Below are positions 1-64,000 of a DNA stretch of 64,000 nucleotides, in pieces (the stretch's first letter is position 1; each line of letters opens with the position of its first letter). The position numbers and the translations under genes were made by a program. This DNA comes from Diacronema lutheri (lineage: Eukaryota; Haptophyta; Pavlovophyceae; Pavlovales; Pavlovaceae), in contig JAGTXO010000053.1 of assembly GCA_019448385.1 (NCBI GenBank), positions 161,119-225,118 on the forward strand, written 5' to 3'. The notes under the pieces were generated by a model. The model made no database searches and was not told the origin of the DNA. It saw only the letters and a program-made list of their open reading frames with translations.

Positions 1-2411
1 TTGCCAAACTTGGGGTAGTGCAGCTGCAGACTCCAGTCGCCGACCGCGACCACGACCTCGCCCGGCCCGCCGTACGTCGCCGCGAACGCGTCGACCATCC
101 TGCTGTGCGCGCGCTGGTGGTTGGAGTAGGCGTGCATGCGGTGCGTGCGGAACCACTCGTGCCCGTACGTGCCTCGCAGCAGCTCGCGCGCCTCGCGGCG
201 CTCGTCCTCGTTGAGCAGCGGCGCGCCGTGGCCGTCGACGCCCGCGAGCGCCTCCTCGAGCTGCGCGATCGAGCGTCGCTGCGGGTCGCCGCGCACGACC
301 GTCATCTTCTTGCGCCGCAGCATCCGCTCCGACGCGCGGCGCTCGCCAACGAGCCGCCGGTGCCGCGCCGCCGACCAGCTTCGCGTGCGCGGACGCGTCG
401 CGCCGAACAGCGCGCACGCCCACGCGAAGAACAGCTTGTTCTTGCCCGGGTCGAACACGACGATCTGCTCGGGCGTGTAGCGGCGCAGCGTCTCGCGGTC
501 GAGGTAGTCGGTGCGCCCGAGCTCGTCGTCCCCGCCAAGGCGACTCGCGAGCGGCGCGTCGCACGTGCGCAGGATGGACGCGGCCTTGCCGTCCGTCTGG
601 ATCGACGAGACGTGGCCACCCGCGCGGTTGGCGCGCCGGAGCGCGCGCGACACGTCCATCTTAAACACCACGTTGAAGATGCGCGTGCGGTTGCTGCCTG
701 CGGTGATCGGCAGCCCCGCGTGGCAGCCTCTGCCGATCGCCCGCTCAAAGTCCTCGGTGCAGCGCAGCCACTCCTGGAGGCAGGTGCGGAGGAAGTGGCC
801 GACGACGAGGCTCTTCTTGCCCGGAAGGCGCTTCGGGCCGATCGGCTTGTCGCCGTTGGCCTGCCGCGCGGCGTCGAGCAGGTGGAGCATCGCCCTGTAC
901 CCGTCGCCCACGTTGTTGCTCTCGCCCGGCGGGCGGTTGAGGTACCAACCCATGTTGTGGTCGCCATCGTAGTCGGCGTCAAAGAGCTCCCAAGCGGGCA
1001 GCACTTCGCGCAGCAGGTCGTCGTCGTCGCGCAGCGCCGCGGGCAGCGACGCGTCGTCGATCTGGCCGCGCCACATAAGCCGCGTGCACCGGCGGCGCGC
1101 GTGCCGCATCGTCTGTGCGGGCAGCGCGCCGTTGCCGGCCTGCGGCGCGGCGAGCCCAGCCGCAGCAACCTGCTCGGCGCGTGTGGCCCTCGCGAGGTGC
1201 ACCTTGACGAGCGCCTCGAGCGCGCCGTACAGGCCCGACGTGCGCACGTGGTTCACGTAGTTGGTCGTGAGCTGCGCGGCGAGGAAGCCAAGCGGCTCTA
1301 ACATGTACGCGACCTCGATCGACCCGCCCGCCGCGAGCACGGCGTGGTGCGCGCCGGCAAAGTCCGCGAGGTCAGCGCCGAGCTGCGCGTGCGGCGGAGG
1401 CGCGCCTCCCGCGTTTGCCCTCCGAGTCACGGCCCAGATGACCGCCCTCCAGAAAGACTCCGTCCACACGGCGGGCAGCTCCTCGCCGGAGCGCAGCGCG
1501 CCTTCGAAAAAATCGACGCCGACCTCGATCGTGAGCGCGGCGATGCGGTCAAGTTTGACCGCAAAGTCCTGCAGGTGCGGTAGGTAGGCGGCGCGCACGA
1601 TGGTCTTCAGCTACAGCTTGATGGACTGGGCGCGGTCCGCGTCGTCGAGCGCGTCCGTCCGCTGCGTGGCGCGCACGTGCCGCCGCCGCTTCCGCGGTGG
1701 CTCGCCATCGCCACGCCCGCCACCGCCGGCGCTGGCGCCGCCACCGCCGCCGCCGGCGCTGCGCCCGCCGCGTCCGCCGTCGGAGTCAGAGTCCGAGCCC
1801 ACGTAGACGGATCCGCCTGAGAAGGAGGTGTCAGCGCAGCTGGCTGCACCGGTGGCTGCACGGCTCGCGCGCTCATCGCCGCCCGTGGCAGCGCAGCCGC
1901 GCGCGCAGCGCACACCGCACGCGCGGCGCGACGGCACGCGCGGCGCACGCGCGCCCGCCGTTGCGTGTGCGTCGGTAGCAGCGGCGGGCAAGAGCGGCGA
2001 GCGGTCGGCTCGAGCTGCGCCGGCGCGCGCCTCTGCCTCGCCGCCGTCGGCGCACGCTCACCGCGCACACAGCTCGCACTCGCGACACCCTTCGGCCCCG
2101 GTGTGCGGCGCGGGCTCGGCGGCAGGCGGCGCGGCGGCCGGCAGCGACGCAGCGAGCGCGGGCAGCGCGGTGGCGGCGCTGCGCGCAGCTTCGGGAGCGC
2201 GCGCAGTCGCCACTGCCGCGAGCTGCACGGCAGTGCATGGGTGGCAGACCAATCTCGTCGCAGTGTGGCGGCGGCCCTTGTCCTGGCCCAACCGGGACGC
2301 GTGGACTCTTTCAAACGAGTCTTCCGGTCCATCAAAATCGCGCCGTCCGTTTTTAGAAACTTTCAGGGCGGAGAGAAAACGGACCTTTAGTTTTAACTTT
2401 TTTCCCTCCAT
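1..2411 (-). CDS. Fanzor (eukaryotic TnpB-like RNA-guided nuclease), partial, one in-frame TAG
   Basis: The minus strand is open from 1610 to the window edge (about 536 codons), preceded in the same frame by a coding block ending SIKL and then a TAG at 1611-1613. RuvC-I is visible as EQIVVFDPGKNKLFF (about 477-433). The RuvC-II region is GGPGEVVVAVGDWSL (about 70-25), as in Fanzors. RuvC-III and the zinc ribbon lie beyond the edge. Exon 1 starts at ATG 2411 and contains Cys pairs (VCHPC, CRECELC). A proposed intron 2068-1817 (GTGCGC...TTCTCAG) restores the frame into an acidic and basic stretch (GSDSDSD, PPRKRRR, likely NLS). The family makes nuclear, omega-RNA-guided DNA cuts and travels in transposons. 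The TAG suggests recent inactivation, but the rest is uninterrupted. Family call is strong; activity unknown. Confidence 0.8.
1817..2068 (-). other. Predicted intron in the left-edge Fanzor gene
   Basis: It begins GTGCGC after the codon block CREC-EL and ends CCTTCTCAG at 1817, with a pyrimidine tract just upstream. Joining phase 1 to phase 1 continues the frame that leads to SIKL and RuvC-I, whereas the unspliced frame hits TGA at 2058-2060. A GTGAGC lies 6 bases downstream of the chosen donor but gives the wrong phase. Confidence 0.5.
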
Positions 2412-3040
2412 CTGGGCAGGGTGTGCACGCGTGCGCTCTCGCGATAAACGAGCTCGCCGCTCTCCTCGCGACGAACACGAGCGATGCTGAAGCGGTCACG
2501 CAATGCATTGCAGCTTTGCGGAAAACCGCATGGCGGCCGTCAACGCGGAGTACACGCCGGGGGCGACTACGCGCGGATGTACAAGGCATGTCGGCGCCGG
2601 ACCGCATCCACGGCGGCGAGGCAGGCGCTCGACCCGAGCGTGGAGGCCAATGCATCGGTAGCCGTCGTGCGCCTCCGTCCCTTCCGTCATCGTTTCCGCC
2701 GACAACACGCCGCGTCTCAGGGCCGACGCTTCAAGCCAAGCTTACTAGCTCGGCGCGCGCGCGCCGCGCGCCGCGCGCCGACGAGGACGAGCAGGACGCC
2801 GACCCGGCGCACGTAGCCGGCGGCAAAGGCAACGAGGGCGACGAGGGCGACGAGAGCGTGAACCAGGCCAAACGGCCGCGCATGCACGTCGGCGCGCACG
2901 GCCAGCTCTACGACTAGCAGCTCGCCGCACGTGGCGGCGCGGCGGCGCGGCGCAGCGGGAACAAACGCAGCGAGCTCCGAACGGATCACCTCGGCGCCTC
3001 GAGACGGGTTAGGGCCGTGCGGGATCCTCGTCCAAAGGCG
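2412..3040 (+). other. Spacer upstream of Fanzor with a weak divergent ORF
   Basis: This is probably the 5' flank of the minus-strand Fanzor. A plus-strand frame 2423-2917 (GTG start only, 164 codons) ends in an acidic run (DEDEQDAD, EGDEGDES) and a possible NLS (QAKRPRM) before TAG. That composition is coding-like, but the middle is low complexity and I recognise no family. Confidence 0.25.
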
Positions 3041-3047
3041 CGATGCA

Positions 3048-3067
3048 CCCCCCCCCCCCCCCCCCCC
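3048..3067. repeat. Poly(C) tract, 20 nt
   Basis: An uninterrupted run of 20 C followed by a C-rich continuation to about 3080. Confidence 0.95.
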
Positions 3068-3323
3068 GCCCCCCCTCCCCCTGTGAAGAGATTCGGACGG
3101 CGCTTACGGGCGGGCAGAGGGATGAACGGAGCGAGCAAAAGAGTGCACGCAGCGTCGATGGGGGCCGAAGTCAGGGCGACGATCCTGTGCACGCCGGCAG
3201 CGGGGACGGCCGGGACGGCAAAGACGCGGCATGACGCGGCATGGGCGGACACGCATACAGACAAACGTCTCGCCCCCCCGCCGCCGCCAGGTGAAGAGAC
3301 AGGGAACGGCTTTCATCCCCCCC

Positions 3324-3324
<1 letters not shown>

Positions 3325-3360
<36 letters not shown>
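3325..3360. repeat. Poly(C) tract, 36 nt
   Basis: An uninterrupted run of 36 C beside a Helitron-tail repeat. Confidence 0.95.
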
Positions 3361-3369
3361 ACCCCCCGC

Positions 3370-4180
3370 CCCGGGCAGCAATTATTTTCGGCCTCGTCCT
3401 GCTAGCGCAGGCCGCCGTGCGTCGCGGGCCACCAAAAGATGTTTGGGCAACCAACCCAGTGGGTTTCTACAGCACTTCGTGCGCAACGGACGCAACCTCG
3501 TCGATCAGCTCGCGCACGTCCGCGTGGACGGCCCGCGCGTCGCCACGCCCAAAGATTTTCGTCGAATTTAGCGCGCCCGTCGAATGAGGGGGCGTGGGGA
3601 CCGCGCCCGCGGCAACGCGCCGCACGCGCAACGGCGGCGTATGCGGCGGCAATTACGGGCCGGCTGGCGACGATGGTCAAGCGCCGTCTGAACCGGCCGC
3701 GTCAATCGGCACGTAGCCGAGCGCAGACCAAACGGGGACACCTGCCATGGCCGCGACAGCCTCGGCCCCAGATGCGCGCGCAGCAGCCTCGGCGAAGGCC
3801 GGCTTGCCCGCCGCGTGGTCGATGGGCTCGTGCAACCTGCCTGCCGGAACATCAAGGCGCACAGGCGCCGTCGGTGCCGTTTGGAGACCAGATGGTGCGC
3901 AAATAGGGCTCGCGTGGCGGCCACCCGCCCTACTGGTGCCTCCAGCGCCACCGTGCGCGGCCGGCGCGGGCGCGCTGTGCGCGCTTGCCGCTGGGGGAGC
4001 CAAATCGCCGCCGCCTCGCCCGCGCCCGCGCCGAGCGCCGCGCCCGCCATGTCGTCCATCCCGCACGCCGCGCCTAGCGCTGCGCCGAGCACCGCGACCG
4101 CCGCGCACGCCAGCCACCGCCGCCGCCCTCCGCTCGCGCGCCGCCCCCATTCATCGCGACGTCGTCGCGCGCCACTGCCG
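3370..4180 (-). mobile_element. Helitron tail repeat R1, copy 1
   Basis: This sequence recurs in reverse orientation at about 7660-8240 and 19480-20270, and partly at 16571-16800 and 20300-20480. In the reading sense it encodes a conserved segment of the type YLRNxWSxNGxDGxCAPxVPAG...HEPxDHAxGxPAxAEAA...MAGVPxxSALGYVPID. Here the frame is broken. It directly follows a helicase C-terminal fragment on the same strand, so it is read as the downstream part of the same element. Confidence 0.5.
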
Positions 4181-4213
4181 CCACCTCCTCCTCGGCGGCA
4201 TAGCCCAGCACCT

Positions 4214-4234
4214 GGGGGGGGGGGGGGGGGGGGG
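4214..4234. repeat. Poly(G) tract, 21 nt
   Basis: An uninterrupted run of 21 G. Confidence 0.95.
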
Positions 4235-4239
4235 AGGGG

Positions 4240-4565
4240 CGGCGCGCCGCACGCAGTTGAGCAGCCGTCTGCCTACGCGCACCCGGCGTACGATCAGCCA
4301 CGTGCCGTTGCACAGCCCGTCACGTGGCGCAAGATTGCGCAGGAGCAGAGCAGCCGTCTGCCTACGCGCACCCGGCGTACGATCAGCCACGTGCCGTTGC
4401 ACAGCCCGTCACGTGGCGCAAGATTGCGCAGGAGCACCACGACCATCCCCGGCTCGAGCGAGTTGAGAAAGTCGTGTGCGTGTGCTGTGCCATCGTGATA
4501 GGGTCACGGATCCATCCAGCATCGTCGCGCAGCAAGCCGCGGGTCGCGCAGGCCGCCATGGACAT
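4240..4565 (-). pseudogene. Helitron/PIF1 helicase C-terminal fragment with tandem duplication
   Basis: The minus strand reads FLNSLEPGMVVVLLRNLAPR then GLCNGTWLIVRRVR, the motif that precedes the last helicase motifs in Helitron Rep/Hel and PIF1 proteins. Roughly 85-90 bp (about 4258-4343 and 4348-4433) is duplicated in tandem, repeating LLRNLAPRDGLCNGTWLI. The remainder of the helicase is absent, so it is non-functional. Confidence 0.65.
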
Positions 4566-4720
4566 CGATTGAATCTACGTGCGTAGAGCGGCGTGGCAAG
4601 TCGCTCCGCGCACATGGTGCAGCAGCAGCACGCGCAGACAGGAGCGCTCGCCGTTGCTCCGGAATTTCACATTCCCCACCAGCCGTCTGTCGGCTCTTTT
4701 ACGACGTACCGGAGATAGCA

Positions 4721-4989
4721 CGCCCTGATTTCGGCCTGATGTTGCGTGCGCCCTTTCGCTCGCTCCGTTTGTCCAGCCTCGGCCCCGTGCGCGCCCCTCC
4801 TGCTGACCCATCTGTAAGCGTCGTTAGTATATATTTATACTAACGACGCTTACAGGCGGGTCAGCAGGAGGGGCGCGCACGGGGCCATATATACTAACGA
4901 CGCTTACAGGCGGGTCAGCAGGAGGGGCGCGCACGGGGCCGAGGCTGGACAAACGGAGCGAGCGAAAGGGCGCACGCAACATCAGGCCG
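4721..4989. repeat. Head-to-head terminal inverted repeats, TIR family T1
   Basis: The left arm 4721-4830 ends in the complement of ACTAACGACGCTTACAGGCG. The same terminus then restarts in opposite orientation at about 4839-4886 (truncated) and 4892-4989. Identical termini occur at 6766, 43362-43640 and 56505-56616. The arrangement looks like nested or abutting ends of one DNA-transposon family. Confidence 0.7.
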
Positions 4990-4997
4990 TAAATACA

Positions 4998-5430
4998 TAT
5001 TGGAACGTGCAGTTTGAGATCGTGAGGACGGCAGGGTATCCCGTGTCGCGCCATCGCCTGATATTGGAACGTGCAGTCTGAGATCGTGAATATTGGAACG
5101 TGCAGTCTGAGATCGTGAGGACGGCACGGTGTATAAATATATTGGAACATGCAGTCTGAGATCTGTCGCGCCACCGCCTGAAAGCCGCACGAGAGCCGAA
5201 ACCACCCGACGCCGCCACCGCACCACCAAAACAGCGCCCGCCGGCCCCCTGCGCCATACATACGGCCCCCTGCCGTATGGACACGTGATAGCATGCCGTC
5301 TTCACGATCTTAGACTGCACATTCCAATATTTTATTGAAATATATATTGGAACGTGCAGCGTGCAGACTGAGATCGTGAGGACGGCCCCTATCGCCATAT
5401 TGGAACGTGCAGTCTAAATATATATGGGAA
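4998..5430. repeat. Cluster of short repeats with core TTGGAACGTGCAGTCTGAGA
   Basis: At least six copies of a 30-40 bp unit (ATATTGGAACGTGCAG... GATCGTGAGGACGGC) occur in both orientations. They surround a copy of repeat R2 (about 5154-5270; CCGCACGAGAGCCGAAACC, then a run ending CCCCCTGCGCC). Related units occur at 19014-19040, 19400-19440 and 20850-20905. The AT-rich flanks (ATATATATT) contrast with the GC-rich surroundings. The cluster lies immediately upstream of an intact gene and could contain its promoter. Confidence 0.65.
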
Positions 5431-5470
5431 CTGACTATAATGTAAGAGCGGCACCGCGCAAGCTTGCGCG

Positions 5471-6730
5471 ATGCCAATCTTCTCATCCCTGGTCCTGTCG
5501 CTGCTGCTCTCGTCGCCGCCAGAGCCTGGGATTTGGAACACGCGCATTGATGCGCGCGTACGTTGCGACGATGGCGTCCTCACGCGCCTCGAACTCCTGG
5601 GCCCTGCACGCACGCCATTTTACCTTGCGACGGAGTACTGGAATAGGACCGCGGAGTGGTCGCACGTGACTTTCCCCAGCACGCAGGGATGGCAAATGGT
5701 GACGAACGTCGAAGGCAGCGCGTTACCGCCCAACCTTGTACTCCACACGACGCTTGTCGTGAATGGTGCGCACGTGCGCCACACGTGCGAGCGAGCATGC
5801 AGGTTGCTCAGCGAAGACCTGAACGTCCCTCGCTTCTGCACAGGCAACGGCGCAGAGCCGTTCAAAGCTCGCTCGTATGCGTACTGGCCGCGAAATATGC
5901 CAAAGGCCGGTCTCGCTCGCAACGTTGGTGTCGAACGCAAGCTTTCAGATGTGCTGAAGGCCTTTGGTCGCGACATGACAATCCTACAGCGCTGGCTCGG
6001 GGCTGGCGCATCGCAAGTCAACGGGATGCAGCATGTGCAGCTTGCAAAGACTTTCGCGCGAGCCGTGGCGCGCCTGCCGCTTCCATTTTCAATTGTCGAG
6101 AGCGGCAACTTTTGTGGGGGGATAACGCTCTTGCTCGCACGACTGAAAGAGGCCTTCTGCAAGGAGTGCCCGTTGATTACTGTTGACCCTACGTTGCAGT
6201 CGCAGCAAGTCACATATTCGCGGCGGTTTGACAGCTGCACGGCCGCGAAGACTCTCGCGCACTTCAACGTCAGTCACCTTGTACGCGTCGTCGTCGGCTT
6301 TGGAGCTGACCTGTCCATCGACGCACCGGTCGGATTTGCGTACTTCGACGACGGCAAGATTCGCGAGGCGATGTTGCCCCAGATCGCGCTGCTCGAGCCG
6401 TACTTGATGGACGGGGCACTTCTGGGGTTCGACGATTACCTGCAGCTTCACCCCATCAAAGGACCCCGCGGCAACGTTAAAGTGGCGGACCACAAGGAGC
6501 TCATGGACGAGCTCGTCTCAACCGGGGACTACAAAGCAGAAGAACGCCACCTCAGGCACGAGGGCAATTATGGCGTGCTCGCTCGCGTCCGCGGGGGCTC
6601 GAATGGCAACTATGGGGACGTTCGGCACACGGTTTTCGTCGAAGCGAATGTCCCCGATGCCTTGGCGAGCCAAGGGAGAACGGTAGGCCGCTGCAGAGCG
6701 GACTTCGACGCGGTGCCCCAGATTTATTAA
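5471..6730 (+). CDS. Secreted class I methyltransferase-like protein
   Basis: This is an intact, intronless 419-aa ORF from ATG 5471 to TAA. Residues 4-15 form a hydrophobic leader typical of a signal peptide. A Rossmann-type methyltransferase core is suggested by IVESGNFCGGITLL (about 208-221, SAM-binding glycine loop after an acidic residue), ITVDP (236-240), VGFAYFDDGKIREA (287-300) and GALLGFDDY (315-323), the order seen in Methyltransf_24-like proteins. Substrate is unknown; the leader suggests an extracellular or Golgi target. AT-rich sequence (TATAATG) precedes it and AATAATAAA-like sequence follows the stop. It sits between T1 repeats, has more balanced codon use than its neighbours, and has no disruption. 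Confidence 0.75.
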   Translation: MPIFSSLVLSLLLSSPPEPGIWNTRIDARVRCDDGVLTRLELLGPARTPFYLATEYWNRTAEWSHVTFPSTQGWQMVTNVEGSALPPNLVLHTTLVVNGAHVRHTCERACRLLSEDLNVPRFCTGNGAEPFKARSYAYWPRNMPKAGLARNVGVERKLSDVLKAFGRDMTILQRWLGAGASQVNGMQHVQLAKTFARAVARLPLPFSIVESGNFCGGITLLLARLKEAFCKECPLITVDPTLQSQQVTYSRRFDSCTAAKTLAHFNVSHLVRVVVGFGADLSIDAPVGFAYFDDGKIREAMLPQIALLEPYLMDGALLGFDDYLQLHPIKGPRGNVKVADHKELMDELVSTGDYKAEERHLRHEGNYGVLARVRGGSNGNYGDVRHTVFVEANVPDALASQGRTVGRCRADFDAVPQIY

Positions 6731-6765
6731 ACCGCCAAAAGAAAAGATCAATAATAAACCTCACC

Positions 6766-6905
6766 TATACTAACGACGCTTACAGGCGGGTCAGCAGGGG
6801 GGGACAAATGGAGCGAGCGAAAAAGAGCGCGCAACGTCGGGCCGAAGTCAGGGCGTCGACTCTGTGCACGCCGGCAGCGGGGACGGCCGGGACGGCAAGG
6901 ACGCG
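6766..6905 (-). repeat. T1 terminal repeat copy
   Basis: It starts ACTAACGACGCTTACAGGCG and continues through GTGCACGCCGGCAGCGGGGA, the same as 43485-43640. It lies 36 bp after the methyltransferase stop codon. Confidence 0.7.
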
Positions 6906-7435
6906 GCGGGGGCGTGCCAACCCCCGCCGCGCCTATCCACCCCACGCCAGAAGGCGCACGTCGAGGTCGCGAAGCGACGGACGCCGGATGCCGCCCAGCA
7001 GCCAGTCGTCGCCGTCGGGTGCACCGCCGCCCTTAGCCAGCACGGCGCGGCCCGCGACGCCACCGCGCGGCCCGACGCCACCGCCCGGCCCGGCGCCTCT
7101 GGGCGCCACGCCAACGAGCGTGCCCGACCAAAGGGGCGGAGCGCGGCGCCCACCCACCGATGGGCACCGCGGCGCGTGCGGCGCGTGCGGAGCAATGCGC
7201 ATCGCGGCCGCCCCCCGCAGAGCCCACCGATCCGCTTGCAAAGGCAGGGGCGGGAGCAGACAAAGGAGAGGTAGCCTGAAGCGCGAGACTGCTGGGGACA
7301 ATTGAGGGCATACAATACAAATCGTGGTCTGACTGGAAAGGGACAGGCTGGCACCCACTTGACGCGGACGGACAGGAGCGCTCGCCGTTGCTCCGAATTT
7401 TAATTGTTTCCGCCAGCCGGCATGTTCCCGCTCGC
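6906..7435. other. No recognised gene
   Basis: GC-rich sequence with Pro/Arg-rich open frames on both strands. At about 7370-7410 there is a short copy of a repeat also found at 4638-4660 and 17812-17840 (GGAGCGCTCGCCGTTGCTCC), which precedes helicase fragments. I see no family signature. Confidence 0.6.
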
Positions 7436-7640
7436 ACGGTGCTCATCCCGCGCGCGGGCCACGTCTCGCCTGGCAACGCCGAGCACGGGGCAGTCTAGCC
7501 CAACAAGGCGCTCGAGTGCGCAAAGGCGTGGCTCGCCGATCCGTGCTTTACGCACGGCCAGCTGTACGTCGCCGCCTCGCGCGTGGACCATCCGTCGCCA
7601 ATCCGCTCTGCACTCACCCCGGACAGCATGGCGCGCAACG
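7436..7640 (+). pseudogene. Helitron/PIF1 helicase C-terminal fragment
   Basis: The plus strand reads TVLIPRAGHVS, then ALECAKAWLADPCFTHGQ and LYVAASRVDHPS. These match the terminal Helitron helicase motif (P-x-F-x-HGQLYVAxSRV). An upstream stop and missing N-terminal domains mark it as a remnant. Confidence 0.7.
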
Positions 7641-7659
7641 TCGAGTCCCGCGAGTGCAG

Positions 7660-8240
7660 AACGTCGGGCCCCGCGAGTGCAGAGCGGGCGCGGCGCTCGG
7701 CGCGGGCGCGGGCGAGGCGGCGGCGATTTGGCTCCCCCATCGGCAAGCGCGCACAAGGCGCCCGCGCCGGCCGCGCACGGTGGCGCTGGAGGCACCAGTA
7801 GGGCGGTTGGCCGCCACGCGAGCCCTACCTGCGCAACATCTGGTCTCCAAACGGCACCGACGGCGCCTGTGCGCCTGATGTTCCGGCAGGCAGATTGCAC
7901 GAGCCTATCGACCACGCGGCGGGCAAGCCGGCCCTCGCCGAGGCTGCTGCGCGCGCATCTGGGGCCGAGGCTACTGCGGCCATGGCAGGTGTCCCCGTTT
8001 GGTCTGCGCTCGGCTACGTGCCGATTGACGCGGCCGGTTCAGGCGGCGCTCGACCATCGTCGCCAGCCGGCCCGTAATTGCCGCCGCATACGCCGCCGTT
8101 GCGCGTGCGGTGCGCACGTTACGCACGACGTGCTGTACAGCCCACATCTTCTCGTGGCCCGCGACGCACGGCGGCCTGCGCCAGCAGGACGAGGCCGAAA
8201 ACAATTGCTGCCCCGAGGCGACGTCGTCCCCAAATGCGGA
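7660..8240 (+). mobile_element. Helitron tail repeat R1, copy 2
   Basis: This is the best preserved R1 copy. The frame through 7895-8077 reads HEPIDHAAGKPALAEAAARA then MAGVPVWSALGYVPIDAA. It follows the helicase remnant at 7436-7640 on the same strand. Function of the encoded segment is unknown. Confidence 0.5.
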
Positions 8241-8332
8241 GGTGGGGTGTGCCCCGAACATAGAATAGTGAACACGATCGTTGTCGCGAAGGCAAGAATG
8301 ATTGCATTCGCGAAATCATAGCATCTCAGGGC

Positions 8333-8376
8333 TCGGTGTCCACCTCAGCTCTGTTTTAAAAAGCTGAGGGGTCTCC
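8333..8376. repeat. Short dispersed repeat shared with 31586-31632
   Basis: CAGGGCTCGGTGTCCACCTC... GAGGGGTCTCC occurs here and in the opposite orientation at 31586-31632. It lies about 275 bp upstream of the next intact gene. Confidence 0.6.
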
Positions 8377-8650
8377 AGGATTTAGAATATGTGTTTCTCC
8401 ACTCTCCGAGCGTGACGACGTGTTCGCCCGAGTGGCTCTCGACCCGGGCAACTTCGACCTGCTTGCCGACTAGGTCACCGCCAATGACAGCGCAAAGCGC
8501 CTCGAAGTAGCGGCGGTGGCCGACGCGGAGCTGACTGCTGCCGGCGCCGAGCTGACCGCCGCGATCGCGTCGGGCGACCTGATCCGACTCCGCCGCGTCC
8601 GCCGTTTTATTTTTTCAACCCATAGTTCGTGGGGGATCCCCACAATAGGC

Positions 8651-10558
8651 ATGGGGGACGCGGGTCGACGTCTATCTTTCCTTCTCGCCTGGGTTGTTTG
8701 CGTGGGTCGGTCTCAGCGTGAGCTGGACGCGCGGCAGCCTTTGGAGGAGTGCCCCGCGCGCGCTTGGCTTCCTGGTATCTATCGGGAAGACGCGTCGTTG
8801 AGGCGCGTCTTGCGAAACCTCACGTTGCCAGCCGAGCACCGCTCGCGAGTGGCCCTCCTTCGTGAGAAACGGCGGTTCGCGTCATGGGGAGCGGGCCTCA
8901 AGTACGCACCGGCTCTGCAATCGGTTCGCGTCATGAAACGCGCGGCACCCGGCATGGACGAGCGGCACCGCCGTGACGCCGTGCTTGCACGCCAATTGCG
9001 GCGTTTTGAGCTGAATGGCATGCGCCCAGATCCGAACGGGTTTTGCTCGCCTCTCGCACGCCCGGTCAAGGATGTCTGCGCATCCCAAGCGTGTACAGCG
9101 TGCATCCGCGCGGTCCGTCGCGACGAATTGGTACCCGTGCAGCCCGACTTGAACGCGTGGCAGTTGTTCGCGGACGACTGGCTCGTTGCCGAGGCGCACA
9201 ATCTGCAGCTCGTGCTTCAGCCTCCCGAGGACGTGAAGCGCGTGATCAGCACGCGCTTCGCCTTCCGCGACCGCCGTAAGGCGTACCAAGCAGGCATGTA
9301 TGCTTCCGTTGAGTTGGCGGATGGAGCGTGGGCGCTCCGCATGAAGACGGGCAAAACTACTGTCGGCACCTTCGGGTCGAACAATGGCATGAACTGGACT
9401 CTCAAGACGGACGTGCAACTTGGTGTATCGTCGACGGCAGCCTTGATCTCAAGGGTCGGCGCAAACGCATCCTACGTCGCAGTATATCAATGCAACGCGC
9501 ATGCACACGGCCCATGGGTGGGTGCGTTCAGCTCGCTCGAGCGGGAGCGATGTTTGATTTACCACGGCCTCTGCATGAAGCAGTCGCTTGACGGCACTGT
9601 CTGGCACACTGTCAACGAGGGCGCGCCTGTCATCGTCGGGACGAGCGAAATGCCCATCAACTCGGACACGGCGCATCAGCTGCTGTGGACAGGAGACGAG
9701 TTCCTGCTGTACACCCGTGTGTCGTTCGCGACCGACCTGTCTTGGCGCGGCATCCGAGGTGTCGGTGTCCTGCGATCGACGACCAAGTCGCGCGACTGCC
9801 TTACGATGGCCGGCGCGCTTGCGTGGAACGAGTGCATGCTGGCTTCTGGTCCTTGGCGTCCCGTGAAGGCGTGGAAACTCGACGCGGAGGGCACGGCGGA
9901 GTACCTGTTGCGGCAGGCGTACTGTCTCGGTGTTCAAGCGATCGCAGGTGTCCACTACGGGTTTCTCTCGGTGATCAACAAACCAAAGGACACGTCGCGT
10001 GCCCGGGATGCCGCATCGGATACGGTGAACACATTCCTGATCACGTCGAGGGATGGCATCGACTGGGACCTAGGGTGGGTCTATGCTCGCACGCCGCTCC
10101 TGGCCAACGCCGACTGGTACAGCGGCCTCGCGATCTCCGCCAGCAACGTCGTCACCCATGGCGGCCGGCATTGGCTGTACTTTGAAGGCAGCTCCGCGAA
10201 GCACGACCAGCGCCACGGCACGTACAGCGACATCGGCGTGGCTGTGTTTGGCGAAAATCGATTCGTCGGACTGCAACCTCGCCGCACGGCAAACGCCTCC
10301 AGCCTGCGAACCCGGCCGTTCGTCCTCCCCCGTGGAGTGCTGCATTGCGACCTGAACGCCATCGGGAGCATCGAGGTCGCCTTGAAGCTGTACCCGTGCC
10401 GCACCAGCCCCTGCGTCGTTCGCACCGGGAATTTTAGGGGTGGGCCGTCTGTCACGTGGCGGTTCGGCGCAAGCCTGCAAGGGCTTGACCTGGCAAACGT
10501 GGTCATCGAATTTCAGATGCAGGCAGGCGCGACGTTGTTTGGCTTACGGTTCCGCTGA
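8651..10558 (+). CDS. Secreted five-bladed beta-propeller (glycosidase-like) protein
   Basis: This is an intact, intronless 635-aa ORF ending TGA. I prefer ATG 8651 over the upstream GTG frame because residues 8-20 (LSFLLAWVVCVGR) then form a signal peptide. The body has propeller-type repeats: W and SxDG motifs (KQSLDGTVWHTV, TSRDGIDWDLGW), a YFEGSS segment and an aromatic Asp/His-rich centre, as in GH32/GH43/GH130-like proteins. The C-terminal block VVIEFQMQAGATLFGLRF resembles the jelly-roll-like tail common in such proteins. A family cannot be fixed without a search, and catalytic residues are not certain. Its stop lies 17 bp from the truncated end of copy A, which is transcribed convergently. 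Confidence 0.65.
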   Translation: MGDAGRRLSFLLAWVVCVGRSQRELDARQPLEECPARAWLPGIYREDASLRRVLRNLTLPAEHRSRVALLREKRRFASWGAGLKYAPALQSVRVMKRAAPGMDERHRRDAVLARQLRRFELNGMRPDPNGFCSPLARPVKDVCASQACTACIRAVRRDELVPVQPDLNAWQLFADDWLVAEAHNLQLVLQPPEDVKRVISTRFAFRDRRKAYQAGMYASVELADGAWALRMKTGKTTVGTFGSNNGMNWTLKTDVQLGVSSTAALISRVGANASYVAVYQCNAHAHGPWVGAFSSLERERCLIYHGLCMKQSLDGTVWHTVNEGAPVIVGTSEMPINSDTAHQLLWTGDEFLLYTRVSFATDLSWRGIRGVGVLRSTTKSRDCLTMAGALAWNECMLASGPWRPVKAWKLDAEGTAEYLLRQAYCLGVQAIAGVHYGFLSVINKPKDTSRARDAASDTVNTFLITSRDGIDWDLGWVYARTPLLANADWYSGLAISASNVVTHGGRHWLYFEGSSAKHDQRHGTYSDIGVAVFGENRFVGLQPRRTANASSLRTRPFVLPRGVLHCDLNAIGSIEVALKLYPCRTSPCVVRTGNFRGGPSVTWRFGASLQGLDLANVVIEFQMQAGATLFGLRFR

Positions 10559-10574
10559 CGCAGATCCCCATCCG

Positions 10575-11800
10575 TCACCGGCAGTCGAAGACGCGGTTGG
10601 AGATGTCGAAGCGCGTCGCAAAGACCGCGTACCTGACGCGCACGTCCGACATCGGCGGGGTGTTGCCGTTTGTGCCTCCCCACTTGATCGGCTCGCCATG
10701 GTGGTCGCGCAGGTCCAGCGCCTTGAGTTGCGCGCGCAGCTCCTTGCGCTCGTCGTCCGTGAGCGTGTTCCAGATGGCGCCCGTGCGCACCTGCACGCAG
10801 CGCGCGGCGCGCGAGCGCGCGGGCGCGTGAGCAACCTCGCCGCGCGGCGGCGCGCACGGCGGGGCGCGCGCGCTCGGGCGTACGGTGACGGCAGCGGCAG
10901 CAGCGCGCCGCGCGCACATTGTGCGTTCGCAGCGGCGCCACGTTGTACCGCGGCGGCCGGCCGGTGAGCTGCGTGTACAGGCGCGCGAGCCGGCAGAGCA
11001 GCGCCTGCCCCTCGGCCACGTGCTGCCGGTTGCGGATCTGCACGAGGAAGTAGCGCGTCGTGTGCCTCTCGCTCGGCGTGGGCGCGCACTCGTAGTTGAT
11101 GGCGTGGAGGACCATGTCAGGCAGGTGGCGGTCAGGCGCGGCGGGGCAGCCGGCGCGCGCGCCAGCCACGTTGCCGCGCAGCAGCAGCTCGCACAGCTCG
11201 CTCGCGCACGCGCGCGTTTCGCTGCATCTCGGGCAGCGCGACGGGCGCCTCGTCGCGCTCGACTGCCGCGCGGGCGACGTCGCGGAGCAGCCCGTTCACG
11301 ACGCGCGATGGGTGCATCAGGCACGCGGCGGACACCTGCGCCGCCTCCTCCGCGAGGATCTGCGTGAGGCCCACCGCGCAGACCGGCTGGACGCCCTCGG
11401 CCATCTCGCCGACGGCGCGCCGTCGCCGCCTTGGTCTGCGCGGCGGCTTGCTCGGCGGGCTTGCCTTGGGGCGCTGCACCGTACCTGCTCTCGTCACTGT
11501 GCCAGCCGATGGCCGAGAAGATCGCACGGACGGCTCCCTTGTCCATCGTGGTCGACGTGTGCACGCTCGTCGACGGGCCGCCCGACGCCGCGCCGGCGGC
11601 CTGCGCGCTCGTCACCGCAGCCTCGTCGCGCACGACCTTGTTGATGACGCGGTACGCTTGTGTCGTGAGCCTGTGCACGGCCGTCACGAGGCGCCGCAGC
11701 TTTTTCCGCGCACCGGGCTGCGCCGTCACCGCCTGCGGCCCCGCGTTGAGCGTCGAGCGGTTGACCACGAAGCCCGGGAGCACGCTGCCGCGCGTGCGCG
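10575..11800 (-). pseudogene. Fanzor N-terminal half, giant element copy A
   Basis: Segments in order are VHRLTTQAYRVINKVVRDEA, LMHPSRVVNGLLRD, HTTRYFLVQIRNRQHVAEGQ, LYTQLTGRPPRYNVAPLRTHN and SDVRVRYAVFATRFDIS. They align with copy C (MHPRRVAYKLLRALL, HTTNYFLT, LYTHVTGEPPPYA, SDPRVRDMIFSHFVSLDE), which is joined to an obvious RuvC domain. Two frameshifts (about 11410 and 11220) break the frame. The copy ends at a TGA at 10575, before RuvC-I, so no nuclease domain remains. Confidence 0.65.
10791..10917 (-). other. Predicted intron (127 nt) in copy A Fanzor
   Basis: It runs from AAT|GTGCGC at 10917 to TGCAG|GTGCGC at 10791. It joins ...VAPLRTHN to VRTGAIWNTLTDDERKELRA and corrects a +1 frame change exactly. 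Copy B diverges just after the same donor. Confidence 0.6.
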
Positions 11801-14800
11801 CCGTCGCGCCATCGGCGGCGCGCGTGCTCGCTCGTACGTGCCCACCTCATCGTCGACGCTCGCGCCCGCCGCGCGCAAGCGCGTCTTCGATCACCCAGCA
11901 ACCGTGCCGCCCAGCCGCTCGGCGACCGCGCGCAGCTGCCGCTCGCGCTAAGTGGCCGCGGCACCTTGCGCAACCAGCGCGAGCAGCACGCCCGCGCCGC
12001 CTGCGAGGCCGTGCGCGCCGACACTGGCGGTCATCAGCGCGTCGAGGCACGCGAACGTTGCGAGCGCCCGCGCGCCATCGTCGCCGCCGCGCGGCTGCGA
12101 GCGCACGACGGGCGATGGCTGCGGCTCCCCCTTGGCCGCGAGCGGCGGCCAGATCACACCGGCCAGCGCGACGGCATGCGCGCCGACCGCGACGGGCACG
12201 TCCGCGTCGAGCGGCGCAAAGTCGTAGCGCACGAGCGCGGCCGGGCGCGAGTCGTCCGTCGGCCGGTCGGCGACAAGCAGCCCGACCGGGCGCGGCGACT
12301 GAACGGACGGCGCCGCGACGGGCGCGCAGAGGAGCACGACGAGCAGGTGCGGCGTGCCGCCGAGCAGCGCGCGCGCGGCATCCGCCCCGTCGGCTCTGCC
12401 GCGCGCGGCCGCGGCGAGCAGCTCGGCCGCGCGCGTCGGGCCCAGCGCCGTGCGCGCGTCCTTGCGCGCGCGTGCGCGCGCCGTGTACGCGGCGCAGGCG
12501 TCATCGAGCACCGCCGCGCTGGGCGCGGTGCCAGTCGTCGCCCACGCGCGCAGCGCGTCGCGCACCCGCGTGACGATCGCCTGGTCGACTGCCGCCTCGC
12601 CGGCAGCGTGCGCCGGCGCACACGCCGGCGGTGCGGCGGCAGGCGCGAGCGCGGGCGCGCCGCTAGCGCCGTCGGCGCCGACGGCGCCGTCGGCGCGCCG
12701 CCACGCGAGCTTCGCCTCGATCTGCTGCCGCACGGCGTGGCAAAGCCGGTCGATGCCGCGCGCGTCGTCAAGCGCGGCCAGCGCGTCCTCAGCGGCGGGG
12801 CGGTCGCTCGCGTCCGCGACGGCCTGCACGGAGAGCAGCGCGGCCGCACGCGCGTTGCACGCGCTCTGCGGCTCGGGCGCGAGCGCGAGCTCGAGCTCGA
12901 GCGGCGACGCGCCTCGCGCCGCGGCGATCGCAACCATCCGCACGTCCAACCGCTGCGCCAGCGCCATGTGTGCGTCGCGCGGCGCGCCCGACGACGGCGC
13001 GCGCGAGCGCATCGCCACGAGCCCGAGCGCGCGCGCCGGCGTTTTGCCGGCGTGTGCAGCACGAGCAGCGCCGCGCCCGCCAAGCTCGCGTTGCGCGTGA
13101 CGAGCGCACAGATGCGCGTCGTCTTGTGCGCGTCCACTGCCACCCAGACCGCAGCGCGATCGGCGTCCACCTGCGCGTCGCACAGGTCGCGCACGTCGTC
13201 CGGCGCGAGCCGTGCGACGCCGCCGGCGGAGCGCGCGTGGATCGCCCGCGCCTCCGCCGCGAGCACGGCCTGCGGGAGGTCGGCGTGGCGCGCGTCGACG
13301 ATACCGCGCGTTGCGTGCACGCCGAGCTTCACGCCGCGGTAGAAGGCGCGCGCGTTGGCCGCGCGCGCGTGCGCCGGCCGTCCGTCCGCGTTGCGCCTCG
13401 CGCGCGCCTGCTTGCGCGCGCGCGCGAGGCCGTCGCGTGGCGGTGGCGGCAGCGTGGCGAGGAAGCGCGCGGCGGGCGGCGGTGCGCGCACGCCGCGCTC
13501 CCGCCGTGCGACGGCCGCGAGCCGCCGGCCCGCCGCGCTGTCGCCCGCGCCGACGTGCTGCCGGCGGCCGAGCGCCGCCGGTGGCGGCGGCGGCGGCACG
13601 GCGGCGGGCGGCGGCGCGGCGGCGGGCGGCGCGGCGGCGACGGCAGCACCACTCGGCTTGTCCGCCCACGCACCCGAGACGCTGTCCCAGGCCTTGCCCG
13701 GTGGCGCGCGCCCACGCGGCCGCGGGTGGCGGGCTCGAGCGGCAGGGGGCGGGCGGCCGGCGCGCCAGTCGAAGACAGGTGCAACCGTGGCGGCAGGCGC
13801 CGAGTGCTGCGCCTCGGTCACAGAGCGCGTGATGCGCGCGGCGACCGTGGCACGCCTGGCGGGCGGACGGTGAGCAGCGCCCGCCGGCGCGCCGGCGGGC
13901 GCGGCCGCCTCGAGCCCGGCGGAGGCGCCGCGCTTGCGCTTGCGCGCGCCGCCGCGCGTGCGCCTGCGCGCGCGCCCGCCGCGCGCCTGCGCGATCCGCG
14001 CGTCGCCAGCCGCGTCGCCGGTCGCCGCACCGCGCCGCACGTAGACAAGCGCGAACGCCTCCTCGCCGGTCCCGTCGACGCCGCCGCGCGCGCGGCGCAG
14101 GACCGACCGCCACTGCAGCCGCCGCGCGCGGCCGAACTCGCACGCGAATCAGCGCCCACCGCGCATGCCGACGGCCACAGAGTCGTCGTCGCGCCACCCG
14201 CGCCGGCGCGCGCGCAGCAGCACGCACTGCACGTCGAGCCAGCCCTCGTGCCATTCGGCCGTGCTGGGGGCGGCGCGAATCGATTTTGAGAGATCGACGC
14301 CGAAGCCGCAAAGCCGCACGACGCACACCACGTTGTCGACGCGCACGTGCTCGCACAGCAGCGCGCAGATGTTGGCGTTGACCGTCCTCTCCTTCTCGGC
14401 CGCCTCGGCCGTGCCGAGGGCGGCGGCGTCGCCTGCCGACTGCCCAAGGTACTCGACCACCCGCTCGACGGCCGCGCCCTCCGCACGCGCTGCGCTGGTG
14501 ATCGCCGCATCGCCGACGGGCTCGCGCAGCGCCGCGATCGCGCCTTGCAACGCCGTCGCGTCGCCCGTCGCCGCCGTCGCTGCCACCGCCGCCGCGCTCG
14601 CGGTGCCGTGCGCGACGGCGTGCAGCGCGGCGGCGCGCGCGGCGGGGATGCGCTCGTCCAGCGCGAGCACGAGCGGCGGCCCGGCCGGCGTCTGCTGCCG
14701 CCGGTGCCGCCGGCTCGCAGCCGGGTGGTCGGCGCGCGCGCGCTCGAGCCGCGCGCGTAGCTCGATGACACGCGACTAGGAGGCCTGCACCCTCGGCTGC

Positions 14801-16570
14801 GCAAACTTGAGTTCTCCAGCGCCACGCGTCACGGCGTGCACGACGATCCGGTCCTCGTGCCGAAGGTACTGCACGTAGAGCGCTTTGCTCAAGCCGAGGA
14901 CGTGCATGCCGAGCTGCAGCTGATCGCGCTGCGGCTGCGGCGGCCCGTCATCGCGCGCCTTGGCGTCCGCCTTGGTGAGCGTCTCCACCTCGAAAAGGAC
15001 CTGCTCGTTGTCGCCGGCGAGGATGGCGAGCCCGTCCGGCGAGAAGGCGAACGGCGCGCTCTTGTCGTGCGGGTCCGCACGCACCATCAGCAGGTTGCTC
15101 ACAACGGTGATGCCGTACGCGGCCGCCAGCTTGCGCAGCGCGACGGCCTCGCCGAGGATGCTGGTCCGCACCTCGCGCCGCAGCCGGTGCATGTACTCGT
15201 CAATGCGCGTGTCGTGCGCGACGCCGGCGTTGTCGTTCACCCCCCCGACGTCGCCAACCTTGCTGCCCGTGACCTTTTCCCATCGCTCGTCGTGCCAGCG
15301 CAAGCTGCGCTGCGCCTGCGCGCCCGCGCCGACGGCGTCGAGCACGCGGCGCAGCGCTGTGCCGTCGAGCGCGGGCACGGGCGCGCGGCCAGCCGCATAG
15401 ACCTCGTCCGCTCGGCTGGCCGCTGCGTCGGCCGTCCGCTTGGCCATTCCGAGCACGTCCTCGACCGCAAGCTTGGCTGGCGCCGCCGAGCTCCCGTGGC
15501 GATTCTCCCAAAGCGCGAGGAGCCTGCCAAGGGAGGGCGTGCCCGTCAGGCGGTCCTCGACCACGTGCTTCAGGCTCGCATCGTCGCCCAGCGCGGCCGC
15601 CACAGCTCAGAACACGCGCGCGTGGCGCGCTTTCCGCTCGGCACGCGCGCCGCCGTCGTCCGCCGCGCGGCGGATGGCGTCGCTCACACGCGCAACGCGG
15701 AGCGAGACGACGGCGTGCGCCGGCGCGTCGGCGGCCACATCGAGCGTGTGCCGCCGGATGGCCAGCTGCCCATCGCCCATGCGCGGCGGCAGCGACGCGC
15801 ACGCCGCGACGGTCGTCGTGCCGGCCACGCTGTCGCACAGCCAGCTCGCCTCGCCGCCGCCCGCAAACTCGAAGGTCGCAAAACCCTCGCGGCCGAAAGC
15901 GCGACGAAGTGGTCGAGCACCGCCTCGTTGATCGCGCGCGCCGCCGGCCACGTCGATGCGCCGCCAGCAGCGCCAGCCGTCGTGCCGCGCGTAGCGCTGC
16001 ACCTCGCAGGGCAGGTGCAGCCGGACGCGCGCACGCCGTCCGTCCGCGTCCGCGGCAGCTCGAGCTCGCGCACCTTGGGGCAGAACCAGAGCGGATTGGA
16101 CGCCTCGAGGCACAGCACGACGAGCCGCCCGTCCGTGCCGACCAGCGCGCGCGCGTCGCGCAGCAGCTCGACGGCGAGCTCGGACGTTGCCGTGCGCAAG
16201 GTCGGCTGACCCTTCGAGCGGTCGGGCGGGAAGAGGCCGCCGCCGACGAGTCGGCGGCGAGCATAACGAGCAGCGGCGGCGGCGGCGTCCGCGGCACCTC
16301 CCGCCCGCAGCTGCCATCAACCCATCTAGGTCGGAGCTCGTGCAGAGGGCCTTGAGCTCGACGCGCGCGCCGGCGCCCGTCTGCTTGGAAAACGTGGCGA
16401 GCATGGCGCACGTGCTCGCCCTCGCGCCGCACTGCCAGCTGACGCGCGCGAGGAGCCCTTCGAGCGTGTCCGTTTAGCGCGGCCGCGTGACCGCATCGAG
16501 CACAGCCGGGCGGAGCTGGAGGCTGCCGAGCGTGACGCACAGCACCGCCTCGTGGTGGACGCGTAGCAGC
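11801..16570 (-). pseudogene. Giant element copy A, region X (upstream of Fanzor)
   Basis: Near-identical over most of its length to copy B (33418-38600). Visible blocks are the segment with LEGLLARVSWQCGARAS (about 16480), a DGRLVVLCLEASNPLWFCPK block (about 16110), the YqaJ-like exonuclease (14776-15603), CVVRLCGFGVDLSKSIR (about 14300) and a long basic/Pro/Ala-rich tail. Decay includes TAG at 14776-14778 where copy B has Trp, TGA at about 14149 where copy B has Trp, a deletion of about 75 codons near 15390 relative to copy B, and frameshifts. The 5' side stops at about 16570 against a Helitron-tail fragment. Confidence 0.65.
14776..15603 (-). pseudogene. YqaJ-like (PD-(D/E)XK) exonuclease domain, copy A, Lys to Glu
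   Basis: The 275-codon open stretch carries FAFSPDGLAILAG, EVET and PPQPQRDQLQLGMHVLG followed by LYVQY, the order of a YqaJ/lambda-exonuclease-type core (Asp, ExK, then Q in the RDQLQLGM helix). The expected ExK reads E-V-E here (codon 14983-14985 GAG), while copy B reads EVK (AAG). That substitution should abolish catalysis. It ends at a TAG. Confidence 0.7.
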
Positions 16571-17065
16571 TCCTTAATGCACAGGCGCCGTCGGCGCCAT
16601 TTCTGCGCCGCTCGCGTGACGGCCGCCCACCTCCGTTGGCGCCGCCAACGCCGCCGTGCGCGGCCGGCGCGGTCGCTCTGAGCGCGCTTGCTTCTGCGGC
16701 CGCCATATCGCCGTCGCCTCGCCCATGCCCGCGCCCCGCGCCGCCCCCTTCATCGCGGCCTCGTCGCGCGCCACGGCCACTGTACTCTCCCCGCCGACGT
16801 AGCCTCAGCTTTTCTCGGTACACGAGGTGCGCGGGCATGGGCGAGTAGCTTTCACCAGCCCGCCACAGACCCCCCCCCCCCCCCCCCTTCCCTTTTGCCG
16901 CCTTACCGGATTGGCGCAAAGCGGATGCGTGACTGATGGGCCACGCGCGAGGCGGCGACGTACAAGTTGTGTTTGAAGCACGGATCGGCGAGCTACACAC
17001 CCGCGCACTCGAGCACTTACCCCTACGCCTTGTCGGTCGTCATCGCACATCCTCTGTGAAGGCAA
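16571..17065 (-). pseudogene. Helitron helicase C-terminus plus tail R1 fragment
   Basis: On the minus strand the helicase end is recognisable across frames (LADPCFKHNLYVAASRV at about 17000-16940), followed by the R1 basic block (16800-16640) and the CAPSAPF-type segment (about 16590). It abuts the broken 5' end of copy A. Confidence 0.5.
16870..16887. repeat. Poly(C) tract, 18 nt
   Basis: An uninterrupted run of 18 C inside the Helitron fragment. Confidence 0.95.
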
Positions 17066-17990
17066 AGTGGGGGGGGAGGGAAGTGTGCCTGGAGGACGGC
17101 GTTTATGCTAGCCAAACTCCTTGACCTCGAGAAGCCGACACAAAACGATGGCTCTCAGCAGCCGTCGTCGCAAGGCGAGAGACCGGAACGGCTCTTCTCT
17201 TAGGCGCACTGGTTCGAACTGTCGCCGTTCAAGCCGTCGCTCAATCCGGCGCCGGCGTGGAGGCTCCTTTGACCGAAGAAAAGCTCCGTCGCAGAATTGG
17301 CCGAATGGGGATATGAGAGGTATGGAAACGATATCGTGGTCGAATTTGTTCCATGTGCGCGATCATAGGCCAAAAACCATTTTCCTCATCAATTTCGTCG
17401 CTCCGCATATCCTCGCTCGGATGCGCGCAAGTAGGTCTCGAGGAGCATCGCACCGATGGGAAATGCTCATGCCAACGGTCCGGACAGGTTCTGCCGCAGC
17501 TTGTTGACCAGCGTCGTTGTGCAAGGCCAACGGATCGCGCCACCAGAATTGCAGACTGCGCGCTTGCGGCCGACCGCGCGCCCTGTATGCGCCGCGCCGC
17601 CGGGCGCGAGCACGCCCGCGGGCGCGCCGACCGTCGGCGCGCCAGCGATTGCGGCCGGCGCGCACGCCTCACTAAAGACGGAAAGGTGCCGCAGACCCGC
17701 CACCGATGTGCTCAGCCTCCTTGCCGCAGTCGACACGAACGCAGCCTTGCCGGCGTGCTCTGCGTCCTCGCCGGCGTCGTTGTGCACGTACATTCAGCGG
17801 GGAATTCTAAAATTTCGGAGCAACGGCGAGCGCTCCTGTCTGCGCGTGCTGCTGCTGCACCATGTGCGCGGAGCGACGCGCCTCGCGGCTGTTCGCACGT
17901 ACAATTGCATCGTTCAATCAATGTCCATGGCAGCCTGCGCGACCCGCGGCCTGCTGCGCGACGATGATGGGAGGGCAAGCTCTTGACGGC
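17066..17990 (+). pseudogene. Decayed coding remnant upstream of helicase fragment
   Basis: One plus-strand frame reads as protein between stops: ELAEWGYERYGNDIVVEFVP (about 17297-17356), then RFCRSLLTSVVVQGQRIAP (about 17483-17540). A further block after 17800 (ILKFRSNGERSCLRVLLLHH) recurs near 4640 and 7375. The position before a helicase C-terminus suggests the body of a Helitron Rep/Hel ORF, but I see no catalytic motif. Confidence 0.35.
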
Positions 17991-17995
17991 AAGCC

Positions 17996-18410
17996 GGGGA
18001 TGGTCGTGGTGCTCCTACGCAACCTTGCGCCACGCGACGGGCTGTGCAACGGCACGTGGCTGATCTTGCGCCGGGTGCGCGCAGGCAGACGGCTGCTCAT
18101 CTGCGTGCGGCGCGGCGCGGCGTTATCGCGGCGAGGATCGATCGCACGGTGCTCATCCCGCGCGTGGACCACGTCTCGCGGATAGACAACACGTTTGCTT
18201 TCATGTGGACGCGCCGCCAGTTAGCCGTCCGGCCTGCGCTCGCGATGACGACCAACAAGGCGCAGAGGCAGGCGAGCGAGTGCGCGGGCATGCGGCTCGC
18301 CGATCCGTGCTTCGCGTACGGCTAGCTTTCCGTCGGCGCCTTGCCCGTGAGCCATCCGTCGCGCATCCGCCCTGCGCTCAACCTGGACGGCGTCACGCGA
18401 GGTGCTTCGC
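17996..18410 (+). pseudogene. Helitron/PIF1 helicase C-terminal fragment, longest copy
   Basis: Frame 1 reads GKPGMVVVLLRNLAPRDGL then CNGTWLILRRVR. After one frameshift near 18115 it reads TVLIPRVDHVSRIDNTFAF, RRQLAVRPALAMTTNKAQRQ and LADPCFAYG-stop-LSVGAL. Order and spacing match the end of Helitron helicases (RRQFPVRxAFAMTINKAQGQ...). Frameshift, stop and loss of the upstream part show decay. Confidence 0.75.
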
Positions 18411-19013
18411 TACGTCGCTGAGTAGTAGGGCGGTAGCGCGCGACGAGGCCGCTATGCTGGGATATATCAGCATTTCGCGCCGGCGCAGCACTCCTACGGC
18501 CTTCAGCTCCGGGGTTCCCCACTGCGGTGGCAGTGGGGTTTACCCGGGTGGCCGGCGCGCCGTGCGTGAGCCGTCGTCGCGCTCATTCGTTCTTTCGCCA
18601 CCTGGTTTTCCCGGCGCAGGCCTGCTGGCGCTCGCCGGCGCGCTGGTGGGCTGGTGCCCTGGTTCTCTTTCCCCGCGACTCGGCTTTGTTTTGTGCTGCG
18701 CGGTGCGCCGGGTGTGGGCGGGCGTCTGGGCGGTGTGACGCCGGGGTGGCGGGGTGTTGTCGGGCGCTGCGAGACTGCATAAGTCGGTGCGGGGGGGGGG
18801 GAACTTATCTTCCTTCTCTCTCCTGGCCTTCTCCCCATGTCAATCCTCCACACCGACACACTCCTCCCGCTCTTGCGCTCGCCTTCTGGCTGCCCGTCTA
18901 CGTCGGGTGGGTTCGCGCACGCGCTTGGCCCGCGTCCCGCGCCCGTCCCTCTCCCCTTCTTGTTGCATCTCTCTTTCCAGTGATCTCGCCCCGCCAGTTC
19001 CCGTATATATATT
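18411..19013. other. No recognised gene
   Basis: Contains a short inverted repeat near 18512-18540 (GGGGTTCCCCACTGC / GCAGTGGGG), an 11-G run (18791-18801) and lower-GC CT-rich sequence. Open frames here look non-coding. Confidence 0.6.
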
Positions 19014-19163
19014 GGAACGTGCAGTGTGAGATCACGCCTGAAAGCCGCACGAGAGCCGAAACCCCCCTACGCCGCCACCGCACCACCAAAACAGCGCCCG
19101 CCGGCCCCCTGCGCCACGAGCGCCACCTCAAGCGAGCGCATGGAGAAGACACTGCGCGCGGGC
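19014..19163 (+). repeat. Repeat R2 copy (CCGCACGAGAGCCGAAACCC)
   Basis: Matches 5154-5270 in the same orientation, 43024-43200 in the opposite one, and the start of 20920-20960. It begins with the TTGGAACGTGCAG unit. Confidence 0.65.
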
Positions 19164-19179
19164 GTATAATCGGTATATC

Positions 19180-19412
19180 GTGCGGTGGCTTGGACGGCGT
19201 GTATCGCCTGCACGCGGTCGGCGGCACGCGACCGGCAGTGCGCGGCGGTTAGGCACGTGCGGGCCCTTTGGGCCCGTCGGGCCTCGCTGCTAGCTCGCTG
19301 GTGACCGGGATGCACGGGGATCGACGACATTGGTGGCTACTCGATCCCCCGCAGCTGGTGCTGACCCCGCTGTCCTGACGTAAGCGCCGTTAGTATCATC
19401 GGAATACGATCT
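19180..19412 (+). mobile_element. 3' end of the ExK-type element with T1-like terminus
   Basis: Near-identical to the complement of 23672-23860: coding end GLDGVYRLHA...ARGG-stop, then GGGCCCTTTGGGCCCGTCGG and GGTGCTGACCCCG, finishing CTGACGTAAGCGCCGTTAGT, a variant of the T1 terminus. The complete version of this 3' end is at 56330-56616. Confidence 0.55.
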
Positions 19413-19479
19413 CAGGCTGCACGCTCCAATATATTTATCCCAACACGCGATAAAAAGGGGGCGGCGCGCGAGTGGAGGT

Positions 19480-20270
19480 CTGCCGCGTTGGCTGGCGTGC
19501 GCGATGTTTGCGGTGCTGGGCGCGTCTCTGGGCGCGGGGTGAGGACAGGACAAAATGGCGAGCGCGGAGCTCGGCGCGGGCGCGGGCGAAGGGGCGGCGA
19601 TACGGCTGCCCCAGCAGCAAGCGCGCCCAGCTCGCCCGCGCCGGCCGCGCACGGTGGCGCTGGCGGCACCAATCCCCTCAGGGCGGGTGGCCGCCATACG
19701 AGCGTCGTGGAACAGGCGCCTACCTGCGCAACGTCTGGTCTTCGAATGGCGCCGACGGCGACTGTGCGCCTGAGGTGCCGGCGGGCCTGGGGGGCGAATT
19801 GCACGAGCCCGTCGACCACGCTCTGGGGCAAGCCGGCCTTCGCCGAGGCTGCTGCGTGCGCATCTGGGACCGAGGCTGCTGCGGCCATGGCAGGTGTCCC
19901 CCCCCTCGGCCTGCGCTCGGCTACGCGCCGATTGACGCGGCCGGTTCAGGCGGCGCTTGACCAGCGTCGCCAGCCGGCCCGCGCCGTCGTTGCGCGCACT
20001 ATTCGAGGACTTGGTGGCCAAAGACCAGCAGGGCACCGAGCGACGCGTGCGCGTTGGACGGGCGTGCTGACTTTGAACAAGATCCGCGGGCGTGGCGACG
20101 CGCGGGCCGTCCACACGGACATGCGCGAGCTGATCGACGAGGTTGTGTCCGTCGCGCACGACGTTCCGTAAAATTGGCTGGGATGCTTGCCCGACATTGT
20201 CTGGTGAAATTTGACGCACGGCGGCCTGCACTAGCAAGACAACGCCGACAAGAATTGCTGCCCCGAGTCG
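19480..20270 (+). mobile_element. Helitron tail repeat R1, copy 3
   Basis: Encodes the diverged R1 segment (YLRNVWSSNGADGDCAPEVP, HEPVDHALGQ). A further block reads LNKIRGRGDARAVHTDMREL followed by IDEVVSVAHDVP, also present at 3480-3570 in broken form. No intact ORF. Confidence 0.5.
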
Positions 20271-20299
20271 ATCGTCCACGCCCGCTCCTCGCTCCTTCG

Positions 20300-20770
20300 A
20301 GGACGCAACGTGTCTGCTCGCCGCTGCGGCAGCCAGATCGCCACCGCTCCGAACGCGCCTGCGCTCAGTGCCGCGCACACGCTTTCGTCCACCCCTCACG
20401 CCACGTCATGCGCCACGACCACTGCGCACGCTGACCAACGTTGCCACCTTTCGCTCGCGCGCCGCTCCCTCTCATCGCGGCCTCGTCGCGCGCCACGGTC
20501 ACCATAATCTCCCCACCATCGAGGTTGCGCGTAACGCTAGTGCGCGTATCGCTGTCCGGTAAAGCGCAAAGCGGATGCGCGACGGATGGCCCACGCGCGA
20601 GGCGGCGACGTACAAGCCGTTCATGAAGCACGGATCAGCGAACCAAAAGCCCGCGCATTCATGCGTTGGCCGTGCGCCTTGCTGATCGCCATCGCAAACG
20701 CAGGCCGGACAGGATGCTGGCGGCGAGGTCCACGCGCGAGATGAGCACTGTACAGTCCTCGCCCGCGTCC
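20300..20770 (-). pseudogene. Helitron helicase C-terminal fragment plus R1 remnant
   Basis: The minus strand reads ADPCFMNGLYVAASRVGHPS then RIRFALYRTAI, with RPAFAMAISKAHGQ in a neighbouring frame. It is the fifth helicase-end fragment in the window, truncated on both sides. Confidence 0.65.
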
Positions 20771-20844
20771 GTGCCGGGCCGCGAGCACCCGAGCAGCCGT
20801 CCGCCCGCACGTTCTCAGCGTTGCAGACTGGCGCACTATATCCG

Positions 20845-20960
20845 TTAGCAGGTTAGCACCCGAGATCGTGAGGACGTGCAGTCTGAGATCGTGAGGACGG
20901 CATGGCATCACGTGTCGCGCCACCGCCTGAGAGCCGCACGAGAGCCGAAACCCCCCCACC
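20845..20960 (+). repeat. GATCGTGAGGACG units plus truncated R2
   Basis: Two tandem GATCGTGAGGACG units are followed by GTCGCGCCACCGCCTGAGAG and CCGCACGAGAGCCGAAACCC, then an AT-rich TTTTAAAAAG about 30 bp before the next gene. Possible promoter-proximal repeat. Confidence 0.55.
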
Positions 20961-20997
20961 TCTTTTAAAAAGACACGCCGTATTATGCGCTCACCCA

Positions 20998-22317
20998 ATG
21001 CCCATGCGCCCACTCTCGTTGCGAGAGTGGGCGGCGTGCGTGATCATTGCTTGCCTGCTGTGGTACGCGTCGCACGCGGCTCTATTTCGTCTCAGGCCGT
21101 CCGAGCGCATGCCGCAGTCTGCCGGTCAACCGCCGGCAGTGGGCGCCAAAATTGTCCTCCTCACGCTCGATCCGCGCGGCGCAATCGGGTGGATAGGCGA
21201 TAGTAGCTGGCGTCGCGAGTCGCCGCGTGACTTGGTCGGCTGGCCTGGTCGCTTGCGCGACATGCATAGGCAATACGAGGTCAACTGGAGGTGCTACGCT
21301 CAGCTGCACAACTACACGCTGGTGATCGAGCGCGACGACGACGCTGCTCGCTGGCGCTTTGAGCGCAACGGCGACCTGGGTGATGCGGAAGTTTGGAAAG
21401 GGAGCGACGAGGGTCACGTCGACCTGCGCTCCCTGCCGGCGCCATACTCACCGTTTTGGGTCAAAGTGGACCTGCTCGAGCGATTCCTTCCAGGCGCAGA
21501 TTGGGCCGTGTATTTCGATGCGGATGCCCTGTTTGTCGCGCTGCCAACGCGGTTCGAAGAGGTGGTTTCTCAGGTGGCCAGCCCGTCGACAGACCTGTTC
21601 GTCGTGGGCAGCGCGCAGCTTCTCGACAGCGCGGACATCGTGGAGCACACGCTGTGCGCCGGTCTGTTCGCGGTGCGCAACTCCCCCGGCGGCTGGTGGT
21701 TCGTACGTCGTTGGTTTGCACTTCGCCATCAGGACAATTTGTGGGGCGACCAGGGTGCGTTCCACCACGCGGTGCTTGAAATGCACCTGCGGCACAATGC
21801 GACTCGGTCTTCTGGGGCAAAGGCTCCGCCTTGGTACGCGAAGGCCTACGACAGCGTTGCGTCCCCCTGCCTGCGCGCGCACTGGAGCCTCAGCAGGCAA
21901 CCCGCCGATATTCGCTGCGTGGGCAACGCGATGCGCTCCCTTCGCGATCGCCCGTTCGTGGACATGCGCACGGAATGGCCGGTGGCGTGGTCGAGCCAAT
22001 TCGGCCTCGATTTGAATGGCATGTTCATGCGCGGGCCGTGGTCACAGATGATCTCCGATTTACACGGCAATTTCACCCGCAGACGCTCCCCCCCCTTGCT
22101 CGCGCACACAAAGACGGGGCGCAAATTCCCGCTCAGCGCCCTGTACTATCGCAATGCCATCCATGGGCTTGCCATGTCCTGCCCGCCCGCAATCGCTCGC
22201 GCGGATCCCGCAGATTTTGTCCGTGGTGCTGTCTTTGGCGAGCGCACGTCTGAGTGGAGCCGTTCGTTCAAGACGACCACGCCGCAAACCCCGCATGCCT
22301 TTGCGCAACGCGCGTAG
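20998..22317 (+). CDS. Type II membrane glycosyltransferase, GT34-like fold
   Basis: Intact, intronless, 439 aa from ATG 20998 (a second ATG at 21004) to TAG. Residues 11-30 (WAACVIIACLLWYASHAALF) form an N-terminal signal anchor, as in Golgi transferases. The catalytic region has FWVKVDLLERFLPGADWAVY followed by FDADALFV (about 153-180) with a DxD metal/sugar-nucleotide motif (174-176), then AGLFAVRNSPGGWWFVRRWF (221-240) and LWGDQGAFHHAV (248-259). This matches galactosyl/mannosyl/xylosyltransferases of the GMA12/MNN10 (GT34) and related GT77 type. The donor sugar cannot be told. It probably adds sugars to surface glycans in the Golgi. No frame damage. Confidence 0.72.
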   Translation: MPMRPLSLREWAACVIIACLLWYASHAALFRLRPSERMPQSAGQPPAVGAKIVLLTLDPRGAIGWIGDSSWRRESPRDLVGWPGRLRDMHRQYEVNWRCYAQLHNYTLVIERDDDAARWRFERNGDLGDAEVWKGSDEGHVDLRSLPAPYSPFWVKVDLLERFLPGADWAVYFDADALFVALPTRFEEVVSQVASPSTDLFVVGSAQLLDSADIVEHTLCAGLFAVRNSPGGWWFVRRWFALRHQDNLWGDQGAFHHAVLEMHLRHNATRSSGAKAPPWYAKAYDSVASPCLRAHWSLSRQPADIRCVGNAMRSLRDRPFVDMRTEWPVAWSSQFGLDLNGMFMRGPWSQMISDLHGNFTRRRSPPLLAHTKTGRKFPLSALYYRNAIHGLAMSCPPAIARADPADFVRGAVFGERTSEWSRSFKTTTPQTPHAFAQRA

Positions 22318-23037
22318 CCGTATTCCGTACGCTTTGCACACGTTCAGACAAATACAGCCGCGCGCGCCGAGCGGTCCTGCGTCTCCCCTTCCTCCACCCG
22401 CCACGAGCGAGCCGCCACTCTCCACGCTGCCGCGCCTGCCGTGCTGCCTGACGCCACCGACGAGCGCGTCGCCACCGTCACCAGCGAGCTGCTGCCTTGC
22501 ACGTCGCCCGAACACGCACTTCGACCCGCGCGTAGCAGCCCGCGTTGCGCGCGGCCGTCGTGAGCACGTCAACGTCCGGCAGCGCCTCAGCTTGCGCGAT
22601 GCCAGTTGCGACTTGCGCCCCCCCCCGGATTCCGCCGTTCTATTCTGCTGGGCGTCAATCATGCGGGCCTTTCCGTCGCCTGCGTTCCGTGGTCGGACTT
22701 CTTTAGTCGAGTGAGGGGAGCGACGGTGGCGGCCTTCAGTATCGCCGCGTGCGTGGATGCGCCCGCATCCGCGTCTGCCCGAGCATTGTGCGTAGGGCGG
22801 CGCGTGGATGCGATCGGCGTTGTCGAGTGCGCGGCGGGTAGGGTATATACGGTTTGCCCGTCAGCGACGACGGCTCATTGAAAGCCGTCAGCAGCGCGCA
22901 CTTGGGCCCAGGCGTGTGCCCGGGGGTGTGCGCGCTAGTCGGCGGGCCTGTGTCGCCCGCCGATCGGATGCCCCGTGGGTGCCCGTCGATACGCTCGAAG
23001 ATCGAGTTGGCCTCGCGCTCTCGCCTGCGCGGCGTCG

Positions 23038-23039
<2 letters not shown>
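22318..23039. other. No recognised gene; dispersed repeat at about 22746-22850
   Basis: 22746-22850 shares GGATGCGATCGGCG...GTCGAGTGCGCGGCG with 41768-41850. Otherwise Pro/Arg-rich frames without family signature. Confidence 0.5.

Positions 23040-23078
<39 letters not shown>
23040..23078. repeat. Poly(G) tract, 39 nt
   Basis: The longest homopolymer in the window: 39 consecutive G. Confidence 0.95.
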
Positions 23079-23079
<1 letters not shown>

Positions 23080-23671
23080 GGGGGCAGCAGCTCAGGTCGG
23101 GTCGCGCGACAGCGTCCGCCAACGCCGGCCGCGTGCGCACGAGCGCACGCCCCGGTACGCCCGGCCCAATGGCCTCCCGCGCAGCACACCGCTGCTGCCG
23201 GTGCGAGCGCCCGTCCGTGCGGCGCCTGAGCACGCCGAGCTCGCTTAGCGCCGCCCCTGATCGTCCGCGTGAGCGTGGGCGCGCGAGCCGAAGGGTTGAG
23301 CGCAGAGCGCGCAGGCCGAGCACGTGCGGCGCGCCGCGCCGCACGGAGCCGCGCGCGTTGCGCGCGGTGCGGCGTGGCGCGGCGCGGCGCACGGTGCAGC
23401 TCGCCACGGGCGCGCGCACTCGCACCTGCATCGGCGCGCTGGCGATCGTCCACGCACACGTCGCCGTCGGCCGTCGAGGCGCGTGCACCCCTCCCCCCCG
23501 TCAGTCCATGCCCATCCGTCCGCAACGGGGCTCAAAAGCAGCCTGATGACGTGACGTCCTCCGTCCGTCCTCCCAAAAAAGCACACCCAATCACCCTCCC
23601 TATCATTCTTGGCTTTTGTCTGGTCGCCCTGACCTTGGACAGTGTCCACGTCTTTGTGTTTTACTACTAAC
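23079..23671. other. No recognised gene; repeat shared with 45200-45590
   Basis: Contains a G+C-biased block (about 23110-23470) related in both layout and words (GCGAGCGCCCGTCCGTGCGG, GCACGTGCGGCGCG) to 45200-45590. An AT-richer stretch 23570-23670 carries no signal I can name. Confidence 0.45.
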
Positions 23672-24290
23672 GGCGCGGGGTCAGCACCAGCTGCGGGGGA
23701 TCGAGTAGCCACCAATGTCGTCGATCCCCGTGCATCCCGGTCACCAGCGAGCTAGCAGCGAGGCCCGACGGGCCCAAAGGGCCCGCCCGTGCCTAACCGC
23801 CGCGCGCTGCCGGTCGCGTGCCGCCGCCCGCGTGCAGGCGATACACGCCGTCCAAGCCACCGCACGCCTCAGCGCCCGCTTCCGCCGCCTGGTCGGCCGC
23901 ACGACGCGGCGCCCGCGCGCACCATGCGCGCGCGCGCGAGCAGCAGCTGCGCGTGCCCGCGCACCACGCACGCGGCGAGCTGGTGGCGCATGACGCGCTC
24001 GAGCGACGCCTGGGCGGCACCGCGAGTCGGCGCGCGCATGCGCGCCATCACGCGTCCGCGCCCATGTGCGAGAGCGTCTTGAGGAGGGTAGCCAACCCGG
24101 CCGACCATCCGCCAAAACTGCCGACGACGACCGCCTGCAGCGGCGGGAACTCGTGGAGGCGCCGCTGCATCGGGCCCACGTGGCCCTCCGGCGCCGCGAA
24201 GACCTCCTGGTCGAGCGCGACGCACTCGCGCAGCCGCTCCCTCTGCACCTCGCGCGCGCGCAGCTCCACTGCCCCGCAGCAAGGGTCGCG
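23672..24290 (-). pseudogene. C-terminal remnant of the ExK-type element protein
   Basis: Minus-strand segments ECVALDQEVFAAPEGHVGPM, RLHEFPPLQAVVVGSFGGWS and HQLAACVVRGHAQLLLARAR align with QLDEELFGMQPGQVGPM... in the fuller copy at 55880-56420. The end (LDGVYRLHAGGGTRPAARGG-stop) is followed by the same 3' repeat as 19180-19412. It lies just 3' of the Fanzor of copy C and out of frame with it, so it marks a separate element end fused to the Fanzor tail. Confidence 0.6.
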
Positions 24291-24299
24291 GCTGCCGTG

Positions 24300-25717
24300 C
24301 TGACGCGACGCTGGCGCTTCGCCTCCGGCGCCGCGTCGCGTGCGGACGCGAGCGAATCCCGCGCGTTGCCGCCGGTCGTGCCGGTGCCGGCAGCGGCAGC
24401 GGCAGCGGCGGCGGCGGCGGCAGCACCAGCACTGCCGCTGCGGCCGCGGCCGCGGCCGCGGCCGCGGCCACCGCTGCGTCCGCCGCCGCGTCCGCCGCCG
24501 CGGCCGCCGCCGAGGACGCCAACGCCGCTGCCGCTGACGCCGGCGCCGCCGCCGCCGCCGGCGCCGCCGCCGCCGGCACCGCCGCCGCGGCTGCCGGCAC
24601 CGCCGCCGCCACCGCCGCCGCCGGAACCGCCGCCGCCGCCGCCGCCGCCGCCGCCCGCCTCGTCTTCGTCCACCTGCAGCACGCCCTCGTCGTGCTCTCT
24701 CTCGCGACCGAGGGCGCGCTGCCAAAAGGCCTTGACGCGCTTGAAGCGGCCGGGCTCGGACGTGATGCGCTCATGCCTGCCGAGGTGGTCGGCGACCATG
24801 TCGAGCACATCGTGGTAGATGCAGCGCGCCGCCGTCCAGTCGCGGTGGTAGATGATGCCGCACGCGTCGCACCGCGTCGCCCGCCACGCGCCGCGGCCGC
24901 TCGGCGAGCTGCGCGCGTACGGGTGCAGCGTGCCTCCGCATCGCTGCAGCGGCGGCGGCTGCCCCGCCGCCTCGTCCGCCGTCGTCGGCGCGCCGTCGTC
25001 GGCGGGAGCGCCTGCGCCGGCGTCGGCGGCCGGCGCCGCGCTCGCAGCGGGCGCGCCCCGCACCTCGCGCAGCTGCGAACAGCACTTGGAGCTGAGCGGC
25101 TCGGGCACGAGCGTCGCCGCGACGCCGCGCCGGCGCAGCGCGCAGAGCACGCCGACGCCGAGCGCCGGCGCCTTGCCGCGCACGCAGCCGCCGCCGCGCG
25201 ACCGGTGGAGCCAATCGCCGAAGAGCACGAGCAGCTGGTCTGGCCGCAGCCCTCGGTCGGTCGCGTGCGCGCGCACGATCCGCGCCGCCGCGCGCGCGCA
25301 CTCGCGCCGGCTCGCGCCGCCGCGCCGCTTGCGCGCGCGCAGCCGCGCGCGCGCGCCGTACACGGGCAGCGTAGCCCGTCGCACGCGCTCGTGCGCGCGC
25401 GCGTAGGCGGCCTGGTCGTTCGCGCCGAGCGCGGTGCGCCCGCCGTGCGCCGCGCCGAGCTCCGCCTCGAGCGCGGCCGCCGTCGGCGGAGCACGCGGCG
25501 CGCGCGGCCGCGCGCCGCCCGGCCCCGACGGGCCGGCGCGCGCGCCCGGCTCGACGAGCGGCCGTTGCCGCGCGCCCTCGAGCTTGCTGCGCTCGCGCGC
25601 GTGCCCCGCGCGCGCGGCGCGCTCGCGCTGCGTGAGGCGAACCGAGGTGGGCTCGAGCCCGTGGCCGTTCGGCGCGTACGTCACGAAGCCGTCGGAGCCG
25701 GGGTCCACCGTGGCCGT
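24300..25717 (-). pseudogene. Fanzor C-terminal half: RuvC, zinc ribbon, Gly/RGG tail (copy C)
   Basis: RuvC-I is VDPGSDGFVTYAPN, starting 10 bases after a TAG at 25718-25720. RuvC-II is LLVLFGDWLHRSRGGG (about 25245), followed by the Fanzor-style alternative Glu motif LVPEPLSSKCCSQL (about 25105). Two Cys pairs of the zinc ribbon flank GTLHPY (CCSQL..., RCDACG), and RuvC-III is YHRDWTAARCIYHDVLDM (about 24850-24790). All expected nuclease elements are present. A long Gly-rich, RGRGRG tail and a KRQRR basic motif follow, perhaps an added RNA-binding/nuclear segment. The TAG and a frameshift near 25815 separate it from its N-terminal half. Confidence 0.8.
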
Positions 25718-25720
25718 CTA

Positions 25721-27450
25721 GAGGCCGTGCACCTCGATCGCCTCGGCCAGCTGCTTGGGCGTCGCCTCGTCGAACGTGCCGTTGGGATCGCGCCAATCGT
25801 CGAGGAAGGACTTGCTGCCGCCGGGCGGCGGCGGCTGAACACCGGCACGACCGCCTGCCAGGCGTGGCCGTTGTGGCGCAGGGACACCGCCGGCTGCGGT
25901 CCGGCGGACGCGATCGCGGGTGGGACGGCGGTGCCGACATACGTGGGCCGCTGCTCCGCCGTCACGTCGCTGCCGGGCAGCTGCTGGCCTGTCCACCGCA
26001 TCGCCCGCTCGTCGAGGCTGACGAAGTGGCTGAAGATCATGTCCCGGACGCGCGGGTCGCTGGTCGCGCTGTGCGGGTCGTCGTGCGGCACGCCGTCGGC
26101 CGTCGGCAGCTCGCGCGCCCACTCGCGGACGAAGGCCGTGTCGTCCTCGTCGAGCAGGAGGTACAGGTCCTGCGCGGACAGGTCGACAAAGCGCTTCTGC
26201 ATGCTCATGCGCCGGGGGCAGAGCGCGTACGGCGGCGGCTCGCCGGTGACGTGCGTGTAGAGCATCGCGAGGCGCGCGAGCAGCGACGCGCCCATCGCCG
26301 CCTTATCCGGCTGCGCGGCGCACGCAAGGGAAGGAAGGGGGGGAGGGGGGGGGTGGAGGTCGGGGAGCACGTCATCAGCGCCGTCGAGCGCTCCGCGCGC
26401 CGTGGCCCTGCTGCGCGCGCGCGCGGCACGTCGTCCGCGCGGCGCGCGCCCGTCCATGCCCGGCCGCGGCGCCGCGCCGCGGAGCGCGCGCGCGCGGGGC
26501 GCGCCGCGGCACGCGCGCGCGCCGCGCGGACGGCGCGGCCACCGTCGCGCGGCCGGCCCGTGCGTAGCCCCCTCCGTCCCCGCGCGCGCCGCGCGGCGCG
26601 CGCGCGCGCGCGCGCGCGCGCGCACCGTCAGGAAGTAGTTGGTCGTGTGCCTGACCTTGGGGCCATCCGTGCTGTAGTCGCATGGGAGCACGAGCCAGTC
26701 GGCGTGCTGCGCGAGCGCGGGCGGCAGCCGCGGCGCCGCGCCGGCCGTGTCGCCGGACCACAGCTTCTTGAGCAGCGTCGCGACGTCCGCGTCGCGCTGC
26801 TCATTCGACGTGCGCGCGCCGCGCGGCTTGGCGGCCTCGTCCGCGTCGACCGCCGCGCGCAGCAGCGCGCGCAGCAGCTTGTACGCGACGCGGCGCGGGT
26901 GCATCTCGTACGCGGTGGAAATCTGCTCCGCCTCGGTCGCGACGCAGCCGTCGAGCGAAGGGTGCGAGCGCGTTGTCGGCGCGTCGCCCTGCGACAGCCG
27001 GTCAATGTGCCGCTGGTTGCGCGCCCGCTTCGCCGCGTTGGCCTCGCCGAGCGGATGGCCGCGCTTCTGGTCGGGCGGCAGCTCGATCTGGCGGATCAGG
27101 TTCTCCACGTCGTCCTCGCCCTTGGGGTAGCCCTTCAGCTCGTCGTCTGGGCGCTGCAGCTCGTCGCCGGGCGAGCACTGCCCGGCGTTCGGCAGCGATG
27201 TGTGCGCGCGGTCGTTGAGCACGTTGTACGTCATGCGCGTGCTGGCGTTCGCCTCGTCCACGACGTGCATCAGCTTGACGCCGTACTTTGCCCGCCCGCG
27301 AAAGGCGCCGTCGCTGAGCTCCAGGGTCCGGTACTCCGTGTGCCAGCCCCGCGGCTTCTGCAGGCAGGCGATGCGCTTGCCCGTCGCGTCCGGCGGCTCG
27401 GCCGGCGGCTCGGCGCTCGCGCAGCACGCGCAGGCGGACGCGTTGGCCGC
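25721..27450 (-). pseudogene. Fanzor N-terminal half, giant element copy C
   Basis: In frame with the upstream region X. Blocks: AKYGVKLMHVVDEANASTRM (helix matching VHRLTTQASRVVNKVVRDEA in copy B), AYEMHPRRVAYKLLRALLRA, VRHTTNYFLT, then after the intron ASLLARLAMLYTHVTGEPPP, DPRVRDMIFSHFVSLDERAM and AWQAVVPVF. A frameshift at about 25815 in a C-rich run passes to SFLDDWRDPNGTFDEATPKQ and LAEAIEVHGL, then TAG. Without those two lesions it would continue straight into RuvC-I. Confidence 0.7.
26311..26625 (-). other. Predicted phase-0 intron (315 nt) in copy C Fanzor
   Basis: From CTGACG|GTGCGCGCG at 26625 to a CCCTCCCCCCCTTCCTTCCC tract and GCGCAG| at 26311. It contains a (GC)n purine-pyrimidine run (about 26590-26622). 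Length is a multiple of three without a stop, so it reads through unspliced, but only the spliced product aligns with copies A and B (HTTNYFLT | PDKAAMGASLLARLA). Confidence 0.6.
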
Positions 27451-28477
27451 GCCGGCCGCCGGCGCGGCCGTCCGCGCGGCGCGGCGCGGCGTCGCGGCCG
27501 GCTCCGCGCACTCGCCGCACGCGAGCACGCCCCCGCCGACCGCGCCGGCCGCGCGCGGCCGCGCCGCCGCCGTGCCGCGCCCGGACGCCGGCGCGGTGCT
27601 CACCGGCGACTTGGGGAGAGCGGCCTCGCGCTTGGCCTCCGCGCGCAGCCACGCCTCGAGCAGCCAGCCGGCCGCCTGCGCGTCGCGCTCGCGCGGCCAC
27701 ACGCGCCCGGCGTTGCCCAGCAGGCCGCCGCGCTCCACGCGCAGCACGCACAGCGCGAGCGCGAGCGCCCACACGCCCGCGCGGCCGGCGGGCGGCACGT
27801 ACGCACGCGAGCGCTCCGACCGGCGCAGCTGCTCGAGCGTCGCGTCGCCGCCGAACAAATGCGCGACGAGCCCGCCCGCCCAGCTTGTCGCCGCCGCGCC
27901 CGCCGCGCCATCGCGCGGCGCGCGCTCGAGCAGGAAGAACCGGCGCCAGCGGCCGCTCGGACCTGCGCGGTGCTCGTCGGCGGCGAGCAGGAGGAGGAGC
28001 TGCGGGTCGGCGCCGTCGCTCGGCGAGTGGACGAGCAGCAGCGCGTCGCAGTCGGTATCGTCGAGACGCTCGCGCAGCCGCTTTGGCGCGGCCTCGTGCC
28101 GTGTGTCGCGCGCGTCGAGCAGCGCGCGCGTCTCGCCCGGGCCGAAGAAGGCGCGGAACCCGCGCGCCGGGTCGCGCACCTGGGCGAGCACGCCGTCAAT
28201 GGCGGCGGGCGCCACGACCGCATGCTTGCCGCCCGATGCCTTGAGCTCGTCCAGGCACCGCGCACGAGCCTCCCCCGGCGTCGGCGCCGCCGACGCCGGC
28301 GCGGACGCGACCGGCTGCTGCGTCACCGCCGCGTCGCGCGCTCGCAGCTGCGCTGCCGTCTCGCGCAGGATGAGCGCAAACACCGCCGCGCGGTACTCGG
28401 CGAGCTGCGCCGTCGCGTGCACGTTGAGGGCAAGCACGCTCGCCGCGGCAGCGAGCGCGCTCTGGTCGCCGCCGCCA

Positions 28478-28510
<33 letters not shown>

Positions 28511-30627
28511 ACGTTGGCGGCGGCGTCACGCGCGCCGAGCGCGAGCCAGGACATGACCACGACGCAGGCGGCGCGCGAATCCGCCTTGCGCTCGACGCGC
28601 CAGCGGCCGCCGACCGCGCGCCCGTGCGCCGTCGGCTGCGCCGACCGCGCGGTCGCCGGCGCAGCGCCGTCGACGGGCGGAAGCGCGCGCAGGCGGAGCG
28701 CGCGCGCGAGCCCGCGGACGAGCTGCTCCGCCTGGCGCTCGATCTCCTTGGCGCGCTCGCGCACGGCGATCGGCTTGGCCCCCGTGGCGCGCTCCGGCGC
28801 GGCGGTCGGGTTGCAGTGCTGCACCCAGCCGCCCTCGCCGTCGCGCACGACGACCACGACGGCCGCGCCGACCCGCCGATTGGTGCTGGCGAAGAGCAGC
28901 GCGAGGTGCGTGCACTCGCCGAGGCCGTGCTCGTCCAGCGCGGTCTGCGCGCGATCGGGCTCGCCGCCGCCGTCGGCGACGGCGGCGAGCAGCGCGCGCG
29001 CGACGGCCGGTCCGGCCGTCCTCCACGGCCGGCCGGCTTTGTCCGCGGCGCGGTTGATCGCGCCGAGCTCGGCCTCGACGACGATCGAAGGCACCTCGGT
29101 GTACTTGCCCTGGAGCGCGCGCACGTCGTGCGTCGACAGCGGCCGTTCGCCACACGTGTACGTGAGCGGCGGACCGCCGGGTCGCGCCGCCGCGTCGACG
29201 CGCGCGGTGTCGGCCGCGAGCCGCGCGCGCGCCTCGGCATCGCGCTTGCGCTTGCGCGGCAGCGGCGGCAGGTGCGGCGCGACGCGGCGGCCGCGCGACT
29301 CGCCGGCCGGCTCCGCGCTCGGCGCGCCGGGCGCGCCGGCCGGCGCGCCCGCCGCGCGCGCGCTCGCGCCGCCGCCGCGCGCGCGCGCGCCGTCCGGCTC
29401 GGCCGCGTACACGAGCAGCAGCGCGCGGCCCTCGAGCGCGACCCTCGCGGTGCACGCGCGCCTGCTCGCGGCGGCAACGCGCATCCAGTCGCGATCGCCG
29501 GGCGCGAGGGCAGCGCAGGCGACGAGCCGCTCCTTGTCGTCGCACGCGTCGCGCTGCACGACGGCGACCAGCCTGAGCACGGCGGCGGGCTCGGCGTCGG
29601 CGTCGGCCCCGGCGGCGTCCGCGGTCGGCTCGGCCGGCTCGGCGCCGCGCGCGACGCGCAGCGCGAGCCGCTCGGGCATCTCGAGCAGCGACTCGGTCGC
29701 GTCCGCGACGTGCACGACGACGAGCCGCGGCGGGTTGCGCACCCCGTGCGCGCCGAGCGCGCGCGACACGGCGGCGCTGGCGCTCGCGCCGCGCGCGTCG
29801 GCGGCGCGCAGCGCGACGAGCGGCCACGCGGCCGACGCGCCGCGCGCCGAGGGCGCGCCCGGCGCCGGCGGCTCGCCGCCGCGCAGCGCGCGCTCGAGCT
29901 CGTCGCTCGCGCCGCACGCGCGCAGCACGTCGAGCAGCGCGCGCAGCGCGCCGTCGGCCGACAAGCCGCGCGCCGTGCCCGCCGGCCAGCCCGCCGACTG
30001 CTCGAGCGCGGCGGCGAGCGGCGCGACGCGCGCCGACTCGGGCGCGCTCTCGTCATCGGGCTCGAGCGCGTTGTGCAGGCGCGCGAGCGCGCGCGCGACG
30101 GCCGCGGCGCCACTGCCGGGGGCGCGGCTCGCCGCGCGCACCGCGCGCCGCCAGGCCGGCACGAACATGAGCGCCGACACGAGCGCCGCGAGCGCGCGCG
30201 CCTCGCGCGCGTCGCTCGCGCCGAGGCGCGGCGGCACGCGCGCGGCGCCGCGCGGCGCGGTGCCTCGGAAGCGTGGGCTTAGCGTGTAGGCAAGGTGCTG
30301 CGGCACGCCGCGCGCCTCCGCGAGCGCGCGTCCGTCCTCGACCTCGCGCCACACCATCGCGATCGCCGGCGTGGCGCGCGCGAGCCAGTCGGGGTCGGCG
30401 GGCAGGTGGATCACGACGAGAATCGGCGCCCAGTCCAGCCGCGGGTTCTTGTGACGGTCGGGCACGACCCACACGAGCAGCACCGTGCTCTCCGCGCCGC
30501 ACGCCGCCTCGTAGATCCTGGGCTGCGAGCGCCAATCGGGCTTGACGCGCAGCGCCCACGCGTGTTCGATGGCAGCGGCGCGGTCGCCATCGAAGTGAAC
30601 CGTCTTCACCTCGCCGATGACGTGCAT
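27451..30627 (-). pseudogene. Giant element copy C, region X fused in frame to Fanzor
   Basis: More than 1000 codons run without a stop into the Fanzor half. I take ATG 30627 (MHVIGEVKTVHFDGD) as the start because the same MHVV/MHVI start block occurs at 41927 in copy B. Features: GEVKTVHF (possible ExK nuclease remnant), ESTVLLVWVVPDRHKNPRLD, NPPRLVVVHVADATESLLEM, a basic RKRKRD stretch, CGERPLSTHDVRALQGKYTE and a Cys-rich block (ACGECAEP, ACACCASAE). It is diverged from copy B and I cannot assign enzymatic function. Very high GC. Confidence 0.5.
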
Positions 30628-30639
30628 CTTATAAGCGGG

Positions 30640-30796
30640 AATTCCGCCCCTTCGCGTCGCGGGCGTCGTCGCGAGATGCACGAGATCGTGGCTGTTTCGG
30701 CGCACATCTGCGAAGATGCGCGCGCTGCTGCCGCAAAGCGTGCTCGTGCTCAGCCTCGCGGCCAAAGCGCCCGCCGAGCTGCGTGCCGACACTCAC

Positions 30797-30830
<34 letters not shown>

Positions 30831-31500
30831 CCCCTTGCCTCGCTAGGCTTGTCGCGGCGCAAATGGCTCGCTTGTGCGTGCTCGGCCAGCTGACCAGCCT
30901 GCAGACGGCGGCGGCGGTGACACACAGCGCTCTGCCACGCCGTTCGAGGCCTCCGAGGACAAAGGCCGCTGGCGCCAAGGCGGGCGCACGGCCTCGCCCC
31001 CTCTTAGCGCGCAGCTCGCGCTCGCACAGGTGCCCCTCTCCTTTCCTCTTCCCCTTCCGTTCCATTCCCCCCTCGCGATGCGCCGGCAGTGACCACGGCT
31101 TTTGCGGGCGCAGCCTCGGCTGCGTGCTACCTGATGCCGATCGATGGCCACCTGATGCCGATCGATGTCGATGGCCACGACTTCGTCCGTTGGGCGTGCC
31201 GGCAATGGTCGAAGCGGGGTACGCAGCTGTCAAAACCGGCCGCATGAAGCGGCATGAGGCCGGGCGAAAAGCGAGCACCTGGCTGGCCTTAGCAGCCTCG
31301 GCAATGGGCTGCTCGCCCGCCGCGTGGCCGACGGGCCCAGGCACATTGCACGCGATAAGCACAGGCGCACAGGAGGGCGCCGTCGGCTCCGTTCGTTGAC
31401 CAGAAGACGCGCAGGTTGGCTGACCGTAGGCGCCACGGATCGGGTGCGCACGGAGCGCCATCGCCCTCTGAACCGCGCACAGCACGCCCGGATCGGGTCG
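30640..31500 (-). mobile_element. Leader (5' flank) of giant element copy C
   Basis: 30661-30790 and 31090-31500 match 41940-41986 plus 42424-42540, and 42590-43030, of copy B in order, so both copies share a 5' terminus. It carries the R1-like segment (VFWSTNGADGA on the minus strand, about 31400). It provides the empty-site sequences that prove the palindrome insertions in copy B. Confidence 0.6.
30798..30829. repeat. Poly(C) tract, 32 nt
   Basis: A run of 32 C in the copy C leader. Copy B lacks it at the equivalent place (about 42535), so it arose after the copies separated. Confidence 0.95.
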
Positions 31501-31800
31501 GCACATGATTATTATTTATTGTGCGGCGAAAGAAGAAATTGCTGCAGCCATACTCGTTGCTGGTCCAAGGTCCATACATCCTTGAGACCCCTCCGCGTTT
31601 GAAACAGAGCTGAGGTGGACACCGAGCCCTGGAATGCTATAATCGAGACGAGTTTGTCAGGCTCGGAGATGGCGCGCACTTTCAAGAACGGCCCCCGCCC
31701 CCCAAAGGGGTCTCCAGCCCTCGGGCAGCGCCCCCTTATCGAGACGGAGTTTGTCAGACGGGTTCGTCACCGTTCAACCGGCCAACGGAAAAGCGCACTT
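31501..31800. repeat. Short repeat cluster, MITE-like
   Basis: Includes the inverse of 8333-8376 (31586-31632), two GAGACGAGTTTGTCAG-type words, and GGGGTCTCCAGCCCTCGGGC AGCGCCCCCTTAT, which matches the arms of the hairpin at 45862-45943. Confidence 0.55.
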
Positions 31801-32233
31801 TTCGGTAGATGACCAGCCGCAACCGAGCGAGAGCCTCTTTTCCTCAGTCCGTTGGGCGGTTGCGCTCCTCCGAGAGGCGCGCGGAGCGTTTGCTGCATTC
31901 TTCGCCACGGAGTGCTGCGTACTACCCTCGCCCGCTCCAACCCGGACGACCCTTGCGTTTCGCCGCCGCCTACGCCATCGCTGCCGTCGCCGCCGCGCGC
32001 CGCCGCCAAGCCAGCGCTGGCGCGCGCCGCCAAGACCGAGCCGCCGCGCGGTGGCGGTGGCAAGCCGCGTGTGCACTCGCCGCCGCCTCCGCCGACACGG
32101 GTGACCGTGCCGTGCGCCAACGCCTGACACCGACTGGTGCGCACGTGGCTGCGCGCGGCGGCGGCGCGCGCGCTCTGGGCGCGGCAGGCGACGCGACAGA
32201 CACGACCGGCAGCAGCCGCGCCTCGCGCGCACA
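31801..32233. other. No recognised gene; 3' break of copy B
   Basis: Copy B similarity to copy A stops just past the conserved intron donor (about 32230). The rest reads as arginine-rich open frames with no family signature. Confidence 0.5.
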
Positions 32234-33417
32234 TTGTGCGTTCGCAGCGGCGCCACGTTGTACCGCGGCGGCCGGCCGGTCAGCTGCGTGTGGATATGCG
32301 CGAGCCGGCAGAGCAGCGCCTGCCCCTCGGCCACGTGCTGCAGGTTGCGGATCTGCACGAGGAAGTAGCGCGTCGTGTGCCGGTTGTAGTTCCACCTATC
32401 CGTGGGCGTGCACCCGTAGTCGATGTTGTGGAGGACCATGTCGGGCAGCTGGCGGTCGAGCGCGGCGGGGCAGCCGACGCGCGCGTCCTCTACGTCGCCG
32501 CGCAGCAGCCGCTCGCACAGCTCGCGCACGCGCGCGTTTCGCTGCATCTCGGGCAGCGCGACGAGCGCCTCGTCGCGCTCGACTGCCGCGCGGACAACGT
32601 CGCGGAGCAGCCCGTTCACGACGCGCGATGGGTGCATCAGGCACGCGACGGACAGCTGCGTCGCCTCCTCCGCGAGGATCTGCGTGAGGCCCACCGCGCA
32701 GACGGGCTGGACGCCCTCGGCCATCTCGCCGACGGCGCGCGCCGTCGCCGCCTTGGTCTGCGCGGCGGCTTGCTCGGTGGGCCTGCCCGTGGGCGCTGCA
32801 CCGTACCTGCTCTCGTCTTTGTGCCAGCCGATGGCCGAGAAGATCGCACGGACGGCTCCGTTGTCCGTCGTGGTCGGCGTGTGCACGCTGGTCGACGGGC
32901 CGCCCGACGCCGCGCCGGCAGCCCGCGCGCTCGCCACCGCAGCCTCGTCGCGCACCACCTTGTTCACGACGCGGGACGCCTGTGTCGTGAGCCTGTGCAC
33001 GGCCGCCGCGATGCGCCGCAGCTCCTTCCGCGCACAGGGGTGCGCCGTCACCGGCCCCGCGTTAACCGTCGAAAAGCCCGGGAGCACGCTGCCGCGCGTG
33101 CGCGCCGTCGCGCCGCCGGCGGTGCGCGCGCTCGGCGCAGCAGGCTCGTCCACGCGCGCGCTCTCGACGCCGCGCGCGCGGGGAACGCTCGGCGCGCGCG
33201 CGCCCGCGGCGCCGCGCGCGCTCGCGGCGGCACCCGCCGCGGCGCGCTTGCCCGCGGCGCCCGGGACGCCGTGCGCGCGAGGCGGCGCCGACGCCAATGC
33301 TGACGCCGCGCCCGCGCCGCCGCTGCCGCTGCCCGATCCGCCCGCGCGCCGCTTCTGCTCGTCGCGCGTCTTGTGGAACCGGGCGACGAGGTCGCTGCTC
33401 ACGTTGGCCTCAGGCTC
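32234..33417 (-). pseudogene. Fanzor N-terminal half, giant element copy B
   Basis: Open and undamaged from PEANVSSDLVARFHKTRDEQ to VAPLRTHN, where the predicted intron donor (GTGCGCGC) falls and similarity ends. It follows region X in the same frame after a single TGA (33418-33420). Contains an Ala/Ser/Gly linker, ELRRIAAAVHRLTTQASRVV, CLMHPSRVVNGLLRDVVRAA, HTTRYFLVQIRNLQHVAEGQ. The RuvC half is missing. Confidence 0.65.
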
Positions 33418-36400
33418 TCACGCGTCGGCGCTCTCGTCGTAGCGCAACCACCTGATTGTCCGGAACTGGAACGTTGCCCTCTTGCCCGCCTTGCGGCGCT
33501 CGTCGACGACCGCCCCGACGTCGTACGTGCGCGCCTCCTCGTCGACGCTCGCGCCCGCCGCGCTCGCGCCCGTGTCCGGCCACCCAGCGACCGTCCCGCC
33601 CAGCCTCTCGGCGGCCGCGCGCAGCTGCCGCTCGCGCTGGGCGGCCGCGGCGCCTCGCGCGACCAGCGCGGGCAGCATGCCCGCGCCGCCCGCGAGGCCG
33701 TGCGCGCCGACGCTGGCGGTCATCAGCGCGTCGAGGCACGCGAACGTTGCGAGCGCACGCGCGCCATCGTCGCCGCCGCGCGGCTGCGAGCGCACGACGG
33801 GCGATGGCCGCGGCTCCCCCTCGGCCGCGAGCAGCGGCCAGATCGCATTGGCCAGCGCGACGGCATGCGCGCCGACCGCGACGGCCACGTCCGCGTCGAG
33901 CGGCGCAAAGTCGTAGCGCACGAGCGCGGCCGGGCGCGAGTCGTCCGTCGGCCGGTCGGCGACGAGCAGCCCGACCGGGCGCGGCGGCTCGCCGGACGGC
34001 GCGGCGACGGGCACGCAGAGGAGCACGACGAGCAGGCGCGGCGTGCCGCCGAGCAGCGCGCGCGCGGCATCCGCCCCGTCGGCTCCGCCGCGCGCGGCCG
34101 CGGCGAGCAGCTCGGCCGCGCGCGTCGGGCCCAGCGCCGTGCGCGCTTCCTTGCGCGCGCGTGCGCGCGCCGTGTACGCGGCGCAGGCGTCATCGAGCAC
34201 CGCCGCGCTGGGCGCGGTGCCAGTCGTCGCCCACGCGCGCAGCGCGTCGCGCACCCGCGTGACGATCGCCTGGTCGACTGCCGCCTCGCCGGCAGCGTGC
34301 GCCGGCGCGCACGCCGGCGGTGCGGCGGCAGGCGCGAGCGCGGGCGCGCCGCTAGCGCCGTCGGCGCCGACGGCGCCGTCGGCGCGCCGCCACGCGAGTT
34401 TCGCCTCGATCTGCTGCCGCACGGCGTGGCAAAGCCGGTCGATGCCGCGCGCGTCGTCAAGCGCGGCCAGCGCGTCCTCAGCGGCGGGGCGGTCGCTCGC
34501 GTCCGCGACGGCCTGCACGGAGAGCAGCGCGGCCGCACGCGCGTTGCACGCGCTCTGCGGCTCGGGCGCGAGCGCGAGCTCGAGCTCGAGCGGCGACGCG
34601 CCTCGCGCCGCGGCGATCGCAACCATCCGCACGTCCAACCGCTGCACCAGCGCCATGTGTGCGTCGCGCGGCGCGCCCGTCGACGGCGCGCGCGAGCGCG
34701 TCGCCACGAGCCCGAGCGCGCGCGCCGGCGCGCCCGCCGGCGTGTGCAGCACGAGCAGCGCCGCGCCCGCCAAGCTCGCGTTGCGCGTGACGAGCGCGAA
34801 GATGCGCGTCGCCTCGTGCGCGCCCACCGACGCCCAGATCGCAGCGCGATCGGTGTCCGTCTGCGCGTCGCACAGGTCGCGCACGTCGTCCGGCGCGAGC
34901 AGCGCGCCGCCGCCGGCGGAGCGCGCGACGATCGCCCGCGCCTCCGCCACGAAGACGGCCTGCGGCAGGTCGGCGTGGCGCGCGTCGACGATGGCGCGCG
35001 TCGCGTGCACGCCGAGCTCCACGCCGCGGTAGAAGGCGCGCGCGTTGGCCGCGCGCGCGTGCGCCGGCCGTCCGTCCGCGTTGCGCCTCGCGCGCGCCTG
35101 CTTGCTCGTGCGCGCGAGGCCGTCGCGTGGCGGTGGCGGCAGCGTGGCGAGGAAGCGCGCGGCGGGCGGCGGCGCGCGCACGCCGCGCTGCCGCCGTGCG
35201 ATGGCCGCGAGCCGCCGGCCCGCCGCGCTGCCGCCCGCGCCGACGTGCTGCCAGCGGTTGAGCGCCGCCGGTGGCGGCGGCGGCGGCGGCGCGGCGGCGG
35301 GCGGCGGCGCGACGGCGGGCGGCGGCGCGGCGGCGGGCGGCGGCGCGGCGGTGGGCGGCGGCGCGGCGGCAGGCGGCAGCGGCGGCGGCGCGGCGGCGAC
35401 GGCAGCACCAGTCGGCTTGTCCGCCCACGCACCCGAGACGCTGTCCCAGGCCTTGCCCGGTGGCGCGCGCCCACGCGGCCGCGGGTGGCGGGCTCGAGCG
35501 GCAGGGGGCGGGCGGCCGGCGCGCCAGTCGAAGACAGGTGCAACCGTGGCGGCAGGCGCCGAGTGCAGCGCGTCGGTCACAGAGCGCGTGGTGCGCGCGG
35601 CGACCGTGGCACGCATGGCGGGCGGGCGGTGAGCAGCGCCCGCCGGCGCGCCGGCGGGCGCGGCAGCCGGCGCGCCGGCGGGCGCGGCCGCCTCGAGCCC
35701 GGCGGAGGCGCCGCGCTTGCGCTTGCGCGTGCCGCCGCGCGTGCGCCTGCGCGCGCGCCCGCCGCGCGCCCGTTTGGCCTGCGCGTCGCCAGCCGCGTCG
35801 CCGGCCGCGTCGCCGCGCCGCACGTAGACGACCGCGAACGCCTCCTCGCCGGTCCCGTCGACGCCGCCGCGCGCGCGGCGCAGGACCGACCGCCACTGCA
35901 GCCGCCGCGCGCGGCCGGGCTCGCACGCAAACCAGCGCCCACCGCGCCTGACGACGGCCACAAAGTCGTCGTCGCGCCGCCCGCGCCGGCGCGTGCGCAG
36001 CAGCACGCACTGCACGTCGAGCCAGCCCTCGTGCCAGTCGGCCGTGCTGGGGCGACGCGAATCGATTTTGAGAGATCGACGCCGAAGCCGCAAAGCCGCA
36101 CGACGCACACCACGTTGTCGACGCGCACGTGCTCGCACAGCAGCGCGCAGATGTTGGCGTTGACCGTCCTCTCCTTCTCGGCCGCCTCGGCCGTGCCGAG
36201 GGCGGCGGCGTCGCCTGCCGACTGCCCAAGGTACTCGACCACCCGCTCGACGGCCGCGCCCTCCGCACGCGCTGCGCTGGTGATCGCCGCATCGCCGACG
36301 GGCTCGCGCAGCGCCGCGATCGCGCCTTGCAACGCCGTCGCGTCGCCCGTCGCCGCCGTCGCTGCCACCGCCGCCGCGCTCGCGGTGCCGTGCGCGACGG

Positions 36401-39400
36401 CGTGCAGCGCGGCGGCGCGCGCGGCGGGGATGCGCTCGTCCAGCGCGAGCACGAGCGGCGGCCCGGCCGGCGTCTGCTGCCGCCGGTGCCGCCGGCTCGC
36501 AGCCGGGTGGTCGGCGCGCGCGCGCTCGAGCCGCGCGCGCCGCTCGACGACGCGCGCCCAGAAGGCCTGCACCCTCGGCTGCGCGAATGCAAGCCAGCCG
36601 GCGCCGCGCGTCACGACGTGCACGACGATCCGGTCCTCGTGCCGAAGGTACTGCACGTAGAGCGCTTTGCTCACGCCGAGGACGTGCATGCCGAGCTGCA
36701 GCTGATCGCGGTGCGGCTGCGGCGGCCCGTCCTCGTGCGCCGTGGCGCCCGCCTTGGTGAGCGTCTTCACCTCGACAAGGACCTGCTCGTTGTTTTCGGG
36801 GAGGATGGCGAGCCCGTCCGGCGAGAAGGCGAACGGCGCGCTCATGTCGTGCGGGTCCGCACGCACCATCGGCAGGTTGCACACGACGGTGATGCCGTAC
36901 GCGGCCGCCAGCTTGCGCAGCGCGACGGCCTCGCCGAGGATGCCCGCGGTCGTCGCCTTGGTCCGCACCTCGCGCCGCCGCCGGTGCACGTACTCGTCGG
37001 TGAGCGTCTCGTGCGCGACGCCGGCGTTGTCGTTCACGACGTCGCCAACCTTGCTGCCCGTGACCTCCTCCCATCGCTCGTCGTGCCAGCGCGGGCTGCG
37101 CTGCGCGGGCGCGCCCGCGCCGACGGCGTCGAGCACGCGGCGCAGCGCTGTGCCGTCGGGCGCAGCAGGCACGCGCGCGCGGTCCTGGGCCTCGCGAGCG
37201 TCGAGGACGCAGCCCGTAGTGGAATCTTGGGGTAGGTCGAGCTTGCTCGCCTCGCCGTAGCGGCTCTCCAGCTGGCGTGCGTCGGCGGGGCCGCCGTCCG
37301 TGCGCGCACCCGACGCGCCCGCCAGTGCACGGGGCGCAGCGTCCGAGACGCCCGCCGCGCCCGCGCCGCCGCTAATCTCGCCAGCGCACGCGCGCGCCGC
37401 GACCTGCGGACGGCCAGCCGCAGGGACCTCGTCCGCTCGGCCGGCCGCTGCGTCGGCCGTCCGCTTGGCCACGTCGCGCACGACTTTGACCGCGAGCGTG
37501 GCTGGCGCCGTCGAGCTCCCGTGATGTTTGTCCCAACATTTGAGCAGCCCGCCAAGGAAGGGCGTGCCCGTCGGGCAGTCCTTGGGCACCTCCGCCAGGA
37601 TCGCGTCGACGCGTAGCGCGGCCGCCACATCGCAGAACGCGCGCGCGGCGCGCGCCATCCGCTCGGCGCGCGCGCCGCCGTCGTCCGCCGCGCGGCGGAT
37701 GGCGTGGCTCACTTGCGCGACGCAGAGCGAGACGACGGCGTGCGCCGGCGCGTCGGCGCCCACATCGAGCGTGTGCCGCCGGATGGCCAGCTGCCCATCG
37801 CCCATGCGCGGCGGCAGCGACGCGCACGCCGCGACGGTCGTCGTGCCGGCCACGCTGTCGCACAGCCAGCTCGCCTCGCCGCCGCCCGCAAACTCGAAGG
37901 TCGCGAAGCCCTCGCGGCCGAAAAGCGCGACGAAGTGGTCGAGCACCGCCTTGTTGATCGCGCGCGCCGCCGGCTGCGTCGATGCGCCGCGGGCAGCGCC
38001 ACCTGCCGCGCCGCGCGCATCGCTGCACGTCGCAAAGCAGGTGCAGCCGGACGCGCGCACGCCGTCCGTCCGCGTCCGCGGCAGCTCGAGCTCGCGCACC
38101 TTGGGGCAGAACCAGAGCGGGTTGGACGCCTCGAAGCACAGCACGACGAGCCGCCCGTCCGTGCCGGCCAGCGCGCGCGCGTCGCGCAGCAGCTCGACGG
38201 CGAGCTCGGACGTCGCCGCGTGCACCGCCGGCTCGCCCGTCGCGCGGTCGGGCGGGAAGAAGCCGCCGCCGACGAGCGGGCTGAGGCAGCGGCCGAGCAT
38301 CACGAGCAGCGGCGGCAGCGGCGTCTGCGGCGCCTTCCGCCCGACCGCAGCCGCCGTCAGCCCGGCCAGGTCGGAGCTCGTGCGGAGGGCCTTGAGCGCA
38401 ACGCGCGAGCCGGTGCCCGCCTGCTCGGAAAACGTGGCGAGCATGACGCACTTGCTCGCCCTCGCGCCGCACTGCCAGCTGACGCGCGCGAGGAGGCCTT
38501 CCAACGTGTCGTTTTTGCGCGGCCGCGTGACCGCGTCGAGCGCCGCCGGGCCGAGCTGGAGGCTGCCGGGCGTGACGCACAGCACCGCCTCATGGTAGGC
38601 GCGCAGCAGCTCCCTCGGCAGCTGCTCGGCGGGCGTCGCCGCCTGCTCGCCCACCCACCGTGCACCGTGGCCGCCGTCGCCCGCGCCCGCGAGCCGGACC
38701 GCCGGCCCGCCCGTGATCGCCGAGGTCGGTGACGTGCCGAGCGCGTCGACGAGCGCGCGCACGGGCGCGACACGCCTGCGCGCAGCGTCCGCGCCGACGG
38801 CGAGCGCGGCGATCCGAGCGCCCTCCCATGCGCGCTCCCTCGCGTCGTCCCGCGCGGCCGCCGGTGCGGCGCCCAGCCGCGCGCCGGGCGGCAACGCGCA
38901 CGCCGCCGCGACGACCTCCGCGCGCGCGCCGGCAGCGTCGGGCGCGTGCAGCTGCGCGAGCGCGCCAAAGAGCGCGGCGGCCGAGCGGTAGCGGCCATGC
39001 TCCGCGCGACGAGCGCGTGGAGCACGCGCAGCGCGGCCACGCCCGCCTGGTCGAGCGCGTCGCCGGGGCGCGCTCGACGATCGCTTTGAACACGCCGTGC
39101 GTGGCGCCCTCGTCAAACTCGGCGGCGCCCGCCGCGTGCGCGCACCATCCGTGCACGCGCGACGTGGGCGCGTCCACGGCGCGCTGCACGACGAGCACCG
39201 TCGGCCGGTCGACGCAGCCGAGGCTCACCGCCGCGTGCTTGCCCTCGAGCAGCGCCGCCGCCGCAGCCTCGACCAAGGCGTCATCAGGCGCGTCGCCGAC
39301 TACGACGGCACAGCCGTCGCCGTACTCGGCCTGCATCGCGGCGACGCACGACGCGACAAAGTCGTCGCCCGCGGCCGCCGCGTGTCGCGCCGCCAGCATC

Positions 39401-40640
39401 CGGCGCGCGATGGCAAGCAGGACGTACTCGGCCGGCGCGCGCGCGGCGCGCGCGCGAGGCGCGCCGGCCGCGCCGCGTGCGCCAGCGCGTGCGCCTCCAG
39501 CGGCCGCAACGGCCGAGGCGGCTGGAGCGGCGGTGAGCGTTCGCCACGCGCGCTTCGCCGGCCGCGTGATGGGCGATGCACCCGCCGTCGCACCGCCCGC
39601 AGCAGCCGGTGCGGCCGCCACAGCGCCCGCCGCAACGCCACTCGTCACGACGCCCGTGGCGGGCGGCGCGGCGGCGGACGCGGCCGCCTCGACGGGCGTC
39701 GCGCAATTACCGCCAGCGGTCGTGGACGCGCCCGGCGACGCGTCGGCGAGGAGGGGGCGCAGCACGCCGCGCGCGAGCGCGACTCGCACGGCGAGCGTCA
39801 GCGCGCGCAGGCGGTCGGAAGGCGAGGCGTCGCGCTCGGCGTCGGCGGACGTGGCGGCAGCAGGCGGGGCGGCGGGCGGCGCGGCGGCGGACTGGGCGGC
39901 CGCCGGCGCAACCTCGTCGGCCTTGGCCAGCCAGACGAGCCCGGCGACTGCGAGCACGACGCTGTACGCGCCGACATCGTCTTCCGCAACGCGCGCCAGC
40001 CGGGCGTGGGCGTCGGCCTCGGACACGGCGACGTGGAAGAGCACGTCGTCGCGGGCAGCTTGCTCGGCAAACTGACGCAGCTGCTTGGCCATCGTCACGC
40101 TGGCGACGGACGCCTCGCCCGCCTCTGCCTCGACCTGCTCGTCCTGGCCGATGGCGGACGCGCCGGCCTCGGCGCCAGTGTCGAGTGTCCGGCGGCGCTC
40201 GAGGGCAAAGCCACGCGCACAGACGCTCTGGAGGCCGCCGAGCGCGCCCGCCTTCTCGTGCAGCGCGCACGACAGCTCGACCACCGAGTCCACGCGCGTC
40301 GCGGCGGCGGCCCCCCGCTCGCCGCGCGTGGCCGCGCGCACGACGGACACCGTGAATTGCGCGCGCTTCGCAGCGCGCGCCGACGCGCACGCGTGCTTCA
40401 GGAGCCGGCAAAGCGCGGGCCTTTGCACCGCTGCGCCCCGCGTGCACAGCAGCAGTTGGCCGCGCTCGTCTCCCAGCTCCTGCTCGACGGCGGCCTCGAG
40501 CGCGTCGTCCGTCAGATCGCCGTGCTCCGTCGAGGCGAGCGCGCGCGCAGCCGCGAGCGCCAGCTCGCATGCGCCCACGCTCGCGGTATGCACCACGACA
40601 AGCTCTGGGATCACCCTGGTGCGACCCTCGTGCACAAGTA
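33418..40640 (-). pseudogene. Giant element copy B, region X with YqaJ-type exonuclease
   Basis: About 2400 codons. From the start (ELVVVHTASVGACELALAAA), blocks are PAEYVLLAIARRMLAARHAA, GDALDQAGVAALRVLHALVA, ELLRAYHEAVLCVTPGSLQL, LEGLLARVSWQCGARASKCV, DGRLVVLCFEASNPLWFCPK, the YqaJ core (36590-37070), NICALLCEHVRVDNVVCVVR, GWLDVQCVLL, GGRWFACEP and EEAFAVVYVRR (weakly like a USP C-terminus), then a Pro/Ala-rich linker and RLVVLLCVPV-type blocks ending FQFRTIRWLRYDESADA and TGA. Frameshifts at about 39060, 38995 and 36050 break it into long open pieces. Role unknown beyond the exonuclease; probably a mobile-element polyprotein. Confidence 0.6.
36590..37070 (-). other. YqaJ-like exonuclease domain, copy B, catalytic triad intact
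   Basis: Reads GEAVALRKLAAAYGITVVCN, FAFSPDGLAIL, VLVEVKTLTK (ExK; Lys codon 36765-36767) and PPQPHRDQLQLGMHVLG. The Asp/ExK/Gln order and the RDQLQLGMHVLG helix are those of YqaJ/lambda-exonuclease-like PD-(D/E)XK nucleases, which degrade or resect DNA ends during phage and viral recombination. The domain is uninterrupted here. Confidence 0.75.
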
Positions 40641-41340
40641 CATGGCCATGCGCAGCCGTGAGCTTGACGTCCTTTGCGGCCGGCCCCTCTCGTCTGGCGC
40701 CGCTCTCGACCTCCCGCGCCCGGTCGCGACAGGCTGGGGCGGTTTGGGGCCGCCACCTGGCCGCGCGACACCCGCGGTGGCGCCCTCCGTCATCGGAGCT
40801 CCTCGCCTGCCGCTACGGCTCCGAAGCGTGCGCTCGGCTGCGCTTGGCGGGCCGCGGCCAGCCGCTGATTCCGCGCGGCGGGGGGATCGCGCGCTTTTTG
40901 AGGCGGCGCGCCTCTTGCCAGAGGCCGACAGCTTGTCCTCACCGACGCCCGTCCCTCCGCCATCCGCGCCGAGCGCTCGCCGCTCGGACCGGGCGGGAGG
41001 TCCGTCCGGCCCCCCCTCGCGGCGGACGCGCTCGGCCACCAGTGCGAGGACCCAACGCGCGCCTCCACCGCCGTCGAGCCGCCCGCCTCCGTCCGGACGC
41101 CGCGGTCCGCGCTCCGCGCGCTGCCCGCCCCAGCAGCCAGCGCCGCGGCCGGGGCCTACGCCGCCGCCGCCGCATCCGCCGCCGCCGACGCCGCCCCCGC
41201 AGCCCGCGCGGCAGCAGCCGCTGCGCTGACGCTTTGCCGGCGACGATGACGACGACGCGCCCGACGGCTCCGATGAGCATGGCCGACGCCAGCGAGCGCG
41301 CGCAGGCGCGCGCCCGGCCGCTGCCACGGCCGATCCGCCC
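40641..41340. other. No recognised gene between copy B ORF and retroelement fragment
   Basis: GC-rich, Pro/Arg-rich open frames on both strands; the plus-strand frame continues into the fragment at 41341. No motif seen. Confidence 0.45.
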
Positions 41341-41808
41341 ATGCCAGTGCCCAATTCGGCCCGGGCACCGGCGGACAGGAGCTACGCGGCGATCGACCAT
41401 CTAACCGTCATGCAAGTGGTGGGTGGGGGGAGAGGGGGGAGAGGCGCTGAGCTCCACGAGTCGGCCGTGCCCATGCTCGTCGTCTTGCCGCCCGGCTTTG
41501 CGGAGCGCTTCGCGAAGGCCTTCGCTGAGGTGCTCCACGCCCTCCGTGACGCTGCGGCACTCGAAGGCGTCGGCGCGGTCGGCGTGCGTCAGCCGGCGAC
41601 GGAACGCGCGCTGAAGATGCTGCTCGTCCTCCCGGCGCTGCTCCTGCGCCACACCCCCAGCTCGGCCCCATTCCGCATGGGCGCCGCGCTCGCGCAGCGC
41701 TTCACATTCTGGGAGACGCGTGCGTGCGCCGAAGTGGTCGCGGGCTGGGGGGATGGCTCTCGCCTGCTCGACAGCCACGGCCCGCGTCTGCCCGTGCATC
41801 GCGCGTGA
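41341..41808 (+). pseudogene. Probable non-LTR retrotransposon fragment
   Basis: 155 codons with PMLVVLPPGFAERFAKAFAE, ERALKMLLVLPALLLRHTP and ALAQRFTFWETRACAEVVAG, a layout common just upstream of the reverse transcriptase in algal non-LTR elements (a leucine/proline block before RFxxFxxG/AxW). No reverse transcriptase follows. It interrupts copy B between its start block (41927) and its main ORF (40635), so it inserted or was captured there. Confidence 0.4.
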
Positions 41809-41810
41809 GG

Positions 41811-41986
41811 CGGCGCATGGATGCGATCGGCGGTGTCGAGCGCGCGGCGATGAGGCCTCGTAGTTGTTGCCACGAACACGCCCGTGGTCGCGGACTGGCG
41901 TGCCGCGTGTGACTCGTGACGACGTGCATCTCAAGAGCGGTAACACCGCCCCTTCGCGTCGCGGGCGTCGTCGCGAGATGCACGAG
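41811..41986 (-). mobile_element. Copy B start block left of the palindrome insertion
   Basis: VHLATTPATRRGGVTALEMH matches copy C (LVHLATTPATRRGGIPAYKM). It diverges after EMHVV. The 5' edge ends ACGAG at the insertion of the composite palindromic unit. Confidence 0.6.
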
Positions 41987-42066
41987 TGTTGGGATAAAGT
42001 AGCAGACTATACGAGTCAGCCACTCCGACGTCGGAGTAGCTGACTCCCTGTTACTTTATCCCAACA

Positions 42067-42337
42067 TGGCGCGAGTTCGAATCTGGGTGAACGCATGTCT
42101 TTGGGATCAGTCCGGCGGGGCGGGACCGGTGCTTTCCCGGGAGATAGGAAAGCATGGCGTCTCACATTCTTAGTGTGGGACGCGTGGCCGCGCAGGTGAC
42201 TGGTGCACACAGTACCTGGCGGTGACGAACGTGCCGAGTGCTAGGTAGCTCGGGCGTCTCGGGTGACATGCTATCATGCTGTGCCCGAGCGGAGAGAGCC
42301 AACTCCGTCACAAACTTCCCAGATCGAACTCGGGTTA
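42067..42337. ncRNA. Structured core of the composite unit, candidate RNA
   Basis: At least five hairpins in series: 42130-42137/42147-42154 (8 bp), 42157-42166/42174-42183 (10 bp, one G-U), 42193-42202/42210-42218 (9 bp, one bulge), 42234-42238/42249-42253 (5 bp) and 42258-42263/42284-42289 (6 bp plus an inner CATG/CATG stem). Its two ends are complementary (42073-42087 with 42318-42331), and each contains a GTTCGA-type word resembling a pol III B box. I match it to no known ncRNA family. Confidence 0.4.
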
Positions 42338-42423
42338 TGTTGGGATAAAGTAGCAGACTATACGAGTCAGCTACTCCGACGTCGGAGTAGCTGACTCGTA
42401 TAGTCTGCTACTTTATCCCAACA
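42338..42423. repeat. Perfect 86-bp palindrome (right arm of composite)
   Basis: Each 43-base half is the exact complement of the other, centred on GACGTC with no loop. The left counterpart, 41987-42066, is 80 bp with a short deletion and mismatches in one arm. Confidence 0.95.
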
Positions 42424-43023
42424 ACGAGATTGTGCCCGGTTCGGCGCACGTCTGGAAGATGCGCGCGCTGCTGCCGCAAAGCGTGCTCGTGCTCAGGCTC
42501 GCGGCCAAAGCGCCCGCCGAGCTGCGTGCCGACACGTGCCTCGCTGCGGTTGTCGCGGCGCTCATGGCTCGCTTGTGCGTGCTCGGCCACCTGGCCAGCA
42601 GGCGCCGGCAGTGACCAAGGCTTTTGCGGGCGCCGCTGGGGCCGAGGCTGCTGCGACCGTGTCCAGTGTCCGCATCAAGCGGCATGAGGCCGGGCGAAAA
42701 ACGAGCACCTGGCATGACCTTAGCAGCCTCGGCCATGGGCTGCTCGCCCGCCGCGTAGCCGACGGGCCTGGGCAAACATTGCACGCGGAAAGCACAGGCG
42801 CACAGGCGCCGTCGGCGCCGTTCGTTGAACAGAAGTCGCGCAGGTTGGCTGACTGCTGGGATATAGTAGCAGACTATACGAGTCAGCTACTCCGACGTCG
42901 GAGTAGCTGACTCGTATAGTCTGCTACTTTATCCCAGCACTGACCGTAGGCGCCACGGATCGGGCGCGCACGGTACGGCCATTGCCCTCTGAACCGCGCA
43001 CGGTACGCCCGGATCGGGTAAGC
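42424..43023 (-). mobile_element. Leader (5' flank) of giant element copy B
   Basis: Matches the copy C leader (30685-30797 and 31090-31500) in order. Includes the R1-like segment (FCSTNGADGACAP on the minus strand, about 42820). Interrupted by the solo palindrome at 42854. Confidence 0.6.
42854..42939. mobile_element. Solo 86-bp palindromic insertion with 5-bp target duplication
   Basis: Same palindrome family, termini TGCTGGGAT...ATCCCAGCA, one mismatch between halves. CTGAC flanks both sides (42849-42853 and 42940-42944). Copy C has the empty site GGTTGGCTGACCGTAGG at 31414-31430. This shows that one palindrome alone is a mobile unit. Confidence 0.88.
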
Positions 43024-43200
43024 CCGCGCCCGCGCGCAGTGTCTTCTCCATGCGCTCGCTTGAGGTGGCGCTCATGGCGCAGGGGGCCGGCGGGCGCTGT
43101 TTTGGTGGTGCGGTAGCGGCGTAGGGGGGTTTCGGCGTTCGTGCGGCTCTCAGGCGGTGGCGCGACACGTGATACCATGCCGTCCTGACGATCTCAGCAC
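43024..43200 (-). repeat. Repeat R2, inverted copy
   Basis: Complement of 19014-19163 (GCGCATGGAGAAGACACTGC, CCGCACGAGAGCCGAAACCC region). Confidence 0.6.
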
Positions 43201-43216
43201 GTTCCTATATATATAT

Positions 43217-43471
43217 ACTGCTTCCGGCGCGGCGACGGCGGCGGCGGCCGGCGGCGGCCGGCGAGGGGTGGCTAGGCGTGTGTGGGTGTCCGCCCATGAC
43301 GCGTCCTGCCACGTCCTTGCCGTCCCGGCCGTTCCCGCTGCCGGCGTGCACAGGGTCGACGCCCTGATTTCGGCCTGATGTTGCGTGCGCCCTTTCGCTC
43401 GCTCCGTTTGTCCAGCCTCGGCCCCGTGCGCGCCCCTCCTGCTGACCCGCCTGTAAGCGTCGTTAGTATCA
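43217..43471 (+). mobile_element. 3' end of ExK-type element with T1 terminus
   Basis: Near-identical to 56361-56616: GCTTCCGGCGCGGCGACGGC, GTGTGGGTGTCCGCCCATGA, TTTCGGCCTGATGTTGCGTG, ending at the T1 terminus. Confidence 0.65.
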
Positions 43472-43479
43472 ACATATAT

Positions 43480-43640
43480 ACTAACGACGCTTACAGGCGG
43501 GTCAGCAGGAGGGGCGCGCACGGGGCCGAGGCTGGACAAACGGAGCGAGCGAAAGGGCGCACGCAACATCAGGCCGAAATCAGGGCGTCGACCCTGTGCA
43601 CGCCGGCAGCGGGAACGGCCGGGACGGCAAGGACGTATCA
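43480..43640 (-). repeat. T1 terminus in opposite orientation
   Basis: Restarts ACTAACGACGCTTACAGGCG 8-10 bp after the previous copy's end, giving a head-to-head pair like that at 4721-4989. Confidence 0.7.
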
Positions 43641-43815
43641 ACATATATATATTGTTTAGTATATATATTGTGCAACGACGAAGAAATTGTAGCTGCAGCC
43701 ATAAATTCTTGCGTATACTGGAGGACGGCACTACTCCCTTGCCGCAGCCTCGGCTCTACATATCCCTTGCCGCCCGCAGCAGCCTTGGCGAGTCCTCAAT
43801 ACTTTGCTAGTCTCA

Positions 43816-44703
43816 ATGAATGCATGTGTGATTTTTGTGCTGCTGTCCTCCTCCGACGCGTGCGCGTCGAACGCTTCACGCCTTGCTGGATGCGGGCTCG
43901 TGCTATCGCGCTTCCTCGAGCCAATCGATTGGGCGCTTCCGCTCATTGACGCGGGCATCGACGTGACAGTCCTCAACCGTGGGCCGTGGGACTCCTTCAA
44001 GGAGCTCATACCGACGCGTGAACGCGCCGCGTCAGAGGACGAGTGGTGCGTGCGGTCGCCGGACCGAGGCCGCCTTCACGTGCACAACCACCTTTCAAAC
44101 GTGGGGCGTGAAAGCTTTGCGTACGTTGAGTATATGGTGCAACGAGCTACCAGCTGGCAGCATCGCCTCACGGTCTTTTGTCAAGCGCAGCCCAAACACA
44201 AGCTCTACTCGAGTGCCGAGCTTCTGGACGACATGAGCAGATTGTGCGGGGTAAGAGCGTCGGGGCCGCCGCACAACACACAGCACGAGCGTATCGCTGC
44301 CGAGGTCCGCCGCACCGGCTTTGCATTCCTGTCACGGTGCTCTCCACCATTCCACCCGGACACGTTTGCGGACCAGGCCATGAAAGTTCATTTCCGCGCT
44401 GCGTTTATGAACGCCTTCAACGCCAGTTCGGCGGATTACGAGGCCCTGCGCTGGTGCCCGAACGGATGCTTTGCGCTCACTCATGACGGCTTCGCCAACG
44501 CGTATGCACGCCGGAGGGGCACCTTTGAAGAGCTTGCTCGCATGCTCGGCAGCAGCAATCGCCCCATCGAGGCCGAGCTGCTTGAACGCGCATGGGGCGC
44601 GCTATTCAGTCAATCGTCTATTGGGCGTAGGCGAGCACGGGGCGTGACCCGGGCGAAGAAGGATGTGCCGCTGACTTTTCATGTCCTGCGCCAAGGTGTA
44701 TAG
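43816..44703 (+). CDS. Secreted DUF3431-family protein
   Basis: Intact, intronless, 295 aa from ATG 43816 (the earlier TTG is not needed) to TAG. Residues 1-18 form a short signal peptide. Family blocks in order: LVLSRFLEPIDWALPLID (28-45, the R-x-x-E...W start), VTVLNRGPW (50-58), NVGRESFAYVEYM (95-107) and LTVFCQAQP (118-126). These match the conserved YxRYxEDxxWL / VxVYNKG / NVGRExxTYLxYI / TVFLQG pattern of DUF3431, a family thought to be glycosyltransferase-related, often next to surface-glycan genes. Function unproven. An AT-rich region with TATATATAT lies about 160 bp upstream. Confidence 0.72.
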   Translation: MNACVIFVLLSSSDACASNASRLAGCGLVLSRFLEPIDWALPLIDAGIDVTVLNRGPWDSFKELIPTRERAASEDEWCVRSPDRGRLHVHNHLSNVGRESFAYVEYMVQRATSWQHRLTVFCQAQPKHKLYSSAELLDDMSRLCGVRASGPPHNTQHERIAAEVRRTGFAFLSRCSPPFHPDTFADQAMKVHFRAAFMNAFNASSADYEALRWCPNGCFALTHDGFANAYARRRGTFEELARMLGSSNRPIEAELLERAWGALFSQSSIGRRRARGVTRAKKDVPLTFHVLRQGV

Positions 44704-44933
44704 GGTCTGGATTTCGTGCGCCAAGGTGTATATGAACGCCTTCAACGTGGTCTGTGGCACACGCTCGGCGCGGGCACGAGCGCGGCGTTGCACGCCCTCG
44801 TCCCTTCCCGCGTCCCACACCTGAGCATAGCAAGCCAACCGGCGGCGGACGACGGCGCCACGCGCGCTGAGCGGACGGCGCGCTTAGCGCGCGCGCTCTG
44901 CGACTAGGCGGCCGCGCCAAGTAGGATGCGACT

Positions 44934-44958
44934 CCCCCCCCCCCCCCCCCCCCCCCCC
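44934..44958. repeat. Poly(C) tract, 25 nt
   Basis: 25 consecutive C. Confidence 0.95.
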
Positions 44959-45365
44959 ACCCTTCGGGCTTCATGGCCCCCCGCCTCGTCGTGGGCCGCG
45001 GCGTGCGAATTGCCCGCAACATCTGGCGCTCTGCGTGGTGCGCGGCCGCTCGCCTCCTTAGCGTGGGCATAGCGCCAACGCTGCGCGCCGCGGCCGCCGC
45101 GTGAGTGCAGCACGGCGGCGGGTGGCTCGCGGGGAACTGTGCGGGCACCGGCGTGGGGGCTGGGCAGGGTGCGGGGGTCGGCAAGAAGAATGGGTCAGGG
45201 TGCATGTGGCTCGACGGCCGACAATAACGTGTGCGCGAACGATCTGCAGCGCACCGATGCGGCATGTGCGACTGCACTCGCCCATGGCGAGCGGTGCAGC
45301 GCGCGCGCGCGCCGCGCAGTGCCGCGCCGCACACGTTGCGTGCGGCGTGCAGTGCCGCGCAGTGC

Positions 45366-45402
45366 CGCGCAGCGCAGCGCAGCGCAGCGCAGCGCAGCGC
45401 AC
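45366..45402. repeat. (GCGCA)n microsatellite
   Basis: About seven tandem GCGCA units, with looser GTGCCGCGCA units just upstream. Confidence 0.9.
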
Positions 45403-45593
45403 GCGTTTCTCGGCGCGCGCTGCGCTCAACCGCGCGGGCTCGCGCGTCCATGCTTACGCGATGTGCGTCCCACGATGGCCCAGGGTTGGCGCTGGGCGAG
45501 CTCGATTGACTCAATCGGCGCACGGACGAGCGCTCGCACCGGCTGCAGCGGTGTGCTGCGCGGGAGGTCGCCGTTGGGCCGAGCGTATCGCCT

Positions 45594-45810
45594 TCGGTGA
45601 CGGGCCCAAGAACGTGTGCGGGCTCGACGTTTGTGCGAATAAGACGTCGGTCCGGAGTCACGACGATCACGGGTTTGAGGCCGCCGTGAAGGCGGTGCTC
45701 CCGCGCTGTGAGATGCATATGTTTGATCCGACTCTCGGCATACACGCAGGCGACGGGGGCAAGCAATTTTCAGAGGCTCTGTATACTGCAAGTTTCACGA
45801 TGCTGACCTT
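45594..45810 (+). pseudogene. Methyltransferase-type fragment
   Basis: Reads FGDGPKNVCGLDVCANKTSV then HGFEAAVKAVLPRCEMHMFD and PTLGIHAG. The spacing 'G-FE--V----P-C--H-FDPT' is that of the SAM-binding region of Methyltransf_21/24-like enzymes (compare ITVDPTLQ in the intact gene at 5471). Only this core is present and it merges into a repeat, so it is a fragment. Confidence 0.5.
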
Positions 45811-45861
45811 GAGGGGGCAACGCCTCGTGCGAGTCCGTTGCGCGAGCGATGGAAGACAGCT

Positions 45862-45943
45862 CCAGGGCAGCGCCCCCTTATTAGGCGCATTTTGCGCGTC
45901 GCGACCGCGTCGAAGATCTCGGCGATAAGGGGACGCTGCCCTG
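45862..45943. repeat. MITE-like inverted repeat
   Basis: Arms 45862-45880 (CCAGGGCAGCGCCCCCTTAT) and 45925-45943 (ATAAGGGGACGCTGCCCTGG) with a 44-bp loop. The outer sequence GGGGCTGGAGACCCC and a match at 31700-31740 suggest a dispersed family. Confidence 0.7.
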
Positions 45944-46244
45944 GGGCTGGAGACCCCGTCGGCTGGCGGGGGGGCGTTTTTGCGTCGGCTGGACTACGAG
46001 AACACGGAGTCAGAGGCTTGAGGGACCGAGGCTGAGGCCTGCCGGCCGGGTTTGAGGCTCCAAGGCGTCTGGCCGTCTCGGCGTGTGGCAGTAGCGAGGG
46101 CCGGCGGCCGGTGCAGGGCCAGGTCGTGGTGGCCGACCGGGTGCGAGGCGAGGGCCGGCGGCGGTTGCATTGCCAGGTGCCGCCGCGGTCGGTCCGACGG
46201 CGCGAGCGGCGGCGCAATCGCGGACGGTCGGTGGCGCGCGTCGG
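45944..46244. other. Sequence 3' of the copia element; no LTR identified
   Basis: GC-rich without a recognisable polypurine tract or LTR boundary, so the 3' LTR appears lost or too diverged to see. Confidence 0.45.
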
Positions 46245-46426
46245 CTAGCATCCCTCCGGCAGCGCGAGCTGGCCGCCGGGCGGGCCGGCGGCGGCGTCGG
46301 CATTAGCGGCGTTGGCGGCCACGGGCTCGGTGTCGCCGAGGACGTGGTACACGCACCTGGACTCGCTGAAGTAGGCGAGCGCCTGGTCGCCGTTGGTGTT
46401 AAGACGAGAAGCCGCCGCCGTCGTTG

Positions 46427-46512
46427 CGCCGGCAGTGACCACGGCTTGTTACGGGCGCAGCCTCGGGTGCGTGCTACCTGATGCCGATCTATGGCCACAT
46501 GATGCCGATCGA
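46427..46512. mobile_element. Short insertion inside copia pol
   Basis: GCCGGCAGTGACCACGGCTT...TACCTGATGCCGATC matches 31082-31165 in the giant-element leader (same words, including the doubled CTGATGCCGATCGAT). It splits the copia frame after GLLFKYGD, before a possible pol tail. Confidence 0.6.
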
Positions 46513-49353
46513 TCGCCGTACTTGAAGAGCAAGCCGAGCTGCGCGGTGCCGCGCAGGTCCTGCAGCACGCGCCGCGCGGCGCGCAGGTCGACGGCCCGCG
46601 GCCTCGACATCCGCCGCGCCAGCATGTTCACCGCGTGCGCAAGATCGGGTCGGCACGTCACCATCGCGAACATCAGCCCTCCCGTGATGGACTGGTACAT
46701 GAGCTTGTCCTCCGTCGAGAGCAGCTCGTCGTCGTCGTCGTCTGACGACACGAGCGATCGCGCCTCGACCTCCGGCGTCGGCGCCGGTTGACCTGTCGTC
46801 GCCTCGAAGCGCTCGAGCAGCCCGGTGACGTACGGTCCGAGGTGCATGTAAATGCCGTCCGACCACGTCTCGAAGATGGCGCCGAGGAACTTTTTGGAGC
46901 CTCGCCGACGACAGCTTGATCTCGTAGTGCGGCCGCAGGCTCGCGGCCAGCTCCTCGATCGCGCGCGCCGAGCGCGTCAGGTTGAGGAAGATGAGGTCGT
47001 CCACGAACCCTCCTGCGATGAGGTACTCGCCCGGTCACGTCTCCTTGACGTAGATGCACGGGGCAGACGGCGCCTCGGCGAAGCTGAGCGCCAGCAGCGA
47101 CGATCGGTGCAGCCGATGCCACGCGCGCCCCGACTGCCGAAGGCCTGGGTGCGCCTTGAGACTCCGCCCGACCACCTTGTAGCCGGACGGCGCGACCGTC
47201 TTGGTCACGTATCCTTAAGGCAAACTGTGCAGCGGCCGCTCGTCCTCGTTGAGCGACGAGTTGAGGTACGCGTCCTTGACATCGCCCTTGGTGATGACGG
47301 CGAACGAGCCGATGGTCGCCTCCTTGAAGCGCTGCGCCTCGCCCGTCTGCATCTTGGCCCCGAGCGCGATGAGCAGACGAACTTGCTCGGGCCGGATCGT
47401 CGGCGAGAAGACCTCCTGGAAGTCCACGCCGGGCCTCTGGTAGTTGCCCATCAGGACCGAGCGCGCCTTGAAGCGCTCGACCTTGCCGTCCGGGTCGGCC
47501 TTGAGGGCAAAGACCCACTGGCTCGGGAGCGCCCACGTGCCGAGCGGCACGAGCACCTCCTCGAAGGTGCCGAGCTGCTCATGCCCGGCGAGGTGCTCCT
47601 GGACGGCGGCTTGCCACTGCTCCGCCTGCTGCGAGCGCATAGCCTGCTTGTAGTTCTTCGGGATGGCGACGTCTTGCGCCCTCCAGACAGCGAGGCAGGT
47701 CGCAGCCAGAACGCGAGGGAACAGCTGCGGGTTGGACCGAGAAGTGCGATCACGGCGGTCCACGTCGTGCAACAGGTCGAGCTGCTGCTGCGACTCGTCC
47801 AGCACGTCATAGTTGGCGCCCGAACCGTCGCCCGACACGTCCTCGTGCGGCTTCGCGATCGGACTGAGCACGGGGTAAGCAACGCCCGCCTCGTCGCGCG
47901 GCAGCGCATGACCACGTTGGGGTGAGGTCACGTCCGCGCCCTGCGCGTGACCATCAGGTGAGGTCACGCCCTCGTCGTCATCCACGCCGACCAGGCTGGA
48001 AGGCGACTCGCACGGCAGCTTGCGCGTCGGCGGAGCCCCGTACCACGGCAGCTCGCGCGTCGGCGCAGCCGCACTCTCCGGCACCTCGCGCCTCGGCAAA
48101 GTCCCGTACCACGGCAGCCCGAGCATCGGCGCGGCCGCAATCTCCGGCAGCCCGCGCGTCGGCGCAGCTCCGGTGCTCAGCGACGGCCTCTCGGAAGCGT
48201 CGAAGTCGACGTCCTCACCCTCGCGCGCACTGTCGGGCGTGTCGGCCCAGTCGTGCTCCTCGTCGGCAGGCAGCCGCCCATCGGGCGCCTCCTCCGGCAG
48301 CGAATCGTACTGGCGCGTGCGGCGCGCAGCATCGCTCGTCCCCACGCCAGCCCGCTGCGGTGCGGCGCCAAGCGATGAGAACCCCCCCTCGACGATGTCC
48401 GTCTCGTCGAACCACACGTCGCGTGAGTACAAAAGGGTACCGTCGTCGCAGCGGACGACACAGCCGAGGACGTAACGAAACACGCCCCGGACCTGCAGGC
48501 CGTGCCCACCCCAGAGGTAGGCGCGCCCGAGCACGGCGCGCTGGCGGAGCGTGCCCAGCGCCTGCGCGCGAGCCCCGACCAGCAGCACCCGGCACCTGGC
48601 CCCGAAGGCCACGTGGTGCTTGAACGAAGCCGGCACGCCAAAGAAGAGCTCCTCCGGCGACCGCCACTCGGCGCGCTCACCCGCTTGCGCGATACGTTGC
48701 GAGGCGAGCCTGTTGCGCGATGCCACCGCATGCCACGCCGCAAAGTGCCAGTCGTGCACGGGTATGCCGCCCGCGCGCGTCATGAGCGCACGGAGGCGAA
48801 CCTTGAGCGAACGAATCGCGCGCTCCGCCACCCCGTTCGAACTCGGCGAGTCGGGTGCGGAGGTAACCGTCGAAGAGAAGCCGAGCTGCGCCAGCGCGCG
48901 CTCGACAGATGCGGCCATCAACAAAGTGCCGCCATCCGTGTGGATGCTGCGTCGCGCGAACGACGAGCCGAGGGTCCAGTGGGAGATGTGCATCGCCCCC
49001 GTCCCCACTCCCCCCCACAGCTGCGCGTACCACTGCAGCGCGAGCGCGATCTCGCTCTCCGCCAGCGTGCGCAGCGCGTACACTTGCCACCGACGCGAGT
49101 AGCCGTCGACCAGGATCATTCCGTAGCGGAAGCCGAGGCGACGGCCCTCCACGCTGAACAGAAGATCATCACGAGAGATCTCGAAGATGTCGACATGAGT
49201 GACGCCGCCCGGGTAGCTGCCCGTCGGCATCGCGTCCTTGAACGATTTGCGGACCATCGACGCCGCCGACTGCTCGTCGAGCGCGTCATTCTTGAGTCCC
49301 GCCATCCCGCCGGTGCGCGCCATCGTACGCAGCAGGAGGTCCTTGTCCGTTGT

Positions 49354-49422
49354 GCCCGCTCTGATCGACCACGTCCGAAGCTCCTCCTCGCTTGGACCGG
49401 CCGGCGGGCGACTTAGTTTCCC
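49354..49422 (-). promoter_or_regulatory. Candidate -1 ribosomal frameshift site between gag-PR and IN-RT
   Basis: On the minus strand the 0 frame reads CCG GGA AAC TAA. The heptamer G-GGA-AAC (49422-49416) is a canonical X-XXY-YYZ slippery site, immediately followed by the 0-frame stop (49415-49413). Slipping -1 gives GGG AAA CTA AGT, exactly the frame of the integrase ORF. Six bases after the heptamer GCCCGC (49409-49404) can pair with GCGGGC (49359-49354), with an inner GUCC/GGAC stem. Frame geometry is certain; activity is inferred. Confidence 0.6.
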
Positions 49423-51310
49423 GGTGGCTGCGCGACAGCGGCGACGAGCGCCGAGTTGGACTTGAGCGCGGTCGAAGCCGTCCGCGCGAGCCACACCTTC
49501 ATCTTGGCCTGCTCGTCCAGGCGCTTGCGCGGGCCGCCAACTGTGCGGGAGTCCGCGAAGTGGCCGTCGCGAGAGAACGTGATGTCGACGCCAGCGGCGG
49601 CGAGGCGGGTCGCAGAGATGATCGGCATCGGCACTTTGTCGGAACCCCAGGCCTTGACCACGACGAACGGCCTCCCGCCGGACTTTGCGGCGCTGGCCTC
49701 GTCGAGGTAGAGCAGCAGCTCCCCGGCGATCGTGACCACCTCCTGCGCGCCGTTGCCGAAAGCGAGCGTCTGCGGCTCGTCGAGCGGCTTGCAGGTGACG
49801 AGCAGCGCGGTCGGCACGATGTTCAGCCCCGAGCCTGAGTCGATGAGCAGGTCGTCCGCGTCGTCGGTGCGCGGCTTCGCCGGCGCCGTCGACGCCGAGC
49901 GCGAGGACATCACGCTCAGGCGGGGCGCGCCGGAAGTCGCCGCGCGGCTGTTGTCGATGACGATCTGCTGCCCCGCCGGCTTCTTGCCCCCGTCCGACTT
50001 CGTGCTCGCGGCCGACTGCTTGCCGCCGACCTTCTTCTCCTTCGGGCAGTGCTTCGCGATGTGGCCAAGCAGGCCGCACTTGTAGCACTTGATGCCCGGC
50101 GGCTGCGAGTCTGGCGTGCGCGGCGTGTCGCGCGAGGTCGTGCCCCCCGAGCACTTTGCCGCGGGCTGGCCGACGGCCACCGCGGCGAGCTGCGCGCGCG
50201 TCGAGCGCGTTTCCACCTTGCGCTTGACGCACTGGTCCGAGCGGCGCAACGCGTCGGCGAGGTCCTCGACGTCCTTCTTGGTGACGCGCATGTAGTCCTG
50301 GCGCAGGTACTGCCTGGCGAAGAAGAACGCCGGCTCGTCGACGTCGATGCAATCCAAGAGCGCGCCGAGGGAGAACGCCGCCTCGGGCGCCTTCGCAAGG
50401 ATCATCCGGTCGCGCCGGTAGTCGTTCGTGGCGTTGAGGTACGCCGCCATGGACATGCTGCCGCTCTGCCCAGCCTCGTAGCGAGCCTCCATCGTGCGGT
50501 TGAGCCGCAAGAACTTGTACATGTCCTCCGCTCGCCGGTACTTTCCGAGGGCGGCCCAAAACATGGCGAACGCGGTCGGGATGTCGCCGTCGCCGTCGTC
50601 GCAGAGAAAGTCCATCGGGTCAAGACCTCACGCTCCAGCACGGTGACCACCTGCGGCGCGATGAGAGACTTCGCCGCCGAGAGCGCCAGCTCGCTCACGT
50701 CGTGGTGCTGCTTTGCGACGTGGACAGGGTACGAGGAACTGCCGAAGATGAGCGGCATGGAGTCGAGGATGTTGTTCATCCGCAACTCGACCATGGTGAT
50801 CTTGCGGCTGAGGCTCTTGATGCCGGCCTCGCACTTCTCCCTCTGCGCCGTCTGCTCCGCGCTTGGCGCGGCCGTAGTCGGGACGGGTGGCACGATCGGG
50901 CCGACGGCGCCAGCGTTCGGAGTCGCCGCGGGCGTGGTCGCCGCGACGTTGAGCGCGTCGAGGTGCGAGAGCTGGCGCTACAGCACCTCGATCCCCTCCT
51001 GGTGCTCGGCGATCGTCTCGTTCGCGAGCTCTGTCTCATACCGCCTGCGCCGGTCGGCCTTGTCAAACTGCTCCTTCTCGTCCCCGTACTTCAGGTCTTG
51101 CGCGAGGGTGTCGCGGAACTGGGCGAAGTTTGCGACCTGGGAGAGGCTCCTCTCCACCGGGTTGCCGACGAACAGCGCCTTCGGCAGCGTCCCGCTCTTC
51201 AGCGTGGTGCTCACTTGGTTGATGATCTTCTGCCGGAGGATGTCCACGTTCTCCGAGTTCTTCCGGTCGCCGATCTGGTTGATCACGAGGTCGCCTCTGC
51301 GCTGACGTCA
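49413..51310 (-). pseudogene. Ty1/copia gag and protease, decayed
   Basis: From about MTSAQR (51311) the product reads DRKNSENVDILRQKIINQVS, an in-frame TAG at about 50975, PLIFGSSSYPVHVAKQHHDV, then a frameshift near 50618 into MDFLCDDGDGDIPTAFAMFW. A CCHC zinc knuckle (CYKCGLLGHIAKHC, about 50090-50050) and an aspartic protease active site (DDLLIDSGSGLNIVPT, about 49865-49815) follow, ending at the TAA after the slippery heptamer. Order gag-knuckle-protease fits copia. Protease belongs to the gag frame here. Confidence 0.8.
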
Positions 51311-51436
51311 TGCTAGACTTCCCGATCAACTTGTCGACGCGGAAGCTCACTCCGACTCCCTGTCCCCGATGGGCGGACCAGGCGAGTCGAGCGCCACCTA
51401 GTGCTCGGCCTGGCCGAGCCGTTTCTTTTCGTCTTC
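51311..51436 (-). mobile_element. Copia 5' leader
   Basis: Sequence CTAGGTGGCGCTCGACTCGC ... GTCGACAAGTTGATCGGGAA precedes gag. A second copy lies on the plus strand at 52770-52890. A primer-binding site is likely within it, but I could not assign a tRNA. Confidence 0.55.
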
Positions 51437-51510
51437 GTGAAGACACCGAATCCCCAAGTAAGCCCGGCGAAACGTTTCGCCGGGCTTACTTGGGGATTCG
51501 GTGTCTTCAC
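51437..51510. repeat. Perfect 74-bp palindrome
   Basis: Each 37-base half (GTGAAGACACCGAATCCCCA...) exactly complements the other, centre AAACGTTT. One arm overlaps words of the copia leader (TTCGGTGTCTTCACGAAGAC), also present at 52732-52750. Confidence 0.92.
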
Positions 51511-52361
51511 ACACACATGCAGCACAGACACAATGCCAACGCTGCGGATGCTGCTCCTGCTGCTGCGGCGGCCGCTGCGCGGTGGCTGGGGCGGCGGCGG
51601 CGCACGCGGCGGCTGCGGCAACTGCGCGGCCGTCGGGACTCGGGCACCTCGGGCGGACGGCGCAGCTCGCCGTCGACGGTGCACCCTCGCACGCGCCGCA
51701 TGCCCAGTCCGGCGTGATGGGCGAGAGGGCGGGCTGCGCGGGCGGCGGAGCCGGCAGCGGTGCGGGCGGCGGAGGCAGAGGCCGGGCCGCCCCGCGACGC
51801 TTGAGCGCGTCCGCGCCCGCGGCCTCGCGCACGCGGTTGGCGATCGGGCGCGGCAGCTTCGACGCCGCGATCGCCTCGCCAAGCGTGCGGGTCTCATCCC
51901 ACAGGCGAGCGAGCGCCTCGCGCCTCAGCTTGCCAAAGCCCCCGACCGCGCGCTCGACGGCCGCAAGAGTGTCACTCGACGCGGTAGACGCAGCAGCAGT
52001 CACGCCGTCCACGCCAGCGGAGGGCGCGCCGGGCGGAAGCACGTCGTCACCGGCGGCCGCGTGCAGCCTGCGCGCGAGATCCGGCGCGCAGCGGCGATCG
52101 AGAACCTCGCCGAGCGTGCGCTCGGCAGTTCACGCCTCGAGCAGCGCTGCCGCCTTCACACGCCCAAACCCGCGCTCCGCACGCAGCCGACGCACCACGG
52201 CAGCGCAGCGAAGGGCTGCATCGGCCGACAGAGCGCGGGCGGCGGCACGCGCGCCGGCAGCGGGCTGCGAGGGCGGCGGAGCCGGCAGCGGCGCGGACGG
52301 CGAAGACAGAGGACGGGCCGCCTGAGCGAGCGTGGCGAAGAAGATAAGGTGCGGCGGCGAA

Positions 52362-52393
<32 letters not shown>

Positions 52394-52480
52394 GGGGGGG
52401 GCGCGGATGCGCGGCGCGACGCTGGTGAGCGCGGGCGGTGGGCGCGCGCGTTTGCAGGGCCTTTTAAAAGCCAATCTCGC
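51511..52480 (-). pseudogene. Unrecognised ORF with a repeated helical module
   Basis: One minus frame reads CAAVVRRLRAERGFGRVKAA, stop TGA (52130-52132), TLGEVLDRRCAPDLARRL, then TLAAVERAVGGFGKLRREAL and TLGEAIAASKLPRPIANRVR. The two halves look like diverged copies of one module (FG-[RK]-[VL]...L...TLGE). Pro-rich linkers, including one encoded across the poly(G) run. No family recognised; one nonsense codon. Confidence 0.4.
52362..52392. repeat. Poly(G) tract, 31 nt
   Basis: 31 consecutive G; encodes a proline run in the minus-strand ORF. Confidence 0.95.
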
Positions 52481-52721
52481 GCCGGGCGTGAGAGTGGATT
52501 CCTATACACGCCCTACAGAACGGAAGTCACTTTACCATTTTTTGCGAAAGTGACGAAATCCCTCCTGAACCCCAGTGAAAAGCGGCAGCCATTGCTCTGG
52601 AACGCGATTATAATAGAGAGATAACTAACGGCGCACTCGCCACCACGACGTCTGTTGGCATTGGGTCTATGCGCAGCATTGTGTGCGTAACTGCATGTTC
52701 GTGTGACACGCACGACGGATA

Positions 52722-52890
52722 CTAGGAAATTCGGTGTCTTAACGAAGACGAGAAGAACGGGACGAAGACCGCGCTCGGCCAGGCCGAGCACTAGGTGGCG
52801 CTCGACTCGCCTGGTCCGCCCAACGGGGACAGGGAGTCGGAGTGAGCTACCGCGTCGACAAGTTGATCGGGAAGCCTAGCAACGTCGAGT
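52722..52890 (+). mobile_element. Second copia leader copy, opposite strand
   Basis: Near-identical to the complement of 51311-51460 (ATTCGGTGTCTTAACGAAGA, CTCGGCCAGGCCGAGCACTA, CAAGTTGATCGGGAAGCCTA). No gag follows, so this is a truncated element pointing away from the first. Confidence 0.7.
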
Positions 52891-53899
52891 AAGCAGCGCG
52901 TGCATCCGCACGCCAAACCTGTTGGCGCGGTCGAGGCTCGGGGTTTTCGATGCTTTAGCGCACCGTACACGCCACTTGCGGGCGCGTGGGGCGGCGGCCA
53001 CGTGCGCCTGCGCACTGGGCGCCCGCCTTTGGGCGCCCGCCTTAGGTGCATTGCCCACTCTGGGCGCCCGCCGTGCGTCGCCCGTACTCAACGTCGAGAT
53101 GCCCGATGCCGAGCCGCGCGACCAGCCCGCATATTTGCGCGTCTTCTGGGGCGCGCACGGCGGCGCCGGCGCGGCAGGAGCGCGTTGGCCACCAGCTTAC
53201 GCGCTGCCCGCCGCTATGTGGGTCGCCGTCGCGCGCGCGCCGTCGGCGCTGCAGCTGCCCAGCGTCGAGTTCGCGCCGCCGCCGCAGCCGCAGCCGAAGC
53301 CGTCGCCGTCGCCTGCCGGCAAGCCGGACAGGCGCGCAGCGGCGGCGACGGCGATGCGCGACCGGGCGAGCTTACGGCAGCGGCGTGCCGCCGAGCCGGG
53401 CGTAGGCTCCGTGCGCGACGCGGCTCGCCCGCCACTCGCACCGCTCGCGACGAGCGCGCCCAACGCGCGGCGGCCCGCTGCGTGGCCGGACGAAGCTGCC
53501 GTCGTTCCGGACCGTGGCCCGCATCGGGGCGCGCCGCAGGCGGGGACTGTGCGGGCTGCGCTCAGCGCCGCCGGCCCGCCGCCGGCTTCTGCGGCGCGCG
53601 AGATGGCCGACTGGCGTGGTCGCCTCGATGTGTCTGGCGCGCGCGCGCTGCGCGGGCTGGCCCGGTGCTCGCACGACGCGCGCGCGCGCAGCTCTCAGGC
53701 GTCCGCAGCGCGCCGCGCGCTCGGGCTGCATCAAGCGGGCGCGTAATCTGCCGACGCCGACCTGCAAGACGCCGATCCCGCCGCGCACGCGCTCGCGCGC
53801 GACGCGCTCGCTCTCGCGTGCGCGCCGCACGCCCTGGGCTTGCGCGGCAGCGACGCCCAGCGCGCGCAGGCGCCTCATCCTCTAGGACCACCCCTCCCC

Positions 53900-53937
<38 letters not shown>

Positions 53938-54560
53938 CCGTCATCGCCGGCTACATGGCGCACGCGCAGCGCCACCACGCTCGAGCCCGCGAGTCCGCGC
54001 CCTCCTCGCGCGCGCGTCCTCTCGACGCAGCTGTGGGCCCTCCTCTTCCCGCCACACCTTGCCGGCGGGGGCCCTTGGCCCGGCGATCTCGCGTGGCGGG
54101 TCGGGTGGCGGCGGCCCTTCGCGGCCGAGCTAACGAGCGCGAGTCGCGCGTGGGTGCTTGACGTGCTGCTCATCCCGATCTACAGGCAATGCCCACTGGG
54201 TCCTCGGCGTTGTCAACTTTTGGCGCCGCTGCTTTGAGTACGAGCGATGCGCGCGCCGGTCAGCGCCCTGTGCCTCGCGGGAAGAGTCCGACGGCGTAGC
54301 CTGCGACTCTGCGGGCTGGGAGGACGAGATCGCCTGCTCAAGAAGCCGGCGGCTCATCCAGCAGCAGGCGAACGACAATAACTGCGGCGTGTGGATGTGC
54401 ATGTGGGCGCTCGCGGTCGCGCTCGGTCTTGGCGTCGGCCACCTCGACGTCGAGCACGAGCAGCCCATGCAGGGCGTGCGCGTGCGCATCCTGATGGAGC
54501 TCTTCTGCGGCGCGCTCCTCTCGGCGCCGTGGGCGGCGCGGCATTTAAAGGCGTGCCCAC
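52891..54560 (+). pseudogene. Ulp1-type (C48) cysteine protease, decayed
   Basis: N-terminal coding-like stretch 52922-53746 (PDAEPRDQPAYLRVFWGAHG..., Pro-rich linker), TAA, continuing SADADLQDADPAAHALARDA. The catalytic part is TVIAGYMAHAQRHHARARES, LSTQLWALLFPPHL, VLDVLLIPI, then (frame change at about 54182) GNAHWVLGVVNFWRR with the catalytic His, and IQQQANDNNCGVWMCMWALA with the Gln and catalytic Cys. This is the Ulp1/SENP order; such proteases are common in large eukaryotic DNA transposons. Stop plus frameshifts indicate a pseudogene. The poly(C) at 53901 lies between domains. Confidence 0.7.
53901..53935. repeat. Poly(C) tract, 35 nt
   Basis: 35 consecutive C within the Ulp1 pseudogene. 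Confidence 0.95.
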
Positions 54561-54639
54561 CGTATCCTTGCGCCCTCCCCAGGGGCGCGCCGTTGTGGAC
54601 GGCAAAGTTTGCAACTGACCAGCTTGTATTCTATCATAG

Positions 54640-56418
54640 TCGCTGTGGGTCCTCACCCGCCGCTCCACCATCTTCCGCTTCTCCTACTTGATCTCCCACT
54701 CGTACCTGTCGGACTCCCTGCAGGCCGCGGCTGCCTTCGACAACATCCTCGCCCGGCAGGCTACCGTCGCTCTCGGCGTCTCCCTCTCGACGGATGCCGT
54801 CGCGAGCCGCCGGCTGCCGCTCCCGATTGCGATGCATGGCACCGGCCTGCGCAAGCAGGTCGACCTCGCTCCCGCCCTGATCTGGAGCGCCGCCAGCCTT
54901 GCCCTGCCGCACCTGCTCGACACGCGCGCCGCGGACGGCTCGGTCCTGGAGGCGGGCGTCCTCGACCGGCCTGCCATCGCGGCGCGCGTCGGGCGCGACG
55001 CCTTCGCCGACATGGGCGCGCACGGGTGGCGCTCGTTCCTCGCCTCGGGCTCGCGCCTGGGGCGCGAGCTCGCCTCCACCTGGCACGCCATGCAGGCCGA
55101 GCTCGGCGGCGGGCAGGGCGACACGGAAGTGCGCGTCCTCCGCCTGCCGTCCGGCTCCGTCGCGCCCGCCGCTCCCGCCGCCGGCCGCCGGCCTAGCCTC
55201 TTGGCCGACATCACTGGCGACCGCGAGCGCTGCCGCTTCGACATGCTCAACGCTGAGCACGCCGCCATGCCGCCGGGCTCGCGCCCACGCGGCCTCTGGT
55301 TTGGTCTCGGCAAAGAGAGCGGCCTCTTCCTCGAGGCACTGCCACGAGCCTATGCCGCTTTCTCGCCGGCGGAGTGGGCCGAGGCGGTTGCGCGCTACTT
55401 GGGCCTGCCGAGCCCCGTGTGCGCGCAGCTTGCGGCGGCGGGCGCGCGCCTCGCGCGCAGCGGCAGCCAGCGCCCGATCCCGGTCGATGCGTTCGGCGAC
55501 GCGCTCGCGGCGGCACCGGGCGTCGCCCACGACCACGTCGCGAAGCGTCGCCACGACCCGGCTCTCAACCTGCTCGCCTCGCTGGCTCGCGGATACGCCG
55601 GGACCTACGCGCGGCGCGAGGACGCGGACATCTTTGGCTCCGTGCTCGCCGGCGTGCCGCCGGCCGGGCGCGCGGCCCTGCGGCGTCGGCGCGTGCCCAC
55701 CGTCGATCTCGTCGTCGTGCTCAACGGTGCGGGCTCGGCCCCTCAGCTCGTGCAGACACTGTGCGAGCTCAAGTCGATCTCGTACTGCCCCACGCGCTAC
55801 GGCCGCGCCGCTGCCAGGCCGCTGAGCGGCGGGCGGCGGCCGTCGGCGGCGAGCGGCGGCGTGCGTGCGCTCAACTCGACGAGGAGCTCTTCGGCATGCA
55901 GCCGGGCCAGGTGGGCCCGATGCAGGCGCGCCTCAACTCGTTCCCGCCGATCCGCGCGCTGGTCATCGGCTCGTTCGGCGAGTGGTCGGCCGGCCTCGCC
56001 GACCTGCTCGCCACCTTCTCGCACATGGGCGCGGACGCGTGGATGGCGCGCATGGGCGCGCCCTCGCGCGACGTCGCCCGCGCGGCCCTCGAGCGCCACA
56101 TGCGCCGCCGACCTGCTCGCCACCTTCTCGCACATGGGCGCGGACGCGTGGATGGCGCGCATGGGCGCGTCCTCGCGCGACGTCGCCCGCGCGGCCCTCG
56201 AGCGCCACATGCGCCTCCAGCTCGCCGCGTGCGTCGTGCGTGGGCACGCGCAGCTCCTGCTCGCGCGCGCGCAGATGGCGCGCGGACAGGCGCCGCCGCA
56301 CCGCTACGCGGCTCACGGCGTCCAGGCGGATGTGGACGCCTGCGGCGGTGTGGACGGCCTCTGCTTCCGGCGCGGCGACGGCGGCGGCGGCCGGCGGGGG
56401 CCGGCGAGGGGTGGCTAG
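54640..56418 (+). pseudogene. ExK-type (PD-(D/E)XK-like) mobile-element protein
   Basis: Open to about 55800: TIFRFSYLISHSYLSDSLQA, GLWFGLGKESGLFLEALPRA, LNLLASLARGYAGTYARRED, then VPTVDLVVVLNG...TLCELKSISYCPTRYG, where Asp followed by E-L-K fits a PD-(D/E)XK nuclease core. After a frame change it reads QLDEELFGMQPGQVGPM, NSFPPIRALVIGSFGEWSAG and LQLAACVVRGHAQLLLARAQ, ending ARGG-stop. I recall this tail as common in repetitive algal and dinoflagellate ORFs but cannot name the family. A 109-bp tandem duplication (about 55998-56215) breaks the frame. Likely the second protein of the same element as the Ulp1. Confidence 0.55.
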
Positions 56419-56616
56419 GCGTGTGTGGGTGTCCGCCCATGACGCGTCCTGCCACGTCCTTGCCGTCCCGGCCGTTCCCGCTGCCGGCGTGCACAGGGTT
56501 GACGCCCTGATTTCGGCCTGATGTTGCGTGCGCCCTTTCGCTCGCTCCGTTTGTCCAGCCTCGGCCCCGTGCGCGCCCCTCCTGCTGACCCGCCTGTAAG
56601 CGTCGTTAGTATTCTA
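56419..56616 (+). mobile_element. 3' end of the ExK/Ulp1 element with T1 terminus
   Basis: Follows the ARGG stop directly and ends at the complement of ACTAACGACGCTTACAGGCG. Copies at 43217-43471, and diverged at 19180-19412 and 23672-23860. Confidence 0.65.
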
Positions 56617-57086
56617 TCATAAGGTGGGTACGTGAGGTCGGCATGGTGTAAGAAAAGAGGGAAAAAATGGTATCATTGTGCGCCCAAAAAATATGAGCGA
56701 GATCTCGACAATGAGTACACGTCCCTCCGAATATCAGCTACAGAAGATTGAGAGGGAGTTTCACCGATGGGCGTCGCCGCCCTGCTCTTGGCCATTCTGG
56801 TCGGGGCGGCGCCGTGCTTCACACGCATTACGACATGGCCAGCTGGCCGCGGCGTGACAAACCTGCGCGCGCGATGGGCCTCTGCGCCGGCATGCCCCTT
56901 CCGCTGTGCCCTCGGGCAAAGCGCGTTCAATAAGTGCGCCGGTGTCAAAGCGGCGCGGCCTCATCGGTGAGGGCGCGTTCAGCGCGCGCGCGTGCACCTC
57001 GATGCGTCGACCGCTCTGACTTACGCATTCACCATCGCGCGCACTCTTGCCCTGCCGCGTCCTCGAGCAGGCCGCGACTTGTGGCC
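56617..57086 (+). other. Spacer upstream of the Crinkler-type gene
   Basis: AT-richer than its surroundings (AAGAAAAGAGGGAAAAAATG near 56650). Two short plus frames: 56692 (MSEISTMSTRPSEYQLQKIE) and 56767-56970, whose first 17 residues (MGVAALLLAILVGAAPC) look like a signal peptide. Neither can be joined convincingly to the gene downstream. Confidence 0.3.
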
Positions 57087-59430
57087 ATGCGCGCGGATGC
57101 GGACGAGATGTCGCAGCTAGACGACGGCATCGCGCGGCTCGAGGAGGAGATTGACGAGGTGGAGGGCAAGATCCGCCTGGTGCAGAGCGATATTGACGAG
57201 TTGAAGGCCGAGCTCGAAAAGGAGGGCTCGCGAATCGTTGCGATCAGCAAGGACCCGGCCGTCGTGCAGCTGCGCGACGAGAAGAACACGCTGCGCGACA
57301 AGAAGAACAAGCTGCGCGACGAGAAGAAGCTGCTTCTCGAGAAGGAAGCGCGGCTGCAGGGCGGCGCCGGCGCAACAGCCGTGAGCGCCCAGCCAGCGCG
57401 GCGCACGTGCCCGCCTAACCCTCTTCTGCTTCTCGTATGCTGCTCGATGCATCGTCTCACCACCCCGTTCCCTCCTTCCCCGCCCCCGCACGTTCGCTGC
57501 GCACTCGCTGCACGCCTCGATCGACGCGCTCGCGTACGCCGTCGCGCATGCCCTGTTCGCTCTGCGAACTCCGCGACCGTCGGCTCGCGCCCTTTGCCTT
57601 CTGCTCCAACCCGCTCCTGCCTACGCTCGGCACCCTTGCCCTCACTTTCTCCCGCCGTCCGTTTGCGACCGGCCCGTTCTCTCTGCTCGCCCTGAATCCG
57701 ATACGTTCACTGTGTGGTCCACCACGCGTCGCGCAGGGGTACTCAGCGATGACGGTGACCGCGGGCATCGAAGACACAGTGCGCGCGCGCCGCGCCTTCG
57801 CAAGTGGTCGCGATTCTCGGCTCACCGCGGTGCGGCCGCGATCGCCCGGCCCTCGGCTCACGGCGTTGCGCCCGCCATCGCCCGGCCCCCGCTTCGCGCC
57901 TTGCCCCTCCTGTCCCCGCAGGATGCCACCGCCTTTGTGCGCGTGGCTGAGGAGCGCCGCTTTGATGGCTCGGATGGAGACGTGGGCGTCCACTGCCTGC
58001 AGATGAACGGCAAGGCCGTGCCACTGCTCGGGGGCGCGCAACTGTCCAGGCGTCCTTGGTTGCTGTACGTGCGCGCTGCCGGCCGCGCGCTCTGCAACTG
58101 GATCACGCTCATCAAGAGCGACCAGAGCAAGTGCAGTATGGATTGGTACGTCGTCACGGGCACGCCGGGCACGGGCAAATCGGCCTTTGCAAACTACTTT
58201 GTGGCGCGCCAGCTCGCCGTGGGCAAGACGATCTACTTCATGTTTGGCACGCAGGGCCTGGTGCTCGAGCCGTCGGCGGGCGGGCGGCCGCCGCGCGCGA
58301 CCAGGTACGACAAAGAGTTCCTTCCTCGTTTTGAGACGTTGGTGCAGAATGCGGATGCTGAGGGCAGCTGGTGTGTCCTCGACGCCGTGCAGCCCAGCCT
58401 CTCCTGGCGCATTCCGACGCTGCTCGTGACGTCGCCGCGGGAGGAGCTCTACAAGGAGTGGCTGAAGCAGGGAAAGGGTGAACCCTACTTCATGCCGCTG
58501 CCCTCGTTTGAGGAGATCTGCGAGCTCAGCTCCGCTCTCGGGACCGGCATGGACGATGCCGCTCTCAAGGAGCGCATCAAGGTGGGAGGCTACGTCTTCC
58601 GCTACGTTGCCGATGGCAGCTGGACTATCGAACAACTGCGCCGGCGAGCTGATGAGGCGGTGGGCAATCCCACTTTGGACCGCATCAGGGATTTTGTGCG
58701 TGCAGCGAAACGTGACACCGAGACAAGCAGCAGGATTGTGCACGTCGACGTGCCGCGACACGCTACGCAGGGTTGGCGGTTCGCCTGGCCCGAGTACACG
58801 TTTGCGAGCGACTTTGTGAGCGAGCTGGTGTACACGCGCGCCCAGGAGCTGGTGGATGAAGGCACGTGGTGGGCGATGCTTAATGGCCATGGCGGATGGC
58901 CCAGGATATACAACCCGCTGCTCTTTGAGGACTTGGCGCAACGGCGGCTGTGCCGGCCTGGCGCGCAGGTGCGCATCCGTCGTGTCGCCGGCGCTGCCAC
59001 GTACGAGCCCGCCAGGTGCGAAGACGACGGTTCCTACCTTGTGACAATCTCAGCTCGTGAGCTCGAGCTTCGGAAATTCGTGACCGTTGCGGAGCTGTCA
59101 AGCCGCGACGCGACCTTGTGGATTCCTGATCGCCCCAACTTTCCCGCGGTAGACGGCGTGCTTCTCCGGGCGGACGCAGCGACTTCCTTCCTCCTGCAGT
59201 GCACGGCCACGGAGGGCCACCGGCGGGACGACTGGACGACAGGAGCGCAGATGGTGCCAGTCGTGCGCGAATTGGCTGAGCTCTGGAGAGGCAAATTTGG
59301 GGAAGCGCCCATGCGCGTGCTCTACGTGGTCCCTTACGCACTATGGCGCGACCAAAAGGTCACAGTGACGTGTCCGATCAACGTCTGCGTATACGTTTGC
59401 CGTCTGGAGGATGGTATGCCTCGCGTGTGA
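57087..59430 (+). CDS. Crinkler/RHS-type NTPase plus REase nuclease, two exons
   Basis: Spliced CDS 57087-57380 plus 57922-59430, 600 aa, ends TGA. Exon 1 encodes a heptad-rich coiled coil (LDDGIARLEEEIDEVEGKIR, LRDEKNTLRDKKNKLRDEKK). Exon 2: VRVAEERRFDG..., then a P-loop NTPase with Walker A VVTGTPGTGKSAFAN (about 175-189), CVLDAVQPS at the Walker B position, PYFMPLPSFEEICEL, VSELVYTR and LFEDLAQRRLC. It ends with the restriction-like nuclease: FPAVDGVLLRADAATSFLLQ then CTATEGHR, and VLYVVPYALW. This order is that of Crinkler-RHS effectors, in which the nuclease acts on nuclear DNA of a host or cell. No lesion seen. Host-directed effector, transposon-derived or self gene cannot be told apart here. 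Confidence 0.75.
57381..57921 (+). other. Predicted phase-0 intron (541 nt) in the Crinkler-type gene
   Basis: Donor ACAGCC|GTGAGC at 57381; acceptor TTGCCCCTCCTGTCCCCGCAG| at 57921. Joins GGAGATA to DATAFVRVAEERRFDG in frame. Confidence 0.65.
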
Positions 59431-60254
59431 ATGCAAGGCCCGCGAGTGTGCGGCCGAGGGCGAGCCAAACTTCACTGTGCCCCCGTGGTGGGGCCCGACA
59501 CGTTTCCTCGCCGGAGTGTCGGAGGGCTTGTCAGCGCACGACCGAGCGTCGGCCTCGCGCTCGCGCCCACGGGTCCAGCTCGTCTGTCATGGTGCAACCG
59601 GCCGAAGACAACGGTGGTTCTGTTGCTGGCGCGTCCTATTACGCCTCGCTCGCCCTCGGTTCCGCGCACGCGCACGCGCACGGATGCCGCCCGCGCGCGC
59701 GGGCGATCTGCATGCTGACAACGGTAGCGCCACGACGTCCAGGTCGCGCACTCCGGCGCCGACGACGTCGGCTGCAGCCCAACCGACGACCCGCGAAAAG
59801 ACAACGCGCCGCGCGCGAAATGCATCGCGTCGCCAACCTTGTCGCCGACGCGTCCCGCGGTGCTTCGCCCGTCCTCAGCCCCGCGCACGGGCACGGGAGC
59901 CGCCCACGCGGCTGACCACGCACGCCGACGATGGCAGCAGCAGGATGGTGGCGGAGGCGACACCGGTCGGTCCGCCCGCGCCCTTCGGCGCCGCGACGAC
60001 GCAGCTCTGCGGCGCATCGGCAGGCGGCGGCGCCGACGACGGCGCCGCCTCAATGCGCGCTCCGCCGGCCGTCGGTCAGTTAGCCAGCGTACGGGCCGGT
60101 GCTTCGGCCACGGGCGACGGCCGGCGCGGACTGAGGCCGCGCGCATCGCCCTTGTTCTGCACGGCGGCTGCAACGACGGCACCGAGCGCGCACGGCGAGC
60201 ACGTGGCGCTCGCCGCTACTGATCGATCGGCGGTAGCGGTGGTTGAGCGCGGCA
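59431..60254 (+). other. Unrecognised Arg/Ala-rich open region
   Basis: A plus frame (GTG 59411 to about 60250) has a Cys-rich start (VCLACECKARECAAEG) and low-complexity continuation. No family signature and no supported start. Confidence 0.25.
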
Positions 60255-60436
60255 AAGCAGCCGACGCGCGCGCCCGCCACGTTGCCGCGCAGCAGCAAGC
60301 TCGCACAGCTCGCTCGCGCACTCGCGCGTTTCATTGCATCTCGGGCAGCGCGACAAACGCCTCGTCGCGCTCGATTACCGCGCGGACGACGTCGCGGAGC
60401 AGTTCGTTCACGACGCGCGATGGGTGCATCAGGTAC
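60255..60436 (-). pseudogene. Short fragment of the Fanzor N-terminal region (copy D)
   Basis: Near-identical to 11150-11320 and 32480-32640 (minus-strand sense: LMHPSRVVNELLRDVVRAVI, ERDEAFVALPEMQ). Fragment only. Confidence 0.7.
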
Positions 60437-60437
60437 G

Positions 60438-60587
60438 GAGGCGGGTGATGAGGGCACAGGACAGATCACGCACGGCCCGTTGGCAGCCACACGCACGCCG
60501 CAGCCGAGCAAGGGCGCCCATCCGCCTCACCGCAGCGCGCCGCCGACGCGCTCTCCATGCCATGCCCGCCATCCCGAAGGCACAATG
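60438..60587 (+). repeat. Direct repeat D1, copy 1
   Basis: About 150 bp (AGGCGGGTGATGAGGGCACA... CCATGCCATGCCCGCCATCC) repeated almost exactly at 62596-62745. Confidence 0.85.
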
Positions 60588-60596
60588 GTGTCTTCA

Positions 60597-60816
60597 AGGT
60601 CTACTTTATCGATCGGCCTGGCCAGGTTTGCCGCGAGACGCTCCCTTCGCGTTCGCCCAGACTACTAACCCTAACCGCGACCGTCATCCAAGACCAACCA
60701 GGCCAAAGTCGCTCGAAATTTGAGCTAGGTGTCCCCAAGGTCTACTCTATCGATCGGCCTGGCCAGATTTGCCGCGAAACGCTCCCTTCGCGTTCGCCCA
60801 GACTACTAACCACCGA
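60597..60816 (+). repeat. Tandem repeat D2 (two units of about 140 bp)
   Basis: CTACTTTATCGATCGGCCTGGCCAG ... CGTTCGCCCAGACTACTAAC occurs at 60600-60668 and 60741-60811; the inverted third copy is at 62207-62345. The first unit continues CCCTAACCGCG, telomere-like. Confidence 0.8.
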
Positions 60817-60960
60817 GGCTGTCCGCTCGGCTGTTCTCCGCGCTTGCCTGCCGACCTCGGCACACCCGACTTGCTACACCTTTCCGTACTGGCGCTCACT
60901 CTACCTCACGGTGTGAGCCCAAGCCGGAAGGCAGCGCCCCGCCTGCGGGCCATGGGCGGC

Positions 60961-61876
60961 CTAACGAAGTAGTACAGTTTTCGATCTGCGACGATTAGCG
61001 GACGCGCGTCGTACAGTATCAAAGGCCCGCACGCTGCAGCCTACGGCGGTGTCAATGTGCGGTCGCGCGCGGCTCGGGTGGCGCGTCGGCGCGGGCGCGC
61101 GCGCCGCGCGCGCGGGCAGGGGAATGGCCGGCCCACGTTGTGCGCTCACGCCCTCTTTGAGCGCAACTGCGATCACGAGCCGCTCCTCCAGCTCTGCGCC
61201 CCTGAGCGCGCCCTCGGCGACGCCCGCGCCGGCCCCGCCATCGCCAGCGCCGACCGCCCCGGCGGTGGCCTCTCCGTCCGCGGGAGCGTCGCGAAGCAGC
61301 GCGCGCCAGCTCATGCACCCGGGCGGCACGGCGAAGAAGGACGAGTTGAGCTGCCTGCGCGCTTCCCGCTGCGCGTCGTCGGTGAGCGGTTCGAGCAGCG
61401 CCACGTTCTTGCTCCGCCCAAACCGGTAGCACCACTCCCACAACAAGTCGTTGTCGGCGCCCGGCCGCACGACCCACGCGCACAGCCTGCCTCGCGCAGC
61501 GGCGTAGCGGAAAAACTCGCGCACATGAGGGTCCGCATCCTCGTGCACGTTGACGCGGTGCGTCACCTTGAGGTGCACCGTGCTCGGCCCCCCGCCCCAC
61601 TCGTCCCACCCGTCGTGCGGCGCCAAAGAGCTGAGCGCGAGCTCGGCGAGCGCTTCGGCCGGCATGCGCGAGGCGAGCGAGCGCTCAAAGCACAGCTCGG
61701 CGAGCGGCACGGCGCGCGTGCCCTCGCAGAGCGCGAAGGTGCAGGTCGTTGCCGGCCGCAGGTTGTCGATCAGCCAGCGCGGCTTCTCCGCGCGCGGGCA
61801 CCGCTCGATACAGGCGCGCGCGGCGCGCTCGCCAGCGAGCCACGAGCGCGTCGCGGACTATCGTAGCCGCGGGCAC
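60961..61876 (-). pseudogene. Unrecognised gene G, minus-strand copy
   Basis: From 61710 the frame is open for 249 codons: PLAELCFERSLASRMPAEAL, TVHLKVTHRVNVHEDADPHV, EFFRYAAARGRLCAWVVRPG, WEWCYRFGRSKNVALLEPLT, FFAVPPGCMSWRALLRDAP. Upstream (IVRDALVARWRARRARLYRA) is in another frame because of a base difference relative to the plus-strand copy at 63580-63680. No known domain; looks like a real protein by composition. Confidence 0.5.
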
Positions 61877-61879
61877 TTA

Positions 61880-62206
61880 GCCCCTGCCACCGCCAGCCCT
61901 GCCGCCGGACAGACCGCCGAGTGCGCCGCCGCCCGCACCACGCGCGCCGCCGCCCCGCACGCCTCCGCGCCGCCGGCCGCCGCCCCCGAGCGCGCCCCCG
62001 CCCGCCGCCAGCGAACCTGTCGGCCCGCCGGCAATCCGCCCACCATCGCTCAGCCTCCCGCCCACCGACGCGCGCACCGCGGCCTCCCCCGCCACAGCCC
62101 ACCGACCCGCTTGCAAAGGCAGAGGCGGGAGCAGACAGAGCAGAGGGTTCCTGAAGCGCGAGACGGGGGACAATTGAGGGCATCTCACGATGACGACGGC
62201 CTTACT
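61880..62206. other. No recognised gene
   Basis: Gly/Ala/Pro-rich frames. 62100-62185 (CCGACCCGCTTGCAAAGGCA...GGGGACAATTGAGGGCAT) matches 7225-7310, a dispersed repeat. Confidence 0.5.
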
Positions 62207-62345
62207 TGGGAAGGGTTAGTAGTCTGGGCGAACGCGAAGGGAGCGGTTCGCGGCAAACCTGGCCAGGCCGATCGATAAAGTAGACCTTGGGGACACCTGG
62301 CTCCAATTTTGAGCGACTTTGGCTTGGTGGGTCTTGCGCGACGGT
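62207..62345 (-). repeat. D2 repeat, inverted copy
   Basis: Complement of the D2 unit, starting GGGTTAGTAGTCTGGGCGAA. Confidence 0.75.
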
Positions 62346-62595
62346 CGCGCGAGCGTGTCGGACGGCCAAACGAGGCGCGCGCGGCGCCGACCACGCGCGT
62401 GCGGGTGATCGAGGCGGAAAGTGCGCGGACCTGCCGAGCCGATTCGATGGGCATGGTGCATGGAGCCACGCGCCAAAGTCTCGCGACATTCGGACGAGCC
62501 AATCTGCCGGACGAGCACCTGCCGGCGCGGCGCCGCGTCGCACGGTGTAGGCGCCGCACGCGCGGCCTCGCGCGTGGCGTGCGGGCGTTTGGCGG

Positions 62596-62745
62596 GCGGA
62601 GGCGGGTGATGAGGGCACAGGAAAGACCACGCACGGCCCGTTGGCAGCCACACGCACGCCTCAGCCGAGCAAGGGCGCCCATCCGCCTCACCGCAGCGCG
62701 CCGCCGACGCGCTCTCCATGCCATGCCCGCCATCCCTAAGGCACA
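62596..62745 (+). repeat. Direct repeat D1, copy 2
   Basis: Matches 60438-60587 with few substitutions; the two copies bracket gene G minus copy and D2 units. Confidence 0.85.
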
Positions 62746-62759
62746 TTTCAAAAAGGGCT

Positions 62760-62895
62760 GCCCTAACCTAGCTTAGGGCTAGGGCAGCTGGTTTTGAATT
62801 CCCCCTCGGATTTGTATAGGTTAGGGCTAAGGCAACCGGTTTTCAATTCCCCCTCGGATTTGTATAGGTTAGGGCTAGGGCAGCCGGTTTTCAAA
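62760..62895 (+). repeat. Tandem repeat with GTTAGGGCTAGGG (telomere-like words)
   Basis: A unit of about 64 bp (GGTTTTCAATTCCCCCTCGG, ATTTGTATAGGTTAGGGCTA) repeated twice plus a partial. TTAGGG words and low GC contrast with neighbours. Confidence 0.8.
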
Positions 62896-62923
62896 AAGGT
62901 GCGCGCGTTCTGAACGAACAGCA

Positions 62924-64000
62924 ATGGTGAGACGCTCAACGGCGGCCGTCGGCGCGCAAGGCCCCTCTTCTCGCGCAGGGCCTGGTCGCCGGCGCGACGC
63001 CGGGGGCGAGGCAGACGTTGCGCGCGCCGGCGAGACAGACGTTGCGCGCGGCGCGCGCGGCACCAGCCGGGCGCGTGGCACGCGCGCCTTGCGCGCCCGC
63101 AGGCGCAGCAACGTCGTGGTGGACGACGACACGTCGTCCGACGACGAAGCGAGCGACGCACGTGCAGATCCACCTGCGGGCGGAGCGCGCAGCGCGCGTG
63201 ACGGTGCAGCTGGTGACGAGCAGGCGGCGGATGGTGGTGGGCGTGGAGCGCGCAGCGGGACGGGCCGCGACGCGACGGCGGACGACGGAGACGGTGCAAG
63301 CACCAGGCGCGCGCGCGCACCGTAGGCGCGCGCGCGCGCCTTACACACCTCGGCTCCGCGAGACAAGGGGCAGGCTGGTGAGCGCGTGGTGCGCCCGCGT
63401 ACTTCTCACACGCGCGCGCCGCTACCGCGCGCTCCGCCGCCGCCGCTCGCGCGCGCGCAGGTTTGCTGCGGACATCATCGACGAGCGAGTTGCTCGCGTC
63501 GTGCACGGGACGCGCGAGCGGATCGAGCTGCAGTTCAAGGTCGAGTGGGGCGACCGCGCGCTCGGCTGGGGCTGGGTGCCCGCCGTTACGATAGTCCGCG
63601 ACGCGCTCGTGGCTCGCTGGCGAGCGCGCCGCGCGCGCCTGTATCGAGCGGTGCCGCACGCGGAATAGCCGCGCTGGCTGATCGACAACCTGCGGCCGGC
63701 AACGACCTGCACCTTCGCGCTCTGCGAGGGCACGCGCGCCGTGCCGCTCGGCGAGCTGTGCTTTGTGCGCTCGCTCGCCTCGCGCATGCCGGCCGAAGCG
63801 CTCGCCGAGCTCGCGCTCAGCTCTTTGGCGCCGCACGGCGGGTGGGACGAGTTGGGCGAGCCGAGCACGGTGCACCTCAAGGTGACACACCGCGTCAACG
63901 TGCACGAGGATGCGGACCCTCATGTGCGCGAGTTCTTCCGCTACGCCGCCGCGCGAGGCAGGCTGTGCGCGTGGGTCGTGCGGCCGGGCGCCGACAACGA
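62924..64000 (+). pseudogene. Unrecognised gene G, plus-strand copy, partial at right edge
   Basis: Coding-like from the N-terminus (ARRRSNVVVDDDTSSDDEAS, in one frame) to RIELQFKVEWGDRALGWGWV then PAVTIVRDALVARWRARRAR, TAG (63666-63668), and in the same frame PRWLIDNLRPATTCTFALCE, LGELCFVRSLASRMPAEALA, HLKVTHRVNVHEDADPHVRE to the window edge. FKVEWGDR..GWGWVPA resembles a chromodomain strand pair but this is weak. The TAG replaces AAG seen in the minus-strand copy. Confidence 0.5.

What the first reader, a model, noticed from the sequence alone, without database searches (positions are those of the whole stretch)
24300..40640. Giant reading frame joining a YqaJ-like exonuclease region to a Fanzor nuclease
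Seen: in copy C region X runs without a stop into the Fanzor N-terminus, and in copy B the two are in the same frame separated by one TGA (33418-33420). Copy B region X has an intact YqaJ core (SPDGL, EVK, RDQLQLGMHVLG); copy C has the full RuvC plus zinc-ribbon half. Known: YqaJ/lambda-type exonucleases resect DNA ends for recombination, and Fanzors make RNA-guided cuts. Inferred: a mobile element pairing a guided cutter with an end-resecting enzyme in one polyprotein. I know of no described element with this architecture. Caveat: YqaJ and RuvC are each clear in only one of the copies, so the intact ancestor is reconstructed from relatives.
Basis: partly seen in the sequence, partly recalled or inferred. 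Interest (0 to 1): 0.88.

Follow-up and report, generated by a model that had tools for sequence, protein, structure and literature searches.

The report
Giant exonuclease-chromodomain-Fanzor transposon protein
A microscopic marine alga carries many copies of a very large DNA element whose main gene appears to join, in one long reading frame followed by a short intron, a predicted DNA-end-chewing enzyme, a chromatin-binding module and an RNA-guided-type DNA cutter; the stretch first noticed holds decayed copies of it and of a relative.

Summary
The window is the end of a contig of the haptophyte Diacronema lutheri. In that genome, 73 of 110 scored matches to the YqaJ region lie in an open frame of at least 4,480 codons. 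With one more, unproven intron the gene would encode 6,213 aa. Copy B's TGA (33418-33420) is the chromodomain tryptophan codon; the 100 listed of 230 counted sites all read TGG. The gene sits in a 31.0-kb element with sharp ends, a PIF1 helicase and a ubiquitin protease; no Helitron Rep domain was found in it. Two corrections: in copy B the YqaJ core is in a different frame from X, and copy C is a diverged Fanzor lineage in which no YqaJ was found. Not shown: one translated protein, a guide RNA, any activity, or selection on the fusion (substitutions between copies look neutral). No paper describing this architecture turned up in the open-access library searched.

The parts
36435..37547 (-). 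Copy B: YqaJ/RecE-like exonuclease region (core about 36678-37088)
   Evidence: Pfam YqaJ E=0.015, below cut-off, on the window ORF; 96-97% identical to the other 109 scored matches; the same domain in the intact copy matches PHROG 434 at E=1.5e-18
33421..37371 (-). Copy B: open frame carrying region X (1,317 aa), in a different frame from the YqaJ core
   Evidence: X piece 33532-35010 is 97-99% identical to 86 further scored matches
33370..33522 (-). Copy B: chromodomain remnant, interrupted by the TGA
   Evidence: position transferred by me from the intact copy, where Pfam Chromo E=1.1e-12; alignment; copy B itself gave no Pfam Chromo match
33418..33420 (-). TGA in copy B, at the conserved tryptophan codon of the chromodomain
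   Evidence: all 100 listed of 230 counted genomic sites read TGG
32151..33417 (-). Copy B: Fanzor N-terminal half; the alignment to the intact copy ends at 32151 and the RuvC half was not matched
   Evidence: 94% identity to C71 down to position 32151
36122..40580 (-). Copy B: upstream part of the giant frame, 94.8% identical to the intact copy, with several frame-shifting indels
10578..16573 (-). Copy A: more decayed fragment of the same element (89-91% identity), from upstream of YqaJ to just past the Fanzor intron
29968..30622 (-). Copy C: 655-bp segment 97% identical to the upstream ORF of the intact element (C71:165298-165952)
26626..27063 (-). Copy C: Fanzor N-terminal match of a diverged lineage (39% identity)
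24665..25825 (-). Copy C: Fanzor RuvC and zinc-ribbon half (35% identity), with one in-frame stop just before RuvC-I
   Evidence: Pfam TNB E=1.2e-4, below its cut-off, on 24692-25252
60238..60437 (-). Small isolated fragment of the Fanzor N-terminal part (88%)

Best explanation
The window holds decayed copies (A, B) of a 31.0-kb, high-copy mobile element of D. lutheri, and a relic (C) of a related Fanzor lineage. The intact element carries a giant gene whose main exon joins, without a stop, a YqaJ/RecE-type PD-(D/E)XK exonuclease, region X, a chromodomain and the N-terminal half of a Fanzor1-like protein; a 130-bp intron leads to the RuvC/zinc-ribbon half. SHOWN by sequence: the order of the domains, the open frame, the element ends, and co-residence with a PIF1 helicase and a UCH-type protease. 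INFERRED mechanism: the chromodomain holds the complex on nucleosomal DNA, the Fanzor makes an RNA-guided double-strand cut, the attached exonuclease resects the end to a 3' single strand, and the PIF1 helicase drives long-tract copying of the element by break-induced replication. This would help maintain or recopy a 31-kb element; how it reaches new sites is not explained. My odds: about 0.9 that the in-frame architecture is real, about 0.65 that it is made as one protein, about 0.25 for the mechanism.
For: 73 of 110 scored YqaJ-region matches lie in an open frame of at least 4,480 codons, 58 of 110 in 4,490-4,525. In C71 one frame (167223-180779, 4,518 codons) holds YqaJ (E=2.4e-4 in the long ORF, just under the cut-off; 5.4e-6 as a domain alone, over it), Chromo (E=1.1e-12) and the Fanzor N-terminus; the next exon holds TNB (E=2e-6, over cut-off). 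PHROG 434 RecE-like E=1.5e-18. The Fanzor motif D-X(185)-TS-xx-C4-RD is present. The exon junction LRTHN/VPRNVRL is also the one in the annotated D. lutheri protein KFE25_006464. A 45%-identical relative, P0003, covers 99% of a 444-residue query from the Fanzor exon. GC by codon position fits the sense frame: position 2 lowest in 15 of 15 full windows, position 3 highest in 13 of 15, one tie, one lower; a short last window past the intron was left out. Sharp ends: the 39 listed copies besides C71 stop matching at positions equal to C71:182854-182859; 5' end from three copies. PIF1 E=1.6e-24 with Pif1_2B E=5.8e-13; UCH E=4.3e-8.
Against: Substitutions between copies are nearly even over codon positions (for example 18/17/12 and 37/40/50; in L030 8 synonymous against 33 non-synonymous codons), with no sign of purifying selection; no formal dN/dS was run. 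Open frames in young copies could be inherited passively from one recent ancestor. At Pfam level the YqaJ match is marginal: scanning the genome with PF09588 reported only the C71 copy (28.2 bits) among 150 scored of 203 candidates. One PHROG hit of the domain, 19855, is named a virion structural protein (E=5.5e-9). No relative with the YqaJ-Fanzor link was found elsewhere, but the two protein searches were weak: they returned nothing at all, not even D. lutheri proteins. No transcript data could be searched. The structure prediction of the YqaJ region failed (mean pLDDT 36.5). No guide RNA was identified; I only folded the 3' end. Flanks of the copies compared differ and no duplicated target site was seen by eye in C71, C9 and C30, so homing at allelic sites cannot explain the spread. 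The PIF1 frame changes phase twice in C71, which may be introns or damage.
Confidence: 0.62

Rival explanations
1. The long frame is partly an accident of GC-rich DNA: YqaJ and chromodomain-Fanzor are separate genes (own promoters or start codons, or alternative splicing) whose frames happen to be contiguous and open.
For: The genome is 73% GC (PMC8379373, passages), an antisense frame of 2,902 codons is open over the same DNA, no purifying selection is visible between copies, and no transcript data linking the parts could be searched.
Against: 4,518 codons against a shuffle maximum of 1,623; the same frame holds Pfam matches at C71:175587-176000 (YqaJ) and about 179286-179438 (Chromo); codon-position GC is consistent along the frame; 73 of 110 scored matches keep a frame of at least 4,480 codons.
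Confidence: 0.28
2. The element is a Helitron (Helitron2-like) that captured accessory genes, as published for Fanzor1 in Chlamydomonas; the fusion is cargo without a role in mobility.
For: Fanzor1 in Helitron2 elements is published (PMC3627910, passages); Helitrons can reach 39 kb with captured gene fragments (PMC6431247, passages); a PIF1-like helicase, predicted hairpins near both ends (no control run) and no target duplication seen all fit.
Against: Helitron_like_N (Rep) has one match in the genome, C63:35738, not in these elements; the ends are not TC...CTRR; the asymmetric terminal repeat candidate is no better than chance, 91 of 300 shuffles reach it.
Confidence: 0.3
3. The element is an endogenous virus of the giant-virus or mriyavirus kind.
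For: YqaJ is encoded by many Nucleocytoviricota; mriyaviruses have 35-45 kb genomes, most encode a PD-(D/E)XK nuclease and one characterised member infects a haptophyte (PMC10962738, passages).
Against: No capsid, packaging ATPase, DNA polymerase or integrase among the long ORFs scanned by Pfam; not every ORF was scanned. A close-relative search of IMG/VR with the YqaJ domain found none; it would miss distant ones.
Confidence: 0.06

Closest known systems
Fanzor1 in eukaryotic transposons, including Helitron2 elements CRe-1, 2, 3 of Chlamydomonas (Bao and Jurka 2013, PMC3627910)
   Same: TnpB-like C-terminal half with the D, TS-xx-C4, RD motif; multi-copy algal element; intron-containing gene
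   Different: Published Fanzors are far shorter (recalled, below about 1,000 aa); the passages I saw in four Fanzor papers describe no exonuclease or chromodomain fused to them
RecE/lambda exonuclease/YqaJ recombinases of phages and large DNA viruses
   Same: Sequence match over the catalytic region (PHROG 434, PHROG 149, TIGR03033, PF09588)
   Different: Those are normally stand-alone or paired with an annealing protein (recalled); here the domain is in frame with a Fanzor in a eukaryotic element
Chromodomain-bearing integrases of LTR retrotransposons and adintoviruses
   Same: A chromodomain in a mobile-element enzyme
   Different: Here it precedes a Fanzor, not a DDE integrase (LTR case PMC6338049, adintovirus case PMC11071296, passages)
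Giant eukaryotic transposons: large Helitrons, Polintons, Teratorn, Terminons (PMC6431247, passages)
   Same: Size in the 15-40 kb range and accessory genes
   Different: No Rep in the element; no DDE or polymerase gene among the ORFs scanned; one gene takes up about half or more of the element

Membership tests
Fanzor/TnpB | D-X(125,275)-[TS][TS]-X-X-[C4 zinc finger]-X(5,50)-RD motif | tested here: met
   D-X185-TS-MH-C ... CPAC ... RD in the intact copy; motif definition from PMC3627910 abstract
Fanzor/TnpB | Pfam TNB (PF07282) above its curated cut-off | tested here: met
   28.3 bits against 26.3 in the intact copy; window copy C only 22.6 bits, below cut-off; relative P0003 only 11.4 bits
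Fanzor/TnpB | Guide RNA encoded at the 3' end of the element and RNA-guided cleavage | not testable with these tools
   Only a GC-rich hairpin near the 3' end was seen
YqaJ/RecE/lambda-type exonuclease | Family profile match over the PD-(D/E)XK core | tested here: met
   PF09588 27.2 bits against cut-off 22 for the domain alone, 21.9 in the long ORF; PHROG 434 E=1.5e-18; TIGR03033 E=3.9e-9 but below its cut-off; genome scan with PF09588 reported only the C71 copy
YqaJ/RecE/lambda-type exonuclease | PD-(D/E)XK fold in a model | tested here: inconclusive
   single-sequence model, mean pLDDT 36.5; no fold search was run on it
Helitron | Rep (HUH) domain joined to a PIF1-like helicase | tested here: not met
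   PF14214 hits only C63:35738 in the genome; the helicase ORFs show PIF1-type domains and no Rep domain
Helitron | 5'-TC and CTRR-3' ends with a 3' hairpin | tested here: not met
   ends CCTATATA... and ...CATCTA(TACG); a 3' hairpin is predicted
[quoted passage not shown]
   predicted hairpins near both ends, no control run; repeat candidate not better than chance, 91 of 300 shuffles
Giant virus or mriyavirus | Capsid, packaging ATPase or polymerase genes | tested here: inconclusive
   none among the long ORFs scanned by Pfam; not all ORFs were scanned and capsids can be missed by sequence

The most novel reading that the evidence does not exclude
A previously undescribed giant mobile element spreads or maintains itself with a single protein of about 4,970-6,213 aa that binds chromatin (chromodomain), cuts at an RNA-chosen site (Fanzor) and directly resects the break (RecE-type exonuclease), while the element's own PIF1 helicase drives long-range copying. 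That would be a natural, one-molecule cut-resect-copy machine for inserting tens of kilobases.
Probability: 0.2. Interest if true: 0.93.

Novelty: new variant of a known kind. Interest (0 to 1): 0.8.

Why it matters
The role of Fanzors inside eukaryotic transposons is an open question. A Fanzor in frame with an end-resecting nuclease and a chromatin reader, beside a PIF1 helicase, suggests a concrete testable role: make a guided break, resect it and prime copying of the element. It would also be a natural example of linking a programmable cutter to a recombination nuclease, which is of interest for inserting large DNA. Many near-identical copies in a cultured alga make it testable.

Tried and rejected
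Helitron assignment: considered from the helicase motif and hairpins, weakened by the absence of Rep and by the ends.

Telomere targeting: many copies end at contig starts. I searched for telomeric repeats (212 matches, 100 listed) but did not compare the positions systematically. Because contig ends coincide with the element's 3' boundary (C13; C90), I read it as assembly breakage in long repeats.

First 5' boundary (C71:150442): rejected, because that block is an independent 1.2-kb repeat; the boundary was moved to 151837.

Region X as repeated Ulp1/papain-like protease domains: suggested to me by H...D...C patterns in the raw translation, but Pfam gave nothing; unproven and left out of the claims.

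Selection test on near-identical copies: showed no constraint.

Structure of the YqaJ region: single-sequence model too poor to use. A second model could not be queued.

Protein database: YqaJ region as query gave none at E<=0.001 among 8,000 scored candidates and none at E<=0.1 among 2,229. PDB sequence search gave only E of 0.3 or worse for the Fanzor exon (best a Cas12f1) and 0.74 or worse for the YqaJ region.
Full report
WHERE IT IS. The window is bases 161119-225118 of contig C53, and it runs to the contig's end (225,118 bp). The assembly held here has 43.49 Mb in 103 contigs. The published D. lutheri NIVA-4/92 assembly has 103 contigs, 43.503 Mb, longest contig 3.042 Mb and 73% GC (PMC8379373, passages); contig C9 here is 3,042,068 bp, and a D. 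lutheri protein (KFE25_006464) lies on a contig of 1,863,016 bp, the length of C69. So the organism is the haptophyte D. lutheri.

THE WINDOW COPIES. All three lie on the minus strand. Copy B (40580-32151) and copy A (16573-10578) are fragments of one element, 94-95% and 89-91% identical to an intact copy elsewhere. Both carry frame-shifting indels. Copy C is different: its Fanzor halves are 39% and 35% identical to the intact family, no YqaJ match was found in it, and only 655 bp (29968-30622) are close, at 97%.

INTACT COPIES EXIST. Searching the genome with copy B's YqaJ region gave 110 scored matches (of 241 candidates; copy B itself is one), all at least 96% identical to the query. In 73 of 110 the surrounding open frame is at least 4,480 codons and in 58 of 110 it is 4,490-4,525; in one of 110 a stop falls inside the match. 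The X piece gave 87 scored matches (of 295 candidates), all at least 97% identical and all but one over the full query. The TNB zinc-ribbon family gave 148 matches among 150 scored of 306 candidates, but these mix at least two Fanzor families.

ANATOMY OF ONE COPY (contig C71). One stop-free frame, 167223-180779 (4,518 codons), contains the YqaJ domain (Pfam E=2.4e-4 in the long ORF, 21.9 bits against a cut-off of 22; 5.4e-6 and 27.2 bits when the domain is scanned alone), X, a chromodomain (E=1.1e-12) and the Fanzor N-terminal half. An intron (180594-180723, GT-AG, 130 bp) leads to the RuvC/TNB exon ending at 182448 (TNB E=2e-6). The same junction, LRTHN/VPRNVRL, occurs in the annotated protein KFE25_006464, where a Fanzor fragment is joined to a SAM-domain gene; the genome paper says its gene models used RNA-seq evidence, but I do not know whether this junction had any. 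Upstream, a second possible intron (167219-167351, 133 bp, unproven) would add an ORF of 1,225 codons, making a 6,213-aa protein without internal stops; without it, the first ATG of the long frame would give about 4,970 aa. The nuclease identity is also supported by PHROG 434 RecE-like (E=1.5e-18), PHROG 149 exonuclease (E=1.6e-10) and NCBIfam TIGR03033 (E=3.9e-9, below its cut-off). Weaker signs: the genome scan with PF09588 reported only the C71 copy among 150 scored candidates, and a virion-protein family also matched (PHROG 19855, E=5.5e-9).

THE TGA. In C71 the codon is TGG, the tryptophan of the chromodomain. A 34-base pattern around it, allowing TGG or TGA and up to two mismatches, has 230 matches in the genome; the 100 listed all read TGG with no mismatch, and the other 130 were not shown.

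IS IT CODING? For: dinucleotide shuffles gave at most 1,623 codons (mean 872, 200 shuffles, six frames) against 4,518. GC at codon position 2 is lowest in 15 of 15 full windows of the frame; position 3 is highest in 13 of 15, tied in one and lower in one; a short last window past the intron was left out. A relative of 45% identity covers 99% of a 444-residue query from the Fanzor exon (P0003; aligned). Against: an antisense frame of 2,902 codons is also open, and between copies substitutions are nearly even over codon positions, for example 18/17/12 (L030) and 37/40/50 (window B), so selection on the fusion is not shown. Recent copying explains the many open frames.

THE ELEMENT. 3' end: the 39 listed copies besides C71 stop matching at positions equal to C71:182854-182859 (the best 40 of 283 candidates scored). 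5' end: the C9 and C30 copies stop matching C71 at about 151837. Length 31,018 bp. Internal query stretches were complete in the best 40 copies scored each time. No target duplication was seen by eye in the three copies with both flanks read (C71, C9, C30); both ends share CTATA, so a very short duplication or crossover core is not excluded. For C13 the contig ends at the element. Other genes: PIF1 helicase (E=1.6e-24, Pif1_2B E=5.8e-13), whose frame changes phase twice in C71, and a UCH-type ubiquitin protease (E=4.3e-8). No Helitron Rep domain. Five further ORFs scanned, one of them in the neighbouring 1.2-kb repeat, gave no Pfam match. The transposase is therefore unknown.

MECHANISM (inferred). 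Chromodomain for chromatin binding, Fanzor for a guided cut, RecE-type exonuclease for resection, PIF1 for strand-displacement copying. PIF1's part in break-induced replication and RecE/lambda exonuclease's part in recombination are established knowledge that I recall, not results here. A weakness: insertion flanks differ between the copies compared, so simple homing to an allelic empty site cannot account for the spread.

WHAT IS IN PRINT. Searches of the held open-access library: Fanzor with YqaJ, no paper; Fanzor with chromodomain, three papers, two of which I read in passages without finding a fusion, the third seen only in the listing; Fanzor with Helitron, four papers, three read in passages, the fourth seen only in the listing; one more Fanzor paper read in passages (PMC11423790); further broader searches, mostly seen as listings. 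Fanzor1 in algal Helitron2 elements is published, and an uncharacterised Fanzor element is the most abundant interspersed repeat in the green alga Auxenochlorella (PMC12636532, passage). Most subscription papers are not held, so absence is not proven.

VERDICT. The architecture is real at the sequence level and new to me; the one-protein claim is likely but unproven; the mechanism is a hypothesis. Known kind (Fanzor in a eukaryotic mobile element), new variant.

Noticed in passing
window 3-1700 (minus), continuing left to C53:160833: Relic of a different, also multi-copy Fanzor family (93% aa identity to an ORF at C9:378667, with a stop and a small gap); its relatives lie in open frames of up to 1,779 aa, some with repeated hydrophobic N-terminal segments.
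   Followed up: partly
window 55368-56611, 43218-43636, 4726-4992; C71:150442-151673: Independent repeat of about 1.2 kb with a minus-strand ORF (ELKSISYCPTRYG motif); many copies genome-wide. Two partial copies meet head to head near 43470 in the window, with 159-bp perfectly complementary arms 8 bp apart.
   Followed up: partly
protein P0004 (KFE25_006464, contig C69): An annotated D. lutheri gene joins a Fanzor fragment, across the element's own intron junction, to SAM domains: a possible host gene that captured element sequence, or an annotation artefact.
   Followed up: no
L028 (C49:210500-217336): A deletion derivative joins X directly to the RuvC half in one 987-aa frame, skipping the chromodomain and the Fanzor N-terminus.
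   Followed up: partly
G000:C63:35738-36019: The only match to the Helitron Rep domain in the genome, in a 326-aa open frame.
   Followed up: no
L042 (C71:152500-157499) and the start of L041: The PIF1 helicase reading frame changes phase twice in the C71 copy; introns or damage. This stretch was not compared with other copies.
   Followed up: no
C71:151837-151926 and the last 70 bp of the element: Sequences predicted to form hairpins near both ends; a relative (L026) keeps the 3' stem with a changed loop.
   Followed up: partly
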